A DNA stretch of 64,000 bases from Thermodesulfobacteriota bacterium (lineage in GTDB: Bacteria > Desulfobacterota > Desulfobacteria > Desulfobacterales > Desulfosudaceae): assembly GCA_040753795.1 (NCBI GenBank), contig JBFMDX010000019.1, forward strand, positions 1-64,000, written 5' to 3'. Below, one piece after another: positions 1 to 64,000 of the stretch. Under the pieces are notes generated by a model, which was not told the DNA's origin, made no database searches, and worked only from the letters and a program-made list of their open reading frames with translations. Position numbers and translations under genes: made by a program. Numbering within the stretch: position 1 is the first letter of the stretch; every line of letters begins with the position of its first letter.

Positions 1-37
1 AAAGCCGGTTGAAACGGTTTACTTCAGCGTTTTCCAT
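1..37 (-). CDS. Partial CDS, N-terminus only, unknown
   Basis: An open frame reads leftward off the window from an ATG at 37, encoding MENAEVNRFNRL before the edge. It is preceded by a good Shine-Dalgarno (AAAGGAG, about 6 bases upstream of the ATG), which is why I call a gene from only 12 codons. Function cannot be told. The SD lies in one arm of the inverted repeat at 39-89. Confidence 0.45.
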   Translation of the reverse strand, partial: MENAEVNRFNRL

Positions 38-38
38 G

Positions 39-89
39 GTATACTCCTTTCGTAGGGGCGCCCATAATTGAGCACGGGCAGGAGTATAC
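39..89. repeat. 10-bp perfect inverted repeat, loop 31 bases
   Basis: GTATACTCCT at 39-48 is the exact reverse complement of AGGAGTATAC at 80-89. The left arm contains the ribosome-binding site of the minus-strand gene starting at 37, so folding of its mRNA would hide that site. It could be a regulatory hairpin, or part of the upstream arm of the attC-like site that ends at 141. Confidence 0.4.
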
Positions 90-104
90 GCTTTTAATTA
101 TTCC

Positions 105-141
105 GCCGCGAAGCGGCTTCGTTCAACTATATAGTTATAGC
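105..141 (+). other. attC-like right half (hairpin plus GTTATAGC core)
   Basis: A 5-bp stem (GCCGC at 105-109, GCGGC at 113-117) is followed by an L'-like GTTCAACT (121-128), a 5-base spacer and GTTATAGC (134-141). That is the order L', spacer, R' at the right end of integron attC sites, although the core is not a perfect GTTRRRY. The AT-rich small gene begins 5 bases later, as expected of a gene cassette. The exact reverse complement, GCTATAAC, occurs at that gene's stop codon (425-432). Confidence 0.35.
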
Positions 142-146
142 TTTTT

Positions 147-431
147 ATGAATCGAGACGAGATAAAAAAAAAGGTTTCATTTTTCCCAATAGCTATTGGT
201 GTGCTTATTATACTGTCGGTAATATTTGGTATATTAGACACATATTTCTATATCACATTTCTTGCTACAAAAGGTTTTTCAACGTGGTCGATCAGAATGG
301 CTCCCATGGAATATATTATTGAATATTTAACTTCTTTTAGGGGGGCGCTTTTTACAACTCTTTCACTATCACCATATTTGTTTATATGGGTGCTATTATA
401 TTGGCCTTCGTCAAAAAGACAAAAGCTATAA
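147..431 (+). CDS. Small two- to three-helix membrane protein, cassette-like
   Basis: The 94-residue product has hydrophobic segments at about 10-38 and 68-85, and a charged lysine-rich N-terminus (MNRDEIKKK). It is therefore likely an inner-membrane protein. No family is recognised. The gene is conspicuously AT-rich compared with the GC-rich genes around it, lacks a visible Shine-Dalgarno, starts 5 bases after a GTTATAGC core-like site and stops inside GCTATAAC. All four traits are typical of integron gene cassettes. Function is unknown; small membrane proteins of this kind in cassettes are usually uncharacterised. Confidence 0.55.
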   Translation: MNRDEIKKKVSFFPIAIGVLIILSVIFGILDTYFYITFLATKGFSTWSIRMAPMEYIIEYLTSFRGALFTTLSLSPYLFIWVLLYWPSSKRQKL

Positions 432-501
432 CAGCTCGTTGGTAGGAGACCGATAAGGGGCGTCGAGTTTTGACTCTTACCAATTGTATTTATAAACGAG
501 C
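425..501 (+). other. attC-like site, degenerate right core
   Basis: GCTATAAC (425-432, overlapping the stop of the small membrane gene) is followed by a 5-base spacer and TTGGTAGGAG (439-448). Its near-complement CTCTTACCAA lies at 474-483 (9 of 10 pair). Then comes a 5-base spacer and TTTATAA, which matches the expected GTTATAG at 5 of 7. An outer GCTCGTT (434-440) / AACGAGC (495-501) pair adds to the fold. The architecture R''-L''-loop-L'-R' fits an attC, but the last core is degraded, so it may be inactive. Confidence 0.35.
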
Positions 502-568
502 ATTCTGCGGCGGCCCTTTCCTCTTGGGCCCCCACGGTGCCGTTTGCAAAGCAGAAGGGAGAAGCGAG

Positions 569-1408
569 ATGAAGCATAACCGTGTCATGAGCATCGCCGC
601 CGTAACGATCTTCGGAATAATGTTTAGCGTTACGGCAAAAGGGCAGGGCCTGAATCCCGAAGCCCTGGTCCCGCTGCCTTCGGTGTTGGATTTCACACGT
701 GGCGGCGGGTGGGGCGTTGCTCTCGGCGCGGGCATCGAATACGAGGCCGCATACGATGGTTCAGACGAATACGAGGTCGAACTGGATCCTGCTGGTGCCA
801 TACAGTGGCGAACCGGCAACCATCTGCTGTTTTGGGAGGGGATGGAACTCGGTTGGCGTAGTCGACTCGCCGATGTCTGGCTCGTTCAGGCAGGAGCGCG
901 ATACGAGGACGGTCTTGAGCCTGACGACTCGGAAGACGGTGCGCTCGATGGAATTGAAGAGCGCGATTCGCATATGGTCGGATTCCTGGAAGCGCGCCGC
1001 AGCCTCGGCGAAGAATGGAGACACTGGATCGCCGGCCGTATCATGGGAGGAGAAAGCGGGTTCGGATGGCTTGGCATTCTGGCTGCCGGGCACCGGTTTG
1101 GCGACCAACTTGATGGTAGCGGGACCGAGGTGTTTATCTTCTCGACATTTGGGACAGACGATTTCATCAACAAGGACTTCGGAATTTCGGCAGAGGATTC
1201 CGAAGCGTCAAGCCTGGCCGCGACGGAGCTTGACGGAGGATATCGATCTGCAGGCATTAACCTGATTCACCGGCGATATGTCACCGACCATGTACACGTG
1301 ATCGCGGCGGCCGAGGCGGAACTCTACAGCGGCGATATTGGAGATAGTCCAATTTCCCGTGACGATTATGAAGCCGGATTGGAATTGTCCGTAGTCTGGC
1401 ATTTCTGA
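569..1408 (+). CDS. MipA/OmpV family outer-membrane protein
   Basis: The 279-residue product begins with a signal peptide (about residues 1-26, ending TAKGQ). It continues with alternating beta-strand-like segments, contains GIEYEAAYDGSDEYEVE near the mature N-terminus and ends in an aromatic residue (VVWHF), as outer-membrane barrels do. The pattern matches the MipA/OmpV family, whose Escherichia coli member scaffolds MltA and a penicillin-binding protein; other members act as porins. The frame is open 33 codons further upstream, but the ATG at 569 has a clear SD (GGGAGA) and begins the signal peptide. The gene stands alone between the cassette-like element and a convergent ATPase gene. Its substrate is unknown. 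Confidence 0.75.
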   Translation: MKHNRVMSIAAVTIFGIMFSVTAKGQGLNPEALVPLPSVLDFTRGGGWGVALGAGIEYEAAYDGSDEYEVELDPAGAIQWRTGNHLLFWEGMELGWRSRLADVWLVQAGARYEDGLEPDDSEDGALDGIEERDSHMVGFLEARRSLGEEWRHWIAGRIMGGESGFGWLGILAAGHRFGDQLDGSGTEVFIFSTFGTDDFINKDFGISAEDSEASSLAATELDGGYRSAGINLIHRRYVTDHVHVIAAAEAELYSGDIGDSPISRDDYEAGLELSVVWHF

Positions 1409-1463
1409 AACGATTGCGAACAAGAGGGCCGTGCTTACTGGCGATTCGCTGCGCGACGGGTGA

Positions 1464-1485
1464 CCCCGGCAACTGGTTGCCGGGG
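1464..1485. other. Strong hairpin downstream of MipA-like gene
   Basis: CCCCGGCAAC (1464-1473) pairs perfectly with GTTGCCGGGG (1476-1485) around a 2-base loop. A second hairpin (GCCCAC / GTGGGC) lies about 30-40 bases further on. Neither has a U-tract, so these are stable RNA folds or factor-dependent terminators rather than classical intrinsic terminators. The 1409-1599 gap holds nothing else I recognise. Confidence 0.35.
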
Positions 1486-1599
1486 TGCGAAGCACAAGAG
1501 GATATTTGTTACCGCCCACAAAACATCGTGGGCAGCCCGGTAGACATCCTGCTCTTTGGGCGCGGGCACGAGTTGCCCATGCCGCCCGTCATAGAGAGC

Positions 1600-2739
1600 T
1601 TATGTAAAGGCGCCGGCCCATAATTGGCGGATAAACATTTCCCATGGCACGGCTTCGATGTTTTTCGCCAGCAGGCGGGGCTGTTTTTCCAGGCAGACGA
1701 TCAGGCATTTTTTTACCGGGCCGTCTTCCTGCAGCGCCTGGAGAGATTTGATGTCGCCCTCATGAACACGGGATGAGCCTTTGACCTCGATGGCGAGCTG
1801 CTTGTCTCCTACAATGAAATCGACTTCCCTGCCGGTGGATGTCCTCCAGAAGGTGATGGGCAGGTCCGGGTCGCGGTAGGCCTGATAGGCCTTCAGTTCC
1901 ATTAATATATAGTGCTCGAACGCCTTGCCGAAGTCGGAACTTCCCATCACGGGCCGGCGTCTGGCGAGATAGTTGGCCACGCCCACGTCAAACAGGTAAA
2001 ATTTTTCCGTCAGGATCATGCGCCGGTTCTTTGATTTTTTCCAGGGCTGGATTCGAAAGCCGAGATAAGTATCCTCCAGAATGTCGAAATAGGTGCGAAT
2101 CACTTTGTGTGACACTCCGGTCTCCCTGGCAATGTTCATGTAGTTGATCAGCTCGCTCGAGGTGAGGGCCGCTACCCGTAAAAATTCACTGAAGGCCGGG
2201 ATGTTCTGAGTGAGGGCTTCCGCTATTATTTCTTCCTTTAGATAATCGGCGACATAGGCGCGCAAATCTTCCGTGGGTTCCGGCGAAAGGTAATGGGGCG
2301 GCAGCAGTCCGGAAACCATTATTTTTTCAATATCAAAATGCTCAACCTCAACAAGGGAGAGCGGCGCCATGGTTCTCCGCCATGCCCTTCCTCCCAGAAG
2401 GTTGGCATGCCCCCGCCTGAGTTTGCGGGCACTGGATCCCGTCAGCATGAAGGAAATGCCTTTGTTTTCCATAAGCCAGTGTACTTCATCTAAAACCGCC
2501 GGAACCTTCTGGACCTCATCGATAATCAGCAACCCTTGATGATGATGGTAGCGTTCTCTTAAAAGCGCTGGCCGGGAAATATATTCGGCCAGCGTATCGG
2601 TTTTCAGAAAATCGATGATTTCAGCGCCGGGGAATGAATGTCCGATCCAGTAGCTCTTGCCGACTTTACGCGGCCCCCAGAGAAAAGCGGATTTACCTCT
2701 CGGTAATCGCAGGTCAATGGCTCTTTGGATAATTTTCAT
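1600..2739 (-). CDS. AAA ATPase with C-terminal DUF4143
   Basis: This 379-residue protein has a Walker A motif GPRKVGKS (22-29), Walker B LLIIDEV (70-76), a sensor-like MLTGSSARK at about 97-105 and a C-terminal DUF4143 domain. The end of DUF4143 (EVDFIVGDKQLAIEVKGS) carries the E...D...ExK pattern of the PD-(D/E)xK nuclease fold. Such proteins are common, mobile and of uncertain function; many lie in defence or toxin-antitoxin-like contexts. The gene has its own strong promoter whose predicted start lies only a few bases before the ATG, and there is no SD, so it is probably translated from a near-leaderless mRNA. It sits directly beside a gene-end remnant (2794-2904), suggesting insertion. 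Confidence 0.8.
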   Translation of the reverse strand: MKIIQRAIDLRLPRGKSAFLWGPRKVGKSYWIGHSFPGAEIIDFLKTDTLAEYISRPALLRERYHHHQGLLIIDEVQKVPAVLDEVHWLMENKGISFMLTGSSARKLRRGHANLLGGRAWRRTMAPLSLVEVEHFDIEKIMVSGLLPPHYLSPEPTEDLRAYVADYLKEEIIAEALTQNIPAFSEFLRVAALTSSELINYMNIARETGVSHKVIRTYFDILEDTYLGFRIQPWKKSKNRRMILTEKFYLFDVGVANYLARRRPVMGSSDFGKAFEHYILMELKAYQAYRDPDLPITFWRTSTGREVDFIVGDKQLAIEVKGSSRVHEGDIKSLQALQEDGPVKKCLIVCLEKQPRLLAKNIEAVPWEMFIRQLWAGAFT

Positions 2740-2748
2740 AATGAGGAA

Positions 2749-2777
2749 AATATATCCGGATAATTTGCCGTTGTCAA
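2749..2777 (-). promoter_or_regulatory. Sigma-70 promoter with palindrome in spacer
   Basis: On the minus strand TTGACA (2777-2772), a 17-bp spacer and TATATT (2754-2749) form a near-consensus promoter for the AAA/DUF4143 gene. A perfect palindrome TATCCGGATA (2753-2762) overlaps the spacer and -10 and could be an operator. The predicted start site is about 3 bases before the ATG. Confidence 0.7.
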
Positions 2778-2793
2778 GAAGAGTATCTAATAT

Positions 2794-2904
2794 AAATTTA
2801 TCCGGCGCGCCCGGTCATTGCCTCCATGGTCCACTACGGCACCCATACCATCCCCGGGATTAAGGAATATCTGCAATCGGGGAGCGAACAAAACGGCTTC
2901 TTAT
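2794..2904 (+). pseudogene. Possible C-terminal remnant of a lost gene
   Basis: A plus-strand frame encodes IASMVHYGTHTIPGIKEYL and a short tail ending at a TGA at 2902-2904. It has protein-like composition but no start codon with an SD, and an upstream in-frame stop lies near 2791. It could be the tail of a gene removed when the adjacent ATPase gene arrived. I cannot assign a family. It may also be chance. Confidence 0.25.
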
Positions 2905-2908
2905 GAAA

Positions 2909-2925
2909 CCGGACCAATGGTCCGG
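2909..2925 (-). terminator. Short perfect hairpin after cstA
   Basis: CCGGACCA / TGGTCCGG around a single-base loop lies directly after the cstA stop codon, followed on the minus strand by only TTT. It is a weak intrinsic terminator and could also stop transcription from the other side. Confidence 0.45.
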
Positions 2926-2926
2926 G

Positions 2927-4663
2927 TCAGGCCCGTTTGCCCTTGGCCTGGCGCATGATTTTGATCACCAGGGATAAAACCCCGAAGGCCAGCAGGATTA
3001 AGATGATGTCTCCCGAAGCCAGCATGTAGTTCTTTTTGGGCAGGTAATCCTTGAAGAGAATCACGAAAAGGGCCGCCACGGTGGTGACAAACATGAATAT
3101 TCCGGGGATGAGCGCGAAGAGATAGGCCTTCCCCCTGTTCAGCAGCCACATGGAAACCGTCAGCAGGGTCAGGGCCGCCAGTAGCTGGTTGGCCGATCCG
3201 AAAAGCTGCCAGAGCTGCTTGAAGGCATTAAAATAGGCCAGGAGAAACATCAGCACAACGCACAGCAGGGAGTTGAACACATAGGTGTTTAAAACTTTCG
3301 GGACCTTTTTAAACAGCATCCGCCAGAGCTCTTCGAACAGATAACGGTTGAGCCGGACGGCGGTGTCCAGGGTGGTCACCACAAACCCTTCGACCATGAG
3401 AATGCCGAACACGGACCCGTAGATAATGGGCAGGGAAAAGGATTTGTTCAGCAGGCCGCCCAGGCCCAGGGCGAATGCCAGGATGGGATTGGATTTCACT
3501 CCGGCCACTGTCGGAAAGACAATGCTTCGGAGCTGATCGAAGCCGATCCCCGCGCCCACGGCGATCATGACGCCGATGGCCAGAACCGCTTCCAGAAGCA
3601 TCCCGCCGAAGGCCACGGTCTTGGCGTCGGGTTTTTCCTTTTCCACCTGTTTGGAACTGGTCCCGCCGGCCACCAGGGAATGAAATCCGCTGATGGCGCC
3701 GCAGGCGACCGTGATAAACAGGATCGGCCAGACATAACCCAGGAGCGACCCTCCCTCCGCGATATTGAAGGTCGGGGCGAGCATGACATCCCCCCGGATG
3801 CCCATGACGGCCGCGCCGCCGAACAGGGCCAGGATGCCGCCATACAGCAGAAAGGAGTTGGTGAAATCCCGGGGTTGCAGGACGAGCCATACCGGCACGC
3901 CGGCGGCAAACAGGGTGTAGATCGAGATGATCACCATCCAGACAAAAGAATCGATGGAAATCGGAAAATGCAGGCCGACTTTGATGGATACGGCGCATAT
4001 CCCCACGGCGAGGAGGGACACCAGGGCGGTGTTGGTTTTCCTTTTATAGAGGAGATACCCCAGCAGGGGGGCGCACAGGGTGATGATGATAACGGAGGTG
4101 GAGGCAATGCCGCCGATGACTACGTGGGTGACCCCGTTTTCCATGATCGTCCGCAGGGCCGTATGGTCGACGCCGAAATAGGACAGAGGATATTTGGACG
4201 ACAGGGCGGTGGTGGTCAGCGTCAAAAAGACGGAAGTGACCATCAGCAGCATGATAATGGTAAATCCGATGAACAGCAGGAAGCCGGCCCGGCCGAAGGA
4301 TTTTTCGGCGATCTCCGCCATGGACCGCCCCTTTTCCCGCATGGAGGCCAGCAGCGCCGTATAGTCATGCACCGCCCCCAGAAATATCGTCCCGAGAATG
4401 ATCCAGAGCCAGACCGGAATATAACCGAAAATCAGGGCCACCGTCGGACCGATGATGGGTCCGCCACCGGCGATGGAAGCGAAATGATGACCGAAGATGA
4501 CAAACCGGCGGGTCGGTACATAATCCACCCCGTCGTTGACTTCCACCGAAGGCGCGACATGGGATCCGTCGACATCAAACACGTTTTCAATATACCGCGC
4601 GTAAAACCGGTACCCGATTCCGAATAACACAATGGAAACAACCAGAATGGCCAGGACGTTCAT
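2927..4663 (-). CDS. cstA: CstA-type carbon starvation / peptide-pyruvate transporter
   Basis: This 578-residue polytopic membrane protein is CstA-like throughout. The N-terminal region has GYRFYARYIENVFDVD and FGHHFASIAGGGPIIGP, followed by more than a dozen hydrophobic segments and the conserved AGGTSSKQ stretch. CstA proteins move peptides or pyruvate across the inner membrane during carbon limitation. The length is close to the shorter CstA class. The ATG at 4663 follows GAGGTC, a fair SD. It is probably transcribed alone or with the Nudix and aldolase genes upstream (36-bp gap), which would couple uptake of a three-carbon compound to central carbon metabolism; that link is inference. Confidence 0.9.
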   Translation of the reverse strand: MNVLAILVVSIVLFGIGYRFYARYIENVFDVDGSHVAPSVEVNDGVDYVPTRRFVIFGHHFASIAGGGPIIGPTVALIFGYIPVWLWIILGTIFLGAVHDYTALLASMREKGRSMAEIAEKSFGRAGFLLFIGFTIIMLLMVTSVFLTLTTTALSSKYPLSYFGVDHTALRTIMENGVTHVVIGGIASTSVIIITLCAPLLGYLLYKRKTNTALVSLLAVGICAVSIKVGLHFPISIDSFVWMVIISIYTLFAAGVPVWLVLQPRDFTNSFLLYGGILALFGGAAVMGIRGDVMLAPTFNIAEGGSLLGYVWPILFITVACGAISGFHSLVAGGTSSKQVEKEKPDAKTVAFGGMLLEAVLAIGVMIAVGAGIGFDQLRSIVFPTVAGVKSNPILAFALGLGGLLNKSFSLPIIYGSVFGILMVEGFVVTTLDTAVRLNRYLFEELWRMLFKKVPKVLNTYVFNSLLCVVLMFLLAYFNAFKQLWQLFGSANQLLAALTLLTVSMWLLNRGKAYLFALIPGIFMFVTTVAALFVILFKDYLPKKNYMLASGDIILILLAFGVLSLVIKIMRQAKGKRA

Positions 4664-4699
4664 CAGAAGACCTCATCTTTATTTATCAAATCTTTTGTC

Positions 4700-5224
4700 T
4701 CAAGACGCTGCCAGTATTTTCAGGGCGGCTTCAATAAAGAATTCGTGACTTGCGAAGGCGATTTGAGGCAGGCCGTCCGGAGCAAAAAAGCCTACCTCTT
4801 CGGCGTCGTCGCCGGGGGCCAGGTCACCGGAATAGTCGGTGACCAGGTAGCCCACGATAAGCACGGTGCCGTACCGGTCGCTGTGGTTGGAGCGGACACC
4901 CAGCAGGGACCGGATGACGCCGGAGATGCCGGTCTCCTCGCGCAACTCCCGCAGGGCCGATTCCTCCGGTTCTTCCGACAACTCCATGAACCCGCCGGGA
5001 AGGCACCACATCCCCTTTTTCGGTTCCACGTTTCTTCTGGTCAGCAGCAGGCGGGAGGCCGGGTCAGCCACCACAACGGCCGACGCCGGCACCGGATTTT
5101 CGTAGATGGGCTGTTCACACATGCGGCAGAAAGGCCGGACCCGGCCTTCCCATTTCTTCTGGACCAGGCGGCCGCCGCAGAAATGACAGAAGCGCTTCTG
5201 CCGCGCCGGATGATTAGTCGTCAA
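4700..5224 (-). CDS. Nudix hydrolase with N-terminal zinc ribbon
   Basis: The product is about 174 residues from a TTG at 5224. It carries a zinc ribbon with C13-x2-C16 and C33-x2-C36, and then a complete Nudix box (GX5EX7REUXEEXGU) at about 78-100. Zinc-ribbon Nudix proteins of the NudC/ADP-ribose type cleave nucleoside diphosphate derivatives such as NADH or ADP-ribose. I chose the TTG because AAAGG precedes it and it lies at the stop codon of the aldolase gene (coupling, 11-bp overlap). An ATG at 5251 and a longer frame to 5326 have no SD. The true substrate cannot be read from the sequence. Confidence 0.85.
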   Translation of the reverse strand: MTTNHPARQKRFCHFCGGRLVQKKWEGRVRPFCRMCEQPIYENPVPASAVVVADPASRLLLTRRNVEPKKGMWCLPGGFMELSEEPEESALRELREETGISGVIRSLLGVRSNHSDRYGTVLIVGYLVTDYSGDLAPGDDAEEVGFFAPDGLPQIAFASHEFFIEAALKILAAS

Positions 5225-6503
5225 AATTGCCTTTCGGCCCTTTGTCGCCATGCAGGGCGGCGGCGCGCTGCATGATCTTTTCCCGGGTCCACTCTTCGGG
5301 CCGTTCGATCCTTTCGGCAATGTCACCGGGATCGTACGCGCCGGCTTTAAGGATGGCCTCGATGGCCAGGTCGGCCGTGCCGGTGGCGTTGAAGACCTTG
5401 GTCAGCATGTTGTAGACGAACTGCTCCACGTCACTCACCATCCGTTCCCGAATCCTGGCGGGCTGGGCGTGAAGGATGTTTTCAAAGGGCAGGTTCAGTT
5501 TTTTGTAGTCGCCGGCTTTCAGGCTTTTAGACTCGGCGTACTGCCGCATCTTGTCCCAGGTCTCGTCGGACACGCCCTTGTCCTTTTCCTTGACGAAGTT
5601 GCCGGAGGCATCCAGGAAGGCGTTGCCGTAATCGTTGACCTGCAGGCCCCAGGAGATCATCTGCAGAGCCGTGGCCACGTTGGCCTTGGTGGTGTTGGTT
5701 TCCGCGGCGATCCGGCGCAGCCTGTCCGAGCTGTTGCCGGAGGTGCCATGCTGGGCGCCGTTGACTTTGTAAGGCTCGATGGCCTTGTGGATCCGGGCGG
5801 TCAGCTCCACCTGGATGCCGGCGTCGCTGGCTTCGATGCCGTGGGTGGTGCCGTTGTTAAGCGCGATCCAGTCCGGGAAGATGTCGTGGGCGTTCAACCC
5901 CTGAATCAGGAACAGGGCTTCCTCCGGCGTCGACAACCCCTCCTTGCCCTTGATTTCACCGACTTCCGTTTCCAGGCCGGCCCAGCGAGGAATGTAAGGG
6001 TTTAAGGCCAGATTGGCCAGCAGGTTCTGGTCGTCGGGCAGGTGAGAGGCGTCGATGGCGATGGAGGTGATGCCGGCTTCGAACATGCTGGGAATTTCGA
6101 TCCGGGCCTCATCGATATCCGCCTGCTTTTTGATGCCGTAATGGTCGGCGTGAATGGCCACCGGGATGGTGATGCCCATCTGGTTGCAGAAGGCGTCCAC
6201 CTGTCGGGCCATGTTCCAGTAATTAACGGCGCAGTAGGCGTTCCGGCCGCCTTCGGACTTGGCGATTTCGATAATCAGGGCGGCGTTGGCCCGCTGGGCG
6301 GCCCGCAGGGCCCCCTGGATGATAAAGGAGTTTCGGCCGTTGGCGGCCATGGTGACGGCGCCCTTTTTGGAAGCCACCGCCCGGTTGATGAACTTGCCGC
6401 TGACGATCAGCGCTTTTGAATTGGGAAACAGGGAGACAATGTTGGGCGGCCGGCCGACTTCCAGCGCTTTATTGAAATTTTCAGGATATGAATGATAATG
6501 CAT
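5214..6503 (-). CDS. fba: Class II fructose-bisphosphate aldolase
   Basis: This 429-residue protein shows class II (metal-dependent) aldolase signatures: HADH at 118-121 (metal-binding histidine), LNNGTTHG in the middle and NGAQHGTSG later. It cleaves or forms fructose-1,6-bisphosphate in glycolysis and gluconeogenesis in the cytoplasm. At 429 residues it is longer than the usual 300-360, with a long C-terminal extension, as in some deltaproteobacterial members. The ATG at 6503 has a strong SD (GGGAGGT); an in-frame start 30 bp upstream does not. A related sugar-phosphate or ketose substrate is possible. Confidence 0.85.
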   Translation of the reverse strand: MHYHSYPENFNKALEVGRPPNIVSLFPNSKALIVSGKFINRAVASKKGAVTMAANGRNSFIIQGALRAAQRANAALIIEIAKSEGGRNAYCAVNYWNMARQVDAFCNQMGITIPVAIHADHYGIKKQADIDEARIEIPSMFEAGITSIAIDASHLPDDQNLLANLALNPYIPRWAGLETEVGEIKGKEGLSTPEEALFLIQGLNAHDIFPDWIALNNGTTHGIEASDAGIQVELTARIHKAIEPYKVNGAQHGTSGNSSDRLRRIAAETNTTKANVATALQMISWGLQVNDYGNAFLDASGNFVKEKDKGVSDETWDKMRQYAESKSLKAGDYKKLNLPFENILHAQPARIRERMVSDVEQFVYNMLTKVFNATGTADLAIEAILKAGAYDPGDIAERIERPEEWTREKIMQRAAALHGDKGPKGNFDD

Positions 6504-6573
6504 GGCGCCTACCTCCCTACTGATTATATACAATATGGGTAGTAATTATCATAAACGGCTTTGCGGCGGGTGG

Positions 6574-7227
6574 TTATTCCGATTCCGGAGACGCGCCGCC
6601 CTGTGACCGGGCGGCCTGGTCCGCTTGATATTGTTCCAGTTTCTGCTCCATGTCCTGTTTGACCTGGTCATTGTATTTGGCAACTTCTTCCTTGAACGTC
6701 TGCCGTCTCTGATGAAAGTCTTTGAACTTCAGATTGAACTGAACGGTGGCCTCGTTGACTTTCTCCAGGTCCTCTTTTGTTTTCGCCTTTTTCATGGCCT
6801 CGTCCAGGAGGCGCCGCTCTTCCTGAAGGGCCTTGAACTCATCATTAAAAGCCGTTTCCCTGGCCCTCAGGGAATCGACTTCGTTGAGATTCCCCTGCGG
6901 CTGCCGAACCTGTCCCGTAGCGGGTCTCCCCTGATCGCCGCCGGTTTCGGCTTCCTGGTCACCGGCCTCTTCCTGGTCACCGGCCGCTTCCTGGTTAGTG
7001 ACGCTTTCTGGTAAGGGCGCTTCGGCCGAACCCTCCGGGTAGATAACGGTTTCTCCCTGAATGTTGACGTTTTTCTGGTATTGTTTGGGTATCCCCACCG
7101 GATCATTGGTATAGTGAGTGTTTCCACTGTCATCCTTGTACTGATAAATTTCCGCGGAAGCGGGATAAGCGGCCCACACGATAATAATTATTGCCAGGGC
7201 GAGGGATAAGGGGGTGGATTGTTTCAT
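6574..7227 (-). CDS. Exported DUF4124 protein with coiled-coil tail
   Basis: The 217-residue product has a signal peptide (about 1-25, ending ASA). A DUF4124 domain follows (IYQYKDDSGNTHYTNDP, about 27-60), then a Gln/Glu-rich linker with imperfect tandem QEAAGDQ-type repeats (about 78-100), and a charged alpha-helical coiled coil from about 120 to 205. DUF4124 proteins are periplasmic and uncharacterised; the tail may mediate oligomerisation. The linker repeats are visible in DNA as near-identical 18-bp units, which are prone to length change. The SD GGAG lies before the ATG. Function is unknown. Confidence 0.75.
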   Translation of the reverse strand: MKQSTPLSLALAIIIIVWAAYPASAEIYQYKDDSGNTHYTNDPVGIPKQYQKNVNIQGETVIYPEGSAEAPLPESVTNQEAAGDQEEAGDQEAETGGDQGRPATGQVRQPQGNLNEVDSLRARETAFNDEFKALQEERRLLDEAMKKAKTKEDLEKVNEATVQFNLKFKDFHQRRQTFKEEVAKYNDQVKQDMEQKLEQYQADQAARSQGGASPESE

Positions 7228-7306
7228 TGAGTGACTCCATAATTATTATGGGGTTTTAGACAGCAGACATAAACGGTTTCAGGTATACCGGTTTTGTCCC
7301 GGCCTG

Positions 7307-8110
7307 TCAAGCGATAACGCTTTTGTCCGGCCCTGGTCCGGGGGGAACCGATTGACCGGAAAGATAGCCCAGAATCATTTTTCCCGGCCGGATGCCCCTT
7401 TCGTTGAGCGCCTGGGTTCCGAACTTCGGGTTGAATTCCAGCAGAAAGCAGTGGCCGTCAACCTCGGCCACGTCAAATCCGGCGTGGTTGATGCCGAAGG
7501 CCGCGGCAACGTCCGCCACCAGGCCCAGGGCGGTATCGGGAATGTTGTCGAAGCTGACATCTCCGCCACGGGAGACGTTGTTATGAAAACATCCCTCCCG
7601 GGCCTGACGCCAGTAGGCCGTTACCACGGTTTCCCCGATCACCACCACCCGCAGGTCACGCGATATGGGCAGGTATTCCTGGATGAACAGAACCTCGTTT
7701 TCTCCAGTGTAACGCAGGAGGTCCGACCGGTTGTTGATCAGGAAGACCCCTTCTCCCATGGAACTTCGGACCTTCTTGGCCACAAAGGGAAAGGCGAATT
7801 CATCCAGGATCTGTTCAATGGCGTGTTCCGTGCGCGGCAGGATCCGGGTGGCCGGAACGTTAGCGGGAAAAACGGTTTCCATGGCCCGGGCGATTTCCAC
7901 TTTGTCGTGGCCGATGTGGTAAGTGCTGACGCTGGGAAATATTCTTTTCTTCAACCCGTATACCAGGGCGTTGATCTGCCAGTATTCGGGGAAAAGGATC
8001 CAGTCCGCCGACCGAATCGTTTCTTTTTCATTAAGCCAGTTTTCCGGTTTGATGGTCCTGACCCCGGAAATGTCCAGGGTCTGCAGGGCGTCGAAAGAAA
8101 CCAGGCGCAT
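7307..8110 (-). CDS. RimK-like ATP-grasp ligase
   Basis: This protein of about 267 residues has the ATP-grasp fold. It shows a lysine-containing FPFVAKKVRSSMGEGVF loop, FIQEYLP, DLRVVVIGETVVTAYWR and the metal-binding ending CFLLEFNPKFG, which resemble RimK/glutathione-synthetase-like enzymes. Such enzymes join a carboxylate to an amine using ATP. The substrate is unknown. Start choice is uncertain: ATG 8110 has GGAG 13 bases upstream, while TTG 8122 is too close to the same SD. It follows the DUF3124 gene by 24 bp and is probably co-transcribed with it. Confidence 0.8.
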   Translation of the reverse strand: MRLVSFDALQTLDISGVRTIKPENWLNEKETIRSADWILFPEYWQINALVYGLKKRIFPSVSTYHIGHDKVEIARAMETVFPANVPATRILPRTEHAIEQILDEFAFPFVAKKVRSSMGEGVFLINNRSDLLRYTGENEVLFIQEYLPISRDLRVVVIGETVVTAYWRQAREGCFHNNVSRGGDVSFDNIPDTALGLVADVAAAFGINHAGFDVAEVDGHCFLLEFNPKFGTQALNERGIRPGKMILGYLSGQSVPPGPGPDKSVIA

Positions 8111-8134
8111 GCCGGTGTTCAAACTCCAGAAACG

Positions 8135-8635
8135 TTATTGAGCAGGTGGAAGAACCGGTCGTCCGCGGGAGGTGAAGGAAATGCCCTGCTGCACTTTGGC
8201 GCCGATCATGATGGATTCGATAATCGGCGAGTTCACCGGCTTTTCCGCGTTCCATTTGACGATAAAATTAGCCCCTGATCCGCCGCTGGTATCTTTTTCC
8301 GGAACGACGTAACGGACCGATTCCATCGGGCCGAGGGTTACCGGAGCGGTGATGTGTTTTTTCAGCAACGTCCCTTTGGTGTCATAGTATTCGACCGCGT
8401 CGACGGTAATCGGGCTGGAAGGATCAATATTCCGGACGCTCAATGTCACTGTCAGCAGGAAAGGCTGCTCGTTGCTGCCGATGTAGATGTGCGAGTAGGC
8501 CGGCACGTAAACGGTCTGCCCGGCGGACATCTGGACCTCTTCCTGGGCGGACAGCCATTCCGGCCACATCATCCAGATCAGCAGGGCCGTCATCAGGCAC
8601 GCCGCCATCTTCACGGGTTGTTTTTTCATGGCCAT
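8135..8635 (-). CDS. Exported DUF3124 protein
   Basis: A 166-residue protein with a signal peptide (about 1-30, ending LSAQ) and a single DUF3124 domain. Diagnostic stretches are GQTVYVPAYSHIYIG, a NIDPSSPI segment and VEYYDTKG. DUF3124 proteins are predicted periplasmic beta-sandwich proteins without known function. The ATG at 8635 has a GGAGAAAAGAC leader. It is first in a two-gene unit with the ATP-grasp gene. Confidence 0.8.
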   Translation of the reverse strand: MAMKKQPVKMAACLMTALLIWMMWPEWLSAQEEVQMSAGQTVYVPAYSHIYIGSNEQPFLLTVTLSVRNIDPSSPITVDAVEYYDTKGTLLKKHITAPVTLGPMESVRYVVPEKDTSGGSGANFIVKWNAEKPVNSPIIESIMIGAKVQQGISFTSRGRPVLPPAQ

Positions 8636-8803
8636 GTCTTTTCTCCTTCCTTAATCTTATAAAGCAAATCACCGCATCCATGTCAATCGCTTTCACCATC
8701 AGGGCTTATTAAAAGCCTTTACAGCCATAACGGCTTGATATATTGTCGCAATAATCCGGAGCCATTTTCCGGCTATTTTTCAAAAAGATACTTCACGCGC
8801 CTT

Positions 8804-9811
8804 ATGGATTTAAAACGGCGATTATATTTTCTTATCATCAGCATCTTTCTGGTGGTGCTGATCGGCAGCATCGGTTATTACCTGCTTTTTGGCGGCACCC
8901 ACGCCTTTATCGACTGCCTGTTCATGACCGTTATCTCCCTGACCAGCGTGGGGTACGGCGAGATCGTTCCGGTCACCGGCAATGTGCCGGCCCAGGTATT
9001 CACCATGCTGCTGATTACCGTGGGCATGGGGATCATTCTTTACGGCATCGGCGCGTTAACGGCGCTGTTTATCGAAGGAGAAGTCTCCGGACTGTTGAGG
9101 GTGAGCAAGATGAAAAAGAGCATTCAGAAACTGACCGATCATTATATCGTCTGCGGCGGAGGGGAGACCGGGTTTCCCGTTCTGATGGAGCTGGACAAAA
9201 ACGGTGAGGCCATCGTCCTGATCGAACAGGATGAAGCCAAGATCGAGATATGCAAAAGCATACCGAATCTTCTGTATATCAGGGGAGACGCCACCGAGGA
9301 TGAAAACCTCATGGCCGCCGGAATTGACAAGGCCCGGGGCATCCTGATCGTTCTGCCTTCCGACAAGGACGCCCTGTATGTCACCATGACGGCCCGCATG
9401 CTCAACCCCAAACTGCGCATTATTACCCGCGTCGCCAACCCCATGCTGGAGCCCAAGTTCGTCAAGGCCGGCGCCGATGGGGTGGTGTCGCCCAATTTTA
9501 TCGGCGCCCTGCGGATGGCCTCGGTCATGATTCGGCCGGTGGCGGTGGACTTTCTGGACCGCATGCTGCGGTCGGAAGAACGCTCCCTGCGTATTCATGA
9601 AATACCGATTACCGAAAAATCCGGCGTCAGCGGCAAGACCATCGCCCAGTCCGGCCTGAAGGACAATTACGGGCTCCTGGTCCTGGGCCTGGAAGACCAG
9701 GCCGGCCATCTGCAGTTCAATCCTTCCCCGACGGCCACCCTGGAACCGGGAATGGTGCTGGTGGTCATGGGAGAGGTGGCCCACATCAAAAGCGCCCGTC
9801 ATTCCATGTGA
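8804..9811 (+). CDS. Two-TM potassium channel with RCK (TrkA-N/TrkA-C) domains
   Basis: The protein has a transmembrane helix, a pore loop with selectivity filter TSVGYGE (about 47-53) and a second helix. A cytoplasmic Rossmann-type TrkA-N/RCK domain follows (YIVCGGGETG near 114), then a TrkA-C domain to the end. This is the MthK/Kch-like architecture of ligand-gated K+ channels. The frame is open back to a TTG at 8735; I prefer the ATG at 8804, which begins MDLKRRLYF just before the first helix, though its SD is weak. It is convergent with the ABC1 kinase gene, only 10 bp apart. Confidence 0.85.
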   Translation: MDLKRRLYFLIISIFLVVLIGSIGYYLLFGGTHAFIDCLFMTVISLTSVGYGEIVPVTGNVPAQVFTMLLITVGMGIILYGIGALTALFIEGEVSGLLRVSKMKKSIQKLTDHYIVCGGGETGFPVLMELDKNGEAIVLIEQDEAKIEICKSIPNLLYIRGDATEDENLMAAGIDKARGILIVLPSDKDALYVTMTARMLNPKLRIITRVANPMLEPKFVKAGADGVVSPNFIGALRMASVMIRPVAVDFLDRMLRSEERSLRIHEIPITEKSGVSGKTIAQSGLKDNYGLLVLGLEDQAGHLQFNPSPTATLEPGMVLVVMGEVAHIKSARHSM

Positions 9812-9821
9812 GCGGTTGAGT

Positions 9822-11351
9822 TTATTGGTTGTTGCCGTTCATCTGGCCGGCCATCAGCATGAAAATGTTAATGTCCGGGTTGTAGCGCATCATGATACCG
9901 CCCAGGGTCAGAAATACCCGTCCCAGCAGGACAAAATGCCGGGGGACCCGGACGGAAGGATATTTTTGGATCAGCTCCATGCCCCGGGAAATTTTTTCGG
10001 TAAGGTCGGCGTCCGCCAGGTTTTGATCCGGGGAGAGCATGAGCAGGTCGATGAAGTCCGCCGCCATTTCCCGGAGCGTTTCATCGGTTCCTTCCTGGCT
10101 TACAAATCCCATGCCTGAAAACAGCCTCACCATGCCGTCCAGGTCCCGGGTCAGGATGGCCATGATCATTTCCGCGTAAAGCGCGAAGGTTTCCGGAGAA
10201 AAACGTTCCACGCAGCCAAAATCGATCAGCCCCAGCCGGTCGCCCGAAAGCACCATGATGTTACCTGGATGGGGGTCGGCGTGGAAAAACCCGTGGGTCA
10301 TGATCTGGCTGCAGAAGCTTTCGGCAATCAGGGCCAGCAGCCGGTTCCGCCGTTCGGCGGAAGCGTTGTCCAGAAAGGGGATCAGCCGTTCTCCTTCAAA
10401 CCTTTCCATGGTCAGCACCCGCCGGGTGGAGACGTCGGGATAGATGCCCGGTGCGGCCACGCGCGGGTCGGATACGATCTGTTTGCTGAATTCACGAATG
10501 TTGTCCAGTTCCCGGGTATAGTCCAGTTCCCGGCGTACGGAATCGGCCAGGGCCCGGCTGACCTCGGACAGGCCCAGGGGCGGGAACAGGTCGTTCATGA
10601 AGTCGGCGGCAATGGTGAAGGCCGTCAGGTCGGCTTCCACCGTGCGCTCAATGGCCGGCATCTGGACCTTGACCACCACCCGGGTGCCGTCGAAAAGTTC
10701 GGCACCGTGGACCTGGGCCAGGGAGGCGGCCGCCAGGGGCTCACGGTCGATCCGGGCGAAGACCTGCTCCACCGGACGGTTGAATTCGGATTCGATGCGC
10801 CGGGCAATGGCCTCGTAGGGCATGGGCGGGACCCGGTCCTGAAGCCGGGACAGGTATTCCACGTAAACCGGCGGCAGGACGTTCATGTAGGTGGAGGCAA
10901 ACTGGCCGATCTTGATCAGGCCGCCGCGCATCTCCACGCACAGATCATAGACCCGTTCCGCGTTTTTCCGGTGCAGCTTTTCTAAAGACCGTTCCGCTTC
11001 TTCCGGGGACAGAAACCGGGCTTTGAGGGTGTGCAGGCGATAGGTGGCCACGATCCGGATCAGTTCGCCGAAGATGCGGGTGAATCGGGGTGTGGAGCGG
11101 ATGGCCTTATTCACCGTGGCGGCCCGGTCCCAGGCCAGGGCGTAAAACGTTTCCGCCTCACCGGCGATGATAAAAGAATCCCGGATGATGTCGCCGACCA
11201 GTTTTTCCGTGTTGGTCAGGATGTTAAATACCAGGCCGCGGGAGCGGCGGGATTTCCGGCCGGTACGGGTTCGCCGGAAATCCCGGGAAACCGGGGACAC
11301 CGGCAGCAGCAGGCGGGGGTCATCTTTTATCTGAATGGCGGCGGTTTTCAT
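9822..11351 (-). CDS. ABC1/UbiB/AarF family atypical kinase
   Basis: The 509-residue protein carries the ABC1 hallmarks: the KxGQ motif in GGLIKIGQFAS (about 146), AASLAQVH (about 207), HADPHPGN (about 353) and GLIDFG (about 376). The last 15 residues are hydrophobic with MLMAGQMNG. ABC1 proteins are ATPases or kinases that support isoprenoid-quinone or lipid metabolism at membranes. Residues 38-63 closely resemble residues 35-60 of the RHH regulator two genes upstream (about 13 identities in 26). Its ATG lies in the end of the preceding gene (32-bp overlap) with AAGGAG as SD, so translation is coupled. The partner quinone or lipid is unknown. Confidence 0.88.
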   Translation of the reverse strand: MKTAAIQIKDDPRLLLPVSPVSRDFRRTRTGRKSRRSRGLVFNILTNTEKLVGDIIRDSFIIAGEAETFYALAWDRAATVNKAIRSTPRFTRIFGELIRIVATYRLHTLKARFLSPEEAERSLEKLHRKNAERVYDLCVEMRGGLIKIGQFASTYMNVLPPVYVEYLSRLQDRVPPMPYEAIARRIESEFNRPVEQVFARIDREPLAAASLAQVHGAELFDGTRVVVKVQMPAIERTVEADLTAFTIAADFMNDLFPPLGLSEVSRALADSVRRELDYTRELDNIREFSKQIVSDPRVAAPGIYPDVSTRRVLTMERFEGERLIPFLDNASAERRNRLLALIAESFCSQIMTHGFFHADPHPGNIMVLSGDRLGLIDFGCVERFSPETFALYAEMIMAILTRDLDGMVRLFSGMGFVSQEGTDETLREMAADFIDLLMLSPDQNLADADLTEKISRGMELIQKYPSVRVPRHFVLLGRVFLTLGGIMMRYNPDINIFMLMAGQMNGNNQ

Positions 11352-11622
11352 GGTTGATCTCCTTGAGGCAGTTTAAGCAGATGGCGGGTTTCAGGCCGTT
11401 CTCTTCAACGGCGGCGACGGCGGCGCGGCGTCCTTTTTTAAGAATGTCGTTGCAATGGGCGCAGACCGCGTTCAGGTCCAGGACGATTTCCCGCCATTCC
11501 ATGACGCGCAGGTGATAGGGCGCCTGGTCGGTGCGGGGCATGATGGAAAACCGGGAAAGTGGAAACATAGGGAACACCATTTGAGGCTTATTCATTGTCA
11601 TCAGCGTCGTTGTCGTTTTCAT
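11320..11622 (-). CDS. Zinc-ribbon-like protein, tandem paralogue of upstream C-terminus
   Basis: The 100-residue product has an unstructured, Met-rich N-terminus and a C-terminal half (about 42-95) with NAVCAHCNDILKKG and ICLNCLKEINHEN. This CxxC...CxxC arrangement suggests a zinc or redox site. The half is clearly a duplicate of the C-terminus of the RHH protein encoded just upstream. The gene starts inside that upstream gene (35-bp overlap) with SD AAGGAGG, and its own end supplies the SD and ATG for the ABC1 kinase. No DNA-binding helix is visible here, so it may modulate the regulator or the kinase. No database family is recognised. Confidence 0.75.
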   Translation of the reverse strand: MKTTTTLMTMNKPQMVFPMFPLSRFSIMPRTDQAPYHLRVMEWREIVLDLNAVCAHCNDILKKGRRAAVAAVEENGLKPAICLNCLKEINHENRRHSDKR

Positions 11623-12037
11623 GGGAAACCTCCTTGAGGCAGTTTAAGCAGATGGACGGCCGCGGGCCGCTGCCTTCGATAATGGCGATAGCGGCGCGGC
11701 TTCCCTTTTTGAGGATTTCATTGCATTGGCTGCAGACCGCGTTCAGGTTCAGGACGGCTTCCTGCCATCCTATCACCCGGTAAGTCGTGTCGGCGGGTTC
11801 AGGGGCGCTGGCATGTTTTCCGGCGGATGCCAGCCCGGACCGGCGGCGGGCGGAGCGGGTGATGGCGGCGCTGTCCGTAACGATGTTCTCGACCAGGTCA
11901 AAGGTGTTGCCGAGAATGTTGCGTACCAGGTTGGATACGGAAACGCCCAGGGAACCGGCTTCCTCCCGGATCTGTTTTTCCAGGTCATGGCTGATGCGGG
12001 TGTGAAGCACCTTTTCTTTTTTCTTGTCTTCGGTCAT
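11588..12037 (-). CDS. Ribbon-helix-helix regulator fused to zinc-ribbon-like domain
   Basis: This 149-residue protein starts with a ribbon-helix-helix pattern (VLHTRISHDLEKQIREEA, about 10-35). Next comes an amphipathic segment SNLVRNILGNTFDLVENI (35-52) shared with the downstream kinase, then a basic linker, and a C-terminal NAVCSQCNEILKKG...ICLNCLKEVSHEN module (about 95-142) with two CxxC pairs. I infer a metal- or redox-responsive repressor of its own operon: a 7-bp inverted repeat lies at 12054-12081, just upstream. The start has an excellent SD (GAAGGAGG). It is the first gene of the coupled trio ending in the ABC1 kinase. Confidence 0.78.
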   Translation of the reverse strand: MTEDKKKEKVLHTRISHDLEKQIREEAGSLGVSVSNLVRNILGNTFDLVENIVTDSAAITRSARRRSGLASAGKHASAPEPADTTYRVIGWQEAVLNLNAVCSQCNEILKKGSRAAIAIIEGSGPRPSICLNCLKEVSHENDNDADDNE

Positions 12038-12053
12038 GAGATCCTCCTTCTTC

Positions 12054-12098
12054 GTGATACGTTGTATGCAAAATGTATCACAATGTAATAAATGTCAA
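12054..12098 (-). promoter_or_regulatory. Candidate operator and -35 for RHH/zinc-ribbon/ABC1 operon
   Basis: GTGATAC (12054-12060) and GTATCAC (12075-12081) form a perfect 7-bp inverted repeat with a 14-base spacer, immediately upstream of the regulator gene. A consensus -35 (TTGACA on the minus strand) is at 12098-12093. The -10 would fall inside the inverted repeat but is poor (CATTTT). The placement suits autorepression by the RHH protein. Confidence 0.5.
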
Positions 12099-12201
12099 GG
12101 AAATTTTTTCGGTTTTGAAAAAAAAGAGGCGGGTTAAACGGGCAGGTCGGTCGCATGTTCTTGCGAGCGAAGTGATAAATATTGTATTTTCAAAAAGTTA
12201 A

Positions 12202-12239
12202 AGGTCATCTCTGGAGATAGTTATTTCCAGAGATGACCT
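12202..12239 (-). terminator. Terminator after the porin gene
   Basis: A perfect 14-bp stem (12202-12215 with 12226-12239) and 10-base loop lies 23 bp past the porin stop codon. On the minus strand it is followed by TTTAACTTTTT. It should end porin transcription before the RHH operon's promoter. Confidence 0.75.
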
Positions 12240-12261
12240 AAACCATAACCGGATGTGATTG

Positions 12262-13401
12262 CTACAGCCCAAAAGCGAATTGGCAGGTGATGATATCGAC
12301 TGTGTGGGTATCATCATCCGCCTTGGACCATTCCAGCGTCAGTTTATTGGCCGGACCCTTCAGGTAGTAATTGCAACCCAGCCCGTAGACCACCGTATCG
12401 TCGGCGCCCGAAGGCTCCGGCATGACGACTTCATAATGCGCGAACGGCTGAATTTTTTCTTTCAACAGAACGCCGGCTTTGGCGGCAACCATGTCCCCGT
12501 CCCTACCGGTCGTCAGGGCCGACCAGGTAACGGTGTTGACGATATTTTCGATCCAGAGATAGGCCAGTTCGCAGGTAACGGCGCAGGAATCCAGGGGCAG
12601 GTCCAGATGGGCATCAACGGTATAGGCCTCGTAGTTTTTTTCAGTGCCGGCCAGCATCAGATCGCGTTGATGATCAAACCCGGCGCCGACCGCCATAATC
12701 TTCTTTTTCCCCAGGTAAGTGCCGGAGTTGAACCAGGCGGTTTCCGGATCAAACAGATTCAGGCTCAGGCGGCCGGCAAACCGGAGGTTGTCATCAGCAT
12801 TGGTTGAACTGCTTTCCTCGCCTTCGCCGACCATCAGCCGGTACTGGAGCTTGTCTTCCAGCACGTTTCCCCACAGGGTGACGCCGTCATCCCGCCCCAC
12901 TTTGCTGGGATAGAAAATACCGCTGCGCAGTCCGCCCTGTCCCCAGTTCAGTTCAGTCGTCAGCAACGCTTTGGTTGAAGTGGTGCCGTAATCCCGGGTA
13001 AACGGCACATACATCCGGCCGACTTGAACCATCACATCGTCCTTGATCAGCTTATAGGTAACCCAGGCGTCCCGCGTGGCCAATCCGCTGCCGAGTCCCT
13101 GGCCGGCGTTATCCAGGCCTTCCTGGCCGATGCGGTCTCCGGCGTAGTGGAGAAAAAAACTGATTTTCGGCGTCACCGTGCCGTTAAGGTTGAAATAAGC
13201 CCGCCGCATCATGAAGTCATTGATCTTGTCATCCCATTTACCGTCGCCGTCCCGGTCATAATCGTCCACATACTGATACCAGGCCTGGGCCCAAAACCCC
13301 GCGTCCAGAGACACATCGCCGTTTTTATAGACTTCCACGGAAAAAGCCAGGGACGGCAATAACATGATTCCGACCAGCACCAACAGTTTTTGCAGTTTCA
13401 T
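12262..13401 (-). CDS. Phosphate-selective porin O/P-type outer-membrane protein
   Basis: A 379-residue protein with a signal peptide (about 1-20, ending LAFS). It continues with a porin barrel of the OprO/OprP (Porin_O_P) type: WAQAWYQYVDDYDRDGDGKW, then RRAYFNLNGTVTPKISFFLH, GRMYVPFTRD and a C-terminal CQFAFGL. Family members form trimeric anion channels, often for phosphate; other anions are equally possible here. The SD AAGGAGAG lies before the ATG at 13401, and a strong terminator follows. The neighbouring selenium operon raises the untested idea of selenite or selenate passage. The DGDGKWDD stretch resembles a calcium-binding loop. Confidence 0.82.
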   Translation of the reverse strand: MKLQKLLVLVGIMLLPSLAFSVEVYKNGDVSLDAGFWAQAWYQYVDDYDRDGDGKWDDKINDFMMRRAYFNLNGTVTPKISFFLHYAGDRIGQEGLDNAGQGLGSGLATRDAWVTYKLIKDDVMVQVGRMYVPFTRDYGTTSTKALLTTELNWGQGGLRSGIFYPSKVGRDDGVTLWGNVLEDKLQYRLMVGEGEESSSTNADDNLRFAGRLSLNLFDPETAWFNSGTYLGKKKIMAVGAGFDHQRDLMLAGTEKNYEAYTVDAHLDLPLDSCAVTCELAYLWIENIVNTVTWSALTTGRDGDMVAAKAGVLLKEKIQPFAHYEVVMPEPSGADDTVVYGLGCNYYLKGPANKLTLEWSKADDDTHTVDIITCQFAFGL

Positions 13402-13425
13402 CGGTAACTCTCCTTTTTAATGTGG

Positions 13426-14292
13426 TTATTGTTTTTCAGAAGCAAAAATCAAGGCGGCGCTTTCCGGAATGCGCGCGATAATGTCAATTACCTGGGTGCC
13501 GGGGTCGGGTTGGGCCAACTCGCCGGCCATGCGGCTGATTCTGGCGGCATAACAGCAGGCCGCCGGTATGTCGTGGCCCATGCCGATCAGGGCCGTCAGC
13601 AGACCTGTCAGGATATCTCCCGTGCCGCCGATAGGCTCCAGGGCCGGCACCAGGGGCTCGGCGATGGTTTGCCGGATGCCGCCGGCGTCGGCCAGCACGT
13701 CCGCTTCCCCCTTGACCAGCAGATAGCGGGCGGCGTTGCCGTGCCGGTAAGCCCTGGCGATTAGCTCCGGCACGCGGTTTGATTCATGGAAGATAAATCC
13801 CCGGGTATAAAACGGATGGGGCGCGGATTCATCGGCCAGAAAAGCCAGCTCCCCGGCATCCGGGGTAAACACGTCGTAAAAATCCGCGTATCCGCTCATC
13901 TTGGCGGCGTACATGAATCCGGCATCGGCGATGAGGATGGGCCGGGAGACCATTTTTTCGATGGCCAACATCACGCGGTTATGCCAGTCCACGTCCGGCT
14001 GGATATAATGAAAGGTCAGGCCGTCAAACCGACGGGACGGCAGATCCGTTTCCAGGTGCGCGTAGAGTTTTCGGCTGCCGGCGCCGGTGCCGATATCGCC
14101 GGCCAGATAGGCAAAGGGCGGCGGCGCGCCGAAAAAGCCGCAAATTTTTAATGCCGAGGCCAACAGGGCCGGAGTTCCTCGATTGACGGGTACGGAATGG
14201 CCGTCGATCATCAAAGATTGCCCGGAAAAAGAGACCGGGCCGCCGGTCAGGGGGAAATCCTGTGCGGGCACCGTTCCGACTACCGCGAACAT
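13426..14292 (-). CDS. Ribokinase-fold protein like NAD(P)H-hydrate dehydratase, selenium operon
   Basis: The 288-residue protein has the ribokinase/YjeF-C (NnrD) fold. It shows YLAGDIGTGAGSRKLY near 63-78, VFTPDAGELAFLA in the middle and the catalytic anion-hole motif PIGGTGDILTGLLTALIGMG late. NnrD repairs hydrated NAD(P)H. Here the gene is the last of a selenium-metabolism operon, overlapping the DUF3343 gene by 13 bp, so a dedicated role is likely but unknown. The ATG at 14292 has SD GAGGAG. The N-terminus is atypical for NnrD, which argues for a different substrate. Confidence 0.7.
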   Translation of the reverse strand: MFAVVGTVPAQDFPLTGGPVSFSGQSLMIDGHSVPVNRGTPALLASALKICGFFGAPPPFAYLAGDIGTGAGSRKLYAHLETDLPSRRFDGLTFHYIQPDVDWHNRVMLAIEKMVSRPILIADAGFMYAAKMSGYADFYDVFTPDAGELAFLADESAPHPFYTRGFIFHESNRVPELIARAYRHGNAARYLLVKGEADVLADAGGIRQTIAEPLVPALEPIGGTGDILTGLLTALIGMGHDIPAACCYAARISRMAGELAQPDPGTQVIDIIARIPESAALIFASEKQ

Positions 14293-14828
14293 TGGCGTCT
14301 GATCTCCTCATAAGCCAGTTGCAGGGCATAACCGCATAAGGTATGGCCGATAGTCCGGGGGGCGGGCGCCTCATCCAGCCGCCGGCCCACCATCTCGGCG
14401 GCCAGATACGGCACATCCGGACAGCCGCCGCCGGATATGTTAACGATTTTCATGGATTGTTTTTCGATCGTGATTTTCATGTTGGCAGCCCGGACCATCA
14501 GGAAAGCGCCGTAGTCCCGGGTAAAAAAGATATTGACCGGCTCCAGCAGGGGGCCGGAGACCGGAACCACTTTGAGCGGCACCAGATGTTCCGATGTGAG
14601 GAGTCTCAAGATTTCAAGCTGTTCAATGAGCGGAAATTCGATGACCAGGTCGCACCCGGTCCGGATTTCCGGCGGCGGTCCCATGACCCGGATTTTCCAG
14701 CCGCTCTTTAAAAGACAGTTTTCAGCCTTGATGACTTCGCTGGTGTTTTCAAAGACCAGAAAACCGCGGTCCTTGGTTTCCGGCTTTGGCGGCGCGGCTT
14801 TTCTTTTCAAAAAATTGAGCCAGCCCAC
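14280..14828 (-). CDS. DUF3343 Se/S-carrier-like protein with extra C-terminal domain
   Basis: The 182-residue product contains a DUF3343 (putative Se/S carrier-like) segment at about 20-90: GFLVFENTSEVIKAENCLLK, VMGPPPEIRTGCDLVIEF. DUF3343 proteins are usually about 80 residues. This one continues for some 90 more, including VNISGGGCPDVPYLAAEMVG, which I do not recognise. Cys38 and Cys59 or the GGGC cysteine could carry selenide or persulfide. It starts with GTG at 14828, just after the stop of the TusA/YedF-like gene, with SD AAGGG. The overlap with the next gene suggests the two products work together. Confidence 0.7.
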   Translation of the reverse strand: MGWLNFLKRKAAPPKPETKDRGFLVFENTSEVIKAENCLLKSGWKIRVMGPPPEIRTGCDLVIEFPLIEQLEILRLLTSEHLVPLKVVPVSGPLLEPVNIFFTRDYGAFLMVRAANMKITIEKQSMKIVNISGGGCPDVPYLAAEMVGRRLDEAPAPRTIGHTLCGYALQLAYEEIRRQCSR

Positions 14829-14831
14829 GTT

Positions 14832-15047
14832 TCAGCCCTTATGAATCTCGATGCGATACGTTTCGCCTTCAGGGGTGATATCGGCCACCGTCCAGCCATT
14901 GCTCGAAACGGCCCGGCTGACATTTTCCTTGGACGCCGCCGTGTCCACCAGCACCAGCATCCTGTCGGCGGATGTCTTTTTTAAGGCATCCACAGTCATT
15001 AAAACCGGCTGCGGACAGGAGAGTCCCCGGGCATCTACTGTTTCCAT
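14832..15047 (-). CDS. TusA/YedF-like sulfur/selenium carrier
   Basis: A 71-residue protein starting METVDARGLSCPQPV with the TusA-family CPxP active-site motif (Cys10). TusA-fold proteins pass persulfide or selenium on a cysteine. Full-length YedF of the selenium trait has a second, DsrE-like domain of about 100 residues; it is absent here. The ATG at 15047 has SD AAAGGG; a frame 19 codons longer is open but lacks one. It lies between yedE and the DUF3343 gene in the same orientation, which ties it to selenium delivery. Confidence 0.85.
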   Translation of the reverse strand: METVDARGLSCPQPVLMTVDALKKTSADRMLVLVDTAASKENVSRAVSSNGWTVADITPEGETYRIEIHKG

Positions 15048-15122
15048 TTGTTTTTCCCTTTCTTGATTATGTGGTTCTGAAAATGGTTCCGTGAAATAAC
15101 CCATGGGGATTTTTCAGCCCCA

Positions 15123-16202
15123 TCATTTCTGTTTCATCGTAAAACCGATTGCCCCGCAGACGATCAGGCCGATAACCACCGCGGCCATGCCATGGGGACC
15201 GATCCCCGCTGGCGAACTGGCCAAGCCGAAATTATGGGCAAAGGCCGCGCCGGCCACCATGCCGACCACGAAAATTCCGGCGTCCGTATCCCCCTCCCCG
15301 GACAGAAACAGCTGCCGTCCCGGGCAACCGCCGGCCAGGGCAAAGGCCAGACCGGCCAGCACCATCCCCAGGGCGTTCCAGAGATGCAGGACATGAGCCA
15401 CTGGCTGACCCGCGAATCCGGGATGAAACTGCTTGACGATGAGGTTGGTTGTAAAAGCAAAAACGATCAGTGCCACCACGCCTGAAAATAGATGGACCTG
15501 TTTGAACAGGATTAAATCACGGAAAGCGCCCATGGTGCAGAAACGGCTGCGCTGGGCCAGAAACCCGATAATCAGGCCGATGATCAACGAAACGGCAATC
15601 GGCGCGTTCATGGCGCCGGGCCCTTTCAGGCTGTAAAAAAGAACACCGCTCTGCTCCTGGCCTTCGGTCCGGGGGAAAATCAGCAGCAGCAGGAACAACC
15701 CGGCGGCCAAAGCGGGCATAACCCATCCGGCGGTCGTGGAATACACTCGGGTGCGGCCAAGGTTGTAGCCGGCCTTTAAAAAGCGCGTGCCGATCCATAT
15801 GCCGGCCACCAGGCCGAGCAAACCGAATATGGCGTTCCCGTCACCGCCGGCCAGACGCAGCATGGCCCGCCAGGGACAACCCAGAAAGACCAGTGCGCCG
15901 ATCATGGCAAAGGCGCCCAGCACAAACCGGACAATGGGAGCGGAACCGCCCCGGGGGCGAAACTCCTTGAAAACCAGGGCCGCCGCCAGGGAGCCGATCA
16001 CCAACCCTATGATTTCCGGCCGCACGTACTGCACCACGCTGGCCCGATGCAGGCCAAGAGCGCCGGTGATATCCCTGACGAAGCAGGCCACGCATATGCC
16101 CATGTTGCCGGGATTTCCCCAGAACTGCAGCAGCGCGGCCATGACGCCGATAAAGGCGCCGACGCCGATGATTCCCGATCTTGTCGCGAAAATATTTTTC
16201 AT
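15123..16202 (-). CDS. yedE: YedE-type selenium metabolism membrane transporter
   Basis: This 359-residue membrane protein has about ten hydrophobic segments and two halves of the YeeE/YedE sulfur-transport fold. Conserved cysteines sit in GICVACFVRD, GALVFLGCPWRAMLRL, SRFCTMGAFRD and LAGGCPGRQLFLSGEGDTDAG. This pattern is that of the selenium-associated YedE (also called FdhT) rather than of general sulfur transporters. It likely imports a reduced Se or S species for selenophosphate synthesis. The ATG at 16202 follows GGGGATCAGT, a good SD; 17 more upstream codons are open but unlikely. It heads the operon yedE, tusA/yedF-like, DUF3343, NnrD-like, divergent from a LysR gene. Confidence 0.9.
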   Translation of the reverse strand: MKNIFATRSGIIGVGAFIGVMAALLQFWGNPGNMGICVACFVRDITGALGLHRASVVQYVRPEIIGLVIGSLAAALVFKEFRPRGGSAPIVRFVLGAFAMIGALVFLGCPWRAMLRLAGGDGNAIFGLLGLVAGIWIGTRFLKAGYNLGRTRVYSTTAGWVMPALAAGLFLLLLIFPRTEGQEQSGVLFYSLKGPGAMNAPIAVSLIIGLIIGFLAQRSRFCTMGAFRDLILFKQVHLFSGVVALIVFAFTTNLIVKQFHPGFAGQPVAHVLHLWNALGMVLAGLAFALAGGCPGRQLFLSGEGDTDAGIFVVGMVAGAAFAHNFGLASSPAGIGPHGMAAVVIGLIVCGAIGFTMKQK

Positions 16203-16334
16203 ATACTGATCCCCTTTCAACACATGTTTTCGTTGTCGCGCATTCGCCACCATGGGCGAAGCGGGAGTGCTCTTCCCGTGAATCCAGGAAATTGTTCTTG
16301 TATATCTTGTATATTTAGTAATTTGATAAGTAAA

Positions 16335-16349
16335 ATAGTTAATTTCTAT
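16335..16349. promoter_or_regulatory. Candidate LysR box between yedE and lysR-type gene
   Basis: ATAG-N7-CTAT at 16335-16349 fits the T-N11-A LysR-type box and lies in the divergent intergenic region (16203-16530), which is locally AT-rich. It is the likely site for the selenium-associated regulator, but a 4+4 match in AT-rich DNA can arise by chance. I see no other gene in this gap. Confidence 0.35.
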
Positions 16350-16530
16350 AATATGAAAGGGGCGTATTCAGAATTTCTATGGCAAAACTGTCAAATTTTT
16401 CATCGGGTTATTACAATTACGACAGGGCGATAATCGGCCTCGCCGGGAAAACGGCCGGGAAGAAGATATTTTCGATTTAATCGGATTCTGGTATGGTTAA
16501 TGGATATCGTAATATAGACGAGGGTTCAGC

Positions 16531-17451
16531 ATGGATTTATGGCGATTGAAAGTGTTCCGGGCGGTGGTGGAGCAGGGCAGCTTTTCCAAAGCGGCCCGGT
16601 CCATTCATCTTTCCCAGCCCACGGTCAGCAGCCATATCAAGGACATGGAAACCCATTATGGCTGCCGGCTCCTGGACCGGTTTGAGAAGAAGGTGGCGCC
16701 CACCCGGGCCGGAGAAGTGCTGTATCAGTATGCCGGCCGGCTCCTGGCCATGCACGATGAGGCCGAGGCGGCGCTGGCGGCCTCCCAGGGCGTAGTCCGG
16801 GGAGAGCTGGCCGTCGGCGGCAGCACCATACCGGCCGGATACCTGCTGCCGGAAGTGATCGGCCGTTTTATCCGGCAGTACCCGGATGTCCGGGTCTGCC
16901 TCAAAACCGGAGACACCGCGCAGATTATCGGCGACATCCTTTCGGGGAGCCTGGAACTGGGGGTCGTCGGCGCCAGGAGCCCGGATAAACGGCTGATCCA
17001 GCGGAAAATCATGGACGATGAACTGCGGGTGATCATTGCCAGCGACCACCAATGGGCCGGTCGCCGGCGGATTAATATGGATGAACTGGTCCGGGAGCCG
17101 TTTATCATCCGGGAACGGGGGTCCGGAACCCTGATGGCCATCGAGGCCAAACTGGCCGAATCCGGCTTAAGCAGCCGGGGCCTGAACATCGTGGCGGAAC
17201 TGAGCAGCACCGAGGCGGTCATTCAGGGGGTCCGGCACCATATCGGCATTTCCATTGTGTCGCTGCTGGCGGTCCGGGAGGCGGAGGCCGCCGGCATGTT
17301 AAAGTCCCTGGCCGTCAGCGGTCTGACCCTGACCCGGCAGTTCTATTCCATCCGGCGGAAAGGCCGCACGGAATCCCCGGCCGGCGCTGCCTTCCGCGGG
17401 TTGGTGGAAGCGGCCGCCGGCGGCGAACCCGCCGATGGTGAAAAGGACTGA
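16531..17451 (+). CDS. Selenium-metabolism-associated LysR regulator
   Basis: The 306-residue protein has an N-terminal winged helix-turn-helix (FRAVVEQGSFSKAARSIHLS, about 9-28; SQPTVSSHIKDME after it). An effector-binding domain of the CysB/CysL type follows from about 90. It is divergent from the yedE operon, the arrangement typical of the LysR family named for selenium metabolism. I infer that it senses a sulfur or selenium metabolite and controls yedE. The ATG has a weak SD (GAGGGTTCAGC). The C-terminal tail (about 285-306) is Ala/Gly-rich and probably disordered. Confidence 0.85.
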   Translation: MDLWRLKVFRAVVEQGSFSKAARSIHLSQPTVSSHIKDMETHYGCRLLDRFEKKVAPTRAGEVLYQYAGRLLAMHDEAEAALAASQGVVRGELAVGGSTIPAGYLLPEVIGRFIRQYPDVRVCLKTGDTAQIIGDILSGSLELGVVGARSPDKRLIQRKIMDDELRVIIASDHQWAGRRRINMDELVREPFIIRERGSGTLMAIEAKLAESGLSSRGLNIVAELSSTEAVIQGVRHHIGISIVSLLAVREAEAAGMLKSLAVSGLTLTRQFYSIRRKGRTESPAGAAFRGLVEAAAGGEPADGEKD

Positions 17452-17491
17452 ACGGCGGCGAATAAGTGGAAGAGGTGTTTTAAAATAAGAC

Positions 17492-19345
17492 ATGATTAAA
17501 GCCATTAACCTGACAAAATCATTCGGCTCGGACTGCCTGCTGGATGACATCAGTTTCGACATCAATTCAGGCGAGCGGATCGGCCTGGTCGGCCGCAACG
17601 GCCACGGCAAGACCACCCTGCTGCGCATGATCATCGGCGAGGAGACCTATGACCAGGGCACGATTTCCATTCCCAGGGGATACCGGGTCGGTTACGTGTC
17701 CCAGCATCTGAAATTTACCCGGGAGCGGGTGCTGGACGAAGGCTGCCTGGGCCTGCCCGAGTATCACCGCCATGACACCTGGCGGGTGGAAAAGGTCCTG
17801 GCCGGTCTGGGGTTTTCCAAGAACGACATGGATCGCGCGCCGGCCGAATTTTCCGGGGGATTCCAGGTCCGGCTGAACCTGGCCAAGGCCATTCTGGCCG
17901 AGCCCAATCTGCTGCTCCTGGACGAACCGACCAACTACCTGGACGTGGTCTCCATCCGCTGGCTGGCGGCGTATTTAAAGCAATGGCCCCGGGAGCTGCT
18001 GCTCATCACCCATGACCGCTCCTTCATGGATCAGGTCATCACCCATACCCTCGGCATCCATCGCAAAAAGATCCGCAAGATTCCCGGCAACACGGAAAAA
18101 TATTACGGCCAGATCCAGAGTGAGGAAGAGGTCTACGAAAAGACCCGCGTCAACGAGGAGAAAAAACGGAAGGAGACCGAGCTGTTTATTCAGCGCTTCC
18201 GGGCCAAGGCCCGGCTGGCCGGCCTGGTCCAGTCCCGCATCAAGGCCCTGGAAAAGCAGACCCCGGGCGAACGGCTGGCCGAGGCCCGGACCCTGGATTT
18301 TTCCTTTTCCTATGCGCCCCTGACCGCCAAACACCCGCTCCAGGTGGAATCGATCACCTTCGGATATGAGCCGGACCGGCCCCTGATCAGGAATTTGAAC
18401 CTGGCCGTCAACGCCGGGGACCGGATCGGCGTCATCGGCAAGAACGGCAGCGGCAAGACCACCCTGCTGCGGATCCTGGCCGGGGACCTTGCGCCCGACA
18501 GGGGTCAGCGCTCTCTTCATCCGGGCGTGCGGATCGCTTATTACGCCCAGACCAACACCATTCATTTAAACGACGCCCTGACGGTCGAGGAGGAGGTCAT
18601 GAACGCCGGGTGCCAGCGCCAGCGGGCCCGGGATATCTGCGGCACCATGATGTTCGAAAAGGACAACGCGTTAAAGAAGATCGGCGTTCTGTCCGGCGGC
18701 GAAAAGAGCCGGGTGCTGCTGGGCAAGATCATCGCCACCCCGTCCAACCTGCTCATGCTCGACGAGCCGACCAACCATCTGGACATGGATGCCTGCGAGG
18801 CGTTTCTGGACGCGATCTCCCAGTTTGAGGGCACCGTCATCCTGGTCACTCACAACGAGATGTTCCTGCACGCCCTGGCCAACCGGCTGCTGGTGTTCCA
18901 GAGCGACGGGGTCAGCCTGTTCGAAGGCGGTTACGCCGATTTCCTGGAGCGGGTGGGCTGGGAAGACGAGGGCGACGTCACCCGGAAACCGTCTTCTTCC
19001 CAGGCCCCCGGTCCGGGCGGAGGCGGGGTCAACAAGAAAGCCCTGCGCAAGCGCCGGGCCGACATCATCGCCCGCCGGTCCCGGGAACTGACGCCGTTGA
19101 AAAAACGCCTGTCCGAGCTGGAGGCGGCCATCATCAAGCGGGAGGAGTCCTGCGAGCGCCTGAACATGGACATGGTCCAGGCCTCTGAAGCCGGCGACGG
19201 CAAGCGCATCGCCCGCCTCTCCCGGGAATACAACGACCTCCAGTCCGAGATCGAACGCCTTTACAAGGACATGGATGACTGCGGCCGGAAGCTGTCCGAA
19301 AAGGAAAAGGCCCTGGACCGCGAGGCCGCCGAACTGGAGGAATGA
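17492..19345 (+). CDS. ABC-F family ATPase (Uup/YbiT-like)
   Basis: This 617-residue soluble protein has two ABC cassettes. The first has Walker A GRNGHGKT (34-41), signature FSGGFQ and Walker B LLLLDEPTNYLD. The second has Walker A GKNGSGKT, signature LSGGEKSR and LLMLDEPTNHLD. They are joined by the charged ABC-F linker and followed by a C-terminal coiled coil (about 510-617). There are no membrane segments. ABC-F proteins bind the ribosomal E site and resolve stalled translation or protect from antibiotics. The C-terminal coiled coil resembles Uup. It starts 40 bp after the LysR gene and may be co-transcribed. Confidence 0.92.
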   Translation: MIKAINLTKSFGSDCLLDDISFDINSGERIGLVGRNGHGKTTLLRMIIGEETYDQGTISIPRGYRVGYVSQHLKFTRERVLDEGCLGLPEYHRHDTWRVEKVLAGLGFSKNDMDRAPAEFSGGFQVRLNLAKAILAEPNLLLLDEPTNYLDVVSIRWLAAYLKQWPRELLLITHDRSFMDQVITHTLGIHRKKIRKIPGNTEKYYGQIQSEEEVYEKTRVNEEKKRKETELFIQRFRAKARLAGLVQSRIKALEKQTPGERLAEARTLDFSFSYAPLTAKHPLQVESITFGYEPDRPLIRNLNLAVNAGDRIGVIGKNGSGKTTLLRILAGDLAPDRGQRSLHPGVRIAYYAQTNTIHLNDALTVEEEVMNAGCQRQRARDICGTMMFEKDNALKKIGVLSGGEKSRVLLGKIIATPSNLLMLDEPTNHLDMDACEAFLDAISQFEGTVILVTHNEMFLHALANRLLVFQSDGVSLFEGGYADFLERVGWEDEGDVTRKPSSSQAPGPGGGGVNKKALRKRRADIIARRSRELTPLKKRLSELEAAIIKREESCERLNMDMVQASEAGDGKRIARLSREYNDLQSEIERLYKDMDDCGRKLSEKEKALDREAAELEE

Positions 19346-19466
19346 ATAAGGAGATGACGATCCTTTGTTTTTTTATTGACAGGGGGACTCAGGCGGCTTA
19401 TTGCTTGGTAAGAATTCAGGCAGAAGCCTGGTTAAAATAAAGCTTTTATAGTTTAATTAAAAAATC

Positions 19467-19526
19467 AAACCACGAAGGTAAATCGTGTCACGAAGACACG
19501 GGCTACTCTCGTGGTTTTTTGTTTTT
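19467..19526 (+). terminator. Two-level hairpin with U-tract before the LbtU-type porin gene
   Basis: An outer stem AAACCACGA (19467-19475) / TCGTGGTTT (19509-19517) encloses an inner stem CGTGTC (19484-19489) / GACACG (19495-19500). T-rich DNA follows (19515-19526). It lies 120 bp after the ABC-F gene and 15 bp before the porin ATG. It is either the terminator of the former or an attenuator in the latter's leader. The CACGAAGACACG core is also typical of dispersed intergenic repeats in such genomes. Confidence 0.5.
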
Positions 19527-19541
19527 AAGAGGGAGGCAATC

Positions 19542-20684
19542 ATGAAAAAATTGTCTGTATGTGTCTGGTGTTTCCTGATGGTCGGAATGATTGGCGTCCT
19601 GCCGGCGCGGGCCATGCATGAAAAAGACGCGGAAGACCGGATCGAGGCCCTGTCCGCCCGTATTGAAGCGCTGGAAAAAACCGCGGCAGACAAACAGGCG
19701 TCTTCCCGCTGGATGGAGGTGTTCAGTTTCAGCGGACTGCTGGAAGCAGAAGCCGGTTATGAAAAATTAAACCCGGAGGCCGCCGGAGAACCGACGGATA
19801 AATCCAGTGATGTCACATTGGCCACCATGCAGCTGGGGGTGGATGCCACATTAAACGAACATGTCAGCGGGCATGTCCTTTTTTTATGGGAGCAGGATGA
19901 TACCGAACCGGTGGATCTGGACGAAGGATTTGTTACCATCAGCGGCGGGGAGCAACGACCGGTGTATGTGACCGCCGGAAAATATTATCTGCCTTTTGGA
20001 AACTACGAGACGCATTTCATCAGCGATCCGTTTACCCTTGAACTGGGAGAGGCTAATGAAAGTGCCGTCATGTGCGGGTACCACGGCGCGCTTTTTGATA
20101 TCAACGCCGGAGCGTTTAACGGTGATATCAATCAAACAGATGAAGACGATCACGTGGAGAATGCTTTCGCCGGTGCGTCGTTCACCCTTCCCGATGACTG
20201 GGCCGGGCCCGTCAGCCTGACCGCCGGCATTTCCTATATTTCCAGCATTGCCGATACGGACGGCTTGTCCGGGGAGATTGCCGGTCGGGATGGTGAGGAG
20301 GGGACCGGCGGGCTTAAAGATGATGTCGGCGGCATGGCCGGTTATGTGACCATCGGCTTTGAAGACAGGGCGTTTTTCAAGGCAGGGTATGTCGGCGCCC
20401 TGGACGAATTTGAACCGGGAGAACTGGCTTTCGTTGACGGCAAGGCAAAGCCGTCGGCCTGGAATTTTGAAGCCGCTTATGTGACCGGTTCACGAATCGG
20501 AGCCGGATTAAAGTATGAAGGAACGGACGATTGTGGTGATTTCCTCCCGGAAACGGGTTTTGGCGCCATTATCTTCTGGTACCCGTTTGAGCAGACCTTT
20601 GTGGGCCTGGAGTATATGCATCAGGAATACGATACCAGAGACATCGGCCAGAACCTTACCGCCCAGCTGGCGTATGAGTTTTAG
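19542..20684 (+). CDS. LbtU-family siderophore-type porin
   Basis: A 380-residue protein with a signal peptide (about 1-24, ending ARA). A short coiled coil follows (EDRIEALSARIEALEK, about 30-45), then a long beta-barrel with TAGKYYLPFGNYETHFISDP and a C-terminal LTAQLAYEF. This order is that of the LbtU family, named for the Legionella legiobactin receptor, a TonB-independent outer-membrane protein. The N-terminal coiled coil probably lies in the periplasm. The ATG at 19542 has SD GGGAGG; 19 more codons upstream are open but overlap the hairpin. The ligand here is unknown; iron-siderophore uptake is the family precedent. Confidence 0.82.
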   Translation: MKKLSVCVWCFLMVGMIGVLPARAMHEKDAEDRIEALSARIEALEKTAADKQASSRWMEVFSFSGLLEAEAGYEKLNPEAAGEPTDKSSDVTLATMQLGVDATLNEHVSGHVLFLWEQDDTEPVDLDEGFVTISGGEQRPVYVTAGKYYLPFGNYETHFISDPFTLELGEANESAVMCGYHGALFDINAGAFNGDINQTDEDDHVENAFAGASFTLPDDWAGPVSLTAGISYISSIADTDGLSGEIAGRDGEEGTGGLKDDVGGMAGYVTIGFEDRAFFKAGYVGALDEFEPGELAFVDGKAKPSAWNFEAAYVTGSRIGAGLKYEGTDDCGDFLPETGFGAIIFWYPFEQTFVGLEYMHQEYDTRDIGQNLTAQLAYEF

Positions 20685-20690
20685 CCCGGA

Positions 20691-21497
20691 TCAGCTCTGG
20701 CCGCTTTGCAGGATCTCCATGGCTTCCGCGGCGCTCTTGCCGTCGTGGACGATGGCGCAGGCCGCCTTGACAAACAGGGTCGGGTTCTTGTGCTGAAAAG
20801 CGTTGCGGCCGATGGACAGCCCCTTGGCTCCGGCTTTCATGGCGCCTTCGATGATGTTGAACATTTCCTGGTCGCCGGCCTTGGTGCCGCCGGCGATCAG
20901 AACGGGCGCGGGGCATCCCTCCACCACCTTGGCAAAGGATTCCGGATCGCCGGTGTAGTTGGTCTTGACGAAGTCCGCACCCAGCTCGGCTCCGATACGG
21001 GCCGCCAGCTTGACGTGTTCCACGTTTTTCTCGTCGTCGATTTTAGGTCCCCGGGGATACATCATGGCGATCAGGGGCATGCCCCAGTGGATGCAGTCCA
21101 CTACTACCTTGCCGAAGTCCTTGAGCATTTCCGCTTCGTATTCGTCGCCCACGTTGATATGGATGGAAACACCGTCGGCGCCCACGCGCAGTGCGTTTTC
21201 CACGGTATTGACCAGGACTTTCCGGTTGGGCCGGGGGGAAAGGTTGCTGGCCGCGGACAGGTGCAGGATCAGTCCCACGTCCCGGCCGTAGCTCCGGTGA
21301 CCGAATTTGGGCAGACCCAGATGGCCGATCACGGCGTTGGCGCCGCCTTCGGCCACGGCATTGACCGCTTCGGACATGTTGACGAGTCCTGTAATGGGGC
21401 CGACGGTGACGCCGTGATCCATGGGAACAATGACGGTTTTACCGGTGTTCCGGTTCATGAGGCGTTCCATTCTTATGGCTTTGCCGCTGGTAAACAT
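20691..21497 (-). CDS. 2-amino-3,7-dideoxy-D-threo-hept-6-ulosonate synthase-like aldolase
   Basis: This 268-residue class I (DeoC/LacD-type) aldolase matches ADH synthase. It has [17 protein letters not shown] near the start, a central [18 protein letters not shown], the Schiff-base region [12 protein letters not shown] and the phosphate loop [15 protein letters not shown]. The enzyme condenses 6-deoxy-5-ketofructose-1-phosphate with aspartate semialdehyde in the alternative shikimate route known from archaea and several sulfate reducers. A class I fructose-bisphosphate aldolase function is possible. The partner dehydroquinate synthase is not in the window. The ATG has SD TGGAGAT. It is the last gene of a minus-strand run. 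Confidence 0.82.
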
Positions 21498-21552
21498 GGT
21501 TTGATCTCCATTTGTCGTTTAACAAACTAATAACCAAGCCGCGATTGTTGGT

Positions 21553-21948
21553 TTACAGTGCGACTTCCGCTTCCGTCATGGTCAGCACCTCGGTGTTTTC
21601 CTGGGTGGTGACGCTGAGTTTGATCCTGGCCCGGTCGCCGGTGACATCCACAACCTCGGCCCGGGTGGTGACCGTATCGCCCAGGTGAACCGGGGAGGCA
21701 AACCGGCATTTGAGGCGTTTAAGCTTGCCCGGGTCGCCGGCCCAGTCCGTTACCGCCTTGGTGACAAAGCCCAGGGTACACAACCCGTGAAGGATGACGC
21801 CGCCCAGGCCCACCATCTGTCCGAATTCCGGGTCAATGTGAATGGGATTAAAGTCACCGGAAGCCCCGGCATAGTATATGGCCCGGTATTTGTCAACTAT
21901 TTCACTGGCCGTAAAGGTATCGCCCTTATGAATTTCATTTGTATTCAT
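21553..21948 (-). CDS. MaoC-like (R)-hydratase / dehydratase subunit B
   Basis: A 131-residue single hot-dog domain of the MaoC type. It has the hydratase motif YAGASGDFNPIHIDPEFG (about 27-44, catalytic Asp and His) and GGVILHGLCTLGFV. It hydrates or dehydrates (R)-3-hydroxyacyl thioesters. A partner lacking this motif is encoded just upstream (22063-22500), as in the HadAB/FAS-like heterodimers, so the two probably form one enzyme. The ATG has SD CAGGAGAGG. Confidence 0.85.
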   Translation of the reverse strand: MNTNEIHKGDTFTASEIVDKYRAIYYAGASGDFNPIHIDPEFGQMVGLGGVILHGLCTLGFVTKAVTDWAGDPGKLKRLKCRFASPVHLGDTVTTRAEVVDVTGDRARIKLSVTTQENTEVLTMTEAEVAL

Positions 21949-21976
21949 AATGTCCTCTCCTGATTATAAGCATAAA

Positions 21977-22011
21977 GGGTTCGAGGGTTCGAGGGGCCAA
22001 GGGCTCAAGGG
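21977..22011. repeat. Octanucleotide tandem array (about 4 units)
   Basis: Four imperfect 8-bp units (GGGTTCGA twice, GGGGCCAA, GGGCTCAA) plus a final GGG lie between the two MaoC-type genes. The consensus is GGGYTCRA. Similar arrays occur at 23821-23850 and, less clearly, at 34890-34905. Confidence 0.7.
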
Positions 22012-22062
22012 AATAAATGGAATCATATTTCTTTTTATTTGGCCTCTGGATCCCTTTGCTCA

Positions 22063-22500
22063 TCATTTTCTGATGACAAACGTAAACTTGGCCGTGCAGA
22101 CCAGAACGTTGTCCTGATTGCGGCTCTCCCCGCAGATGGTCACCACGTCGAGTTTCTCCTTGTTGACGATGCCGGTGATTTCGCCCATGGTGGTGATCAC
22201 GTCCCGGGGCCGGACGATTTCATGAAATTCAAACTCCTGTTCGCCGTGCACCAGCATGGCCAGGTTCAGGTTCAGTTCGCTGTCAAAGAAAAACGGAACG
22301 ATCAGCTTGCCGGCATAGACGACCGCGAAGGTCGGGGGCGCGATGATATCCCCGTAAGGGGTTTTCCGCGCGAACGCCTCGTCCACATAATGGGGGTCCG
22401 GATTTTTGATCGCCATGGCGTATTCGGCGATTTTCTCCCGGCCTATTTCATAGGTGACCGGACCGTATTTCCGGCCGATAAATTTTTTGTCCAGGTCCAT
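22063..22500 (-). CDS. MaoC-type dehydratase subunit A (FAS1-like dehydratase domain)
   Basis: The 145-residue protein is a hot-dog fold of the MaoC_dehydrat_N type: GRKYGPVTYEIGREKIAEYA, then IKNPDPHYVDEAFA, then IIAPPTFAVVYAG. It lacks the complete catalytic GDxNPxH motif, as expected of the structural (HadA-like) subunit. It is probably the heterodimer partner of the protein encoded at 21553-21948, acting on 3-hydroxyacyl-CoA or -ACP. The pair is separated by 114 bp that contain the octamer array. The start has SD AGGAGGAA. Confidence 0.83.
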   Translation of the reverse strand: MDLDKKFIGRKYGPVTYEIGREKIAEYAMAIKNPDPHYVDEAFARKTPYGDIIAPPTFAVVYAGKLIVPFFFDSELNLNLAMLVHGEQEFEFHEIVRPRDVITTMGEITGIVNKEKLDVVTICGESRNQDNVLVCTAKFTFVIRK

Positions 22501-22581
22501 TCTTCCTCCTTATATTATGTTCTGGTTATTCTTTTTCAATTCAGTCGGTATATAGGGGCCAGAAGCTTGTCCCGGAGGCGT

Positions 22582-23157
22582 CTACCCCCTTGGCCCCTCT
22601 TTTTTAAACACCGCCGCCCGGCTCAGGGCGACTTTCGGGCGGGCGATTTCTCTCAGGCCGGTTTGCGCGAACGCACTTACCTGGGCCGCAAAGGTGCCGG
22701 CCTGAACATGAAAGGCCGGTTCGGCCACAAAACAGATGCCTCCCGGTTTGAGCATGGCCGTGATTTCCCTGGCCAGGCCCGCGTTATCGGGAATCTCGTG
22801 CATGGCCCAGAAAAGGAGCGCGAAATCAACTGTCTTATCCAGTCCGATCCCGCTTCCGTCGCAAAGATGGGTAAGGATGATATGCCCCGCCCCGGCACGG
22901 GCCGCCCGCCTTCGCAGAATTTTGAGCATCTGCGGCTGCACATCCACGGCCAGAACCTTGCCCTCAGCGCCAACGATTTTCGCCATGGCAATGGAAAAAT
23001 AGCCCATGCCGCAGCCGATATCCATCGCGGTCATGCCGGTGAAAAGATAATCGGCGAACAGCCGGCGTGGAGCGTGCAGCAGTCGGCGCAGGGGGTTATC
23101 GAAGAAATAAGCGTGCCACCAGGTGCAGATGTCATGTTCCTGCCGGGCTTTGTTCAT
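22582..23157 (-). CDS. Class I SAM-dependent methyltransferase
   Basis: The product of about 191 residues has the Rossmann methyltransferase motifs AMDIGCGMGYFSIAMAK (motif I) and VLAVDVQPQMLKIL (motif II). It also has DFALLFWAMHEIPD (motif IV region) and LKPGGICFVAEP. The substrate is unknown; the family includes small-molecule and arsenite methylases, but the cysteines needed for arsenite are absent. The ATG at 23157, preceded by CCGGAGACATTG, is the likely start. Confidence 0.85.
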   Translation of the reverse strand: MNKARQEHDICTWWHAYFFDNPLRRLLHAPRRLFADYLFTGMTAMDIGCGMGYFSIAMAKIVGAEGKVLAVDVQPQMLKILRRRAARAGAGHIILTHLCDGSGIGLDKTVDFALLFWAMHEIPDNAGLAREITAMLKPGGICFVAEPAFHVQAGTFAAQVSAFAQTGLREIARPKVALSRAAVFKKEGPRG

Positions 23158-23250
23158 CAATGTCTCCGGTTAAAATAATCAGGTCCTGATATTATAAAAA
23201 AAAACGGTGGGATGCAACGATCTCCCGTTTTTATGCCGGTGGCCTCCGGA

Positions 23251-23820
23251 TCAGGGAGCACCCCGGCTCTGGCCGGTCGCCAGGGCGCCGGCGATCAGGT
23301 GGGCAACACGGATCGGTTCGGGAATGTTGCTGTTGACGCTGAAACGGCGAATGACGGCATCGGCTTCCTCCCGGTTGAGGCCGACGCGCTGCATGTAAAC
23401 GCCGTTGACCGGCTCCATTTCTCCCAGCCCCTCGATAATCGACCATTTTTGCCGGCCGCCGGGGATGTCTTTCAGTAAAGCATCGTGGATCGCGGCCATG
23501 TCGGGCCTGGTCCGGGCGATTACCAGTACCGGCAGGCCGGTTATATCCCGCAGGAACGGCGCATCCACCACGTTGAAACCGCCCAGGGAAATTCCCTGGA
23601 GCATGACCAGTCGGATATGGCCCGCGAATTTCGAATTCAGGATGAGCCCGGCCAGGGATTCGGCGGCGTCGGTGCCGTCTTTCTCTATGGTCCCGGTCAG
23701 AACGCCGTCCAGTCTCAAACCGGCAAACACCGCACCGACAACAGGTACCGGACCGGTTTGGCGGCGGTCAAAGGGCGCATCATCAAAACCGATGACATTG
23801 GAGAACCTTCTGGCGTTCAT
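23251..23820 (-). CDS. DUF99 family protein
   Basis: A 189-residue protein with the DUF99 pattern: VIGFDDAPF near the start, then GPVPVVGAVFAGLRLDGVL, LQGISLGGFNVVD, and a C-terminal PEPIRVAHLIAGALATG. DUF99 is common in archaea and scattered in bacteria. It is distantly related to endonuclease V but has no proven activity. The ATG at 23820 directly abuts an octamer array whose G-rich units supply the SD; a TTG at 23844 inside the array is less likely. Confidence 0.82.
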   Translation of the reverse strand: MNARRFSNVIGFDDAPFDRRQTGPVPVVGAVFAGLRLDGVLTGTIEKDGTDAAESLAGLILNSKFAGHIRLVMLQGISLGGFNVVDAPFLRDITGLPVLVIARTRPDMAAIHDALLKDIPGGRQKWSIIEGLGEMEPVNGVYMQRVGLNREEADAVIRRFSVNSNIPEPIRVAHLIAGALATGQSRGAP

Positions 23821-23850
23821 CCTTTCGACCCCTCGATCCCTCAACCCCTT
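23821..23850. repeat. Octanucleotide array at the DUF99 start codon
   Basis: On the minus strand the units are GGGTTGA, GGGATCGA and GGGGTCGA, then AAGG. The consensus GGGNTCGA is that of the 21977 array. The array provides the purine-rich ribosome-binding region of the DUF99 gene, so unit number could affect its translation. Confidence 0.6.
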
Positions 23851-23890
23851 TCGGCAAGAAGCTTGAGTCCCTGCCGGGAGAGTCCGGATG

Positions 23891-24496
23891 TTATCTAAGC
23901 GCCTCTTTGATTATCTTCTCCAGTTCCCGGTCATATCCAAAGTAAAAATGATCCGCTCCGTCGATGACATGAAACCGGGCACCGGGATTCCAGGCGGGTA
24001 TCATGGCGCGGATGATGTCCGGGGGCGCGAACTCGTCATCGCTGCCGGTGACGACCGCCGCCAGGGACGGTAGTGAGGCGATGCCTTTAAAATCCACAAA
24101 GGCGACCGGTGGGGAGACCAGGACCATTCGATTGATTTTTCCGTATTTATGAGCGCCCAGGGCGCATACCCAGGCGCCGAACGAATAACCAGCCAGGTCG
24201 ATTTGACTACAGCCTGTTTCCGTAAGGTATGAAACAGCCGCGGCCACGTCGTCCTGCTCCTCTACCCCGCCGCTGTATTCCCCCTGGCTTTGGCCCGTGC
24301 CCCGGAAGTTAAAACGCAGGGTGGAGTACCCCGCCGACCAGCAGGCCCGGGAGACGGTCTCCACGACGAAGTTGTGCATGTCCCCGCCGTAAAGGGGATG
24401 CGGGTGGGTGATCACGGCCGCCCTGTCCCTGTTTCCCCGGTGCATCAGGCCGGATAACCGTATATCGCCGCACTTGAAAAAAACGGCCTCTTCCAT
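23891..24496 (-). CDS. Alpha/beta hydrolase
   Basis: The 201-residue protein has a minimal alpha/beta-hydrolase core. THPHPLYGGDMHN (oxyanion region) comes first, then FNFRGTGQSQGEY, the nucleophile elbow AGYSFGAW, an acid in VTGSDDEFAPP and the histidine in DGADHFYFG. It belongs with the short bacterial esterase or dienelactone-hydrolase-like proteins. There is no signal peptide, so it is cytoplasmic. The substrate is unknown. It sits between DUF99 and RNase D genes in the same orientation. Confidence 0.85.
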   Translation of the reverse strand: MEEAVFFKCGDIRLSGLMHRGNRDRAAVITHPHPLYGGDMHNFVVETVSRACWSAGYSTLRFNFRGTGQSQGEYSGGVEEQDDVAAAVSYLTETGCSQIDLAGYSFGAWVCALGAHKYGKINRMVLVSPPVAFVDFKGIASLPSLAAVVTGSDDEFAPPDIIRAMIPAWNPGARFHVIDGADHFYFGYDRELEKIIKEALR

Positions 24497-24532
24497 CGAC
24501 GATTTCCTCTCCCTTGCCCCCTTAAAACCTGC

Positions 24533-24586
24533 ACCCTGTACCCTGCCTCCTGTACCTTGAACCTTGTACCCTGAACCTCGAACCTC
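24533..24586. repeat. Heptanucleotide tandem array (about 7.5 units)
   Basis: Imperfect 7-bp units (ACCCTGT, ACCCTGC, CTCCTGT, ACCTTGA, ACCTTGT, ACCCTGA, ACCTCGA, ACCTC) fill the gap between the RNase D stop and the hydrolase start. Such short-period intergenic tracts resemble the short tandemly repeated sequences of some cyanobacteria. Confidence 0.75.
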
Positions 24587-24595
24587 ATTCCCCCG

Positions 24596-25804
24596 TCATT
24601 TAATTTCGCTGAGGACCCGTACGATCTCCTCCCCGAACTCCTTCTTTCGCCACTCCTTCATTTCCCCGACCCTGTCCAGTTGTTCCAGGCTTCGGGGGTT
24701 TTCCCGGGCGATGCCGATGGCCAGGGCGTTGGGAAGGATCAGCCCGGGATCCATGGCGAGCCTGGCGGCGGTGGCCTCGCGCCACTGCTTCAGGGCGTCA
24801 ACCCGGAGGGTCGCCTTGCGGGAGAGGGGCTTATGCTTTTCCCGCGGGTAAACCGGAAGGTCATCCTCTTTTTTCTCCAGCGCTTCCCGGATGGCCAGAC
24901 ATATCGGCTCCGCATACATGGACACCTGTTTGTCCGACAGGATGCGCGATTGTTTCAGCGCGTTGCGGCTGGCCGGCTTCTCTTCGGCCAGCCGGATCAG
25001 GGCGGTGTTGCCGATTATTTTGAAAGGCGGCAGGTCCTTTTTTCTGGCGATGTCCATCCGTTTTTGCAGGAGATTTTCCAGGATCGCCAGGCCGTGCCGG
25101 TCAAGTCGTCCGGCACCCTTGACCTTGAGAAACAGCGGCTGGCCATTTTCCGGCAGGCAGCGAACGATGCTGATCATGCGGCACTCCTCTTCCACCCAGG
25201 ATGCCCGGCGCATCTGCGCCAGGCGTTCTGCCAGGATGGCCCGCAGGGGGATCAGGTAATGTACATCCCGGGCCGCGTATTCCAGCATCTCGGCGGGAAG
25301 GGGCCTCCGGGACCAGTCTTTTTTCTGGTATTTCTTGTCCAGGGCGACCTGAAAAGTCTGCTGCACCACCGCGTTCAGGCCGCTTTCTCCGATTCCCAGA
25401 AAGCGGCAGGCGATTTCCGTATCAAACAGGTTGTTGATGGTAATGTCACAGCACATGCCCAGGCAGCGGACATCGTAACTGGCGCCATGAAAAATCTTGG
25501 TGATTTCCGGTGCCAGGAACAAGGGTTTCAGAAGAAAAAGGTCGACGGCGGCCAGGGGGTCGATGATCAGGCACTGGCTGACGGTGGCGATCTGGAGCAG
25601 ACAGACCTTTTCGGTAAAATGAAACATGGAATCGGCCTCCACATCCACCGCGATGACTTTTTCTTTCATGAGGGAGGGCACGATCTGGGCCAGTTCCTGG
25701 CTGGAAGTAACCAGTCGGTATGGCGGGCCGGGTTCGGTCGGGAGATTCAACAGCCGTTCTTTTCTATTCCATAAGATCGTTTCAACAGGGTCGCCAGGCG
25801 GCAA
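24596..25804 (-). CDS. rnd: Ribonuclease D-like 3'-5' exonuclease
   Basis: The 402-residue protein has a DEDDy exonuclease domain with VIAVDVEADS (Exo I), FHGASYDVRCL (Exo II) and YAARDVHYL (Exo III, Tyr and Asp). HRDC-type helical domains follow (about 235-400; VDALKQWREATAARLAMDPG). RNase D trims tRNA 3' ends. The size matches the family. It appears to start at a TTG (25804) with AGGA 8 bases upstream; no ATG occurs before the catalytic domain. It is the first gene of the minus-strand run and is divergent from thrS. Confidence 0.88.
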   Translation of the reverse strand: MPPGDPVETILWNRKERLLNLPTEPGPPYRLVTSSQELAQIVPSLMKEKVIAVDVEADSMFHFTEKVCLLQIATVSQCLIIDPLAAVDLFLLKPLFLAPEITKIFHGASYDVRCLGMCCDITINNLFDTEIACRFLGIGESGLNAVVQQTFQVALDKKYQKKDWSRRPLPAEMLEYAARDVHYLIPLRAILAERLAQMRRASWVEEECRMISIVRCLPENGQPLFLKVKGAGRLDRHGLAILENLLQKRMDIARKKDLPPFKIIGNTALIRLAEEKPASRNALKQSRILSDKQVSMYAEPICLAIREALEKKEDDLPVYPREKHKPLSRKATLRVDALKQWREATAARLAMDPGLILPNALAIGIARENPRSLEQLDRVGEMKEWRKKEFGEEIVRVLSEIK

Positions 25805-25919
25805 AAAGTGCCGTCCTGTTTTTTTTCCTTGACCGGATTGTCATTTTTTCAATATGTTATTCACCTCATGGCGGAATGTCAATGAATTCATAAGCGCGGT
25901 TTTTCTGGAGCTGATTCAA

Positions 25920-27830
25920 ATGATTACCATTACACTTCCTGATAAAAGTGTCCGACAATTTGATTCCCCGCCGACCGGCGATGATATCGCCCGGTCGATT
26001 TCCGATGGGCTCTGGCGCAGCAGCGTGGCCATGGAGCTCGATGGCGTCCTGTGCGACCTGTCTTCCCGGGTGGACAGGGACGCCGCGGTCCGGTTGATCA
26101 CCACCCGGGACAAGGAGGCCCTGGAGATCATGCGGCACAGTGCCGCCCACATCATGGCCGAGGCCGTTCAGCACCTGTTTGAAAAAGCGGAATTGACCAT
26201 CGGGCCGGTGGTGGCCGACGGCTTCTATTACGATATCGACATGGAGCCGGTTTCCGAGGAGGTGTTTCCCAAAATCGAGGCGGAAATCCAGGCCATCATC
26301 AAAAACAAAACGCCCTTTGTCCGCCGGGAAGTATCCCGGGAAGAGGCCCTTCGCCTTTACCAGGGCCAGAAATACAAGACGGAAATCATCGAGGGCCTTG
26401 AGGGCGAAACCATTTCCATTTACACCAACGGTGATTTTTCCGACCTGTGCCGGGGACCGCACGTGCCCCATACCGGGTTTATCGGCGCCATCAAGCTGAT
26501 GAAGGTGTCCGGTGCTTACTGGCGGGCGGATCAGCAGCGGGAACAGCTTCAGCGGCTTTACGGCACCGCGTTTTTCACGAAGAAGGAATTGAACGCCTAC
26601 CTGGAGCTGATCGAAGAGGCGAAAAAACGGGACCATCGTAAAATCGGCGCCCAGCTCGATCTGTTCAGCTTTCATCAGGAAGCGGCCGGCATGCCCTTTT
26701 TCCATCCCCGGGGCATGGTCATGTGGAATATCCTGCTGGATTACTGGCGGCAGGAGCACAAGGCGGCCGGATACGTGGAAGTCAAGACGCCGGTCATGCT
26801 GGACCGGAAGCTCTGGGAGCGAAGCGGCCACTGGGAAAACTACCGGGAGAACATGTATATCTCGGAAATTGAGGGCAGCCAGTATGCCATCAAACCCATG
26901 AACTGTCCCGGCGGCATGCTGCTCTATAATGAAAAAATTTATTCCTACCGGGAGCTTCCTCTGCGGGCCGCGGAAATCGGGCTGGTGCACCGCCACGAGT
27001 TGAGCGGGGTGCTGTCCGGCCTGTTCCGGGTCCGGGCCTTTCACCAGGACGACGCCCATATATTCATGATGCCCGATCAGATCGAACCGGAGATCCTGGG
27101 GGTGCTCCGGCTGGTGGAGCGGATTTACGGCACCTTCGGTCTGGGCTTTCACCTGGAGCTGTCCACCCGGCCGAAAAAATCCATCGGCACCGACGAACAG
27201 TGGGAAAAGGCCACCCGGGGATTGAAGGGTGCGCTGGAAACGTACGGAAAAGGATACCAGGTCAACGAGGGAGACGGCGCCTTTTACGGCCCCAAGATCG
27301 ACATCCATATCAAGGACGCCATCGGCCGGACCTGGCAGTGCGGCACCATTCAGCTGGATATGTCCCTGCCGGAGCGGTTTGACTTGAGCTATATCGATCA
27401 TAACAACAGCAAGCAGCGGCCGGTGATGATCCACCGCGTCGTCTACGGTTCCATCGAACGGTTTTTCGGCATTCTGATCGAACATTTCGCCGGCAAATTT
27501 CCGTTATGGCTGGCCCCGGTTCAGGCGGTGCTGCTGCCGATGAACGACGCCCTGATCTCTTTTGCCGGAGAGATCCGGGAAAGACTCGAAAATTCAGGCA
27601 TCCGGACGGAAGTCGACAGCCGCACCGAGAGCCTGAACAAGAAGGTGCGGGAAGCCCAGCTCAACAAGATTCCCCTGGTCATCACCCTGGGCGACCGTGA
27701 AAAAGAATCCGGTACCCTGTCGGTGAGAACGCTGGAAGGCAAGGTCCGGCAGGGCGTGACCATGGAAGCGTTCCTTGACCGGGTTTGTGCCCATATCCGG
27801 GGGAAAAGCCGGGATCCTGAAATTTTTTGA
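25920..27830 (+). CDS. thrS: Threonyl-tRNA synthetase
   Basis: This 636-residue enzyme has the full domain set: TGS (1-60), the editing domain (HSAAHIMAEAVQ and ICTNG-like SIYTNGDFSDLCRGPH with the zinc-like His/Cys pattern) and a class II catalytic core. The core contains MNCPGGM, RHELSGVLSGLFRVR and HRVVYGSIERFFG. A C-terminal anticodon-binding domain completes it. It charges tRNA-Thr. The ATG at 25920 has GGAG ten bases upstream and begins MITITLPDKS, the normal N-terminus; a longer frame to 25854 is ignored. It heads a close-packed operon with pyrR, moaB and an acyl-CoA synthetase. No T-box-like leader is visible in 25805-25919. Confidence 0.97.
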   Translation: MITITLPDKSVRQFDSPPTGDDIARSISDGLWRSSVAMELDGVLCDLSSRVDRDAAVRLITTRDKEALEIMRHSAAHIMAEAVQHLFEKAELTIGPVVADGFYYDIDMEPVSEEVFPKIEAEIQAIIKNKTPFVRREVSREEALRLYQGQKYKTEIIEGLEGETISIYTNGDFSDLCRGPHVPHTGFIGAIKLMKVSGAYWRADQQREQLQRLYGTAFFTKKELNAYLELIEEAKKRDHRKIGAQLDLFSFHQEAAGMPFFHPRGMVMWNILLDYWRQEHKAAGYVEVKTPVMLDRKLWERSGHWENYRENMYISEIEGSQYAIKPMNCPGGMLLYNEKIYSYRELPLRAAEIGLVHRHELSGVLSGLFRVRAFHQDDAHIFMMPDQIEPEILGVLRLVERIYGTFGLGFHLELSTRPKKSIGTDEQWEKATRGLKGALETYGKGYQVNEGDGAFYGPKIDIHIKDAIGRTWQCGTIQLDMSLPERFDLSYIDHNNSKQRPVMIHRVVYGSIERFFGILIEHFAGKFPLWLAPVQAVLLPMNDALISFAGEIRERLENSGIRTEVDSRTESLNKKVREAQLNKIPLVITLGDREKESGTLSVRTLEGKVRQGVTMEAFLDRVCAHIRGKSRDPEIF

Positions 27831-27846
27831 GCGACTGGAGGCCACC

Positions 27847-28389
27847 ATGCAGGCAGGTGATACAACCGTTTTGTTGAATGCCGACGAAATCAGGAAGGCA
27901 CTGGAAAGAATCGCCCGGGAGATCGTTGACAGAGGGGAGGGCACGGTCAAGGATCTGGCCCTCATCGGTATCCATACCCGGGGGGTGTTCCTGGCCCGGC
28001 GGATCGGCGCCGTGATCGCCGGGATGACGGGTGAAAACGTGCGGACCGGTACCGTTGATATTACGCTTTACCGGGATGACTGGACCCGGATCAGTTATCA
28101 GCCGGTGGTGCAGTCCACGGACATCGCTTTCTCGGTCGATGACCGGCGCGTGGTCCTGGTGGATGACGTTCTGTTTACCGGGCGCACGACCCGGGCCGCC
28201 CTGGACGCCCTGACCGATTTCGGCCGGCCGTCCCGGGTGGAGCTGGCGGTGCTGGTCGACCGGGGCTTGAGAGAGTTGCCCATCCGGGCCGATTACGTGG
28301 GTAAATCCATAGAAACCAGCCGGGTGCAGACGGTCAACGTGATGCTGGCCGAATGCGACGAGAGCGACCTGGTGGTGGTCAGAGGATAA
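27847..28389 (+). CDS. pyrR: PyrR bifunctional regulator / uracil phosphoribosyltransferase
   Basis: A 180-residue protein with the PRPP-binding loop VVLVDDVLFTGRTTRAAL (about 97-114). It also has the PyrR hallmarks IGIHTRGVFLARRI, DITLYRDDW and VELAVLVDRGLRELPI. PyrR binds pyr mRNA in Firmicutes and also makes UMP from uracil. Outside Firmicutes it may act mainly as the enzyme. No pyr genes are nearby. It starts 16 bp after thrS with SD TGGAGG. Confidence 0.93.
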   Translation: MQAGDTTVLLNADEIRKALERIAREIVDRGEGTVKDLALIGIHTRGVFLARRIGAVIAGMTGENVRTGTVDITLYRDDWTRISYQPVVQSTDIAFSVDDRRVVLVDDVLFTGRTTRAALDALTDFGRPSRVELAVLVDRGLRELPIRADYVGKSIETSRVQTVNVMLAECDESDLVVVRG

Positions 28390-28398
28390 GGCGGACGC

Positions 28399-28902
28399 AT
28401 GGGCAGCAAGGAACACAAACAGCACGCGCCGTCCCGGCTGAAGGTCGGCGTTCTTTCCATTTCCAGCACGCGAACACTGGAAAATGACGACGGCGGGCAG
28501 TGGATCCGGAAGGAGGCGGAAAAGGAGCATCACACGGTGGTCTGTCACCGGGTGATCATTGACGACGTCCGGGCCATCCGGGCCGCGCTTTGCGAAACCA
28601 TCAACCAGCATGGACCGCAACTGGTCATCATGACCGGCGGCACCGGTCTGGCGGGAAAAGATGTCACCATCGAAGCGGTGCGGCCCCTGTTCCGCAAGGA
28701 GCTGACCGCCTTCGGGCCGGTGGTGGCGCAGCTCAGTTTCGAAGAGATCGATTCTGCCGCCATCCTCTCCCGGGCCACGGCCGGCATCGTCGGCAAGGCC
28801 GTGGTCTGCTGCATCCCCGGCAGTCTTAACGCCTGCAAGCTCATCTGCCGCAACCTGATTTTCCCGGAAGCCGGGCATCTGGCCAAACATCTGAACGAGT
28901 AA
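28399..28902 (+). CDS. moaB: MoaB/MogA-type molybdenum cofactor biosynthesis protein
   Basis: The 167-residue protein carries the MoCF-binding fold: VGVLSISSTRTLENDDGG, then VIMTGGTGLAGKDVT (catalytic GGTG), EEIDSAAILSRATAGI and CIPGSLNACKL. MoaB/MogA adenylates molybdopterin before metal insertion. It would serve the molybdo- or tungsto-enzymes (such as formate dehydrogenases) that also need selenium in this lineage. It lies 9 bp after pyrR and 6 bp before the acyl-CoA synthetase gene. Confidence 0.92.
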   Translation: MGSKEHKQHAPSRLKVGVLSISSTRTLENDDGGQWIRKEAEKEHHTVVCHRVIIDDVRAIRAALCETINQHGPQLVIMTGGTGLAGKDVTIEAVRPLFRKELTAFGPVVAQLSFEEIDSAAILSRATAGIVGKAVVCCIPGSLNACKLICRNLIFPEAGHLAKHLNE

Positions 28903-28908
28903 GGAATT

Positions 28909-30486
28909 ATGCTGATTACGGAAATTCTGGCCAGGAACGCGCGCGTGTATGGCGCGGAGGTGGCCCTGATCGAGCGCAGCCCGGCTGAGGGCCGGCGTAC
29001 GGAAATCAACTGGGAGGAGTTTGACGCCCGCAGCAACCGCGTCGCTCAGGCGCTGATAGCCGCCGGTGTCAAAAAGGGCGACCGGGTGGTACAGCTGATG
29101 ACCAACTGCCTGGACTGGCTGCCCATCTATTTCGGGATTCTGCGCACCGGCGCCCTGGCCGTGCCCCTCAACTTCCGGTTTATGGCCGAGACCATTGAAA
29201 AGTGCGTGAAAACCGCCGGGGCCCGGGTGATGATTTTCGGCGAGGAGTTCATCGACCGGGTCAATGCCGTCAAGGACGCCCTTGACCGGAGCGTGGAGAC
29301 TTATATTTTTACCGGCGACGAATCGATCCGCCCTGGCTATTGTCGCTCCTATGCCGATCTCTTGCGGGAGTTTCCGCCCGTCGCGCCGGAGGTGGTGCTT
29401 GCCGCCGAAGATGACGCCGCCCTGTATTTTACTTCCGGGACCACCGGTGATCCCAAGGCCACGCTTCTGACCCACCGCAACCTGGAATTCTCCTGCTATG
29501 TTGAGAACCACCATCACGGCCAGACCCATGAGGACAATTTCCTGTGCATCCCTCCCCTCTATCACACCGGTGCCAAGATGCACTGGTTCGGCAATTTTAT
29601 CGTCGGTGCCAGGGCCGTCATCATGAAGGGGGTGGAGCCCCGATGGGTCATCGAAGCCATATCCGAGGAAAAGATCACGGTGGTCTGGCTGCTGGTTCCC
29701 TGGGCGCTGGATATCCTGTTCGCCATTGAAAACAAGGACATTCTTCTGTCCGATTACCGGCTGGATCAATGGCGCCTGATGCATATCGGGGCTCAGCCCG
29801 TGCCCGCCAGCCTGATCCGGGAATGGAAGAAAATATTTCCCCATCACCAGTACGACACCAACTACGGTCTTACGGAAACCACCGGCCCCGGCTGCGTCCA
29901 TCTGGGAGTGGAGAACATGCACAAGGTGGGCGCCATCGGCCGGGCCGGCTTCGACTGGGAGACCCGCATCGTTGACGAGTCCCTGAACCCCGTGGCCAGG
30001 GGAACCATCGGCGAGCTTATGGTACGCGGTCCCGGCGTCATGAAAGCCTACTATAACAATCCCGAAGCCACGGACCAGGTGCTTAAAAGCGGCTGGCTCC
30101 TGACCGGAGACATGGCCCGGGAAGATGAAGACGGGTTTATCTGGCTGGTTGACCGGAAGAAAGACGTCATTATTACCGGTGGAGAAAATGTGTACCCGGT
30201 GGATATCGAAAGCTTTCTGTTTACCCACCCGAAGATTCATGACGCCGCCGTGATCGGCCTGCCCAGTCTGCGGCTGGGTGAGATCGCTACGGCCATCATT
30301 CAGCCCAAGGAGGGGCAGGCCATTACCGTCGAGGAGTTGACGGCGTTCTGCTCGCAACTGCCCCGGTACAAACGGCCGCGAAAGTTCTTTTTCGATACCA
30401 TTCCCCGCAATCCCACCGGGAAGATTGAAAAGCCAAAACTGCGGAAGAAGTATGCCGGGGTTGAGGAGAGCTTCAAGGTGGGATAA
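28909..30486 (+). CDS. AMP-forming acyl-CoA synthetase
   Basis: This 525-residue member of the ANL superfamily has ALYFTSGTTGDPKATLLTH (P-loop), NYGLTETTG (A5), SGWLLTGDMA (A7) and the catalytic lysine region NPTGKIEKPKL near the end. It activates a carboxylic acid to its acyl-CoA through an acyl-AMP. The chain length cannot be read off, but the 525-residue size fits medium or long-chain and aromatic-acid ligases. It is the last gene of the thrS operon. The MaoC pair at 21.5-22.5 kb could act on its products; that is inference. Confidence 0.9.
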   Translation: MLITEILARNARVYGAEVALIERSPAEGRRTEINWEEFDARSNRVAQALIAAGVKKGDRVVQLMTNCLDWLPIYFGILRTGALAVPLNFRFMAETIEKCVKTAGARVMIFGEEFIDRVNAVKDALDRSVETYIFTGDESIRPGYCRSYADLLREFPPVAPEVVLAAEDDAALYFTSGTTGDPKATLLTHRNLEFSCYVENHHHGQTHEDNFLCIPPLYHTGAKMHWFGNFIVGARAVIMKGVEPRWVIEAISEEKITVVWLLVPWALDILFAIENKDILLSDYRLDQWRLMHIGAQPVPASLIREWKKIFPHHQYDTNYGLTETTGPGCVHLGVENMHKVGAIGRAGFDWETRIVDESLNPVARGTIGELMVRGPGVMKAYYNNPEATDQVLKSGWLLTGDMAREDEDGFIWLVDRKKDVIITGGENVYPVDIESFLFTHPKIHDAAVIGLPSLRLGEIATAIIQPKEGQAITVEELTAFCSQLPRYKRPRKFFFDTIPRNPTGKIEKPKLRKKYAGVEESFKVG

Positions 30487-30495
30487 GGATGATGA

Positions 30496-31011
30496 TTACT
30501 GGCCGGAGATCATGAACTCTTTCCCGAACGCCACGATCCCATCGGCCACTACCGGGCCGGTTAACCGGGCACCGTTGCCCCCGATGACGGCTGCCACTTT
30601 TTCCGGCTGATTTTCCGCCGGATAGCTGTTGATGTAAAATTTATACTCTCCGGCGGGAAAGACCTTGCCGTGAAAGGGGAACGGGCCCACTTCCATTTTT
30701 CCGTTTTCAACATCGACGTCGATCCGTTCCATGGTGCTGCCGGCTTTGCAGACAAAACCGTACTCATCCCGGATAGAGGCCATGAAGCGCATGCCGTCCG
30801 GCAGGTTGGTCTCCACGTCAAAATAGAGTTTGCCTTTGTCCTGCCGGGGGGCGATGTTGAGCGCCACGGTAATGGCGCCGGCCGTGGTAGTGTTCAGCGA
30901 CGGCGTTTCGGTGCCCGGTGACGGGATCGCATCGTCGGCACGGATGACGATGTCCCCGGCAAGAAGGAAAATCAGCAGAACGCAACTCAAGCACTTGAAA
31001 AAATTGTTCAC
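30496..31011 (-). CDS. Exported protein of unknown function
   Basis: The 171-residue product has a signal peptide (MNNFFKCLSCVLLIFLLAGD; the Cys residues allow a lipoprotein only weakly). A Thr/Pro-rich linker and a beta-rich domain follow, with TNLPDGMRFMASI, VENGKMEVGPFPFHGK and FPAGEYKFYI. That pattern suggests an immunoglobulin-like sandwich. No family is recognised. I chose the GTG at 31011 because GGAGGAG lies 8 bases upstream; an ATG at 31044 is open but has no SD. It is convergent with the acyl-CoA synthetase gene. Confidence 0.65.
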   Translation of the reverse strand: MNNFFKCLSCVLLIFLLAGDIVIRADDAIPSPGTETPSLNTTTAGAITVALNIAPRQDKGKLYFDVETNLPDGMRFMASIRDEYGFVCKAGSTMERIDVDVENGKMEVGPFPFHGKVFPAGEYKFYINSYPAENQPEKVAAVIGGNGARLTGPVVADGIVAFGKEFMISGQ

Positions 31012-31217
31012 GGTCGGCTCCTCCAGCCATCGCAAAGATTCCATTCAAATCTTTACGTTTAATAATTTTCTGTTTTTCTTCCGTAAAGTCAATATATTTT
31101 ATATCTGCCGGCGAGTGAGGCAATGTGCCTGCCTTTAGGTTTTAAAAAGCGTCCGGCGCGGAAACGGCAGAATGACTCCCGCCCGGCCGGTCTATATAAG
31201 CAAGCCCCCGTTTTTTA

Positions 31218-31246
31218 TTGACACACTGGGACGTCATCAGTAAATA
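31218..31246 (+). promoter_or_regulatory. Sigma-70 promoter for the zf-TFIIB gene
   Basis: TTGACA (31218-31223), a 17-bp spacer and TAAATA (31241-31246) lie 55 bp upstream of the ATG at 31301. Confidence 0.6.
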
Positions 31247-31300
31247 TATTGTCATAAACATAATTTTTTAATTTATCTGACCAACAAAAGGAGAAGCAAG

Positions 31301-31606
31301 ATGCCCGTGCAACCGACAGAAAAAGAAGAAGAATATTTCGCGCTTCGCGAATTCGAACGCCTGAAAAAGGTGGAACAGGAAAAACAGCACAAAATGGCAG
31401 CCGCCGAGAAAGAACGCTTAAAGAAGCTACACCATATGCAGTGCCCGAAATGCGGCATGCAGCTGGTGGAAATCGATTATCGCGGCATTAAAATCGACCG
31501 CTGCTCGGATTGCGAAGGCATCTGGCTTGACAAGGGCGAGCTGGCGGCCGTTACCGATCTGGGCGAGAACGTCCTCGGTAAGCTGTTTTCCGTTTTTAAG
31601 AAATAA
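31301..31606 (+). CDS. zf-TFIIB-type zinc-ribbon protein
   Basis: A 101-residue protein. Residues 1-45 are a highly charged helix (EKEEEYFALREFERLKKVEQ). Residues 47-82 are a TFIIB-type zinc ribbon with CPKCG and RCSDCEGIWLDKGEL. The short tail is KLFSVFKK. Such proteins are widespread, cytoplasmic and of unknown role. It has its own promoter, a strong SD (AAAGGAGAAG) and a strong terminator, so it forms a single-gene unit. Confidence 0.88.
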   Translation: MPVQPTEKEEEYFALREFERLKKVEQEKQHKMAAAEKERLKKLHHMQCPKCGMQLVEIDYRGIKIDRCSDCEGIWLDKGELAAVTDLGENVLGKLFSVFKK

Positions 31607-31690
31607 CCGCTTTAGAGCGATGTTGTTGCCGGACTACCGGACAATCGGCGGTCCGAAGAATTATGGCCGACAGCCGGTTTGATTAATAAA

Positions 31691-31734
31691 AAAGTCCGCG
31701 GGAGGATGATCCCCCGCGGACTTTCTCTTTTTTC
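31691..31734. terminator. Bidirectional intrinsic terminator
   Basis: A perfect 12-bp stem AAAGTCCGCGGG / CCCGCGGACTTT (31691-31702 and 31713-31724) is followed by CTCTTTTTTC on the plus strand and by a T-run on the minus strand. It separates the zf-TFIIB gene (+) from dnaK (-). Confidence 0.9.
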
Positions 31735-31749
31735 AGGGTAGTGTTGATA

Positions 31750-33687
<1,938 letters not shown>

Positions 33688-33760
33688 TGGTTTCTCCTTC
33701 CGAGCCTGTATATTAAGATGTTCTCATTGTCTGTTTCTTCAGTCGACCGACCCGGTTTCC

Positions 33761-34414
33761 TTATTCCGAGGCGGAAACAACCACCATGGCCGGCCGCAGC
33801 AGCCGGTCATGGATCAAATAGCCTTTCTGATATTCCTCCAGGACGACATTGCCTTCCACATCGTCCGCTTTCCGCGTTGAAACCGCCTGATGAAAGTTGG
33901 GATCGAACTTTTCACCAGCGGCTTTGATCGGCTTTACGCCGAACCGGTCGAGCACTTTTAAAATTTCGTCCAGGGTCATTTTCACGCCATCGATGATACA
34001 GGCGTTGATGGCGGCGTTTTCAGCCGAAGCGACAATGGCCCGTTCCAGATTGTCCACCACGCCCAGCAGTTCCCGGACAAGGGATTCGTTGGCGTATTTT
34101 TTAAAATCAGCCCATTGCCTGTCCAAACGCTTTTTGTAATTATCAAACTCAGCCGCCGATCTTAAGAAACGGTCGTTGAGCTCCTCTTTTTCCTTTTTTA
34201 CGGTTTCCAGCGCTTCCTGCAGTTGAGCGATCGGATCCATTTCTTTCTCCGGGGCGCTTTCCTCCGCTTTTTCCCCCGGTTTGTCCGTTTTTACTTCGAT
34301 CCGGACACCAACCCGGTCCCTTTTTTCAGCCTGTCCACCTTCTTCTACCGGAAGTTTGCCATCCGTCTGGCTGGTCTCCTCCGCATGATCTTTTCCGGTT
34401 TTGTCCTTTTTCAC
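33761..34414 (-). CDS. grpE: GrpE nucleotide-exchange factor
   Basis: The GrpE core is clear: a coiled coil (QLQEALETVKKEKEELNDRF), RSAAEFDNYKKRLDRQ, then DNLERAI and the C-terminal beta region GEKFDPNFHQAVS...YLIHDRLLRPAMVVVS. It releases ADP from DnaK. The frame is open back to 34642, across the SRP RNA terminator and the promoter at 34509-34536, so the true start must be downstream of about 34502. I place it at a GTG (34414) with AGGTG upstream, giving about 217 residues, normal for GrpE. Starts at neighbouring GTGs are possible. The acidic, Lys/Glu-rich N-terminus is probably disordered. Confidence 0.9.
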   Translation of the reverse strand: MKKDKTGKDHAEETSQTDGKLPVEEGGQAEKRDRVGVRIEVKTDKPGEKAEESAPEKEMDPIAQLQEALETVKKEKEELNDRFLRSAAEFDNYKKRLDRQWADFKKYANESLVRELLGVVDNLERAIVASAENAAINACIIDGVKMTLDEILKVLDRFGVKPIKAAGEKFDPNFHQAVSTRKADDVEGNVVLEEYQKGYLIHDRLLRPAMVVVSASE

Positions 34415-34508
34415 CACAGTCACCTGTATCCGTTTACCGTTTCGCCGGGCCAGCCAGCCCGCAAAACGAATTTTTCCAAGCAGTTTCAGAACGTTTTGAT
34501 TAACAAAA

Positions 34509-34536
34509 AAGATAAGGTTAAATAAGGTATTGTCAA
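34509..34536 (-). promoter_or_regulatory. Sigma-70 promoter for grpE-dnaK
   Basis: Minus strand TTGACA (34536-34531), a 16-bp spacer and TATCTT (34514-34509). No CIRCE element or obvious sigma-32 promoter is seen, so basal transcription from this site seems likely. Confidence 0.65.
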
Positions 34537-34562
34537 GAAAGGGAGGGAAAAAATAAAAGAAC

Positions 34563-34812
34563 CTGGTTGTACACCCCCTGTCGACATGCGCCGAGACAAC
34601 GACCGTAACATGACCGGGATCGATCCATGACACCGACCGCACCGGTTATCGCTGCTTCCTTCCGGACCTGACGAGGTTCCCGGCCGTCGGTTGCACGGCG
34701 GCCGGCCAGAACGGACGACATTTCGGGGCGTTAGCCTTCAGGGGGAACTCAGCCCTGCATAAAGCGGATTTCAGGTATAGGGCACCGCTATCTCCCCGCC
34801 TAGTACAACCAG
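34563..34812 (-). ncRNA. ffs: Large bacterial SRP RNA with Alu domain
   Basis: On the minus strand, the S-domain signature GTCAGGTCCGGAAGGAAGCA sits at about 34650-34670 within the universally conserved helix 8 context. The 5' part (about 34720-34800) matches the Alu domain of Bacillus-type scRNA: GGGGAGATAGCGG, then AATCCGCTTTATGCAGGGC and GAGTTCCCCC. The two ends pair (GGTTGTAC at the 5' end, GTACAACC at the 3' end), closing a roughly 250-nt RNA. A T-rich run after the 3' end (TTCTTTTATTTTTT) is the terminator. It guides Ffh-dependent protein targeting. The approximate ends could shift by a few bases. Confidence 0.92.
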
Positions 34813-34820
34813 GTGGGCGG

Positions 34821-34848
34821 ATTATACCATTCGGTGGCTATGTTTCAA
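34821..34848 (-). promoter_or_regulatory. Promoter of the SRP RNA gene
   Basis: Minus strand TTGAAA (34848-34843), a 16-bp spacer and a perfect TATAAT (34826-34821). Transcription would start near 34814, at the 5' end of the folded RNA. Confidence 0.85.
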
Positions 34849-34945
34849 GTAAATATTTGCCAGTGGTATTCAGAATCGCTATTGTAAAAGGGCAAGGGCT
34901 CAAGGCGCCGATGGCGTGGAAAGTTAAGCAGAAGGGAAGACAAGG

Positions 34946-36406
34946 GTGGCAACCGGTATCAGGGCGGATATGGTGACAACCGTTGCCCGGGCAATGGCCG
35001 ATCATGACATGGTCGGCCGGGGCGAATCCATTCTGGTCGGCGTGTCCGGCGGGGTGGATTCCGTGACCCTGCTGTGGTGTCTGGTGAAACTGGCCGACAG
35101 GCTTGTCGTCTCGCGGATCGGTGTGGCGCATTTGAATCACGGTCTGCGGGGGCGGGACGCGGATAATGACATGGATTTTGTCCAGCGGCTGGCGGACGGA
35201 TACGGCCTGCCCTGTCACACGGCGGTCGTCGATTCGGCCCGGTTCGCGGAAAAGCATCGGCTTTCCCTGGAAGAGGCCGCCCGACGGCTGCGGTATGATT
35301 TTTTTTACAAAACAGCCGCAGCCCATGGGTATGACAGAATCGCCACCGCCCATCATGCCGACGACAATGCCGAACAGGTCCTGATGGCGCTGCTTCGCGG
35401 CAGCGGACCAGCGGGCCTGTCCGGCATCCCGCCCGTACGGGAGGGGAGGATCATCCGTCCTTTTATTAATGTGACCAGAGCGGAGATTGAGGCCGCGGCC
35501 GGCCGGGAGCGGCTGGAATTCATTACGGACGCGACCAACAACGATTTGAATTTTTTGAGGAACCGGGTTCGCCATGAGCTTATTCCCCGTTTGCGGCAAA
35601 CCTTTAACCCCCACATTACGGAGAATCTGAATCATCTGTCCGATATCCTACGGCAGGAGGAGGAGTGGCTGGAGCCGGTGGTTTCCAGGATCTTCTCCGC
35701 CGTTGTGTTGCCGCCGGAGAATGATGAAATCGCTCTTTCCTTAATATTATTGAAGGATCAGCCGCGGGCGGTTGGGCGGCGTCTGGTCCGGAAAGCCCTG
35801 GCCATGATCAAGGGCGACCTGCGGCGGATCACCTTTGTCCAGACGGATGAAGTCATTGAATTGATGGATAGAAATCAGTCGGCTGTCCTGGATTTGCCGG
35901 ACGGGGTTACGGTGACGAAATCAGGCGACCGGCTTGTTTTCCGCCTGACGCCGGGACGGCGCCGGAAAAAGGCCGCCGCCGCGCCGGTTTTTTCTTATAC
36001 CCTTTTCCCTGACGGGGCGGCGGATTTTTCTCTGATGATTCCGGAAACCGGCGCAAGGGTCGATTTTACCGTCATCAGCCGGGCGGATATTCATGATGTG
36101 ACCGTCGGCGGGGAGGGCGTCGCCCTGTTCGATCTGGAGAGGCTTTCCTTTCCCCTGACCATCAGAAACGCCCGGCCCGGCGACCGGTTTGTCCCCCTGG
36201 GCATGACGGGTCATCAGAAGGTCAAGGATTTTTTCATCAACCGTAAGGTTCCCCGGCATCTGCGTCGGTGCTGCCCGGTGGTTGTCTCCGGCGGAAAGAT
36301 CGCCTGGCTGGCGGGTTTCCGCATGGCCGATCCGGTAAAGATCACACCGGATACCACCCGGATACTGAAGGCGGAACTGGTCGGCCCGCCTGCGTCCGGT
36401 CGTTAA
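34946..36406 (+). CDS. tilS: tRNA(Ile)-lysidine synthase TilS
   Basis: The 486-residue enzyme has the N-type ATP pyrophosphatase P-loop GVSGGVDSVTLLW (about 32-44), AHLNHGLRGRDAD, ATAHHADDNAEQVLM and DATNNDLNFLRNRVRHELIP. A TilS substrate-binding and C-terminal domain ends with NARPGDRFVPLGMTG and KVPRHLR. It converts C34 of tRNA-Ile(CAU) to lysidine. The start is a GTG (34946) with SD GAAGGGAAG; an ATG at 34970 is an alternative. It converges with the outer-membrane gene with a 4-bp overlap of stops. Confidence 0.95.
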   Translation: MATGIRADMVTTVARAMADHDMVGRGESILVGVSGGVDSVTLLWCLVKLADRLVVSRIGVAHLNHGLRGRDADNDMDFVQRLADGYGLPCHTAVVDSARFAEKHRLSLEEAARRLRYDFFYKTAAAHGYDRIATAHHADDNAEQVLMALLRGSGPAGLSGIPPVREGRIIRPFINVTRAEIEAAAGRERLEFITDATNNDLNFLRNRVRHELIPRLRQTFNPHITENLNHLSDILRQEEEWLEPVVSRIFSAVVLPPENDEIALSLILLKDQPRAVGRRLVRKALAMIKGDLRRITFVQTDEVIELMDRNQSAVLDLPDGVTVTKSGDRLVFRLTPGRRRKKAAAAPVFSYTLFPDGAADFSLMIPETGARVDFTVISRADIHDVTVGGEGVALFDLERLSFPLTIRNARPGDRFVPLGMTGHQKVKDFFINRKVPRHLRRCCPVVVSGGKIAWLAGFRMADPVKITPDTTRILKAELVGPPASGR

Positions 36407-37923
36407 AAGTTGTACTTCAGGTTCATATACACCCGGTTGTTATCATGAATATTGCCGTACATGACGCTGTCGCCGTCATGATAGAAGATGCAGCCCGCGG
36501 TGAAAGCGAGGTCATCGGTGATCTCGTACTCGGCGGTCAGGCGCTCAAAGGCGCCGTCCTGGGCCCTGCCGCCGGTGGCCATGATCAGCAGCATCAATTC
36601 CAGGCGGTCATGAAACAGGTCGCGTGAGACGCGAAAAGCGGTTTCAAACCGGTTCTCTTCGGTATCGTCGGGTGATTCCCCCATCGGCTTCTCATAGTCA
36701 AACAGGTGGGTCTGCACCAGTTCAATAACGATCAGCGTGTTGGTCAATCCGGAATACTCAATGCCCGCCAGTCCCCTGATCCGGCTTTTTTCATCGGGGG
36801 TGGTATTGAATTGAAGGCCGTCGGTATAGGCAATTTCGGTTTTATACAGCCAGCTGCCGCGAGCCACGTTGAGCGAACATCCGGTCATGGCCAGCCGGGC
36901 GTGCCGCCGCTGGAAAACCGGCACTTGGACAATGATCGGCGCCAGGCCGCCGTCGGGCAGGGGCGCCTGGCCCACCACCATGTCCCGCGAGCCCGTGGTT
37001 TCAAAGTGGCTTTCATCGTTGAACAGGTAGGCGCCATACAGCGAAAGATCCCAGCCGCGGAAGATCCCCTTGAGGGACAGGGCCACCTCGGTGTTTTCAA
37101 AACCGGAGTCCGGTTCGTCCTCGGGCGGCAGCGTCCGGTCAAAGGGATAAAAATCGTTGCCCAGTACCGGCTGCTTGTCAAACCGTATTTCCGGGATCGC
37201 CATCACCGAAAGGGCGTAGTCTCCGGGATAATAGCTGAGTTTGGCCATGCCGACGGGCAGCCGGAGGTCTTCGATATCCACCATGGCGGGGTCCCGGTTG
37301 TCGATGGGGTTTAACATGTCGGTCACCCGGAAATTTTCGGTATTTCCCCAGACAACGATCTGACGTCCTGCCTTCAGGTCAAGCGCGGGCAGGATCGGCC
37401 CCTCGATATAGGCTTCCGTCAACTCGACCTCACTCTCATATTCGTCCAGGACCTGGTGGGGAAATTCGTCCCTTCCCTGAATGGCATAGGCAAAATCCCG
37501 GAACCCCCGTCCCCCCGCCCTGCAGCGCCATTCATCGGAGAGGTCGACATCAAGATTTAAAACCAGTTCGGGTCGCAGACGGGAGAGGCCCCGGTAGTCG
37601 GTCTGACCGGCGTCCGGGGCTTCATGGCTGATGTTGCAGACGGCCGCCAGGGTGATCTCACCGGAAAGATCCCAGGCCCGTTCGGATGGTTCGGCACCGG
37701 ATGCCGCCTGATAAACAGGGGTATCACCGGTTTCTTCAAATCCGGAAAGGACGCTCTGTATCTCCGAAGTCAGCGCCGCCGCCGTCGGCGGCGGATTGGC
37801 GGTTTCGGCAGCGGTGTCGGCCTGAACAGTCAGGGGGATAATGAATAACAGGCCGCAAATCAGCAGCATCCGGCCGGAAATCATGTCGCTTATATTCATA
37901 ATATTCTTTCTGGTTGGAGTCAT
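36403..37923 (-). CDS. DUF1302-type outer-membrane beta-barrel of the GH3 operon
   Basis: This protein of about 506 residues has a signal peptide (MLLICGLLFIIPLTVQAD). A long barrel-like region follows with the DUF1302 pattern LKAGRQIVVWGNTENFRVTD, then NPIDNRDPA and LRLPVGMAKLSYY. It ends in a terminal aromatic strand (RVYMNLKYNF). DUF1302 proteins are often encoded with RND/MMPL exporters and are thought to form outer-membrane ports or lipid-handling barrels. Here it is the last gene of the six-gene operon that starts with such an exporter. The ATG at 37923 overlaps the upstream stop (ATGA), favouring coupled translation; an ATG at 37899 is an alternative. Confidence 0.78.
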   Translation of the reverse strand: MTPTRKNIMNISDMISGRMLLICGLLFIIPLTVQADTAAETANPPPTAAALTSEIQSVLSGFEETGDTPVYQAASGAEPSERAWDLSGEITLAAVCNISHEAPDAGQTDYRGLSRLRPELVLNLDVDLSDEWRCRAGGRGFRDFAYAIQGRDEFPHQVLDEYESEVELTEAYIEGPILPALDLKAGRQIVVWGNTENFRVTDMLNPIDNRDPAMVDIEDLRLPVGMAKLSYYPGDYALSVMAIPEIRFDKQPVLGNDFYPFDRTLPPEDEPDSGFENTEVALSLKGIFRGWDLSLYGAYLFNDESHFETTGSRDMVVGQAPLPDGGLAPIIVQVPVFQRRHARLAMTGCSLNVARGSWLYKTEIAYTDGLQFNTTPDEKSRIRGLAGIEYSGLTNTLIVIELVQTHLFDYEKPMGESPDDTEENRFETAFRVSRDLFHDRLELMLLIMATGGRAQDGAFERLTAEYEITDDLAFTAGCIFYHDGDSVMYGNIHDNNRVYMNLKYNF

Positions 37924-39227
37924 CGAAGGTTGCAGTCTATTTCCGGGCCGGCGGAAGGTAAACTTTTGCCTTCCGGAGACAGGTGCGGCGTCAGGTGATT
38001 TTCGACCGCATATTTCAGATGGGATGCGTCCGGTTGAACCGGACACGGGCTCAAACCCCGGCGGAGATAAGCCATAAAATCGTCAAGACGGTTTCCGTCA
38101 GCCAGATTTTCCGGCATGGAGACATTGATGGAAATGGTCCGGTCGACCCCCAGCAGAATGAAGAAGACCGGGATCGAACAGGAGCAAGGGGGTAGAAGGA
38201 AGACGGATCGCGCGGCAAATTCGCGCGTTGAGAACTGTTTGGTTTCAAAACGGCCGAGGTTGGAGATAAAGCCCGATACCCAGTAGCGCCCGGTATGTAT
38301 TCCTTTGCGACAATCGGTTTCAAGGAATTTGCGAATAACCCACAGGGGTAGAAAGGGGATGAGGGTTTCGCTGAATGACAGCCGGCCGTCCGTTTGCCGG
38401 TGGTGATGAATCGACTGGTCAATGTCGGCGACGGTCGTGTCCGGGGCAACGTCCACGTAAATCGCCCGGGAGAGATTGGACGATGAGCGAACAGCCGCCT
38501 GCCGGTGCCGCAGGGAAATCGGGATACCGAAGACGACGCGGCCATCAGGGTGGTGCTGCCGGGCCGCCTGAGCCGTCAGCATCATCAGCCGGGGCATCAG
38601 ATTCGACACCGGACCGGGCAGTTCCAGCCGGGAAAAGGCTGCCCGGTTGGTTTCCCCCCGGGGCATGCCGGTGGGCGCCACGCACTGGCCGCCGGTCCAT
38701 TTGGGCTCATTGACGGGTGTGACGCGGCGAAACTGATCGATCGATTCGGTCCAGGTTGATCCGGCCGGCGTCTCGCCGCGAAGGACGCGAAAGACGTCCT
38801 CGATCCACATCATCAAACCCTGGCCGTCAATGACCGTATGGTGACCCCGGAACATGATTCGCGTTACGGGGCCGGTCATCAGAATCACGTCGCAGGTCGG
38901 ACCGCTGCGTATGGGCAGCGGGAATCGATAGAACGAAAGCCCTTCCGCGCTTTTACCCGACCAGCGGGAACCGTCGATTTGTCGAATCGGCGGGGTGATT
39001 CCCGTATCCACCAGCCGCGTGGCGTGAAGATTTCCCCTGGCGATCAACCGGGTGCCGGGGTTGGCCCGGGAAGCCGCGGCCACAGCCTGTCTCAAGGCGT
39101 CGACATCGATGGCGCCGACCCCTTCGACTACCACTTCAATGATTACCGGATGCCGGAACGCCTCATTCACCGTGTCGCCGGCCATATAGACGCGGGGGCC
39201 GTTGGTGATTTTCCGCCCGGCTTTCAC
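37920..39227 (-). CDS. HHxxxDG acyltransferase (condensation / WS-DGAT-like)
   Basis: The 435-residue protein has the catalytic motif GHHTVIDGQG (about 128-137) of CoA- or carrier-dependent acyltransferases: NRPS condensation domains, alcohol acetyltransferases and WS/DGAT. A second-half region VVFGIPISLRHRQ, then FISNLGRFE, resembles the latch region of such enzymes. It should join an acyl group to a hydroxyl or amine. There is no carrier protein or adenylation module beside it other than the GH3 enzyme, so it probably works on free small molecules. The GTG at 39227 overlaps the upstream stop (GTGA); SD is weak, suggesting translational coupling. Confidence 0.7.
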   Translation of the reverse strand: MKAGRKITNGPRVYMAGDTVNEAFRHPVIIEVVVEGVGAIDVDALRQAVAAASRANPGTRLIARGNLHATRLVDTGITPPIRQIDGSRWSGKSAEGLSFYRFPLPIRSGPTCDVILMTGPVTRIMFRGHHTVIDGQGLMMWIEDVFRVLRGETPAGSTWTESIDQFRRVTPVNEPKWTGGQCVAPTGMPRGETNRAAFSRLELPGPVSNLMPRLMMLTAQAARQHHPDGRVVFGIPISLRHRQAAVRSSSNLSRAIYVDVAPDTTVADIDQSIHHHRQTDGRLSFSETLIPFLPLWVIRKFLETDCRKGIHTGRYWVSGFISNLGRFETKQFSTREFAARSVFLLPPCSCSIPVFFILLGVDRTISINVSMPENLADGNRLDDFMAYLRRGLSPCPVQPDASHLKYAVENHLTPHLSPEGKSLPSAGPEIDCNLR

Positions 39228-40471
39228 ATCAGCACCATTTCATGGCCGGGCGGATGGGCCATGCCTGATTCACGATAGATTTCAACCGCTTCGGGTGCGT
39301 GAAGCTGATAGAGCAGAACCGGTGTGGCGTCGTACATGTAGCCGCGGGCGACGACCTCCAGCAGGCTCTGTTTATTGTAATCACAGAACGAGACGATGTG
39401 ATATGCCTTGGGCAGACCGCTTTTGTAGAGCGCGGTCAGCAGCCCGTCAAACACATCCAACCGTTCAGCGGCGGAGAGTCCGTGGGCCAGTTCGAGTGAT
39501 GTCAGGTAGAGGATGTCAATATTTTCATTGGGCCGGGGAACCTTGAGACCGACCAGGGCTCCCAGTTTCGCGATGAGTTCCTTGTCTGGAGGAAGGGCGT
39601 CAATGTAGATCTGACGGCCTTTCCCGGGGTCGAACGCGCCGAAGGCCCCGATGATGGTTCCGGCACTGTCCCGGGCGATAAAAAACGAGGCCATGGAAAA
39701 CCCGTCCCAGTATTTAAATCGGCGTTCCAGTTCTCCATTTTCTCCCGAATAGATATAGCCAAAGGTTTTGATCCGGTTCTGCGCGTCCAGAAAATTTTTC
39801 AATTCGTCCCGGTCTTTTTCTTCACCGGCGGCGACGGTGAATTTTTTGCCCGAATTTTTAAAGGCGCCGAGTCCGATGGCTTTCTGCGGTTTGCGGGCAT
39901 AAATGTTGACCGACTGATAGCTGGCCAGATTGCTGACCAGAAAGGCCTCCGCGGGTTTGGCGTCGACGCTTTTTGCCGTTTCCGGGCGCGGCTCGGTTTT
40001 CGGCAGGGCGCCCTTCTTCTCCTTGCCGATGGCCGCGGTGGCATAGATGTTGGTGGTGATGTAGGAGCCGTGGAAGACACGACACCGCTCCAGCTCGTCT
40101 ATCTCCCGGCCGACGCGGGTAAAGCCCAGGGCCATACTTTTCCAGTCGCCGGTTCCGGTGCGATCCCGTCTTCTTTTAAATCGAAGGTCGAGGAAGTGGC
40201 CCACCCGGTCAGGCCGGCCGTCGATGTAACAGGGCCGGATAATCAGCGCCGCCAGGCCTTCGAGTTCTCCCCGGGGGTTGGGGAACCCGAAGACATGGTG
40301 GTTTTCCGCGGCGTAGGTCAGGAACCGGAAGTAATCGGGGGATTTTTTTGTATGGACGCTGAAATTTTCGCTGGTCATGGCGATACGGTTATAGAGTGTT
40401 TGAATTTCGGGGTTGTCTTCCGGTGTCATGACGATGGAATCAAATTTTGCGGCAAAATCGTTGAGCTTCAT
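39224..40471 (-). CDS. GNAT-like protein, larger, of the GH3 operon
   Basis: This 415-residue protein is not firmly assigned. An N-terminal half (about 1-150) has the look of a GNAT acyltransferase: EGLAALIIRPCYIDGRPDRV, then HFLDLRFKRRRDRTG (a dLRv-like core followed by a basic CoA-loop-like run). The C-terminal half repeats a similar order (MASFFIARDSAGTIIGAFGAF, then DILYLTSLELAHGLS), so it may be two fused GNAT folds. I infer transfer of an acyl group in the operon's pathway. It begins 24 bp after the GH3 gene with SD GGAGG and overlaps the next gene by 4 bp. Confidence 0.6.
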   Translation of the reverse strand: MKLNDFAAKFDSIVMTPEDNPEIQTLYNRIAMTSENFSVHTKKSPDYFRFLTYAAENHHVFGFPNPRGELEGLAALIIRPCYIDGRPDRVGHFLDLRFKRRRDRTGTGDWKSMALGFTRVGREIDELERCRVFHGSYITTNIYATAAIGKEKKGALPKTEPRPETAKSVDAKPAEAFLVSNLASYQSVNIYARKPQKAIGLGAFKNSGKKFTVAAGEEKDRDELKNFLDAQNRIKTFGYIYSGENGELERRFKYWDGFSMASFFIARDSAGTIIGAFGAFDPGKGRQIYIDALPPDKELIAKLGALVGLKVPRPNENIDILYLTSLELAHGLSAAERLDVFDGLLTALYKSGLPKAYHIVSFCDYNKQSLLEVVARGYMYDATPVLLYQLHAPEAVEIYRESGMAHPPGHEMVLM

Positions 40472-40495
40472 CGGGGCAAGCCTCCTTATTCCGTC

Positions 40496-42157
40496 TTATG
40501 GCCGTTCATATATGCCGCTACGATCCGCGGTCGACGGCGCTTCGGCAAATGCGGATCGTAACGGTTCGGGAAGTTCACAGTTCCACAGGACCACCGGTTC
40601 GATTTTCAGGTTTCCCGCCACCATCCCGCGGGAGGCGGCCCGTGACTGGTAGATCGCTGTTGCCGTTGGCGACATGACGCATTTTACAGACGTCAGTTGT
40701 CTGAGATCCCGGGCCAGGTTGTAATGATAAATCTTGCGCAGTTCCTTTTCAGCCCGCTCGGCAATTTTCCCGGCCAGGGCCGGGTCGCTGCCTTCGCACA
40801 ACAGCACATAACCGTCAGTGGTGCCGGAATAGACCCTGGGCACGGCCAGCAGGCTGACCGGTTTGATCCCGTGGTTTTCCGCCAGCAGGCCCAGCAAGTG
40901 CTGGGCGGCTTCCGGACTCAGTTTTTCTCCGACCAGGTCGACGCCATCGGAACGCCCCAGGAACAGAAAGCAGGGGCAGCTTCCGAGAAAACCGGTTACC
41001 TCCAGTTTGTCATGCAAAAGGTACCGCAGCAGGCCGGAGCCCGTTGTCAGCACCGGCTGAACCACCTGCCCTTTTTTCAGTTCCCAGGCGCTCAAAATGT
41101 CGCTGGAATGCCAGTCCGCGAATTCATAGAAATGGCACTGATAGGTCAACGGGTACCGGTTGTCAAAAGGCATGGAAACAATGCCCTCGGTGGCCAGCAG
41201 TCCTTTGCCGTCCAGCGCGGCAAAAGGGAACAGGCGTTTTATCTCTCTGGCCCAGGTCGCCGAGGTCCAGGTGTCCCAGGCGCTGATCACGCTTAAGCCC
41301 GGCCACAGACGGGAAAGATTTTCCGGCGACAGCGTCGTTTCCCAGCCGGCGAGCGTGTCGGCCCCCTGGCGCGACCGCGGGCACGGCAGGTAGGCCAGGG
41401 ATTGTCTGGACTCCCCCCATTTCCCCGAAGCCAGCACCAGGGCGATCTCTTCCCGGTGGCTGTGGATCAGGTCGAGCAGGTTCAATAAAAAGGTCGGGCT
41501 CCACACGGAGACCAGGGAAAGGTCCCGGGCGGCGCACAGGTAGCAGGCGGTGGCGAACATGGACGCATCCGAAGTGGGCGCGTGAGCCACATCATCGGGA
41601 ACGGCCATGGTTTGCGACATGAACATCCGCTTCCACCAGGGCAGCAGCTTCAGGTCGTCATTGATATTCGGGCTGATATTGCCGCGCAGTTCCGTTGGAA
41701 TCCAGGAAAGCGACCAGTAATGGACACCTTTCCGAATGCCGGGGTATTGCCGGTACATGCGGTAGATCATCGGGGAAATGAAGGCGTCCACCTGGGCGAG
41801 AAACTGCCGTGTATAGGGGATCCATTTTATTTTTGAGGTGGACCCGCTGGTGGGCTGGTACCGGTCGCAGGCGCTGGTGCTGAGGATTGGTTCACCGGTC
41901 CGCCGCTGCTGCTCAATCATTTTTTCCCAGTGGCTGTACTCGGTCAGGGGCACTTTCGCACGAAACCTGTCGACGGACTCATCCCCGGTCAGTCCATAGT
42001 TACGGCCCGACATCGCGCCCCGGACGGTTTTGAGAATCGAACCGAGGTTGCGCTGCTGATGGGGCCGGATATCGGCCAGTCCCGCCAGGTATGCCCGGTA
42101 TCCCTTCCGCGAAACAACCATGGCCGCCCGGTGCGCTGACGTTGTGAAAAGCTCCAT
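40496..42157 (-). CDS. GH3-family acyl-acid amido synthetase
   Basis: The 553-residue protein belongs to the GH3 branch of adenylate-forming enzymes known from plant auxin and jasmonate conjugation. It has the nucleotide motif PTSGSTSKIKWIPYT (102-116), a LLATEG motif 2 (about 320) and a motif 3 region LRYLLHDKLEVTGF (about 378-392) followed by FLGRSDGVDLVGEKLS. GH3 enzymes activate a carboxylic acid with ATP and couple it directly to an amine or amino acid. Length is normal for the family. In bacteria their products are mostly unknown. It lies at the centre of an operon with two GNAT-like proteins, an acyltransferase and an exporter. Confidence 0.85.
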   Translation of the reverse strand: MELFTTSAHRAAMVVSRKGYRAYLAGLADIRPHQQRNLGSILKTVRGAMSGRNYGLTGDESVDRFRAKVPLTEYSHWEKMIEQQRRTGEPILSTSACDRYQPTSGSTSKIKWIPYTRQFLAQVDAFISPMIYRMYRQYPGIRKGVHYWSLSWIPTELRGNISPNINDDLKLLPWWKRMFMSQTMAVPDDVAHAPTSDASMFATACYLCAARDLSLVSVWSPTFLLNLLDLIHSHREEIALVLASGKWGESRQSLAYLPCPRSRQGADTLAGWETTLSPENLSRLWPGLSVISAWDTWTSATWAREIKRLFPFAALDGKGLLATEGIVSMPFDNRYPLTYQCHFYEFADWHSSDILSAWELKKGQVVQPVLTTGSGLLRYLLHDKLEVTGFLGSCPCFLFLGRSDGVDLVGEKLSPEAAQHLLGLLAENHGIKPVSLLAVPRVYSGTTDGYVLLCEGSDPALAGKIAERAEKELRKIYHYNLARDLRQLTSVKCVMSPTATAIYQSRAASRGMVAGNLKIEPVVLWNCELPEPLRSAFAEAPSTADRSGIYERP

Positions 42158-42174
42158 TGCGCCGGTCTCCTTTG

Positions 42175-43023
42175 TCAGGCGGCTTTCTTTTTGGCGATAT
42201 GTTTACGTTCGCCCGCGGAAGGCGTGGTCGGCAGGATCGTCACTTTGTTACCCTTGAACAGACTGTTGAAGGTGCGGCCGGTGAACTTCTTAAAATAAGC
42301 CGTGATGGAGGCCAGATCCACCGCGCCGATACAGGCCAGTTCAATGCCCTTCCGGCTGTCCGGGTTCAGCTCCTCGTAAAACCGGATCTTGGGGTATCTG
42401 TTCAGCATCTCCGGGGTGACCGGCGCCACGTCGCTTTTGATGGTCTGGTTCTCCTCCGCCCGGCCGAAATCCACCAGCCCGGTTACCGGGTTATACTTGT
42501 CGCCGAACATGTGTTCCGCTACCAGTCGGCATATTCCCCTGAGCTTGTCGGTTTTGGCGTCATGCCGCTGATAGTGGGGATAGTGATGGACCAGGTTGTT
42601 GGCGATCACCAGGTAGGTACGATAGCTCATGGAAATCATGAACCAGTAAGTGCTGAAAGGGTGGCGCAGGAAGAAGCGGACGAGAAACGCGAAAACCGTC
42701 CCGGCCATGGGGCTGTTTCCCGATGAGTTGCGCTGCCAGTAATCACGATGACAGACCGTGTCGCCGCAGAAAAAAACATGCGCCTTCCGTTTCTGATACG
42801 GCAGTTTCATGATTCTGATATTGGCAAAGGCGATAAGCTGTCCGGTCTTCCGTTCCCGCCACAGGAAGGAACCGGTTTTGGCGTTCAGGTCCTGTTTGAA
42901 GGTTTCATAATCGGCGTTTTCATAATAATCAAGAAAGAGGCTGTGCATCTCCCGAACCGTTTCCTCGGGGATATCCCTGACCGGCACAAACGCTGATTTG
43001 ATTTTTCCGGGTTTGAACAGCAT
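42175..43023 (-). CDS. GNAT-like protein, smaller, of the GH3 operon
   Basis: This 282-residue product starts at an ATG with a strong SD (AAGGAGATTAAAC); 19 more codons upstream are open but lack one. Residues 1-110 resemble a GNAT fold (GQLIAFANIRIMKL, then AHVFFCGDTVCHRDYWQRN). A membrane-associated-looking stretch FAFLVRFFLRHPFSTYWFMI (about 110-130) and a less defined C-terminus ending in KKKAA follow. FeeM-like N-acyl-amino-acid synthases are GNAT relatives and would suit this pathway, but I cannot show that it is one. It lies between the exporter gene (63 bp) and the GH3 gene (17 bp). Confidence 0.55.
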   Translation of the reverse strand: MLFKPGKIKSAFVPVRDIPEETVREMHSLFLDYYENADYETFKQDLNAKTGSFLWRERKTGQLIAFANIRIMKLPYQKRKAHVFFCGDTVCHRDYWQRNSSGNSPMAGTVFAFLVRFFLRHPFSTYWFMISMSYRTYLVIANNLVHHYPHYQRHDAKTDKLRGICRLVAEHMFGDKYNPVTGLVDFGRAEENQTIKSDVAPVTPEMLNRYPKIRFYEELNPDSRKGIELACIGAVDLASITAYFKKFTGRTFNSLFKGNKVTILPTTPSAGERKHIAKKKAA

Positions 43024-43086
43024 GTTTAATCTCCTTTTGTTGAAGGGGTTATTCCACAGCCTGAAAACGGCCAGGCCCACGAAGCA

Positions 43087-45591
43087 TTAACCGTCGGTTC
43101 CCGTCTTTAACTCCGGCGACATCATTCCGCCGTGCCCCAGGGGGGCCTCGGCTTTTCGGTAAAGGGCCGACGACGGCCCGGCCACCAGGATCATCAGGAC
43201 CGGCGTCACGATAAAATCGGCCAGCAGGGCCAGCATCAGTGCCAGGGCCAGCAGAATCCCGAACCGCGACAGATGGGGCATGGCCGCGGCGGTCAAGGCC
43301 AGAAAACCGCCGGACAGCACCAGTGTTGTGATCAGCATGGCGCGTCCGGTGCCCAGGAGCGTGCGGCGGACCGCTTCCCGCGGGTCGCCGGTAAGGTCGA
43401 AATGGTGGCGGAAGTGATGCATGAAGTGGGTGGTGTCGTCCACTACCAGGCCGATGGCGATGCTGCCGATCATGAGGGCCGTCATGTCCAGGGGGATTTT
43501 CATGGCGGCCAGGCCCCCCATGACCATCACGATGGGGAGCAGGTTGGGTAACATGGCCAGCAACCCGATTCTCACGTTGCCGGCCAGGAAAATCATCAAA
43601 ACGGAGATGATCACGGCCGCCAGCAGATAGCTCTGGTTCATGCTCGACAGGGTGGCCGGAAGGGTCCGGGCCAGGATGAGCGACATGCCGGTCAGGGTAA
43701 CACGGGCATGACCGGCAAAGGTCTCATTAAATACCCGGCCGATGAGCTCGCTCAACCTGTAAAGACCGGAAGAGTCGAGCCACGGTACTTTTACGGAAAC
43801 CCGTGTTTTGGAAAAGTCCGTATTAACTACCGACTCCAGTTCGTCGCTGCCGCTGTTTTCAAAAAGGAAGAGTTCCTGGGCCACGAGATCGCCGTCTCCG
43901 GGGATGGTGTAGAAAGCGGGATCGTCGTTATGCAGGGCCTGGTTGATCTCCCTGACCACGTCCGTGATGGAATAGACCTTGGTGATGGCATATGACGGTC
44001 CCATGCCCGCCGATTCAGCCTTCACTCGTTCGGCAGCGATGTCGATCCGGCCGAGCATGGCCGGATCATGCAGGCCGTTCTCCCGGCCGGTGTCGATAAC
44101 CGCTTCAAAAGAAATAATTCCTCCCAGCGCTTTATCGATGCGGATCATGTCCTGCTTGACCGTCATGTGATCGGAGAAATAGTTGAGCATGTGGTCCACG
44201 TACCGTAACCGGGGCAGAAAGCCCGCCGACAGAATCAGGATGACGACTGCTCCGGCGACAATTCTTCTGGGATGAGCGGCGCAGAAGTCGGCAATTCCCG
44301 ACAGTATCCGGTCCATGACCAGGGAATGCTGATCGACGGGGCTCCCGGGCCTGATCGGCAACAGGGCCAGCAGGGGCGGAAGCATGCTGATCGTATACAC
44401 CAGGGCCATGGTTACGCCCAGGGCGGAAAAAACGCCCATTTCTCCGATGGCCGATATCTCGGCAAAGGCAAAGGAGAGCAGGCCGGCCACGGTGGTCAGG
44501 CTGGTTAAAAGAACGGGCAGGCCGGATTGTTTCATCGCCCTGACGACGGCTTCCTCTTTGGATGTGCCCGGGCGATATTCCCGGAAGAAGATGGTCAGCA
44601 CATGAACCGAGTCGGCCACCCCGCCGCACAGAATGATGATCGGCAGAATTACCGACATGATTTTGATCTCCACCTGCATCAGAGCCATCAGCCCCAGGGC
44701 GGAAATCACCGCGGCCGTCACCACCAGCAGGGGAAGGCATACGCCCGATGTCCGCCGGAACAGAGCCCCTATGGAGAGAGCGATCACAGCCAGGGCAAGC
44801 AGCGAACAACGCGTCATGTCCGCGGCCACGGCCCGGTTGAAAATATCGACCACCACCGGGGAGCCGGAAAACCCGATCCGAAAATCAGGCGCCTGGTAGC
44901 GGGGCAGCAGGCGCGTAATGGCGTCGACGATCTGGCGGATTTCGGCCGCCGAGATAAAACGAGCCGGATTATCGGTCGGGACGGCAGCGGCCTTGTCGCC
45001 GGGCGAGTCGGAAAATTCGGCTATCGCTTCGGCATCGGATACCGGAGCCACGTTGATAACGGCGTCGGTTTCAATGACGATGGCCGCCATGGTGGCATCT
45101 TCTGAAACCAGGTAGTTGAGATAAAAGGGGTTGTTCAGGACCTGCTCTCGCAGCTGGCCCATATCCAGCGGTTCTTCGGGCCATGATTCCAGAAGTTCAC
45201 CCACATGAAGGGTGTCGTTTTCCCCGCTGATCCGGCGGGCCGAGACAAGGCTGTTGACGCGCCTGATGTGGGGAACGGCGGCCTCGATCTCCCGGTGCAG
45301 CGACTTGAGTTTTGTCATAAACCCGGTGGTAAATATATCCGGGGTGGAAATGCCGAGAATAATATTGCGATCCTGCCCGAAGGTCTGCCGGAAGCGGTCA
45401 TATTCCAGGCGGTAGGGATCGTTTGCGTGCAAAAGGGATTCCGAGGATGTGTCAAAGGTCAGACGGGGCATCTGTAAAAGGAAGAACCCGGTTGCTGCCG
45501 CCAATACCAGGAGGGCTGCGCGCGGATGCCGGTAAAGGCCGCGGGCCCAGCGCTCAAAAAGATCTTCAATCGCCGCTTTTACATGTTTCAT
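43087..45591 (-). CDS. RND superfamily (MMPL/HAE3-type) exporter
   Basis: The 834-residue protein has an N-terminal membrane helix, a periplasmic domain (about 40-230) and a bundle of six helices. A second periplasmic domain (about 450-620) and six more helices follow, the standard RND layout at the smaller HAE3/MmpL-like size. Typical stretches are VKIMSVILPIIILCGGVADS-like (IMSVILPIIILCGGVADSVH) and GSIAIGLVVDDTTHFMHHF, the latter carrying the intramembrane acidic pair. Members of this branch move lipids and hydrophobic metabolites. It is the first gene of the six-gene operon and probably exports its product. The ATG at 45591 has only a weak SD. Confidence 0.88.
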   Translation of the reverse strand: MKHVKAAIEDLFERWARGLYRHPRAALLVLAAATGFFLLQMPRLTFDTSSESLLHANDPYRLEYDRFRQTFGQDRNIILGISTPDIFTTGFMTKLKSLHREIEAAVPHIRRVNSLVSARRISGENDTLHVGELLESWPEEPLDMGQLREQVLNNPFYLNYLVSEDATMAAIVIETDAVINVAPVSDAEAIAEFSDSPGDKAAAVPTDNPARFISAAEIRQIVDAITRLLPRYQAPDFRIGFSGSPVVVDIFNRAVAADMTRCSLLALAVIALSIGALFRRTSGVCLPLLVVTAAVISALGLMALMQVEIKIMSVILPIIILCGGVADSVHVLTIFFREYRPGTSKEEAVVRAMKQSGLPVLLTSLTTVAGLLSFAFAEISAIGEMGVFSALGVTMALVYTISMLPPLLALLPIRPGSPVDQHSLVMDRILSGIADFCAAHPRRIVAGAVVILILSAGFLPRLRYVDHMLNYFSDHMTVKQDMIRIDKALGGIISFEAVIDTGRENGLHDPAMLGRIDIAAERVKAESAGMGPSYAITKVYSITDVVREINQALHNDDPAFYTIPGDGDLVAQELFLFENSGSDELESVVNTDFSKTRVSVKVPWLDSSGLYRLSELIGRVFNETFAGHARVTLTGMSLILARTLPATLSSMNQSYLLAAVIISVLMIFLAGNVRIGLLAMLPNLLPIVMVMGGLAAMKIPLDMTALMIGSIAIGLVVDDTTHFMHHFRHHFDLTGDPREAVRRTLLGTGRAMLITTLVLSGGFLALTAAAMPHLSRFGILLALALMLALLADFIVTPVLMILVAGPSSALYRKAEAPLGHGGMMSPELKTGTDG

Positions 45592-46002
45592 ATTCGTCCA
45601 TATGCAAAAAGGTTATTCCGGCGGGACAATCAGGAGAGGGGACTGAAAATCGCGAGCCCCCCCGCCCGTCTGAAATTGGTGATAACAAATAGCCCACATC
45701 CGAGGCCGGAACAATCGGGGAAACCCTGATTTATTGCCTCCAAAACCCTGAATTTGGCATATGAAAAGGCCCCCGGATGTTACCGTCATCGTCTGACAAA
45801 CGAGCGGGAATGGCCGTTATTAAAGGGCGGAAGGGCAGGAGGCCCGGCGGGGAACGAGCCGTTTCTCAAGGCATTTGGTATCACGAGGGGAAAGGGCGGC
45901 TTAATTTATGATTGAACATTGATTGTGCGCCATGGTATCTCTGCGGGTATAGAAAAATTGACGGCACTTCCTTACCCGCAATCAAGAAACTGATAACGGC
46001 GT
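45592..46002. promoter_or_regulatory. Divergent control region between exporter operon and sensor gene
   Basis: This 411-bp gap must hold promoters for both directions. I see no gene, no strong intrinsic terminator and no convincing sigma-70 or sigma-54 promoter by eye. AT-rich tracts lie at 45905-45930 and 45950-45990, before the plus-strand start. It is the natural place to look for binding sites of the response regulator encoded at 51267-51917. Confidence 0.4.
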
Positions 46003-49000
46003 ATGGTGCAAGGGCTTTCCCTCAGCGCTGCGGCGCGGCAATGGCTGGCTGATCGTCACGACCGGATAGTGGAAACGGAGACAGACGGGCGGGTGGCCAC
46101 CTTCGCGGCAGTGGACCGCCGGACCGGCCGGCCGGTTACGGCGCGGCTGTTCGGCATCAACGGGCATTCCCCGGATATCGGGGAGGCGCTTACGGAGTAC
46201 GTGGCGCGGCTCGCCCGCCTTTCCTCCGATCGGGTTCTCAAACTACTTGATCATCAGGAAGTGCGCGCCAACGGCACCGTCGGTCTCCTGGTGATCCAGG
46301 AGGCTCCTGCCGGCGAACCATTGAGCGCCATGCTGCCGTCGTTTCGCGCCATGATTGCCGAGGAAGGCCGCCTGAACCGGGGTTTCTGTTTTTTCGCGGC
46401 CCAGATGGCCGAGGCCCTGCAGGCGTTGCACGGCGCCGGCGTGATTCACCAGGCCGTCACCCCTGACAGTTTCCTGTTTGACCCTGCCACGCGGAGCCTC
46501 AAACTCGACGGCCTTGCCCGGGCGCCTGAAAGCGCCGGTCTTTCACCGGTAACTTCCGAGGCGGTACTTCCCTATATCTCGCCGGAACAGGCCGGTCGCA
46601 TGAGCCATACCGTCGATTTCCGCGCCAATCTCTATTCCCTGGGCGTGTTGTTTTATGAAATGATGACGGGCGTCACTCCTTTTTCCGCCAGCGACGCTAC
46701 CGGCGTATTATATGGTCACACCGCCCTTACGCCCATTCCGCCTTCAGAAGTGAACCCGGCAGTGGACGTCGTGCTTTCGCGCCTGGTACTCAAGCTGCTG
46801 GCCAAACATCCTGACGATCGTTACCAGAGTGCCGCCGGGCTCCTGGCCGATCTGGCCGGTCTGGCGTGCCGGTTTGACGCCGCGGCCCGTGTCCCGGATT
46901 TCAATCTGGGACGCAACGATGTTTCCCCGGTCTTTACGCTGCCTGACCGGCTTTATGGACGCGAACAGACACTCTCCTGTCTGCAAAAATGCTTTGACCG
47001 GATCTGCGCGGGCGATACCTGCGTGGTCATGATCGCCGGCGACACCGGTGTCGGTAAAACCGAAGTGGTCCGCCGGCTGGGGGCTTATGTCCGCGAGGCG
47101 GGCGGCATTTTTCTGGCCGGTAAATTTGACCAGCATCAGCAGGCCGTTCCCATCAGGGCGCCAAAGACCGCAATGGACAGCGCGGCCAGGTGGTTGCTGA
47201 GCCAGAGCCCGGAGAAGATCCAGATATGGCGTGAAAAAATCCTGTCGGCCGTTTCGCCCAACGGGCAAATCCTGGTGGACATCATTCCGGAAATGGAACT
47301 GGTGATCGGCAAGCAGCCGCCGGTCTGCGAGCTGCCCCCCATGGAGGCCATTATGCGGGTGGGGCTGGTTATGGAAAAATTCGGCTCCCTCTTTCTGGAA
47401 AAAGACCACCCGGTTGTCTTTTTCCTCGACGATATGCAATGGGCCGACAAGGGCAGCCTGTCCCACGGCATCGCCTTCTTACTGGCCCGGCAACGGCGTT
47501 ACTGCATGGTGCTGGGCACCTATCGAGACAACGAGGTCGACGAGGACCATCCGCTGACGCGGTACTTGAGCAAACTGAAACGAACCAGCATACCGGTCGA
47601 AATATTTCGACTGGAGCACCTGGACGAAGGCCAGACGGCGGCCATGGTGGCGGATATCCTTTGTCAAACCGATGAGGTGGTCGCCCCCCTGGCCCGCATC
47701 GTTTTTAAAAAAACCGGCGGTAACCCTTTTTTCATCCGGCAGTTTATGAGTTCGCTGCACGCCGGCGGGTTGATCTGCTACGACATGCGCCGGGGCAACT
47801 GGTCCTGGGACGCGGATCGCATTGCCGCCGCCGATATCACCGACAATGTGGCCCGGTTGCTCTCCACGGCCATTGACAAGCTTCCCGTGGAGACCCTGTC
47901 CGTGCTTCAGGCCGCCGCCTGCGTCGGCAATAGAATCGATCCGGATCTGCTGGCCCGGGTCCTGTCCCGCGATTTGTCCGATATCGTCGATCAGGCGCGG
48001 ACGGCGCTGAAGGCCGGCCTGCTTCGGGTCTATGTCGATCCTTCCCCGTCCCGGCAGGCGTCCGGGAAAGAAGCCGCGCATATCTGGGAGTTTGCCCACG
48101 ACCATATTCTGCAGGCCGTTTACCGCACCCTCCCTGAGGCCGCCGCCCGGGATCTCCACTGGGCTGTCGGAAAAGCGATGCTGGCCAGGGAGCCGACCGA
48201 GGGTGCCGGCAATAAAATTTTTGATATCGTATACCAGCTTCGGCTCGGCATGCCCCCGGACCTGTCACCGCCGGAAACAACGGAAATAGCCCGTCTTAAC
48301 CTCATGGCGGGTCGGAACGCAATGGAATCAGTCTCTTTCGGCGCCGCGGCCCCATACCTCCGTCATGCCTGCGACCTGCTTCCGCCAACCGCCTGGGAAA
48401 CGGACTACGACCTGTGCGCCGCGATCCACGCCAGCCTGGCCAAGTGTGAATTTGTGCTGGGCGCCTTTGACGCCTCGGAGCGCCTTTTCGGTCTGCTGCT
48501 GCAGAAAGCCCCCTCCCTGCCGGATCGGGCCAGAGCCTACAACGCCATGATCGAACTCCATACCGCCGCCGGAAACATTGACAAGGCGTTGATGCTGGGC
48601 CGCCGCGGGCTTGAGATGCTCGGCATCCTGCTGCCCCGCCATCCCAGCCGCCTGAAGGTGCTGCTGCTCCTGTCCAAGCTGCGCTTCGTCTGGGGGTTTC
48701 GCCGGCTGTCCACGATTATGGATATCCCGGAAAACAAAGACGAGCTTCTGAATATTCAGGAAACGCTGCTGACCAACATCGGCCTGCCCGCTTTTTATGT
48801 TGACCCGTTGCTGTGCCTGTGGCTTACCGCCACCGGAATTCTGCTGGGCATTCGTGATCCCGGAAAAGGCGTTCCCCTGCAGCACGCTTCTCTGGGCCTG
48901 ATCACGCTGGGGGCTTTTCTGGGGTCCATGTTCGGTTTTATCGGCATGGGACGTTCTTACGCCAAGATCGGTATGCGGCTGCTGGAGAGGCAGTCGCCGG

Positions 49001-51210
49001 GTCCCCATCAGGCCATCGCCTATTTCGTGTCCGCTTTTTTCAACCGGCACTGGTACCAGCCCGCGCGGAAGAACATCAACTACTTCAAACGGGCCTACCG
49101 TCACGCCATGAAATCCGGCGACATCAGCTATGCCGGCCACAGCATCAACTCCATGTTCATGGTTCATTTCTTTCTGGGAGACAACCTGGACACCATTTAC
49201 GCCGACCATAAGCGTTATCAGGCCTTTGTCCAGAACTCACGTTCCCCGTTCGTGGTGGCCACTTATATGGCCATCCAGCAGTTCTATCGGAGCCTCAAGG
49301 GACAGACCGCTTCCCCTTTCAGCCTGAGTGAACCCGGCTATGACGAGGAAGTCGAATTCGCGGCGGCCGTGGAAGGTGGCAACCTGATGCTGCAGTTTTT
49401 TTTCCTGCTGTTTCAACTCAAGCTTCTCGTGATTTTCCGCCAATGGGATAAAGCCATGGCCGTGGCCGACCGGATCCGGGCCAGGAACTACCTGCCGGCC
49501 GGCACCCTGGTCCTGACAGAATATTATTTTTATGCTTTTTTAAGCGCCATGGCGGTAGTTTCCACCTGCACGGACCGGCAGCAGGTCCGGCGATGCCGGC
49601 AGCAGGCGGCCCTTTCCATGAAAAAAATGAAGCAGTGGCGCCGATTACGGCCGGATAACTTCGAGCCCATGTTGCGCCTGATGGAAGCCGAGCAAGCCCG
49701 GGCGGGCGGTCGCCCTTCAAAGGTCCTGCGGCTGTACCGGCAGGCCGTGTCGTCGGCCGTAGCCGGCGGATTCACCCATCTGGCCGCCATAGCCTGCGAG
49801 TCCGCCGGGATTTTCCTGGCGGGCCATGGCGACAAGATCGCTTCCCGGGCATACCTGGTTGAGGCCAAAAGGACTTATGAAACCTGGGGAGCCACGGCTA
49901 AAGTCAGGGATATGGAGAAACAGTATGCCGCCGTTCTTTCCGTCATGCCGGAACGAACGCCATCCGTCCTGGAAAGAATGGACTACAACGCCGTGGTCGA
50001 AGCGCTGCAGGCCGTTTCCCAGGAGATCGTGGTGCGCAAACTGCTGACCCGGCTGATGGAAATCACCATGGCGGCCACCGGCGCCAATCGTGCCGCTTTT
50101 ATTTCCAGCAAAAACAATCAGCTTTTTGTGGAAGTGGAAGGCCGCGGGGACGAAGCCGGTCGAACGCTGCTGAAAACCGAACCACTGCTGGATCAGAAAA
50201 AAACGCTGATGGCTTCGGTCGTTTATTATGTCAAACGGACGCAGCAGCTGGTGGTCATCAATGACATGAAAAAAGCGCCGGCGCCGTTTCAGCGGATCGG
50301 AGACGCCATCAATCCTCCCCGATCGCTGGTGTGCATGCCCATGTCCCGCAGCGAACGGCTGGTCGGTATTCTTTATCTGGAAAACACCCTGACCGGCGGA
50401 ATATTCACCGAAGACCGGCTGGAACTGCTCAAGCTGATCGCCTCCCAGGCCGCCATTTCCTTTGAGAACGCGACCCTTTACGAACATGTCATGAAAAACG
50501 AGCAGGACCTCAAGCAGTTGTCCGAAAAGTTGCGAAACCTGTATTCGGAACTGATGCTGACCGAGGAGCGGGAACGGCGACGCATTGCCACCGAGCTTCA
50601 TGATCGTATCGGCCACGCCCTGGCCGGCACGAAAATCGGACTGGAGGCAATGGCCCAGGCACCCGGCGCCGACCACCGCCAGCGGTTGAACGACATTCTG
50701 CAAACCATCGAACAATCCATTGCCGACACCCGAACCCTTACGTTTGAAATCAGCCCGCCGATTCTCTATCACCTGGGCCTGGGCGCGGCCCTGGACTGGC
50801 TATGCGAAGAAACCCAGCAAAAACATGGTGTGGCGATAACCTTTACCGACATGGCCCGTGACGCCGCCATCGAACAGAAAACGGAAGTGCTCTGCTTCCA
50901 GATATTGCGGGAATTGCTGTTTAACGCCGTAAAACACGCCCGGGCCGGTCACATTAACGTAGCGCTGCGCATGGGGAAAGACCGGTTGCGCCTGACCATA
51001 CAGGATGACGGTATCGGTTTCGATCAATCGCGGCAGCCGTCAAGCGGGTCCACGACCGGCGGCGGGTTTGGCCTGTTCAGTATTCATGAGCGGTTACGAC
51101 TGGTGGGCGGGCAAATGGAAATCGACACGGGCGAGAACAGGGGCACGCGTATCGACATTATTATCCCCCTGGCGGCCGCCGGTGAAACACCCCGTCCGGA
51201 GGGGCTTTGA
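46003..51210 (+). CDS. Pseudokinase-ATPase-GAF-histidine kinase sensor protein
   Basis: This 1735-residue protein has the order of the trifunctional Ser/Thr kinase / AAA-ATPase / sensor histidine kinases. Residues 1-290 are an STK-like domain, about 318-600 an AAA_16-type ATPase (Walker A GDTGVGKT 346-353; Walker B VVFFLDDMQWAD), and about 700-1300 TPR-like helices. A GAF domain follows at about 1335-1490, then HisKA_3 with RRRIATELHDRIGH (His about 1533) and HATPase (LFNAVKHA, DDGIGFD, GGFGLFSI). The kinase domain is degenerate: Arg48 replaces the VAIK lysine, HRD is HQA (149-151) and DFG is LDG (168-170). It is therefore a pseudokinase that may sense or scaffold. It pairs with the NarL/LuxR regulator downstream and is divergent from the GH3 operon. 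Confidence 0.9.
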   Translation: MVQGLSLSAAARQWLADRHDRIVETETDGRVATFAAVDRRTGRPVTARLFGINGHSPDIGEALTEYVARLARLSSDRVLKLLDHQEVRANGTVGLLVIQEAPAGEPLSAMLPSFRAMIAEEGRLNRGFCFFAAQMAEALQALHGAGVIHQAVTPDSFLFDPATRSLKLDGLARAPESAGLSPVTSEAVLPYISPEQAGRMSHTVDFRANLYSLGVLFYEMMTGVTPFSASDATGVLYGHTALTPIPPSEVNPAVDVVLSRLVLKLLAKHPDDRYQSAAGLLADLAGLACRFDAAARVPDFNLGRNDVSPVFTLPDRLYGREQTLSCLQKCFDRICAGDTCVVMIAGDTGVGKTEVVRRLGAYVREAGGIFLAGKFDQHQQAVPIRAPKTAMDSAARWLLSQSPEKIQIWREKILSAVSPNGQILVDIIPEMELVIGKQPPVCELPPMEAIMRVGLVMEKFGSLFLEKDHPVVFFLDDMQWADKGSLSHGIAFLLARQRRYCMVLGTYRDNEVDEDHPLTRYLSKLKRTSIPVEIFRLEHLDEGQTAAMVADILCQTDEVVAPLARIVFKKTGGNPFFIRQFMSSLHAGGLICYDMRRGNWSWDADRIAAADITDNVARLLSTAIDKLPVETLSVLQAAACVGNRIDPDLLARVLSRDLSDIVDQARTALKAGLLRVYVDPSPSRQASGKEAAHIWEFAHDHILQAVYRTLPEAAARDLHWAVGKAMLAREPTEGAGNKIFDIVYQLRLGMPPDLSPPETTEIARLNLMAGRNAMESVSFGAAAPYLRHACDLLPPTAWETDYDLCAAIHASLAKCEFVLGAFDASERLFGLLLQKAPSLPDRARAYNAMIELHTAAGNIDKALMLGRRGLEMLGILLPRHPSRLKVLLLLSKLRFVWGFRRLSTIMDIPENKDELLNIQETLLTNIGLPAFYVDPLLCLWLTATGILLGIRDPGKGVPLQHASLGLITLGAFLGSMFGFIGMGRSYAKIGMRLLERQSPGPHQAIAYFVSAFFNRHWYQPARKNINYFKRAYRHAMKSGDISYAGHSINSMFMVHFFLGDNLDTIYADHKRYQAFVQNSRSPFVVATYMAIQQFYRSLKGQTASPFSLSEPGYDEEVEFAAAVEGGNLMLQFFFLLFQLKLLVIFRQWDKAMAVADRIRARNYLPAGTLVLTEYYFYAFLSAMAVVSTCTDRQQVRRCRQQAALSMKKMKQWRRLRPDNFEPMLRLMEAEQARAGGRPSKVLRLYRQAVSSAVAGGFTHLAAIACESAGIFLAGHGDKIASRAYLVEAKRTYETWGATAKVRDMEKQYAAVLSVMPERTPSVLERMDYNAVVEALQAVSQEIVVRKLLTRLMEITMAATGANRAAFISSKNNQLFVEVEGRGDEAGRTLLKTEPLLDQKKTLMASVVYYVKRTQQLVVINDMKKAPAPFQRIGDAINPPRSLVCMPMSRSERLVGILYLENTLTGGIFTEDRLELLKLIASQAAISFENATLYEHVMKNEQDLKQLSEKLRNLYSELMLTEERERRRIATELHDRIGHALAGTKIGLEAMAQAPGADHRQRLNDILQTIEQSIADTRTLTFEISPPILYHLGLGAALDWLCEETQQKHGVAITFTDMARDAAIEQKTEVLCFQILRELLFNAVKHARAGHINVALRMGKDRLRLTIQDDGIGFDQSRQPSSGSTTGGGFGLFSIHERLRLVGGQMEIDTGENRGTRIDIIIPLAAAGETPRPEGL

Positions 51211-51266
51211 ACGAAAGTTAACGCCAATCAGGCCCGCGGCCGGACGATCTGGTGAAAGGAAATGAA

Positions 51267-51917
51267 ATGATTACGGTTCTTGTCGCCGATGACCATGCCA
51301 TCATTCTTGACGGTATTTGCAGCCTGCTGGGAACCATTTCCGGCCTGAAGGTTGTGGGGCGGGCCGAGAACGGTCGTAAAGCGCTGGAGCTTGCCATAAA
51401 GCTGAGGCCGGATGTTGTCATCATGGATATCAGCATGCCTGAATTAAACGGTTTTGAAGCCGCCCGCCAGATCGGGGCCGAAGTTCCCGGGGTCAGGATC
51501 ATCGCCCTATCCATGTATGCCGAAAAGCGTTACGTCCTGGGCATGCTGAAGGCCGGCGTGTCCGGATACCTGATCAAGGACTGCGCTTTTCAGGAACTGG
51601 CCGAGGCCATTTCCGTCGTGCACCGCGGAGGCACTTACCTGAGCCCCAAAATAGCGGACACCGTCCGCAAGGCGCTGCTGGACAGCATCGAGGAAACCCC
51701 GATGACGGTATCGGAGGAATTGACCGAACGGGAAAGGCAGGTGCTGCAGCGGATGGCGGAAGGGGTCAAGACCCGGGATATCGCGGAAGAGCTTCATGTC
51801 AGCGTTAAAACGGTCGAGACCTACCGCGCCAGCATCATGCAGAAACTCAACCTGTACAGCGTCGCCGAGCTGACCAAGTTCGCCGTACGGGAAGGGCTGA
51901 CGCCGCTTGAAAAATAG
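51267..51917 (+). CDS. NarL/LuxR-type response regulator
   Basis: The 216-residue protein has a receiver domain (ADDHAIILDG with acidic pocket; phospho-acceptor Asp in VVIMDISMPELNG; conserved Lys in GYLIKD). A LuxR-type helix-turn-helix follows (LTERERQVLQRMAEGVKTRD, then VSVKTVETYRASIMQKL). It is the evident partner of the HisKA_3 kinase encoded 56 bp upstream, and probably acts at the divergent control region of the GH3 operon. The ATG at 51267 has SD AAAGGAAA; a GTG at 51252 is less likely. Confidence 0.93.
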   Translation: MITVLVADDHAIILDGICSLLGTISGLKVVGRAENGRKALELAIKLRPDVVIMDISMPELNGFEAARQIGAEVPGVRIIALSMYAEKRYVLGMLKAGVSGYLIKDCAFQELAEAISVVHRGGTYLSPKIADTVRKALLDSIEETPMTVSEELTERERQVLQRMAEGVKTRDIAEELHVSVKTVETYRASIMQKLNLYSVAELTKFAVREGLTPLEK

Positions 51918-51926
51918 GGAGCGCCG

Positions 51927-52784
51927 CTACTTTTTTGCGTGAGCTACTATCCAGTCGGCGACGATGTTCAGTACCGGCTCTCTTTTTCCCGGGCTTTCGT
52001 TCATGGTTTCGTGGCGCAGCCCGTCGAAAATTTTCAGGGTTTTATCCGGCCCTTTCGCCCGTTCATAATAACACCGGCTTCCCTCGGCGGAGACAATCGC
52101 GTCGGCGCCTCCGTGAAATATGAGCAGGGGCAGGCTGGTTTCCTGTCCCCGGTCCAGGCACTGACGCGTGGCGGCCAGAAATTCGACGAGCCACTGAAAC
52201 GTTATCCGGTTGTGTACCAGGGGATCTTTGCTGTATGCCGCCACCGTCTCCCTGCTGGAGGACAGATCTTCGGGGCTGAGCTTGTTGCTTCGGGAGAGCC
52301 GGGGCGTCAGCCTGGCCAGAATCTTCGCGCCCGACCGCTGGAGAGGGGAAAGCGGCGTTGAGGGCATAAAGGCCGGGGAGGAAAGAATCAGGCCGTCGAT
52401 ATCTTCCGGGAACATTCGCGCATGAAGGGCCGCGATCAGTCCGCCCATGCTATGGCCCAGCAGAATCAGCGGCAGGCCCGGTGCTTCGGGCCGGATCAGG
52501 GTGGTGATGTATTGATGGATATCCTGGCAGTAATCGGTAAAGCGTTCGGTGTGCCCCCTTTTGCCGCCTGATTTCCCGTGGCCCTTGTGATCCAGGGCAT
52601 AGAACGATATTCGCCGGTCCCGTAATTTCTGGATCAGGTGGCTGTACCGTCCCGAATGCTCTCCCAGTCCGTGGCATAGAAAGACCAGCCCCGCAGGATT
52701 TTCCGCGGCCCAGCTTCTGTAGAAAATACGGATGTTGTCTTTATTCAGAAACACACCCATGCTGTGCTGATAGCCCTGACCCAT
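51927..52784 (-). CDS. Alpha/beta hydrolase, monoacylglycerol lipase-like
   Basis: A 285-residue lipase/lysophospholipase (Hydrolase_4). It has HGLGEHSGRYSHL (oxyanion), LDHKGHGKSGGKRGH, the nucleophile elbow LLGHSMGGLIAALHA, the acid in FHGGADAIVS and the histidine in GLRHETMNE. It would cleave a glycerol or phospholipid ester. No signal peptide is seen. The ATG at 52784 has SD AGGGAGAT. It converges with the response-regulator gene, 9 bp apart, so a link to the GH3 system is only positional. Confidence 0.88.
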   Translation of the reverse strand: MGQGYQHSMGVFLNKDNIRIFYRSWAAENPAGLVFLCHGLGEHSGRYSHLIQKLRDRRISFYALDHKGHGKSGGKRGHTERFTDYCQDIHQYITTLIRPEAPGLPLILLGHSMGGLIAALHARMFPEDIDGLILSSPAFMPSTPLSPLQRSGAKILARLTPRLSRSNKLSPEDLSSSRETVAAYSKDPLVHNRITFQWLVEFLAATRQCLDRGQETSLPLLIFHGGADAIVSAEGSRCYYERAKGPDKTLKIFDGLRHETMNESPGKREPVLNIVADWIVAHAKK

Positions 52785-52898
52785 TAGGATATCTCCCTGA
52801 ACGAATTTTCTGACCTGAACAGTTGACGAGGAAAACGCTGATCGGGAAAAGATATAGCAAGGCCGGCATGGCCTGTCAATTCTATCCGGCGGTCGCCG

Positions 52899-54224
52899 TC
52901 AGGACTCCCGGTGACCGGAGATCCGGTCGGCCACGGCTTTTTTCAGGCGGCGCTGGTAAGCCAGGTTGCCGAACACGGACCGGGGCTCGAATCCGCCGTA
53001 CAGACCGATCCACATGAGCGTGGACAGGGTGACGTCAACGGCTTTTTTGTGCCAGGGCACCCGGACGGGGTACTGGTTCCGAATCCGTAACGCCTCGTCA
53101 TAACTTCTCGCGATGACGGTGCGGCCGTTATCTCCTGACACAACGATGCCGCCTTCCCGCAGCATCTTCAGCCGCTTCATGGATTCGGGCACTTCCGGTC
53201 CGCAGACCAGGGCGCACTGGCCGCAGGTCAGCACGTCCGGGTTGTCGATGGTGATGCCGATATGCTTTTTAATCTGATCCGCCTGGAACCGCCGCCGTTC
53301 CAGTTCATCTTTCGGCATGTCACTGACCGGGCGTCCCAGTTTGTCCGGGGCCAGAATTTCTTCCGGATACAGCCTGGCGCCGAGTGATCTGATCAGCCGG
53401 TAGCGGACGGTGGAGTCGCCCACGGAGGAGCCCTTTTTTAAGAGGTCGTTGCGGATGCTGCGCTTTTCCGGATCGGGCGGTTCTTTCACCCACTCTTCGA
53501 TCCAGTGCCGCCCCCAGCTCGACCACTGCCGGTCTTCGGAAAGATTGTGCAGGCCGAAACAGGAGGCATTGCAGAAATTGATGTCCCGTCGCTTGCCGCG
53601 CGGGTGCAGCTCGCCGTTGAGCAGAAGGTATTCCTCTTCCTCGTCGATGAACATCCGGGCCACGCAGGCCTTGGAACAGGCCCGGCACTTGCCGCAGTAG
53701 TTGTCGATAAAATATCGCGGGGGCAGGGCCGGGTCGCTCTTGAGCACGGCCTCGGTGACCACTGTGCCCAGGTAAACGGCGGCCCCGTATTCTTTGGTCA
53801 TGACATTGCCGGAAAATCCCTGGGCGCCGATGCCGGCGGCAATGGCCCCAAAGCGGTGGGAAAAGCTGGGGTGGGTGGCGAAAATATCCGGCGAGCGGCG
53901 GTAGGTGTTGTTGGAAGGTACGGCCTTGGCCCGAAATCCCAGAGATTCAATATACCCGGCCACCCGCGCGCCGATATGGTGCAGTTTCTGGTTCCAGACC
54001 AGTTGATCCACGTTGTGGCCCGTCTGGCACTTCTTGGACAGAAAATCATAGATGGCGGGAACGTCCATGGGAACGGCCAGGGAAACGATCGACCGGGCGC
54101 CGCGCATGGTGTAGGTTGGATCCAGCGATGGCGGCCCGTCCAGTCGGTCCGGGCCGGCCAGGCCGACCACGTCAACGCCTTGGTCCCTTACAAAGGCCTT
54201 TATTTTTCCTTCCAGACCGTTCAT
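52899..54224 (-). CDS. QueG/RdhA-like [4Fe-4S] protein, larger paralogue
   Basis: This 441-residue protein shares the QueG / reductive-dehalogenase-like scaffold. It has a domain with SHRFGAIAAGIGAQGFSGNV and YGAAVYLGTVVTEAVL, then a ferredoxin module CGKCRACSKACVARMF (CxxCxxCxxxC) and a second cysteine group (CGQCALVCGP plus FCNASCFGLH). QueG uses cobalamin and two Fe-S clusters. No TAT signal is present, so it is cytoplasmic. It is a paralogue of the protein at 55088-56137, with a DUF169 gene between them. The ATG at 54224 has SD GAAAG; an in-frame ATG at 54269 lies inside the previous gene. The long C-terminus (about 370-441) is extra. Confidence 0.75.
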   Translation of the reverse strand: MNGLEGKIKAFVRDQGVDVVGLAGPDRLDGPPSLDPTYTMRGARSIVSLAVPMDVPAIYDFLSKKCQTGHNVDQLVWNQKLHHIGARVAGYIESLGFRAKAVPSNNTYRRSPDIFATHPSFSHRFGAIAAGIGAQGFSGNVMTKEYGAAVYLGTVVTEAVLKSDPALPPRYFIDNYCGKCRACSKACVARMFIDEEEEYLLLNGELHPRGKRRDINFCNASCFGLHNLSEDRQWSSWGRHWIEEWVKEPPDPEKRSIRNDLLKKGSSVGDSTVRYRLIRSLGARLYPEEILAPDKLGRPVSDMPKDELERRRFQADQIKKHIGITIDNPDVLTCGQCALVCGPEVPESMKRLKMLREGGIVVSGDNGRTVIARSYDEALRIRNQYPVRVPWHKKAVDVTLSTLMWIGLYGGFEPRSVFGNLAYQRRLKKAVADRISGHRES

Positions 54225-54237
54225 TGAAATACGCTTT

Positions 54238-55077
54238 CTATGCGGTTGTTTTGCGTTTATCATCGACAACTCTTTTCAGCCAGGCAAAGCCCGGCGTGAC
54301 AGATTCGGTCAGGCCGGTGGGCACCATGGTTTTAAAGGGCAGGCCCATGTTCATGGGGCCGCCGGTCTTAAACAGGTTGTCCATGACCGTCGGCAGCAGG
54401 GCCGCGGGCAGGCCGACGCCGATTTCATCCGGGCCGATGCCGGCAAAGGCCCGGTCGCCCATGCCGGGGATGACCACCTGGGGCCTTCCCGTCAGATACG
54501 GTAACAGTCCGCCCTTGATGCAGGATTCGCCGAACCCCTCAAAGGAGGAGAAAAGCGGAAAGGTGTAGTCGTAGCAGAGCGCGTGAATGATGTGGGTGAT
54601 GTGAATGCCGTTGCCGAAGACCAGGATCGTGTCCGGCTCCAGTTCGGCGGTGTGAACCGGCGCGCAGACCAGGCCGACGCGGCTTCTGGCTTTTTCCAGC
54701 ACGGCTTCCCCCCCGGGGCCGGAAAACAGGCTGTTATATAAAGCGATGCGGTTGACTTCCGCTTCCCGGCTCTTGTGCCAGCCCTGGGTGACCTGGCTCT
54801 GGATGAATTCTTCGTCCGTGACGTCCACCCACTTGTGACCGGCCGATGACGGTACGCAGAAGTTTTCATCGGCCGTGATGGCCACCCGGGCGCCCCAGGC
54901 CCTGGCATAGGTAAAGGTCTGGCAGATGCACATTTTCTGTCCCATGGCCGAGGGCCGCGTTGTCCCGGCGGGGATTTCGTCTTCGGACTTGATGTAGGTG
55001 ACGGCTACGGGGTAGGTGGGAAGATGAAGCTTCTCGTACAACTCCTTGCCCATCCGGTGAAGATCGGTCAGGTTCAT
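54238..55077 (-). CDS. DUF169 family protein
   Basis: The 279-residue protein matches DUF169, with YPVAVTYIKSEDEIP at the N-terminus, GQKMCICQTFTYARAWG and CAPVHTAELEPDTILVFGN. It also has SSFEGFGESCIKG and RPQVVIPGMGDRAFA. DUF169 proteins of anaerobes are uncharacterised; conserved cysteines (MCICQ, ESC) suggest a metal or thiol role. It is flanked by two QueG-like Fe-S proteins in one operon, so the three probably act in one redox process. The ATG has SD AAAGGAG and lies 10 bp after the upstream stop. Confidence 0.82.
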   Translation of the reverse strand: MNLTDLHRMGKELYEKLHLPTYPVAVTYIKSEDEIPAGTTRPSAMGQKMCICQTFTYARAWGARVAITADENFCVPSSAGHKWVDVTDEEFIQSQVTQGWHKSREAEVNRIALYNSLFSGPGGEAVLEKARSRVGLVCAPVHTAELEPDTILVFGNGIHITHIIHALCYDYTFPLFSSFEGFGESCIKGGLLPYLTGRPQVVIPGMGDRAFAGIGPDEIGVGLPAALLPTVMDNLFKTGGPMNMGLPFKTMVPTGLTESVTPGFAWLKRVVDDKRKTTA

Positions 55078-55087
55078 GGTTTCTCCT

Positions 55088-56137
55088 TTATCGGTAAAGG
55101 TTGGTGTGCTCAGGGTCCATGCGCGCGAACTCCGCGGCCGCCTCGTCGGCCGGGAGTACCGCGATAGTGCCGTCCTCCCGCTGGATGACGCATCCGGAGG
55201 TGGTCAGAAGGCGGTAGTTCTCCTTTGTCTCTTGGCGGTTGCCCCAGCAGATGATCTGGCAGTTGCCGCAGGTCAGGCGGAGATTCAGCCCGCCGAAGGC
55301 ACCGGTTTCAAAGCCGCCTTCGCCGTCGCTTCGCCGCGGCCACTTGGTATAGTTGCCGATGGCCCGCATCAGGGTTTCCAGCAGGGCGTTTTCGTCGGAG
55401 GGCGCGGGGATGGCGTACCGGCCCGGTGACCAGGTCGACCATTTTCCGTTTTTCGACAGGCCGGTGAACCCGCCGCAGACCAGCTGGCAGGGCAGGTAGC
55501 TGATGCGCTGGCTGTGCGAAAACGTCTCACCGCCCAGGGTGATGGATGTTTCCCGGGATTCGTGGAACATGCCCGAGGGGCAGGAGGCCACGCAGAGCTT
55601 GCAGCGGTCGCAGAATCCCTCTTCGGCCGGCAGGGGCGGCGTGGGCGCCAGGTCTGCCTCCGTCACCACGCTGCCCAGGATGACGGCGTTGCCGTATCCT
55701 TTAAGGCCGACGTTGCCCGACCAGCCGAAGGAGCCCACTCCGGAGCGCACCGCCAGGTAGCGGTGGGACACGTCCGGCCGCATGGCCAGCTGCCAGTTGG
55801 GCACATCCTTGCGGTAGACGTTGTTGGCATGGAGCCGCACCGACCGGTACCCTTTCTCCTCCAGCCACAGGGCCAGTTCCTTGGCCAACCGGCCGGCCTG
55901 GCGGTTGACCTCGATGTTGTGCTGTTCGAAGGCGAACTGGCTCTTTTTGGACAGGCACTGGCGCATGATGTCGCGGTCCAGCGGCAACGCAAAGCTAACG
56001 GCCGAGCGGGCCGTGGGCAGGACATAGGTGATGTCGGCGCTGGGCGGGCCGCCGGCCAGTGTTTCCCGGGTGCAGAACCCGACCCGCAGCGCCCCGCGCG
56101 CGGTCAGAAAATCGCGTATGGTTTCTTCCATGTTCAT
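55088..56137 (-). CDS. QueG/RdhA-like [4Fe-4S] protein, smaller paralogue
   Basis: A 349-residue QueG-like protein with RSGVGSFGWSGNVGLKGYG and VILGSVVTEADL. A classical ferredoxin motif CDRCKLCVASCPSGMF follows, then further cysteines in YLPCQLVCGGF and TCGNCQIICWG. Together with its larger paralogue it flanks DUF169. It is the first gene of the TetR-controlled operon. The ATG at 56137 has SD GGAGAGG. The catalytic residues of true epoxyqueuosine reductase cannot all be matched, so a different substrate is likely; cobalamin binding is an inference from the fold. Confidence 0.78.
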   Translation of the reverse strand: MNMEETIRDFLTARGALRVGFCTRETLAGGPPSADITYVLPTARSAVSFALPLDRDIMRQCLSKKSQFAFEQHNIEVNRQAGRLAKELALWLEEKGYRSVRLHANNVYRKDVPNWQLAMRPDVSHRYLAVRSGVGSFGWSGNVGLKGYGNAVILGSVVTEADLAPTPPLPAEEGFCDRCKLCVASCPSGMFHESRETSITLGGETFSHSQRISYLPCQLVCGGFTGLSKNGKWSTWSPGRYAIPAPSDENALLETLMRAIGNYTKWPRRSDGEGGFETGAFGGLNLRLTCGNCQIICWGNRQETKENYRLLTTSGCVIQREDGTIAVLPADEAAAEFARMDPEHTNLYR

Positions 56138-56171
56138 GATGGTGACCTCTCCAGTTGGATAAAAGGTTGAC

Positions 56172-56189
56172 TTTACACGATCGTGTAAA
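56172..56189. promoter_or_regulatory. TetR operator, perfect 18-bp palindrome
   Basis: TTTACACGATCGTGTAAA is a perfect palindrome in the divergent region between the Fe-S operon and the TetR gene, the expected site and size for a TetR dimer. It is 34 bp from the operon's first ATG. Confidence 0.85.
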
Positions 56190-56226
56190 TAGAATCGGAG
56201 AAATACCGGATGATGTCAAGCAAAAA

Positions 56227-56244
56227 ATTACACAGTCGTCTAAT
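56227..56244. promoter_or_regulatory. Second, imperfect TetR half-site pair
   Basis: ATTACACAGTCGTCTAAT resembles the 56172 palindrome (TTACAC left half, TCGT centre), but its halves are imperfect. The centre-to-centre distance is 55 bp, about five helical turns, which would allow two bound dimers on one face. Confidence 0.5.
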
Positions 56245-56279
56245 TTTTACGCGACCATCCATAATGGAAGATTCAGCCC

Positions 56280-56972
56280 ATGAAAGAAAAGGCAACAACC
56301 GGCAAGAGAGGCAAACCAGCAAACATACCCGTCGTCAACCGGGGGGCCGAGACCCGCGGCATGATCCTGGCGGCCGCCCGTCAGGTCTTTGCGGCTCATT
56401 CATACAACGCCGCCAGCGTCCGCATGATCGCCGCCCGGGGTGACTTTTACCACGGCCTTATCCGCTACCATTTTCCCAGCAAGGCCGGGATATTCGAAGC
56501 GGTGGTGGAAGACGCCTGTCGTTCTCTTTATGAGGCCAATAAACAATGGCTGCTGGAGATCGCCACCTTTTCGCCGGAAAAGGCGCTGTCGACTTATCTG
56601 GACAGATTTATCGAATTTTTCCGCAAACAGCCCGACGTGTTCCGGATCATCATCAGGAATTTTACCCACGACGATCCGGCCAACCTGCCGGGCTTCCGTC
56701 ATCTGGCGACCATGCTGGCCGACACCCGCCGGGATTTTGAGGCCACCTTTCCGGGCCTGTTTGTCAAAGGCGATGTCGGTCGCTTCCTGAGCAGCCTCAA
56801 CGCCCTGATCCTGCATTATCTCGGGGCCGGCTCCATCGAGTCGCTCATGGTCGGTTTCCGGGGTCCCGGCAAGGCATACCTGGAATGGGTCAAAGAGACC
56901 CTGTTCTTCATTTTCCTGCCGGTCCTGGAAGCCGCCGCCCGCGAGTCTGCCATTTCAAAACCGCCGGGATGA
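56280..56972 (+). CDS. TetR/AcrR-family repressor
   Basis: The 230-residue protein has an N-terminal TetR helix-turn-helix (ETRGMILAAARQVFAAHSYN, then VRMIAARGDFYHGLIRYHFPS) and an all-helical ligand domain. It is divergent from the QueG/DUF169 operon with a palindromic operator between, so it almost certainly represses it and itself. Its last residues (SKPPG) and stop codon lie inside the 71-bp repeat derived from the SDR gene, so the original C-terminus may have been different. The Lys-rich N-terminus (1-25) is typical of AcrR-type proteins with an arm. Confidence 0.88.
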   Translation: MKEKATTGKRGKPANIPVVNRGAETRGMILAAARQVFAAHSYNAASVRMIAARGDFYHGLIRYHFPSKAGIFEAVVEDACRSLYEANKQWLLEIATFSPEKALSTYLDRFIEFFRKQPDVFRIIIRNFTHDDPANLPGFRHLATMLADTRRDFEATFPGLFVKGDVGRFLSSLNALILHYLGAGSIESLMVGFRGPGKAYLEWVKETLFFIFLPVLEAAARESAISKPPG

Positions 56973-57027
56973 TCTTCTGATAGAGCGTCGGGAAGAGGCG
57001 TTGGGTGACATCCATGGCATAGGCGTC
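56957..57027 (-). pseudogene. Duplicated 3' fragment of SDR gene (direct repeat copy A)
   Basis: These 71 bp match 63611-63681 with only two mismatches. On the minus strand they encode the same DAYAMDVTQRLFPTLYQKI tail as the SDR at the window's right end. It has no start and is a fragment. It supplies the stop codon of the TetR gene. The two copies bracket the repeat-protein gene. Confidence 0.88.
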
Positions 57028-57066
57028 CGATGTCCCTATTTGCTTTCAAAGCAGTTCGATTTAAGG

Positions 57067-57072
57067 TATAAT
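57067..57072 (+). promoter_or_regulatory. -10 of the repeat-protein gene
   Basis: A perfect TATAAT with a weak -35 (TTCAAA, 16 bp upstream) lies about 95 bp before the ATG at 57168. A small palindrome TGCTTTCAAAGCA covers the -35 region and may be an operator. Confidence 0.5.
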
Positions 57073-57167
57073 ATAAAAGTTTAATCAACTCAGTATTTCA
57101 TTACGGTTATCCAGGCCATCACTGATGTTTTCACGATGTTTAGCAAAAAAATAAGGAAGTCAATCAC

Positions 57168-60100
57168 ATGAAAACCCATTTTTTTCGTTGGCCGGTCGTA
57201 TCCTTTTTCTTTTTAATGGTTATCCTCTCCGTCCCCGCCCAGGCGGCGACATACGATTTTGCCAGCCTCGGCGCGGCCAGCGGTGGTTTTAAGCCCCAGG
57301 GCAACCGGTTTCTGGTTTCGGAGACTTTTACCAATGACGGCACCAGCATGTACTACAATGACAGCGTCAATTCAACCGTCAACGGCATGATCATCAAACC
57401 CGACGGGACCAACCTGTCTTCCTTTGACCTGGGCAACATGACCATCAGCCCTTACGGCGGAAGCTATACCGTATCCATTACCGTGAACGCCAACCTGAAA
57501 GCCGGCGGCCCCGTCAGCCAGACGGTCTCAAATTACAGTTTAACGGCAGCGACCTCCCTGACCACCATGGGCATGAACTTCAGCGCTTTTAATGACGTGA
57601 CCCAGCTGAGCATCAACCTGACCGTGGCCAGTTCCCAGGTGTGGAACATCAACTTTGACAACATTACGATTACCGACGAACAGGCGCCGGTCGTACTAGG
57701 CGCGGAACCGACGACCCAGGCGACGAATCTCAAGGCAGCCAGCAAGGGCGCCACGCAACTCAACATATACTGGCAGAACGGCAACGGCGCCAGGCGGGTC
57801 GTTTTTGCCAAGCAGGGGAACGCCGGCACCCCCACGGTGACCGACGGCGCCGTGTACACGGCCAATGCCGATTTTTCCGCGGCCGCGGATATCGGCGGCG
57901 GCTGGAAATGCGTGTACCGGGACACCGGCCGCGTGCTGTCCATTACCGGCCTGGCGGCCAATACGGAATACCGCCTGGTGGTCTATGAGTTTAACGGCAC
58001 CGGCGGCGGAGAGAACTACCTGACGAGCACCGGCACCAATATCATCAACCACACCACCAGTCCGGCCGGTCTGGACAAGAAGGACTTTGGCGGCCTGGGA
58101 GCGGCCAGCGGGGGGTTCAAACCTCAGGGCAGCCGCTATCTGGTGTCGGACTTGTTCCTCAATGACGTCACCAGCATGTATTATAACAGCACCAACGCCT
58201 CCGTTTCGGGAATCATCATCAAGCCCAACAACACATCCCTCCTGTCCTTCGACCTGACGGATCTGGAGTTCAGCCCCTATAGCGCGGACCGCACCGTTAC
58301 CGTCACCGTTACCGCGACGCTCAAATCCGGCGGTCCGGTCAGCCAGACCATCAATAATTTTACCATGTACCAGGGAATCCCCTATTCACTGGCTTTGATG
58401 GGCATGGATTTTTCCGCCTTTATCGGGGTGACCCAGCTCAGTTTCAGTATCACCACTGACAGTGTCAATAATATCAATTTTTCCAACATCACCATTGCCA
58501 ACCCGGATGAGTACATTGCCGGCACCGAACCGACGACGCAGGCCTCAAACCTGAGGGTCGCCAGCTGCACCACAACCGGTATGGACACCTACTGGACCAA
58601 CGGGAACGGCACTAAACGAATCATGTTTGTCAAGGCGGGCAACTCCGGCACCCCCACGGTCACGGACGGTACAGTATACACGGCCAATGCCGATTTTTCC
58701 GCTGCCGCGGATATCGGCGGCGGCTGGAAATGCGTGTATAAGGGGACGGAGCGATACGTCGTCCTCTCGGGCCTGACGGCCGGCACGGAATACCGGCTGG
58801 CGGTTTATGAATTTGACGGCTCCGGCGGCGGCGAAAACTACCTGACGACCACGGGCACCAATATCATCAACCACTCCACCGACCCGGCCGGCCTGGTCAA
58901 ATACGACTTCAGCGCCCTGGGGGCCGCTTCCGGCGGGTTCAAACCCCAGGGCAACCGTTTCCTGGTGTCCGATCTGTTCACCCAGGACAACACCAGCATG
59001 TTTTACAACTCCGCCAACCCGACGATGACCGGCATCGTTATCAAACCGGACGGTACCAACCTTTCTTCTTTTGATCTGAAGGACATGGAGTTCAGTCCTT
59101 ACAACGCCGACCGGACCATCTCGATGACGGTGACGGCCGACCTGAGCGTCGGCGGCCCGGTCAGCCAAACCATATCGAATTTTACCATGATTAACGGGCT
59201 TTCCTATTCTCTGGCCTTGTTGGGTGTCAATTTTTCCACTTTTGTCGGGGTTACCGAGTTGCGGTTTGATATAACCGTTACCGGCGACAAAGTCTATGAC
59301 CTCGATTTTGACAATATTACCATCAGCGTTGGTCACACGGTAACCTATGACGGCAACACCAACACCGGCGGCGCGGTGCCCACGGACGGCAACAGCTATG
59401 CCAACGGGGATACGGTCACGGTCCTGGGCAACACCGGCGCCCTGGTCAAAACCGGCTATACCTTCTCCGGCTGGAACACGGCGGCCAACGGCAGCGGCAC
59501 CGCATATGCCGGCGGCGACACTTTTGCCATGGGCAGCAGCGATATTACCCTCTATGCCCAGTGGACGCCCATCGATTATACGGTCACCTACAACGGCAAC
59601 ACCAACACCGGCGGCGCGGTGCCCACGGACGGTACCACCTATCACATCACCGATACGGTGACGGTGCTGGGTAACACCGGATCCCTGGTGAAGACCGGCT
59701 ACACCTTTGCCGGCTGGAACACGGCCGCCAACGGCAGCGGCACCAGCTACTCCACCGGCAATGTTTTTGCCATGGGCAGCAGCAACGTGACGCTCTATGC
59801 CCAGTGGACCGAGAACACCTACTCGGTCACCTATAACGGCAACAGCAACACCGGCGGCGCCGTCCCCACGGACGCCACCAGTTATCATAACGGGGATACG
59901 GCCACGGTCCTGGGTAACACCGGTACCCTGGTGCGCACGGGATACACTTTTGCCGGCTGGAACACGGCCGCCAACGGCAGCGGCACCAGCTATACCGGCG
60001 GCGACACTTTTGGCATCGGCCTGAGCAATGTCACCCTTTACGCCCAGTGGACGGCCGTCAATTACACGGTCACCTACAATGGCAACACCAATACCGGCGG

Positions 60101-63100
60101 ATCCGTGCCGACGGACGGCAACACCTACCACATCACGGATACGGTGACGGTGCTGGGCAACACCGGCACCCTGGTGAAAACCGGTTACACCTTTGCCGGC
60201 TGGAACACGGCCGCCAACGGCAGCGGCACTGGCTATTCCGGCGGCAATACCTTCGCCATGGGCAGCAGCAATGTGACGCTTTATGCCCAGTGGACCGAGA
60301 ACACTTACTCCGTCACCTACAACGGCAACGGCAACACCGGCGGAGCGGTGCCGACGGACGCCACCAGTTATCATAACGGGGATACGGCCACGGTCCTGGG
60401 CAACACCGGTACCCTGGTGCGCACGGGATACACTTTTGCCGGCTGGAACACGGCCGCCAACGGCAGCGGCACCAGCTATACCGGCGGCGACACCTTTGGC
60501 ATCGGCCTGAGCGATGTCACCCTTTACGCCCAGTGGACGGCCGTCAATTACACGGTCACCTACAACGGCAACACCAATACCGGCGGATCCGTGCCGACGG
60601 ACGGCAACACCTACCACATCACCGATACGGTGACGGTCCTGGGGAACACCGGCTCCCTGGTCAAGACCGGTTATACCTTTGCCGGCTGGAACACGGCCGC
60701 CAACGGCAGCGGCACCGGTTATGCCGGCGGCAACACCTTTGCCATGGGCAGCAGCAACGTGACGCTTTATGCCCAATGGACGCAAAACCCCTACTCCGTC
60801 ACTTACAACGGCAATACCAACACCGGTGGAACCGCGCCGACGGACGCCACCGTCTACCATTATGGCGACACGGCCACGGTCCTGGGCAACACCGGCGCCC
60901 TGGTGAAGACCGGCTATACCTTTGCCGGCTGGAACACGGCCGCCAACGGCAGCGGCACCAGCTATACCGGCGGCGACACCTTTGCCATCGGCCTGAGCGA
61001 TGTGACGCTTTATGCTCAATGGACGGCCGTCGATTATACGGTTACCTATAACGGCAACACCAATACCGGCGGCGCGGCGCCCACGGACGGCAACATCTAT
61101 CACATTACCGATACGGTGACGGTCCTGGGCAACACCGGCGCCCTGGTCAAGACCGGCTACACCTTTGCCGGCTGGAACACGGCCGCCAACGGCAGCGGCA
61201 CCGGTTATGCCGGCGGCAACACCTTTGCCATGGGCAGCAGCAACGTGGTCCTGTACGCCCAGTGGACGGCCATTCCTTATACGGTCACCTACAACGGCAA
61301 TACCAGCTCCGGCGGCGCGGTGCCTGTGGACGGCAATACCTACCACATTACCGATACGGTGACGGTCCTGGGCAACACCGGTCCCCTGGTGAAGACCGGT
61401 TATACCTTTACCGGCTGGAACACGGCCGCCGACGGCAGCGGAACCGGTTATGCCGGCGGCGATACCTTTGCCATGGGCAGCAGCGACGTGGTCCTGTATG
61501 CCCAGTGGACGATCAACCACTACACCCTGACGGTCAACAGCGGGGTCGGCGACGGCGTCTATCCGTTCCAGGACGTGGTCACCATCGCGGCGGATGTTCC
61601 TCCGGCCGGTCAGGTGTTTGACCAGTGGACCGGCGATACGGCCTCCGTCGCCAATATTTTCCAGCCCAACACGACCGTGACCATCCCGGACGCGGACCAG
61701 ACGGTTACGGCCACTTTCAAGGATCAGGGCATATTGATCTACGCCCTGACGGTCACCTCCGGCAGCGGCAGCGGGAATTACCTGCCCGGGGAAGAGATCA
61801 GCCTCTCGGCCGACGCGCCTCCGGCCGGCCAGGTGTTTGACCAGTGGACCGGCGATACGGCCTTTATCGCCAACATCAACCTGCCGGACACCACCTTCAT
61901 CATGCCCGCGGCGGCGGCTTCGGTAACGGCCACCTATAAGGCCCAGGGGGCCATCACTTATCATCTGACGGTCACCTCCGGTACCGGCAGCGGCGATTAT
62001 CTGCCCGGGGAGGTGATCAACCTCTCGGCCGACGCGCCCCCGGCCGGACAGGTCTTCGACCAGTGGACCGGCGATACAGCCTCTATCGCCAACATCAACC
62101 TGCCGGACACCACTTTTATTATGCCTGCGGCGGCGGCTTCGGTAACGGGCACCTATAAGGCGCAGGGGGCCGCCACCTATACCCTGACCGTGACCGACGG
62201 AACGGGCAGCGGGAACTACCTGCCGGGAGACATCATCGCCATTTCCGCCACCGTTCCCGTCGGCTATACCTTTGAGCGATGGACCGGCCAGACGGCCTGG
62301 GTGGTTGATACCGCCCAGGCCGACACCACCCTGACCATGCCCGCGGCCGACATCGCCGTGGACGCCGTTGTGAACATCAACACGTATACCCTGGCTTACG
62401 CGGCCGGGGCCCATGGCGCCCTCATCGGGAACACCCTTCAGACGGTCAGCTACGGCTCCGACGGCACGGCGGTAACGGCGGTTTCGTTCGGCGGCTACCA
62501 TTTCCTGCGCTGGGATGACGGCAACCTCCTCACCACCCGCACGGATGTCAATGTGACGGCTGATATTGCGGTTACCGCTTTGTTCGCGGTCGACACCTTT
62601 ACCCTTGAATACACGGCCGGAGACCACGGCACGATCAGCGGCATCACGCCCCAGACGGTCAGTTACGGCGCCGATGGCGCCGCGGTCACGGCCATGCCTG
62701 ACCCGGGCTGGCATTTCGTGCAATGGAACGACGGATCCACGGACAACCCGCGCGCGGACACCGGCGTGGCAGCCGATATCGCGGTCACGGCCCTGTTTGC
62801 CGTCAATACCTATACCCTCGAGTACACGGCCGGCGCCAACGGTTCCATTACCGGGGAGGCCTATCAGACCGTCAACCGGGGCGAGGATGGTTCAAACGTG
62901 ACGGCCGTGCCGGACGCGGGTTACCACTTCGTGCAATGGAGCGACGGCGTTACCGCCCCAGGACGGACGGACACCAATGTTGCCGGCGACATCGCCGTAA
63001 CCGCCCAGTTCGCCGCGGACGGAATCATTAACCCGGACATTCCGGCCGATCTCGACCTGGACGGCAACGGCATACCGGATCGGGTGCAGGTGAATATCCG

Positions 63101-63596
63101 GGTGGTGGCAGACAATACCGGCCGGTATTATTTCGGGGTCGTCATACCGGATGAAATTGTTCTGGACTACCTGGAGTGGATTGACGCCTCGACCGTGCCG
63201 GACATGACCAACCGGCCGGACGAGTTCCCCCTGGGGCTGGTGACGTTCCGGATCACAACGCTGTCCGCCGGCGACACGATCGAACTGACGATTTATTGTT
63301 CCGAGCCGATCCCGGAGGGCACGTTCTGGTACCGGCACGATCCGGTGAACGGCTGGGTTGATTATTCCGCCTATACCGTTATCAGCGACGACCGCATGTC
63401 GTTGACCCTGACCCTGCAGGACGGCGGTCCGGGTGATGACGACGGTATGGCCAACGGCGTGATTGAAGGTACTTACGGCCCGGCCTTGTTCAACGGGGAT
63501 GACGGAGGCGACGACGATGACGACGACGGCGGCGACAACAACCATCACGGTGGCGGAGGCGGCAGCTGTTTTATTTCAACGGCCGGGGGATGGTGA
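57168..63596 (+). CDS. Giant secreted InlB-type repeat protein
   Basis: The 2142-residue protein has a signal peptide (about 1-26, ending AQA). Three N-terminal repeats, each opening with ASGGFKPQGNR-like, lie about 275 residues apart (starting near 25, 303 and 577). The first two each include an Fn3-like domain (TEPTTQA...EYRLVVYEF). Nine InlB B-repeats of 81 residues follow (about 723-1447), each with TGYTFAGWNTAANGSGT. Then come four GQVFDQWTGDTA-type repeats, three YHFVQWSDG-type repeats, a folded domain resembling choice-of-anchor U, and an acidic Gly-rich tail ending GGGGGSCFISTAGGW. It is probably a surface adhesin. The CFIATA-type end seems truncated at the repeat junction. The gene is GC-rich with no frameshift. 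SD is weak (AAGGAAG). Confidence 0.85.
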   Translation: MKTHFFRWPVVSFFFLMVILSVPAQAATYDFASLGAASGGFKPQGNRFLVSETFTNDGTSMYYNDSVNSTVNGMIIKPDGTNLSSFDLGNMTISPYGGSYTVSITVNANLKAGGPVSQTVSNYSLTAATSLTTMGMNFSAFNDVTQLSINLTVASSQVWNINFDNITITDEQAPVVLGAEPTTQATNLKAASKGATQLNIYWQNGNGARRVVFAKQGNAGTPTVTDGAVYTANADFSAAADIGGGWKCVYRDTGRVLSITGLAANTEYRLVVYEFNGTGGGENYLTSTGTNIINHTTSPAGLDKKDFGGLGAASGGFKPQGSRYLVSDLFLNDVTSMYYNSTNASVSGIIIKPNNTSLLSFDLTDLEFSPYSADRTVTVTVTATLKSGGPVSQTINNFTMYQGIPYSLALMGMDFSAFIGVTQLSFSITTDSVNNINFSNITIANPDEYIAGTEPTTQASNLRVASCTTTGMDTYWTNGNGTKRIMFVKAGNSGTPTVTDGTVYTANADFSAAADIGGGWKCVYKGTERYVVLSGLTAGTEYRLAVYEFDGSGGGENYLTTTGTNIINHSTDPAGLVKYDFSALGAASGGFKPQGNRFLVSDLFTQDNTSMFYNSANPTMTGIVIKPDGTNLSSFDLKDMEFSPYNADRTISMTVTADLSVGGPVSQTISNFTMINGLSYSLALLGVNFSTFVGVTELRFDITVTGDKVYDLDFDNITISVGHTVTYDGNTNTGGAVPTDGNSYANGDTVTVLGNTGALVKTGYTFSGWNTAANGSGTAYAGGDTFAMGSSDITLYAQWTPIDYTVTYNGNTNTGGAVPTDGTTYHITDTVTVLGNTGSLVKTGYTFAGWNTAANGSGTSYSTGNVFAMGSSNVTLYAQWTENTYSVTYNGNSNTGGAVPTDATSYHNGDTATVLGNTGTLVRTGYTFAGWNTAANGSGTSYTGGDTFGIGLSNVTLYAQWTAVNYTVTYNGNTNTGGSVPTDGNTYHITDTVTVLGNTGTLVKTGYTFAGWNTAANGSGTGYSGGNTFAMGSSNVTLYAQWTENTYSVTYNGNGNTGGAVPTDATSYHNGDTATVLGNTGTLVRTGYTFAGWNTAANGSGTSYTGGDTFGIGLSDVTLYAQWTAVNYTVTYNGNTNTGGSVPTDGNTYHITDTVTVLGNTGSLVKTGYTFAGWNTAANGSGTGYAGGNTFAMGSSNVTLYAQWTQNPYSVTYNGNTNTGGTAPTDATVYHYGDTATVLGNTGALVKTGYTFAGWNTAANGSGTSYTGGDTFAIGLSDVTLYAQWTAVDYTVTYNGNTNTGGAAPTDGNIYHITDTVTVLGNTGALVKTGYTFAGWNTAANGSGTGYAGGNTFAMGSSNVVLYAQWTAIPYTVTYNGNTSSGGAVPVDGNTYHITDTVTVLGNTGPLVKTGYTFTGWNTAADGSGTGYAGGDTFAMGSSDVVLYAQWTINHYTLTVNSGVGDGVYPFQDVVTIAADVPPAGQVFDQWTGDTASVANIFQPNTTVTIPDADQTVTATFKDQGILIYALTVTSGSGSGNYLPGEEISLSADAPPAGQVFDQWTGDTAFIANINLPDTTFIMPAAAASVTATYKAQGAITYHLTVTSGTGSGDYLPGEVINLSADAPPAGQVFDQWTGDTASIANINLPDTTFIMPAAAASVTGTYKAQGAATYTLTVTDGTGSGNYLPGDIIAISATVPVGYTFERWTGQTAWVVDTAQADTTLTMPAADIAVDAVVNINTYTLAYAAGAHGALIGNTLQTVSYGSDGTAVTAVSFGGYHFLRWDDGNLLTTRTDVNVTADIAVTALFAVDTFTLEYTAGDHGTISGITPQTVSYGADGAAVTAMPDPGWHFVQWNDGSTDNPRADTGVAADIAVTALFAVNTYTLEYTAGANGSITGEAYQTVNRGEDGSNVTAVPDAGYHFVQWSDGVTAPGRTDTNVAGDIAVTAQFAADGIINPDIPADLDLDGNGIPDRVQVNIRVVADNTGRYYFGVVIPDEIVLDYLEWIDASTVPDMTNRPDEFPLGLVTFRITTLSAGDTIELTIYCSEPIPEGTFWYRHDPVNGWVDYSAYTVISDDRMSLTLTLQDGGPGDDDGMANGVIEGTYGPALFNGDDGGDDDDDDGGDNNHHGGGGGSCFISTAGGW
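59335..61510 (+). repeat. Nine 243-bp InlB repeats, 486-bp dimeric units
   Basis: Units are 243 bp. Units 3, 5 and 7 share DATSYHNGDTATV-like and TFGIGLSDVTL-like variants; units 4, 6 and 8 share DGNTYHITDTVTV and TFAMGSSNVTL. The array therefore expanded by duplicating pairs (486 bp); units 3-4 and 5-6 are nearly identical in DNA. Confidence 0.85.
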
Positions 63597-64000
63597 TCAA
63601 CCGCAATTTTAAAACCGCCGGGATGATCTTCTGATAGAGCGTCGGGAAGAGTCGCTGGGTGACATCCATGGCATAGGCGTCTGGGCCGATCAGGATGCGG
63701 GCGCGGCCTGACTTGATGCCCTTGACGATGACCGCCGCGGCCTTTTCAGGCGTTGTCAGGGCCAGGCGCTCAAACAGTTTTGTAAAAGCCTCCTTGTCTT
63801 CCAGGGGGCCATAAGACTGCTGGAACCGGGCGCTGCGGGCGATGTTGGTTTTGATGCCGCCGGGATAAACGCAGGAAACGCCGACGCCCGTTCCCGCCAG
63901 TTCCTGGGCCAGGGACTCGGACAACCCCCGGACGGCGAACTTGCTGCAGTTGTAGGCGGCCTGGGTGGGGATGCCCCAGAGCCCGAAGACGCTGGAGATG
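63571..64000 (-). CDS. Short-chain dehydrogenase/reductase, 5' end off window
   Basis: The visible C-terminal 142 residues contain the SDR active-site motif YNCSK (YxxxK, encoded at about 63935-63950), followed by AVRGLSESLAQELAGTGVGV and CVYPGGIKTNIA (PG motif). They end in a tail typical of longer classical SDRs (LFPTLYQKIIPAVLK). It reduces or oxidises an unknown alcohol or ketone with NAD(P)H. Its last 26 bp overlap the convergent repeat-protein gene. A 71-bp piece of its 3' end is copied at 56957-57027. Confidence 0.88.
   Translation of the reverse strand, partial: ISSVFGLWGIPTQAAYNCSKFAVRGLSESLAQELAGTGVGVSCVYPGGIKTNIARSARFQQSYGPLEDKEAFTKLFERLALTTPEKAAAVIVKGIKSGRARILIGPDAYAMDVTQRLFPTLYQKIIPAVLKLRLITIPRPLK
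63611..63681. repeat. 71-bp direct repeat copy B (inside SDR gene)
   Basis: This is the intact partner of copy A (56957-57027), with 69 of 71 bases identical and the same orientation. The repeats begin about 140 bp before and 15 bp after the giant gene, so they mark the ends of an inserted or duplicated segment of about 6.65 kb. Confidence 0.88.

Follow-up and report, generated by a model that had tools for sequence, protein, structure and literature searches.

The locus described here raises the question of what an operon could make and export when it joins a GH3-family synthetase to three putative acyltransferases, an RND pump and an outer-membrane barrel, and whether its six genes serve one pathway. 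An earlier note on the window, by which we mean the whole 64,000-nucleotide stretch of a Thermodesulfobacteriota contig (JBFMDX010000019.1), placed the operon at 36403-46002 and described six minus-strand genes with short gaps or 4-bp overlaps. Coordinates re-derived from the window confirmed the six genes, their strand and the short spacing, with a single overlap: from the RND to the DUF1302 gene the intervals are 6 bp (63 bp with the ATG start of the GNAT gene), 17 bp, 24 bp, a 4-bp overlap and 17 bp. The genes themselves extend to 45591, and 45592-46002 separates them from a divergent kinase gene.

Operon products with family matches

Three products, the GH3, MMPL/RND and DUF1302 proteins, score above their own Pfam cut-offs. 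The GH3-family acyl-adenylating amide synthetase (40496..42157, minus strand, 553 aa) matches PF03321 with 127.7 bits (cut-off 23.6) and PF23571 GH3_M with 52.9 bits, and a genome search showed it to be the sole GH3 of its genome. Its nucleotide-binding motif I, PTSGSTSKIKWIPYT, lies at 41810..41854 on the minus strand with 12 of 15 residues invariant in an alignment of four sequences (A1). Compared by eye with the reference motifs in an excerpt of PMC12493201, the protein carries motif I and a motif-III-like GLLRYLLHD, and its motif II, LLATEG, diverges from YGSSE. All 10 PDB sequences matched by the GH3 profile were plant GH3 enzymes (GH3.5, E 1.1e-13). The window protein resembles the plant GH3 acyl acid amido synthetases in PF03321, motif I and the motif-III-like segment, and differs from them in its bacterial operon setting, its divergent motif II and its length, the matched chains having 575-620 aa. 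In a tree the GH3s of the module described below grouped as a single clade (SH-aLRT 100, stem 2.36), separate from three other GH3s; a fourth such GH3 (L006) was placed within it, and a branch length of 10 marks this one as a bad row.

The putative exporter consists of an RND/MMPL transporter (43087..45591, minus strand, 834 aa; PF03176, 98.2 bits, cut-off 20.5) and a DUF1302 outer-membrane barrel (36403..37902, minus strand, 499 aa from ATG; PF06980, 93.9 bits, cut-off 23.2) with a signal peptide recognised by eye; a GTG at 38046 on the same strand is also open as a start. The transporter is HAE3-like: its best NCBIfam model is TIGR00921 HAE3, at 170.6 bits below the cut-off of 351.9. An excerpt of PMC6394551 links efflux of apolar monoterpenes to an HAE3 pump that is expressed together with a DUF1302 protein, and the pairing of an MMPL/RND pump with a DUF1302 barrel recalls these AmeABCD/HAE3 hydrophobe exporters. 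The operon differs from AmeABCD in having no DUF1329/LolA-like gene in a Pfam scan of its six genes; those of the window genome sit on other contigs.

The 435-aa HHxxxDG acyltransferase-like protein (37920..39227, minus strand) carries HHTVIDG at 38823..38843 on the minus strand, the motif that characterises CoA-dependent acyltransferases and Condensation domains. H129, H130, D134 and G135 are invariant in an alignment of seven sequences (A6), and the motif is intact in eight of nine family members, the window protein among them. Its Pfam Condensation match is weak (10.3 bits, below the cut-off of 30.6); four of the seven aligned members show such a match, the best (E 1.1e-4) in a relative.

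Upstream and on the plus strand lie a Ser/Thr kinase-AAA-GAF-histidine kinase (46003..51210; PF00069, PF13191, PF01590, PF07730, PF02518), possibly a regulator of the operon, and a LuxR-type response regulator (51252..51917; PF00072, PF00196), possibly a partner of this kinase. The kinase gene is absent among the ORFs listed beside the gene set in G002, a genome of the window's own family.

Predicted GNAT folds of the 282- and 415-residue proteins

The two remaining products had been called GNAT-like from sequence, and neither gave a Pfam match at E<=1. Searches with the members of the two families fared little better: Pfam returned nothing useful, the best GNAT-type trace being Acetyltransf_9 in 2 of 16 members (E 0.083), the alignments found no convincing match among PDB sequences, and an NCBIfam scan of the shorter protein gave no result. 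Structure prediction was more informative. For the single-domain protein, hereafter GNATshort (42175..43023, minus strand, 282 aa from ATG, or 301 aa, 42175-43080, from an alternative GTG at 43080), the AlphaFold2 model has a pLDDT of 83.6. Foldseek gave 144 matches at E<=0.001, led by AAC(2') at E 7.5e-6, and VIA aligned 165 residues with NatD (Z 12.5, rmsd 4.6) and 164 with LasI (Z 11.0, rmsd 3.5). By both comparisons the predicted structure is a GNAT fold.

The model of the 415-aa protein (39224..40471, minus strand) is of modest quality (pLDDT 63.8, below 50 at the C-terminal end). As modelled it is a tandem GNAT fold resembling N-myristoyltransferase (NMT), found by Foldseek at E 3.7e-11 and by VIA with 8hbs (Z 19.9, rmsd 4.1, 319 aligned). 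The likeness to the eukaryotic enzyme runs along the entire predicted chain; on the other side, identity is about 10%, the tandem GNAT MAB_4324 is nearly as close (Z 18.2, rmsd 4.5, 306 aligned), the substrate is presumably a small molecule, and none of the 13 members of the family alignment (A5) matched a Pfam NMT family at E<=1. The models of both proteins speak to fold alone, not to acyl donor or acceptor. Since both predicted folds are GNAT, the single-pathway idea, which the earlier note would have given up had these proteins not been acyltransferases, survives on this point.

A further feature of the NMT-like family is its C-terminus. In 39 of 39 members a conserved Glu/Asp is followed by exactly four residues, unlike the three partner families, whose ends are ragged (the comparison kept all NMT-like ORFs and omitted GH3 ORFs below 400 aa, three in L035 and L075, and HHxxxDG ORFs below 300 aa, two in L022). 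Other tandem GNATs may also share a C-terminal carboxylate feature. The constant tail is compatible with catalysis by a C-terminal carboxylate of the NMT type, as described for Gln496 of NMT1 in an excerpt of PMC7048800, and judged from sequence the fixed end fits such a mechanism.

Conservation of an enzyme core with varied exporters

The earlier note had asked for all six families together in other genomes. No second instance of the exact six-gene set was found among the genomes and loci examined, and we reject that set as the conserved unit; what recurs is the enzyme core. GNATshort and GH3, mostly with the NMT-like protein, occur together in Desulfobacterota, Myxococcota and Gammaproteobacteria, Acinetobacter baumannii among the last, and also on a plasmid of Citrobacter; the module of this plasmid had zero megablast matches in E. 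coli genomes. In G002, where the RND homologue has 71% identity, the order is RND-GNAT-GH3-NMT-like followed by a LolA_like protein (PF17131, 1.5e-55), and the HHxxxDG and DUF1302 genes are absent beside the set. A Myxococcota locus (L015) has all four enzymes, and the RND profile found no match in about 10 kb on each side.

Among 23 loci selected by GH3, which include near-identical Thalassolituus-type MAGs, GNATshort lies near GH3 in 22 (in L028, L031 and L033 it was missed by the ORF caller and recovered by tblastn), and the remaining locus has a run of N there. The NMT-like gene is present in 20, with none detected in L026, L027 and L035, and an HHxxxDG or HxxxDG protein in 11, with none detected in 12. 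The reverse search, with a GNATshort profile built from members originally found through GH3, yielded 31 strong new places, spread over 29 genomes. Of these, 22 have GH3 within 5 kb and 18 have an NMT-like gene; in the Myxococcota sample searched, just 59 of the 235 genomes contain a GH3 at all. GH3 is not obligatory, since four strong places (L069, at a contig end, L074, L083, L094) have an NMT-like gene and no GH3, and another five (L064, L065, L084, L086, L090; two at contig ends) lack both. None of 12 weaker matches has GH3 or NMT-like nearby; the cut between strong and weak, between E 1e-32 and 5e-25, was set after inspection of the table, and uncut the GH3 count is 22 of 43. The GNAT gene has an in-frame stop in two of the GNAT-selected genomes (G985, G824), and one weak match (G481, 58 residues, E 8.9e-5) was left out of the neighbourhood fetch. 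Pairwise distances correlate between GH3 and GNATshort (r 0.83) and between GH3 and the NMT-like protein (r 0.80), values that are not corrected for species relatedness.

Around this core the neighbours vary. Rieske oxygenases, radical-SAM enzymes or desaturases lie near the core genes in other branches; each of these clusters takes its name from a Pfam scan of one or two members. Fatty-acid desaturases were found in 9 of 57 loci and a fatty-acid hydroxylase in 2 of 57, again in other branches, and a fatty acyl product is therefore favoured. One further neighbour cluster (K26, four loci) had looked AurF-like, which we do not claim because its representative has no Pfam match. Exporters accompany the enzymes, in keeping with the earlier proposal of an exporter as part of the system: RND proteins occur in 21 of the 23 GH3-selected loci, and from one version of the module to another the exporter may be MMPL with DUF1302, an AcrB-type pump with its adaptor, or an MFS transporter with an outer-membrane channel.

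A candidate route to exported acyl amides

The conserved module probably performs carrier-free acyl-amide synthesis plus export, and the operon would be one version of a widespread acylation module of this kind. Pfam scans of the six proteins found no carrier-protein domain, in agreement with the carrier-protein-free route first suggested. GH3 would use ATP to adenylate a carboxylic acid in its free form, probably a fatty acid, and form an amide by passing the acyl group to an amine such as that of an amino acid. The NMT-like protein, whose C-terminal carboxylate would serve as base, and GNATshort may acylate amines on the same small molecule from acyl-CoA or acyl-ACP, and in some branches the HHxxxDG enzyme could install an additional ester or amide. 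The RND transporter would carry the amphiphilic product to the periplasm and the DUF1302 barrel bring it to the outer membrane or through it. The reactions, their substrates and order, and the lipid-like, amide nature of the product are what we infer from the genes, folds and linkage; we favour this explanation of the whole operon with moderate confidence. The single-pathway idea is partly supported: its enzymes are found side by side in distant lineages and exporters accompany them there, and the exact six-gene set had no second instance among the genomes and loci examined.

The nearest described system is the ornithine lipid pathway of Singulisphaera acidiphila, published in 2025, in which the GH3-like OlsH makes N-acyl ornithine (excerpt of PMC12493201). 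Like the proposed route, OlsH/OlsI has a bacterial GH3-like enzyme, uses ATP and free fatty acid, with no carrier protein, to form an N-acyl amino acid, and has a second acyltransferase within one operon. We reject the identification of the window GH3 as OlsH, as it scores 19.3 bits on NF052613 (equivalog cut-off 620). The window operon also differs in having two proteins of predicted GNAT fold, an HHxxxDG protein and an exporter, and none of its six genes encodes an OlsI-type alpha/beta-hydrolase; one at 51927-52784 lies past the two divergent genes. A literature search on the gene set and on bacterial NMT relatives returned OlsH as the sole relevant result among the matches listed. The view that no such bacterial pathway had been described is to be narrowed: none of the matches listed deals with this gene set, and GH3-dependent amino lipids have been described.

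With this precedent, the product might instead be a structural amino lipid, akin to ornithine or glycine lipids, that a hopanoid-type (HpnN-like) transporter sets in the outer membrane and that is not secreted. The RND protein does match the HpnN model TIGR03480 (112 bits, cut-off 752), and a LolA_like protein adjoins the set in G002. We nevertheless think this unlikely: the distribution is patchy (3 of 297 genomes in the sample of the window's phylum, window genome counted, 10 of 369 and 25 of 235), the AcrB-type and MFS exporters of relatives suit secretion, and the oxidative tailoring genes of other branches resemble specialised metabolism. Detoxification is a poorer account still. Here GH3 would couple carboxylic acids that are toxic to amino acids, much as plant GH3 enzymes treat hormones and benzoates, for expulsion of the conjugates by the pump, which agrees with the plant origin of the solved structures matched and with the presence of the genes in several genera known for hydrocarbon degradation. 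Export of apolar monoterpenes by AmeABCD (excerpt of PMC6394551) points the same way, but conjugation would need neither the two or three additional acyltransferases nor the desaturases, Rieske and radical-SAM enzymes of other neighbourhoods, which makes this reading improbable.

A tandem GNAT is also found in PamZ. That one or both GNAT proteins confer self-resistance in an antibiotic-type pathway and take no part in biosynthesis, as the AAC(2') likeness of GNATshort and the role of the N-acetyltransferase PamZ as a self-resistance factor (excerpt of PMC9054821) might suggest, is very improbable, given that the GNATshort gene remains with GH3 across several tailoring contexts and that pairwise distances in both GNAT families correlate with those in GH3.

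Returning to the proposed acylation and export of a small molecule, we speculate, with confidence a little short of even, that GNATshort, GH3 and a bacterial NMT-like tandem GNAT are the signature of a class of biosynthetic clusters new to the papers searched, with carrier-free assembly, interchangeable exporters and oxidative tailoring, present in several phyla, on an Enterobacteriaceae plasmid and in Acinetobacter baumannii, and that the NMT-like protein is a bacterial counterpart of NMT acylating a metabolite and not a protein. If so, the three genes would serve as a search handle for clusters that carrier-protein-based genome mining is expected to miss, two protein families without Pfam matches would acquire a testable role, and bacterial GH3 chemistry would extend past ornithine lipids. 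Eukaryotic N-myristoyltransferase is a drug target, and a bacterial NMT-like enzyme would become available for comparison with it. The occurrence in A. baumannii and on a Citrobacter plasmid would give the module relevance beyond sediment bacteria.

The operon and its protein families

The six genes described in the earlier note are all present on the minus strand at 36403-46002, encoding an RND/MMPL pump, a 282-residue protein (GNATshort), a GH3 protein, a 415-residue protein (GNATlong), an HHTVIDG (HHxxxDG) protein and a DUF1302 barrel. In a Pfam scan of the six proteins GH3, MMPL/RND and DUF1302 passed the cut-offs. The HHTVIDG protein matched Condensation below the threshold, no family matched the 282- or the 415-residue protein at E<=1, and no carrier-protein domain was seen. 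The genome of the window (4.75 Mb in 41 contigs) holds one GH3 copy; the closest genome with the set, G002, is of the same family and its GH3 is 80% identical.

AlphaFold models were built from the window and related-locus sequences. The GNATshort model (pLDDT 83.6) adopts a GNAT fold (Foldseek E 7.5e-6) and aligned with NatD (VIA Z 12.5, rmsd 4.6, 165 aligned) and LasI (VIA Z 11.0, rmsd 3.5, 164 aligned). The GNATlong model (pLDDT 63.8) contains two GNAT domains and resembles N-myristoyltransferases (NMTs) along the entire chain (Foldseek E 3.7e-11; VIA Z 19.9, rmsd 4.1, 319 aligned). The predicted folds of both proteins agree with the "GNAT-like" label first given to them. Since the mycobacterial tandem GNAT MAB_4324 reached Z 18.2 against GNATlong, the safe name for the latter is "tandem GNAT, NMT-like". 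Homology between the 415-aa protein of the window and gammaproteobacterial proteins of ~366 aa is remote (hmmsearch 6.5e-7; hhalign E 2.3e-5).

According to the excerpted text of PMC7048800, the catalytic base of human NMT1 is the C-terminal carboxylate of the last residue. We compared 39 NMT-like proteins from the studied loci, that of the window included (22 clusters at 50% identity), and in 39/39 the chain ends exactly four residues past a conserved acidic residue (Glu in 38, Asp in 1). The tails after the last conserved column vary from 22 to 61 residues in GNATshort (n=54), 0 to 49 in GH3 (n=45) and 11 to 55 in the HHxxxDG proteins (n=9). Because of this fixed end, set against the variable tails of its partners, we read the NMT-like C-terminus from sequence as functional.

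Elsewhere in the window, a 2142-aa open frame at 57168-63596 (plus strand), downstream of a TetR gene, contains numerous nearly identical repeats (for example TVTYNGNTNTGGAVPTDG...GYTFAGWNTAANGSGT) and is likely a secreted repeat protein. Three adjoining genes at 52899-56137 (minus strand) encode a DUF169 protein flanked by two Cys-rich proteins that had no Pfam match and look 4Fe-4S-like by eye.

Linkage of the genes in relatives

A single scan across named genomes brought in 21 relatives, carried by Thalassolituus, Oleispira, Oceanobacter, Moritella, Pleionea, Exilibacterium and others, as well as by one Myxococcota MAG, one Desulforapulum MAG and one Bacteriovoracaceae MAG. With the window and G002 these make 23 GH3-selected loci. 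GNATshort is found in 22 of the 23, the exception (L024) having a run of N at that place; an RND transporter is found in 21 and the NMT-like gene in 20 (none detected in L026, L027 and L035), and 11 loci encode an HHxxxDG or HxxxDG protein. In locus L035 one Rieske gene lies between GNATshort and GH3, and the GH3 is broken into two frames. The HHxxxDG relatives of 315-353 aa and the L016 protein, an HxxxDG relative fused to an adaptor-like region, all keep HxxxDG and have lost the first His (9/9). In Exilibacterium (L022, 5524-6167, minus strand) the HHxxxDG relative consists of N- and C-terminal parts without the middle. The Myxococcota locus L015 carries, at 8393-8539 and directly upstream of the intact gene, 49 residues left of a second GNATshort copy (57% identity).

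Linkage was also followed from GNATshort, with its profile run on evenly drawn genomes. Matches were found in 3/297 genomes of the window's phylum (its own genome counted), 10/369 of the class of Thalassolituus and 25/235 of the Myxococcota; GH3 itself occurs in 59/235 of the Myxococcota sample. Flanks were retrieved for 43 places, none used in building the profile. With a cut drawn after the scores were seen, 31 of these were strong (29 genomes), and GH3 lay within 5 kb in 22 of the 31. Four strong places had an NMT-like gene without GH3, five had neither (two at contig ends), and the NMT-like gene was present in 18 altogether. The flanks of the 12 weaker matches contained GH3 in 0/12 and an NMT-like gene in 0/12. 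A 16-kb stretch is ~0.3% of a 5-Mb genome, so that GH3 near GNATshort in 22/31, or 22/43, is not explained by chance.

In a quick tree the GH3s of the module group in a single supported clade that excludes three other GH3s. The branch of the window is nested in a sub-clade where RND pumps and HHxxxDG proteins are frequent. L006, the fourth GH3 from outside the module, was placed inside the clade but is a bad row. Across 57 loci we found a Rieske oxygenase cluster in 15, a radical-SAM cluster in 9 (its B12-binding match weak), a fatty-acid desaturase in 9 and an RnfD/FG-GAP protein in 6. Locus L088 has nine adjoining same-strand genes, encoding Rieske, unknown, GNAT, GH3, NMT-like, RnfD/FG-GAP, desaturase, unknown and DUF4440 proteins. 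Two Acinetobacter baumannii records encode, in this order, an HlyD-type adaptor, an MFS pump, GNATshort, GH3, an outer-membrane efflux protein and the NMT-like protein (Pfam on L107), the operon from GNAT to NMT-like lying downstream of adaptor and pump at 8114-12999 in NZ_CP064203.1 (L107) and 8114-12996 in NZ_CP104448.1 (L110). Both records are labelled plasmids but are chromosome-sized (~4 Mb). A mobilizable IncF plasmid of Citrobacter portucalensis (NZ_CP134684.1, L108) carries the GNAT-GH3-NMT-like set at 8229-18094 with four same-strand radical-SAM genes and a desaturase nearby. Burkholderia arboris has GH3 ~4 kb from a GNATshort relative.

Export

The pump of the window operon is an HAE3-like MMPL protein accompanied by the DUF1302 barrel. 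In the portion of PMC6394551 consulted, apolar monoterpene efflux is linked to an HAE3 pump that stands with both DUF1302 and DUF1329 proteins, whereas the window operon pairs its pump with DUF1302. On other contigs of the window genome DUF1302 genes are paired with LolA_like or with DUF1329 genes. In three scanned relatives (L017, L026 and L032) the pump is AcrB-type, not MMPL (PF00873, 461-520 bits), with an HlyD-type adaptor in L032. The same enzymes are thus served by differing exporters, which suggests that the product leaves the cytoplasm. L015 gave no match to the RND profile, and therefore an exporter is not always adjacent.

Proposed pathway and precedent

We infer all reactions from protein families: GH3 would form an amide in an ATP-dependent manner, both GNAT-fold proteins as well as the HHxxxDG protein would carry out acyl transfers, and the product would finally be exported. 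The idea of a single six-gene acyl-amide pathway with export is supported as far as the enzyme core, and export as such, are concerned. It is not supported for the exact six genes. In G002 a LolA_like protein (PF17131 E 1.5e-55) follows the set in place of the DUF1302 protein of the window.

The published precedent is OlsH, a GH3-like enzyme of the planctomycete Singulisphaera acidiphila that makes N-acyl ornithine; identity of the window GH3 with OlsH was rejected by the NCBIfam model. OlsI is an alpha/beta-hydrolase, as is the protein encoded at 51927-52784 (minus strand; monoacylglycerol-lipase type, PF12146, 264 bits), but the latter stands outside the operon, ~six kb away. No paper on this gene set was found among the literature matches listed. 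In the view of the authors of the OlsH study (PMC12493201), GH3s of other bacteria may act on different amino acids. As a GH3-based route of acyl-amide assembly in bacteria, the window set would be a variant of its own.
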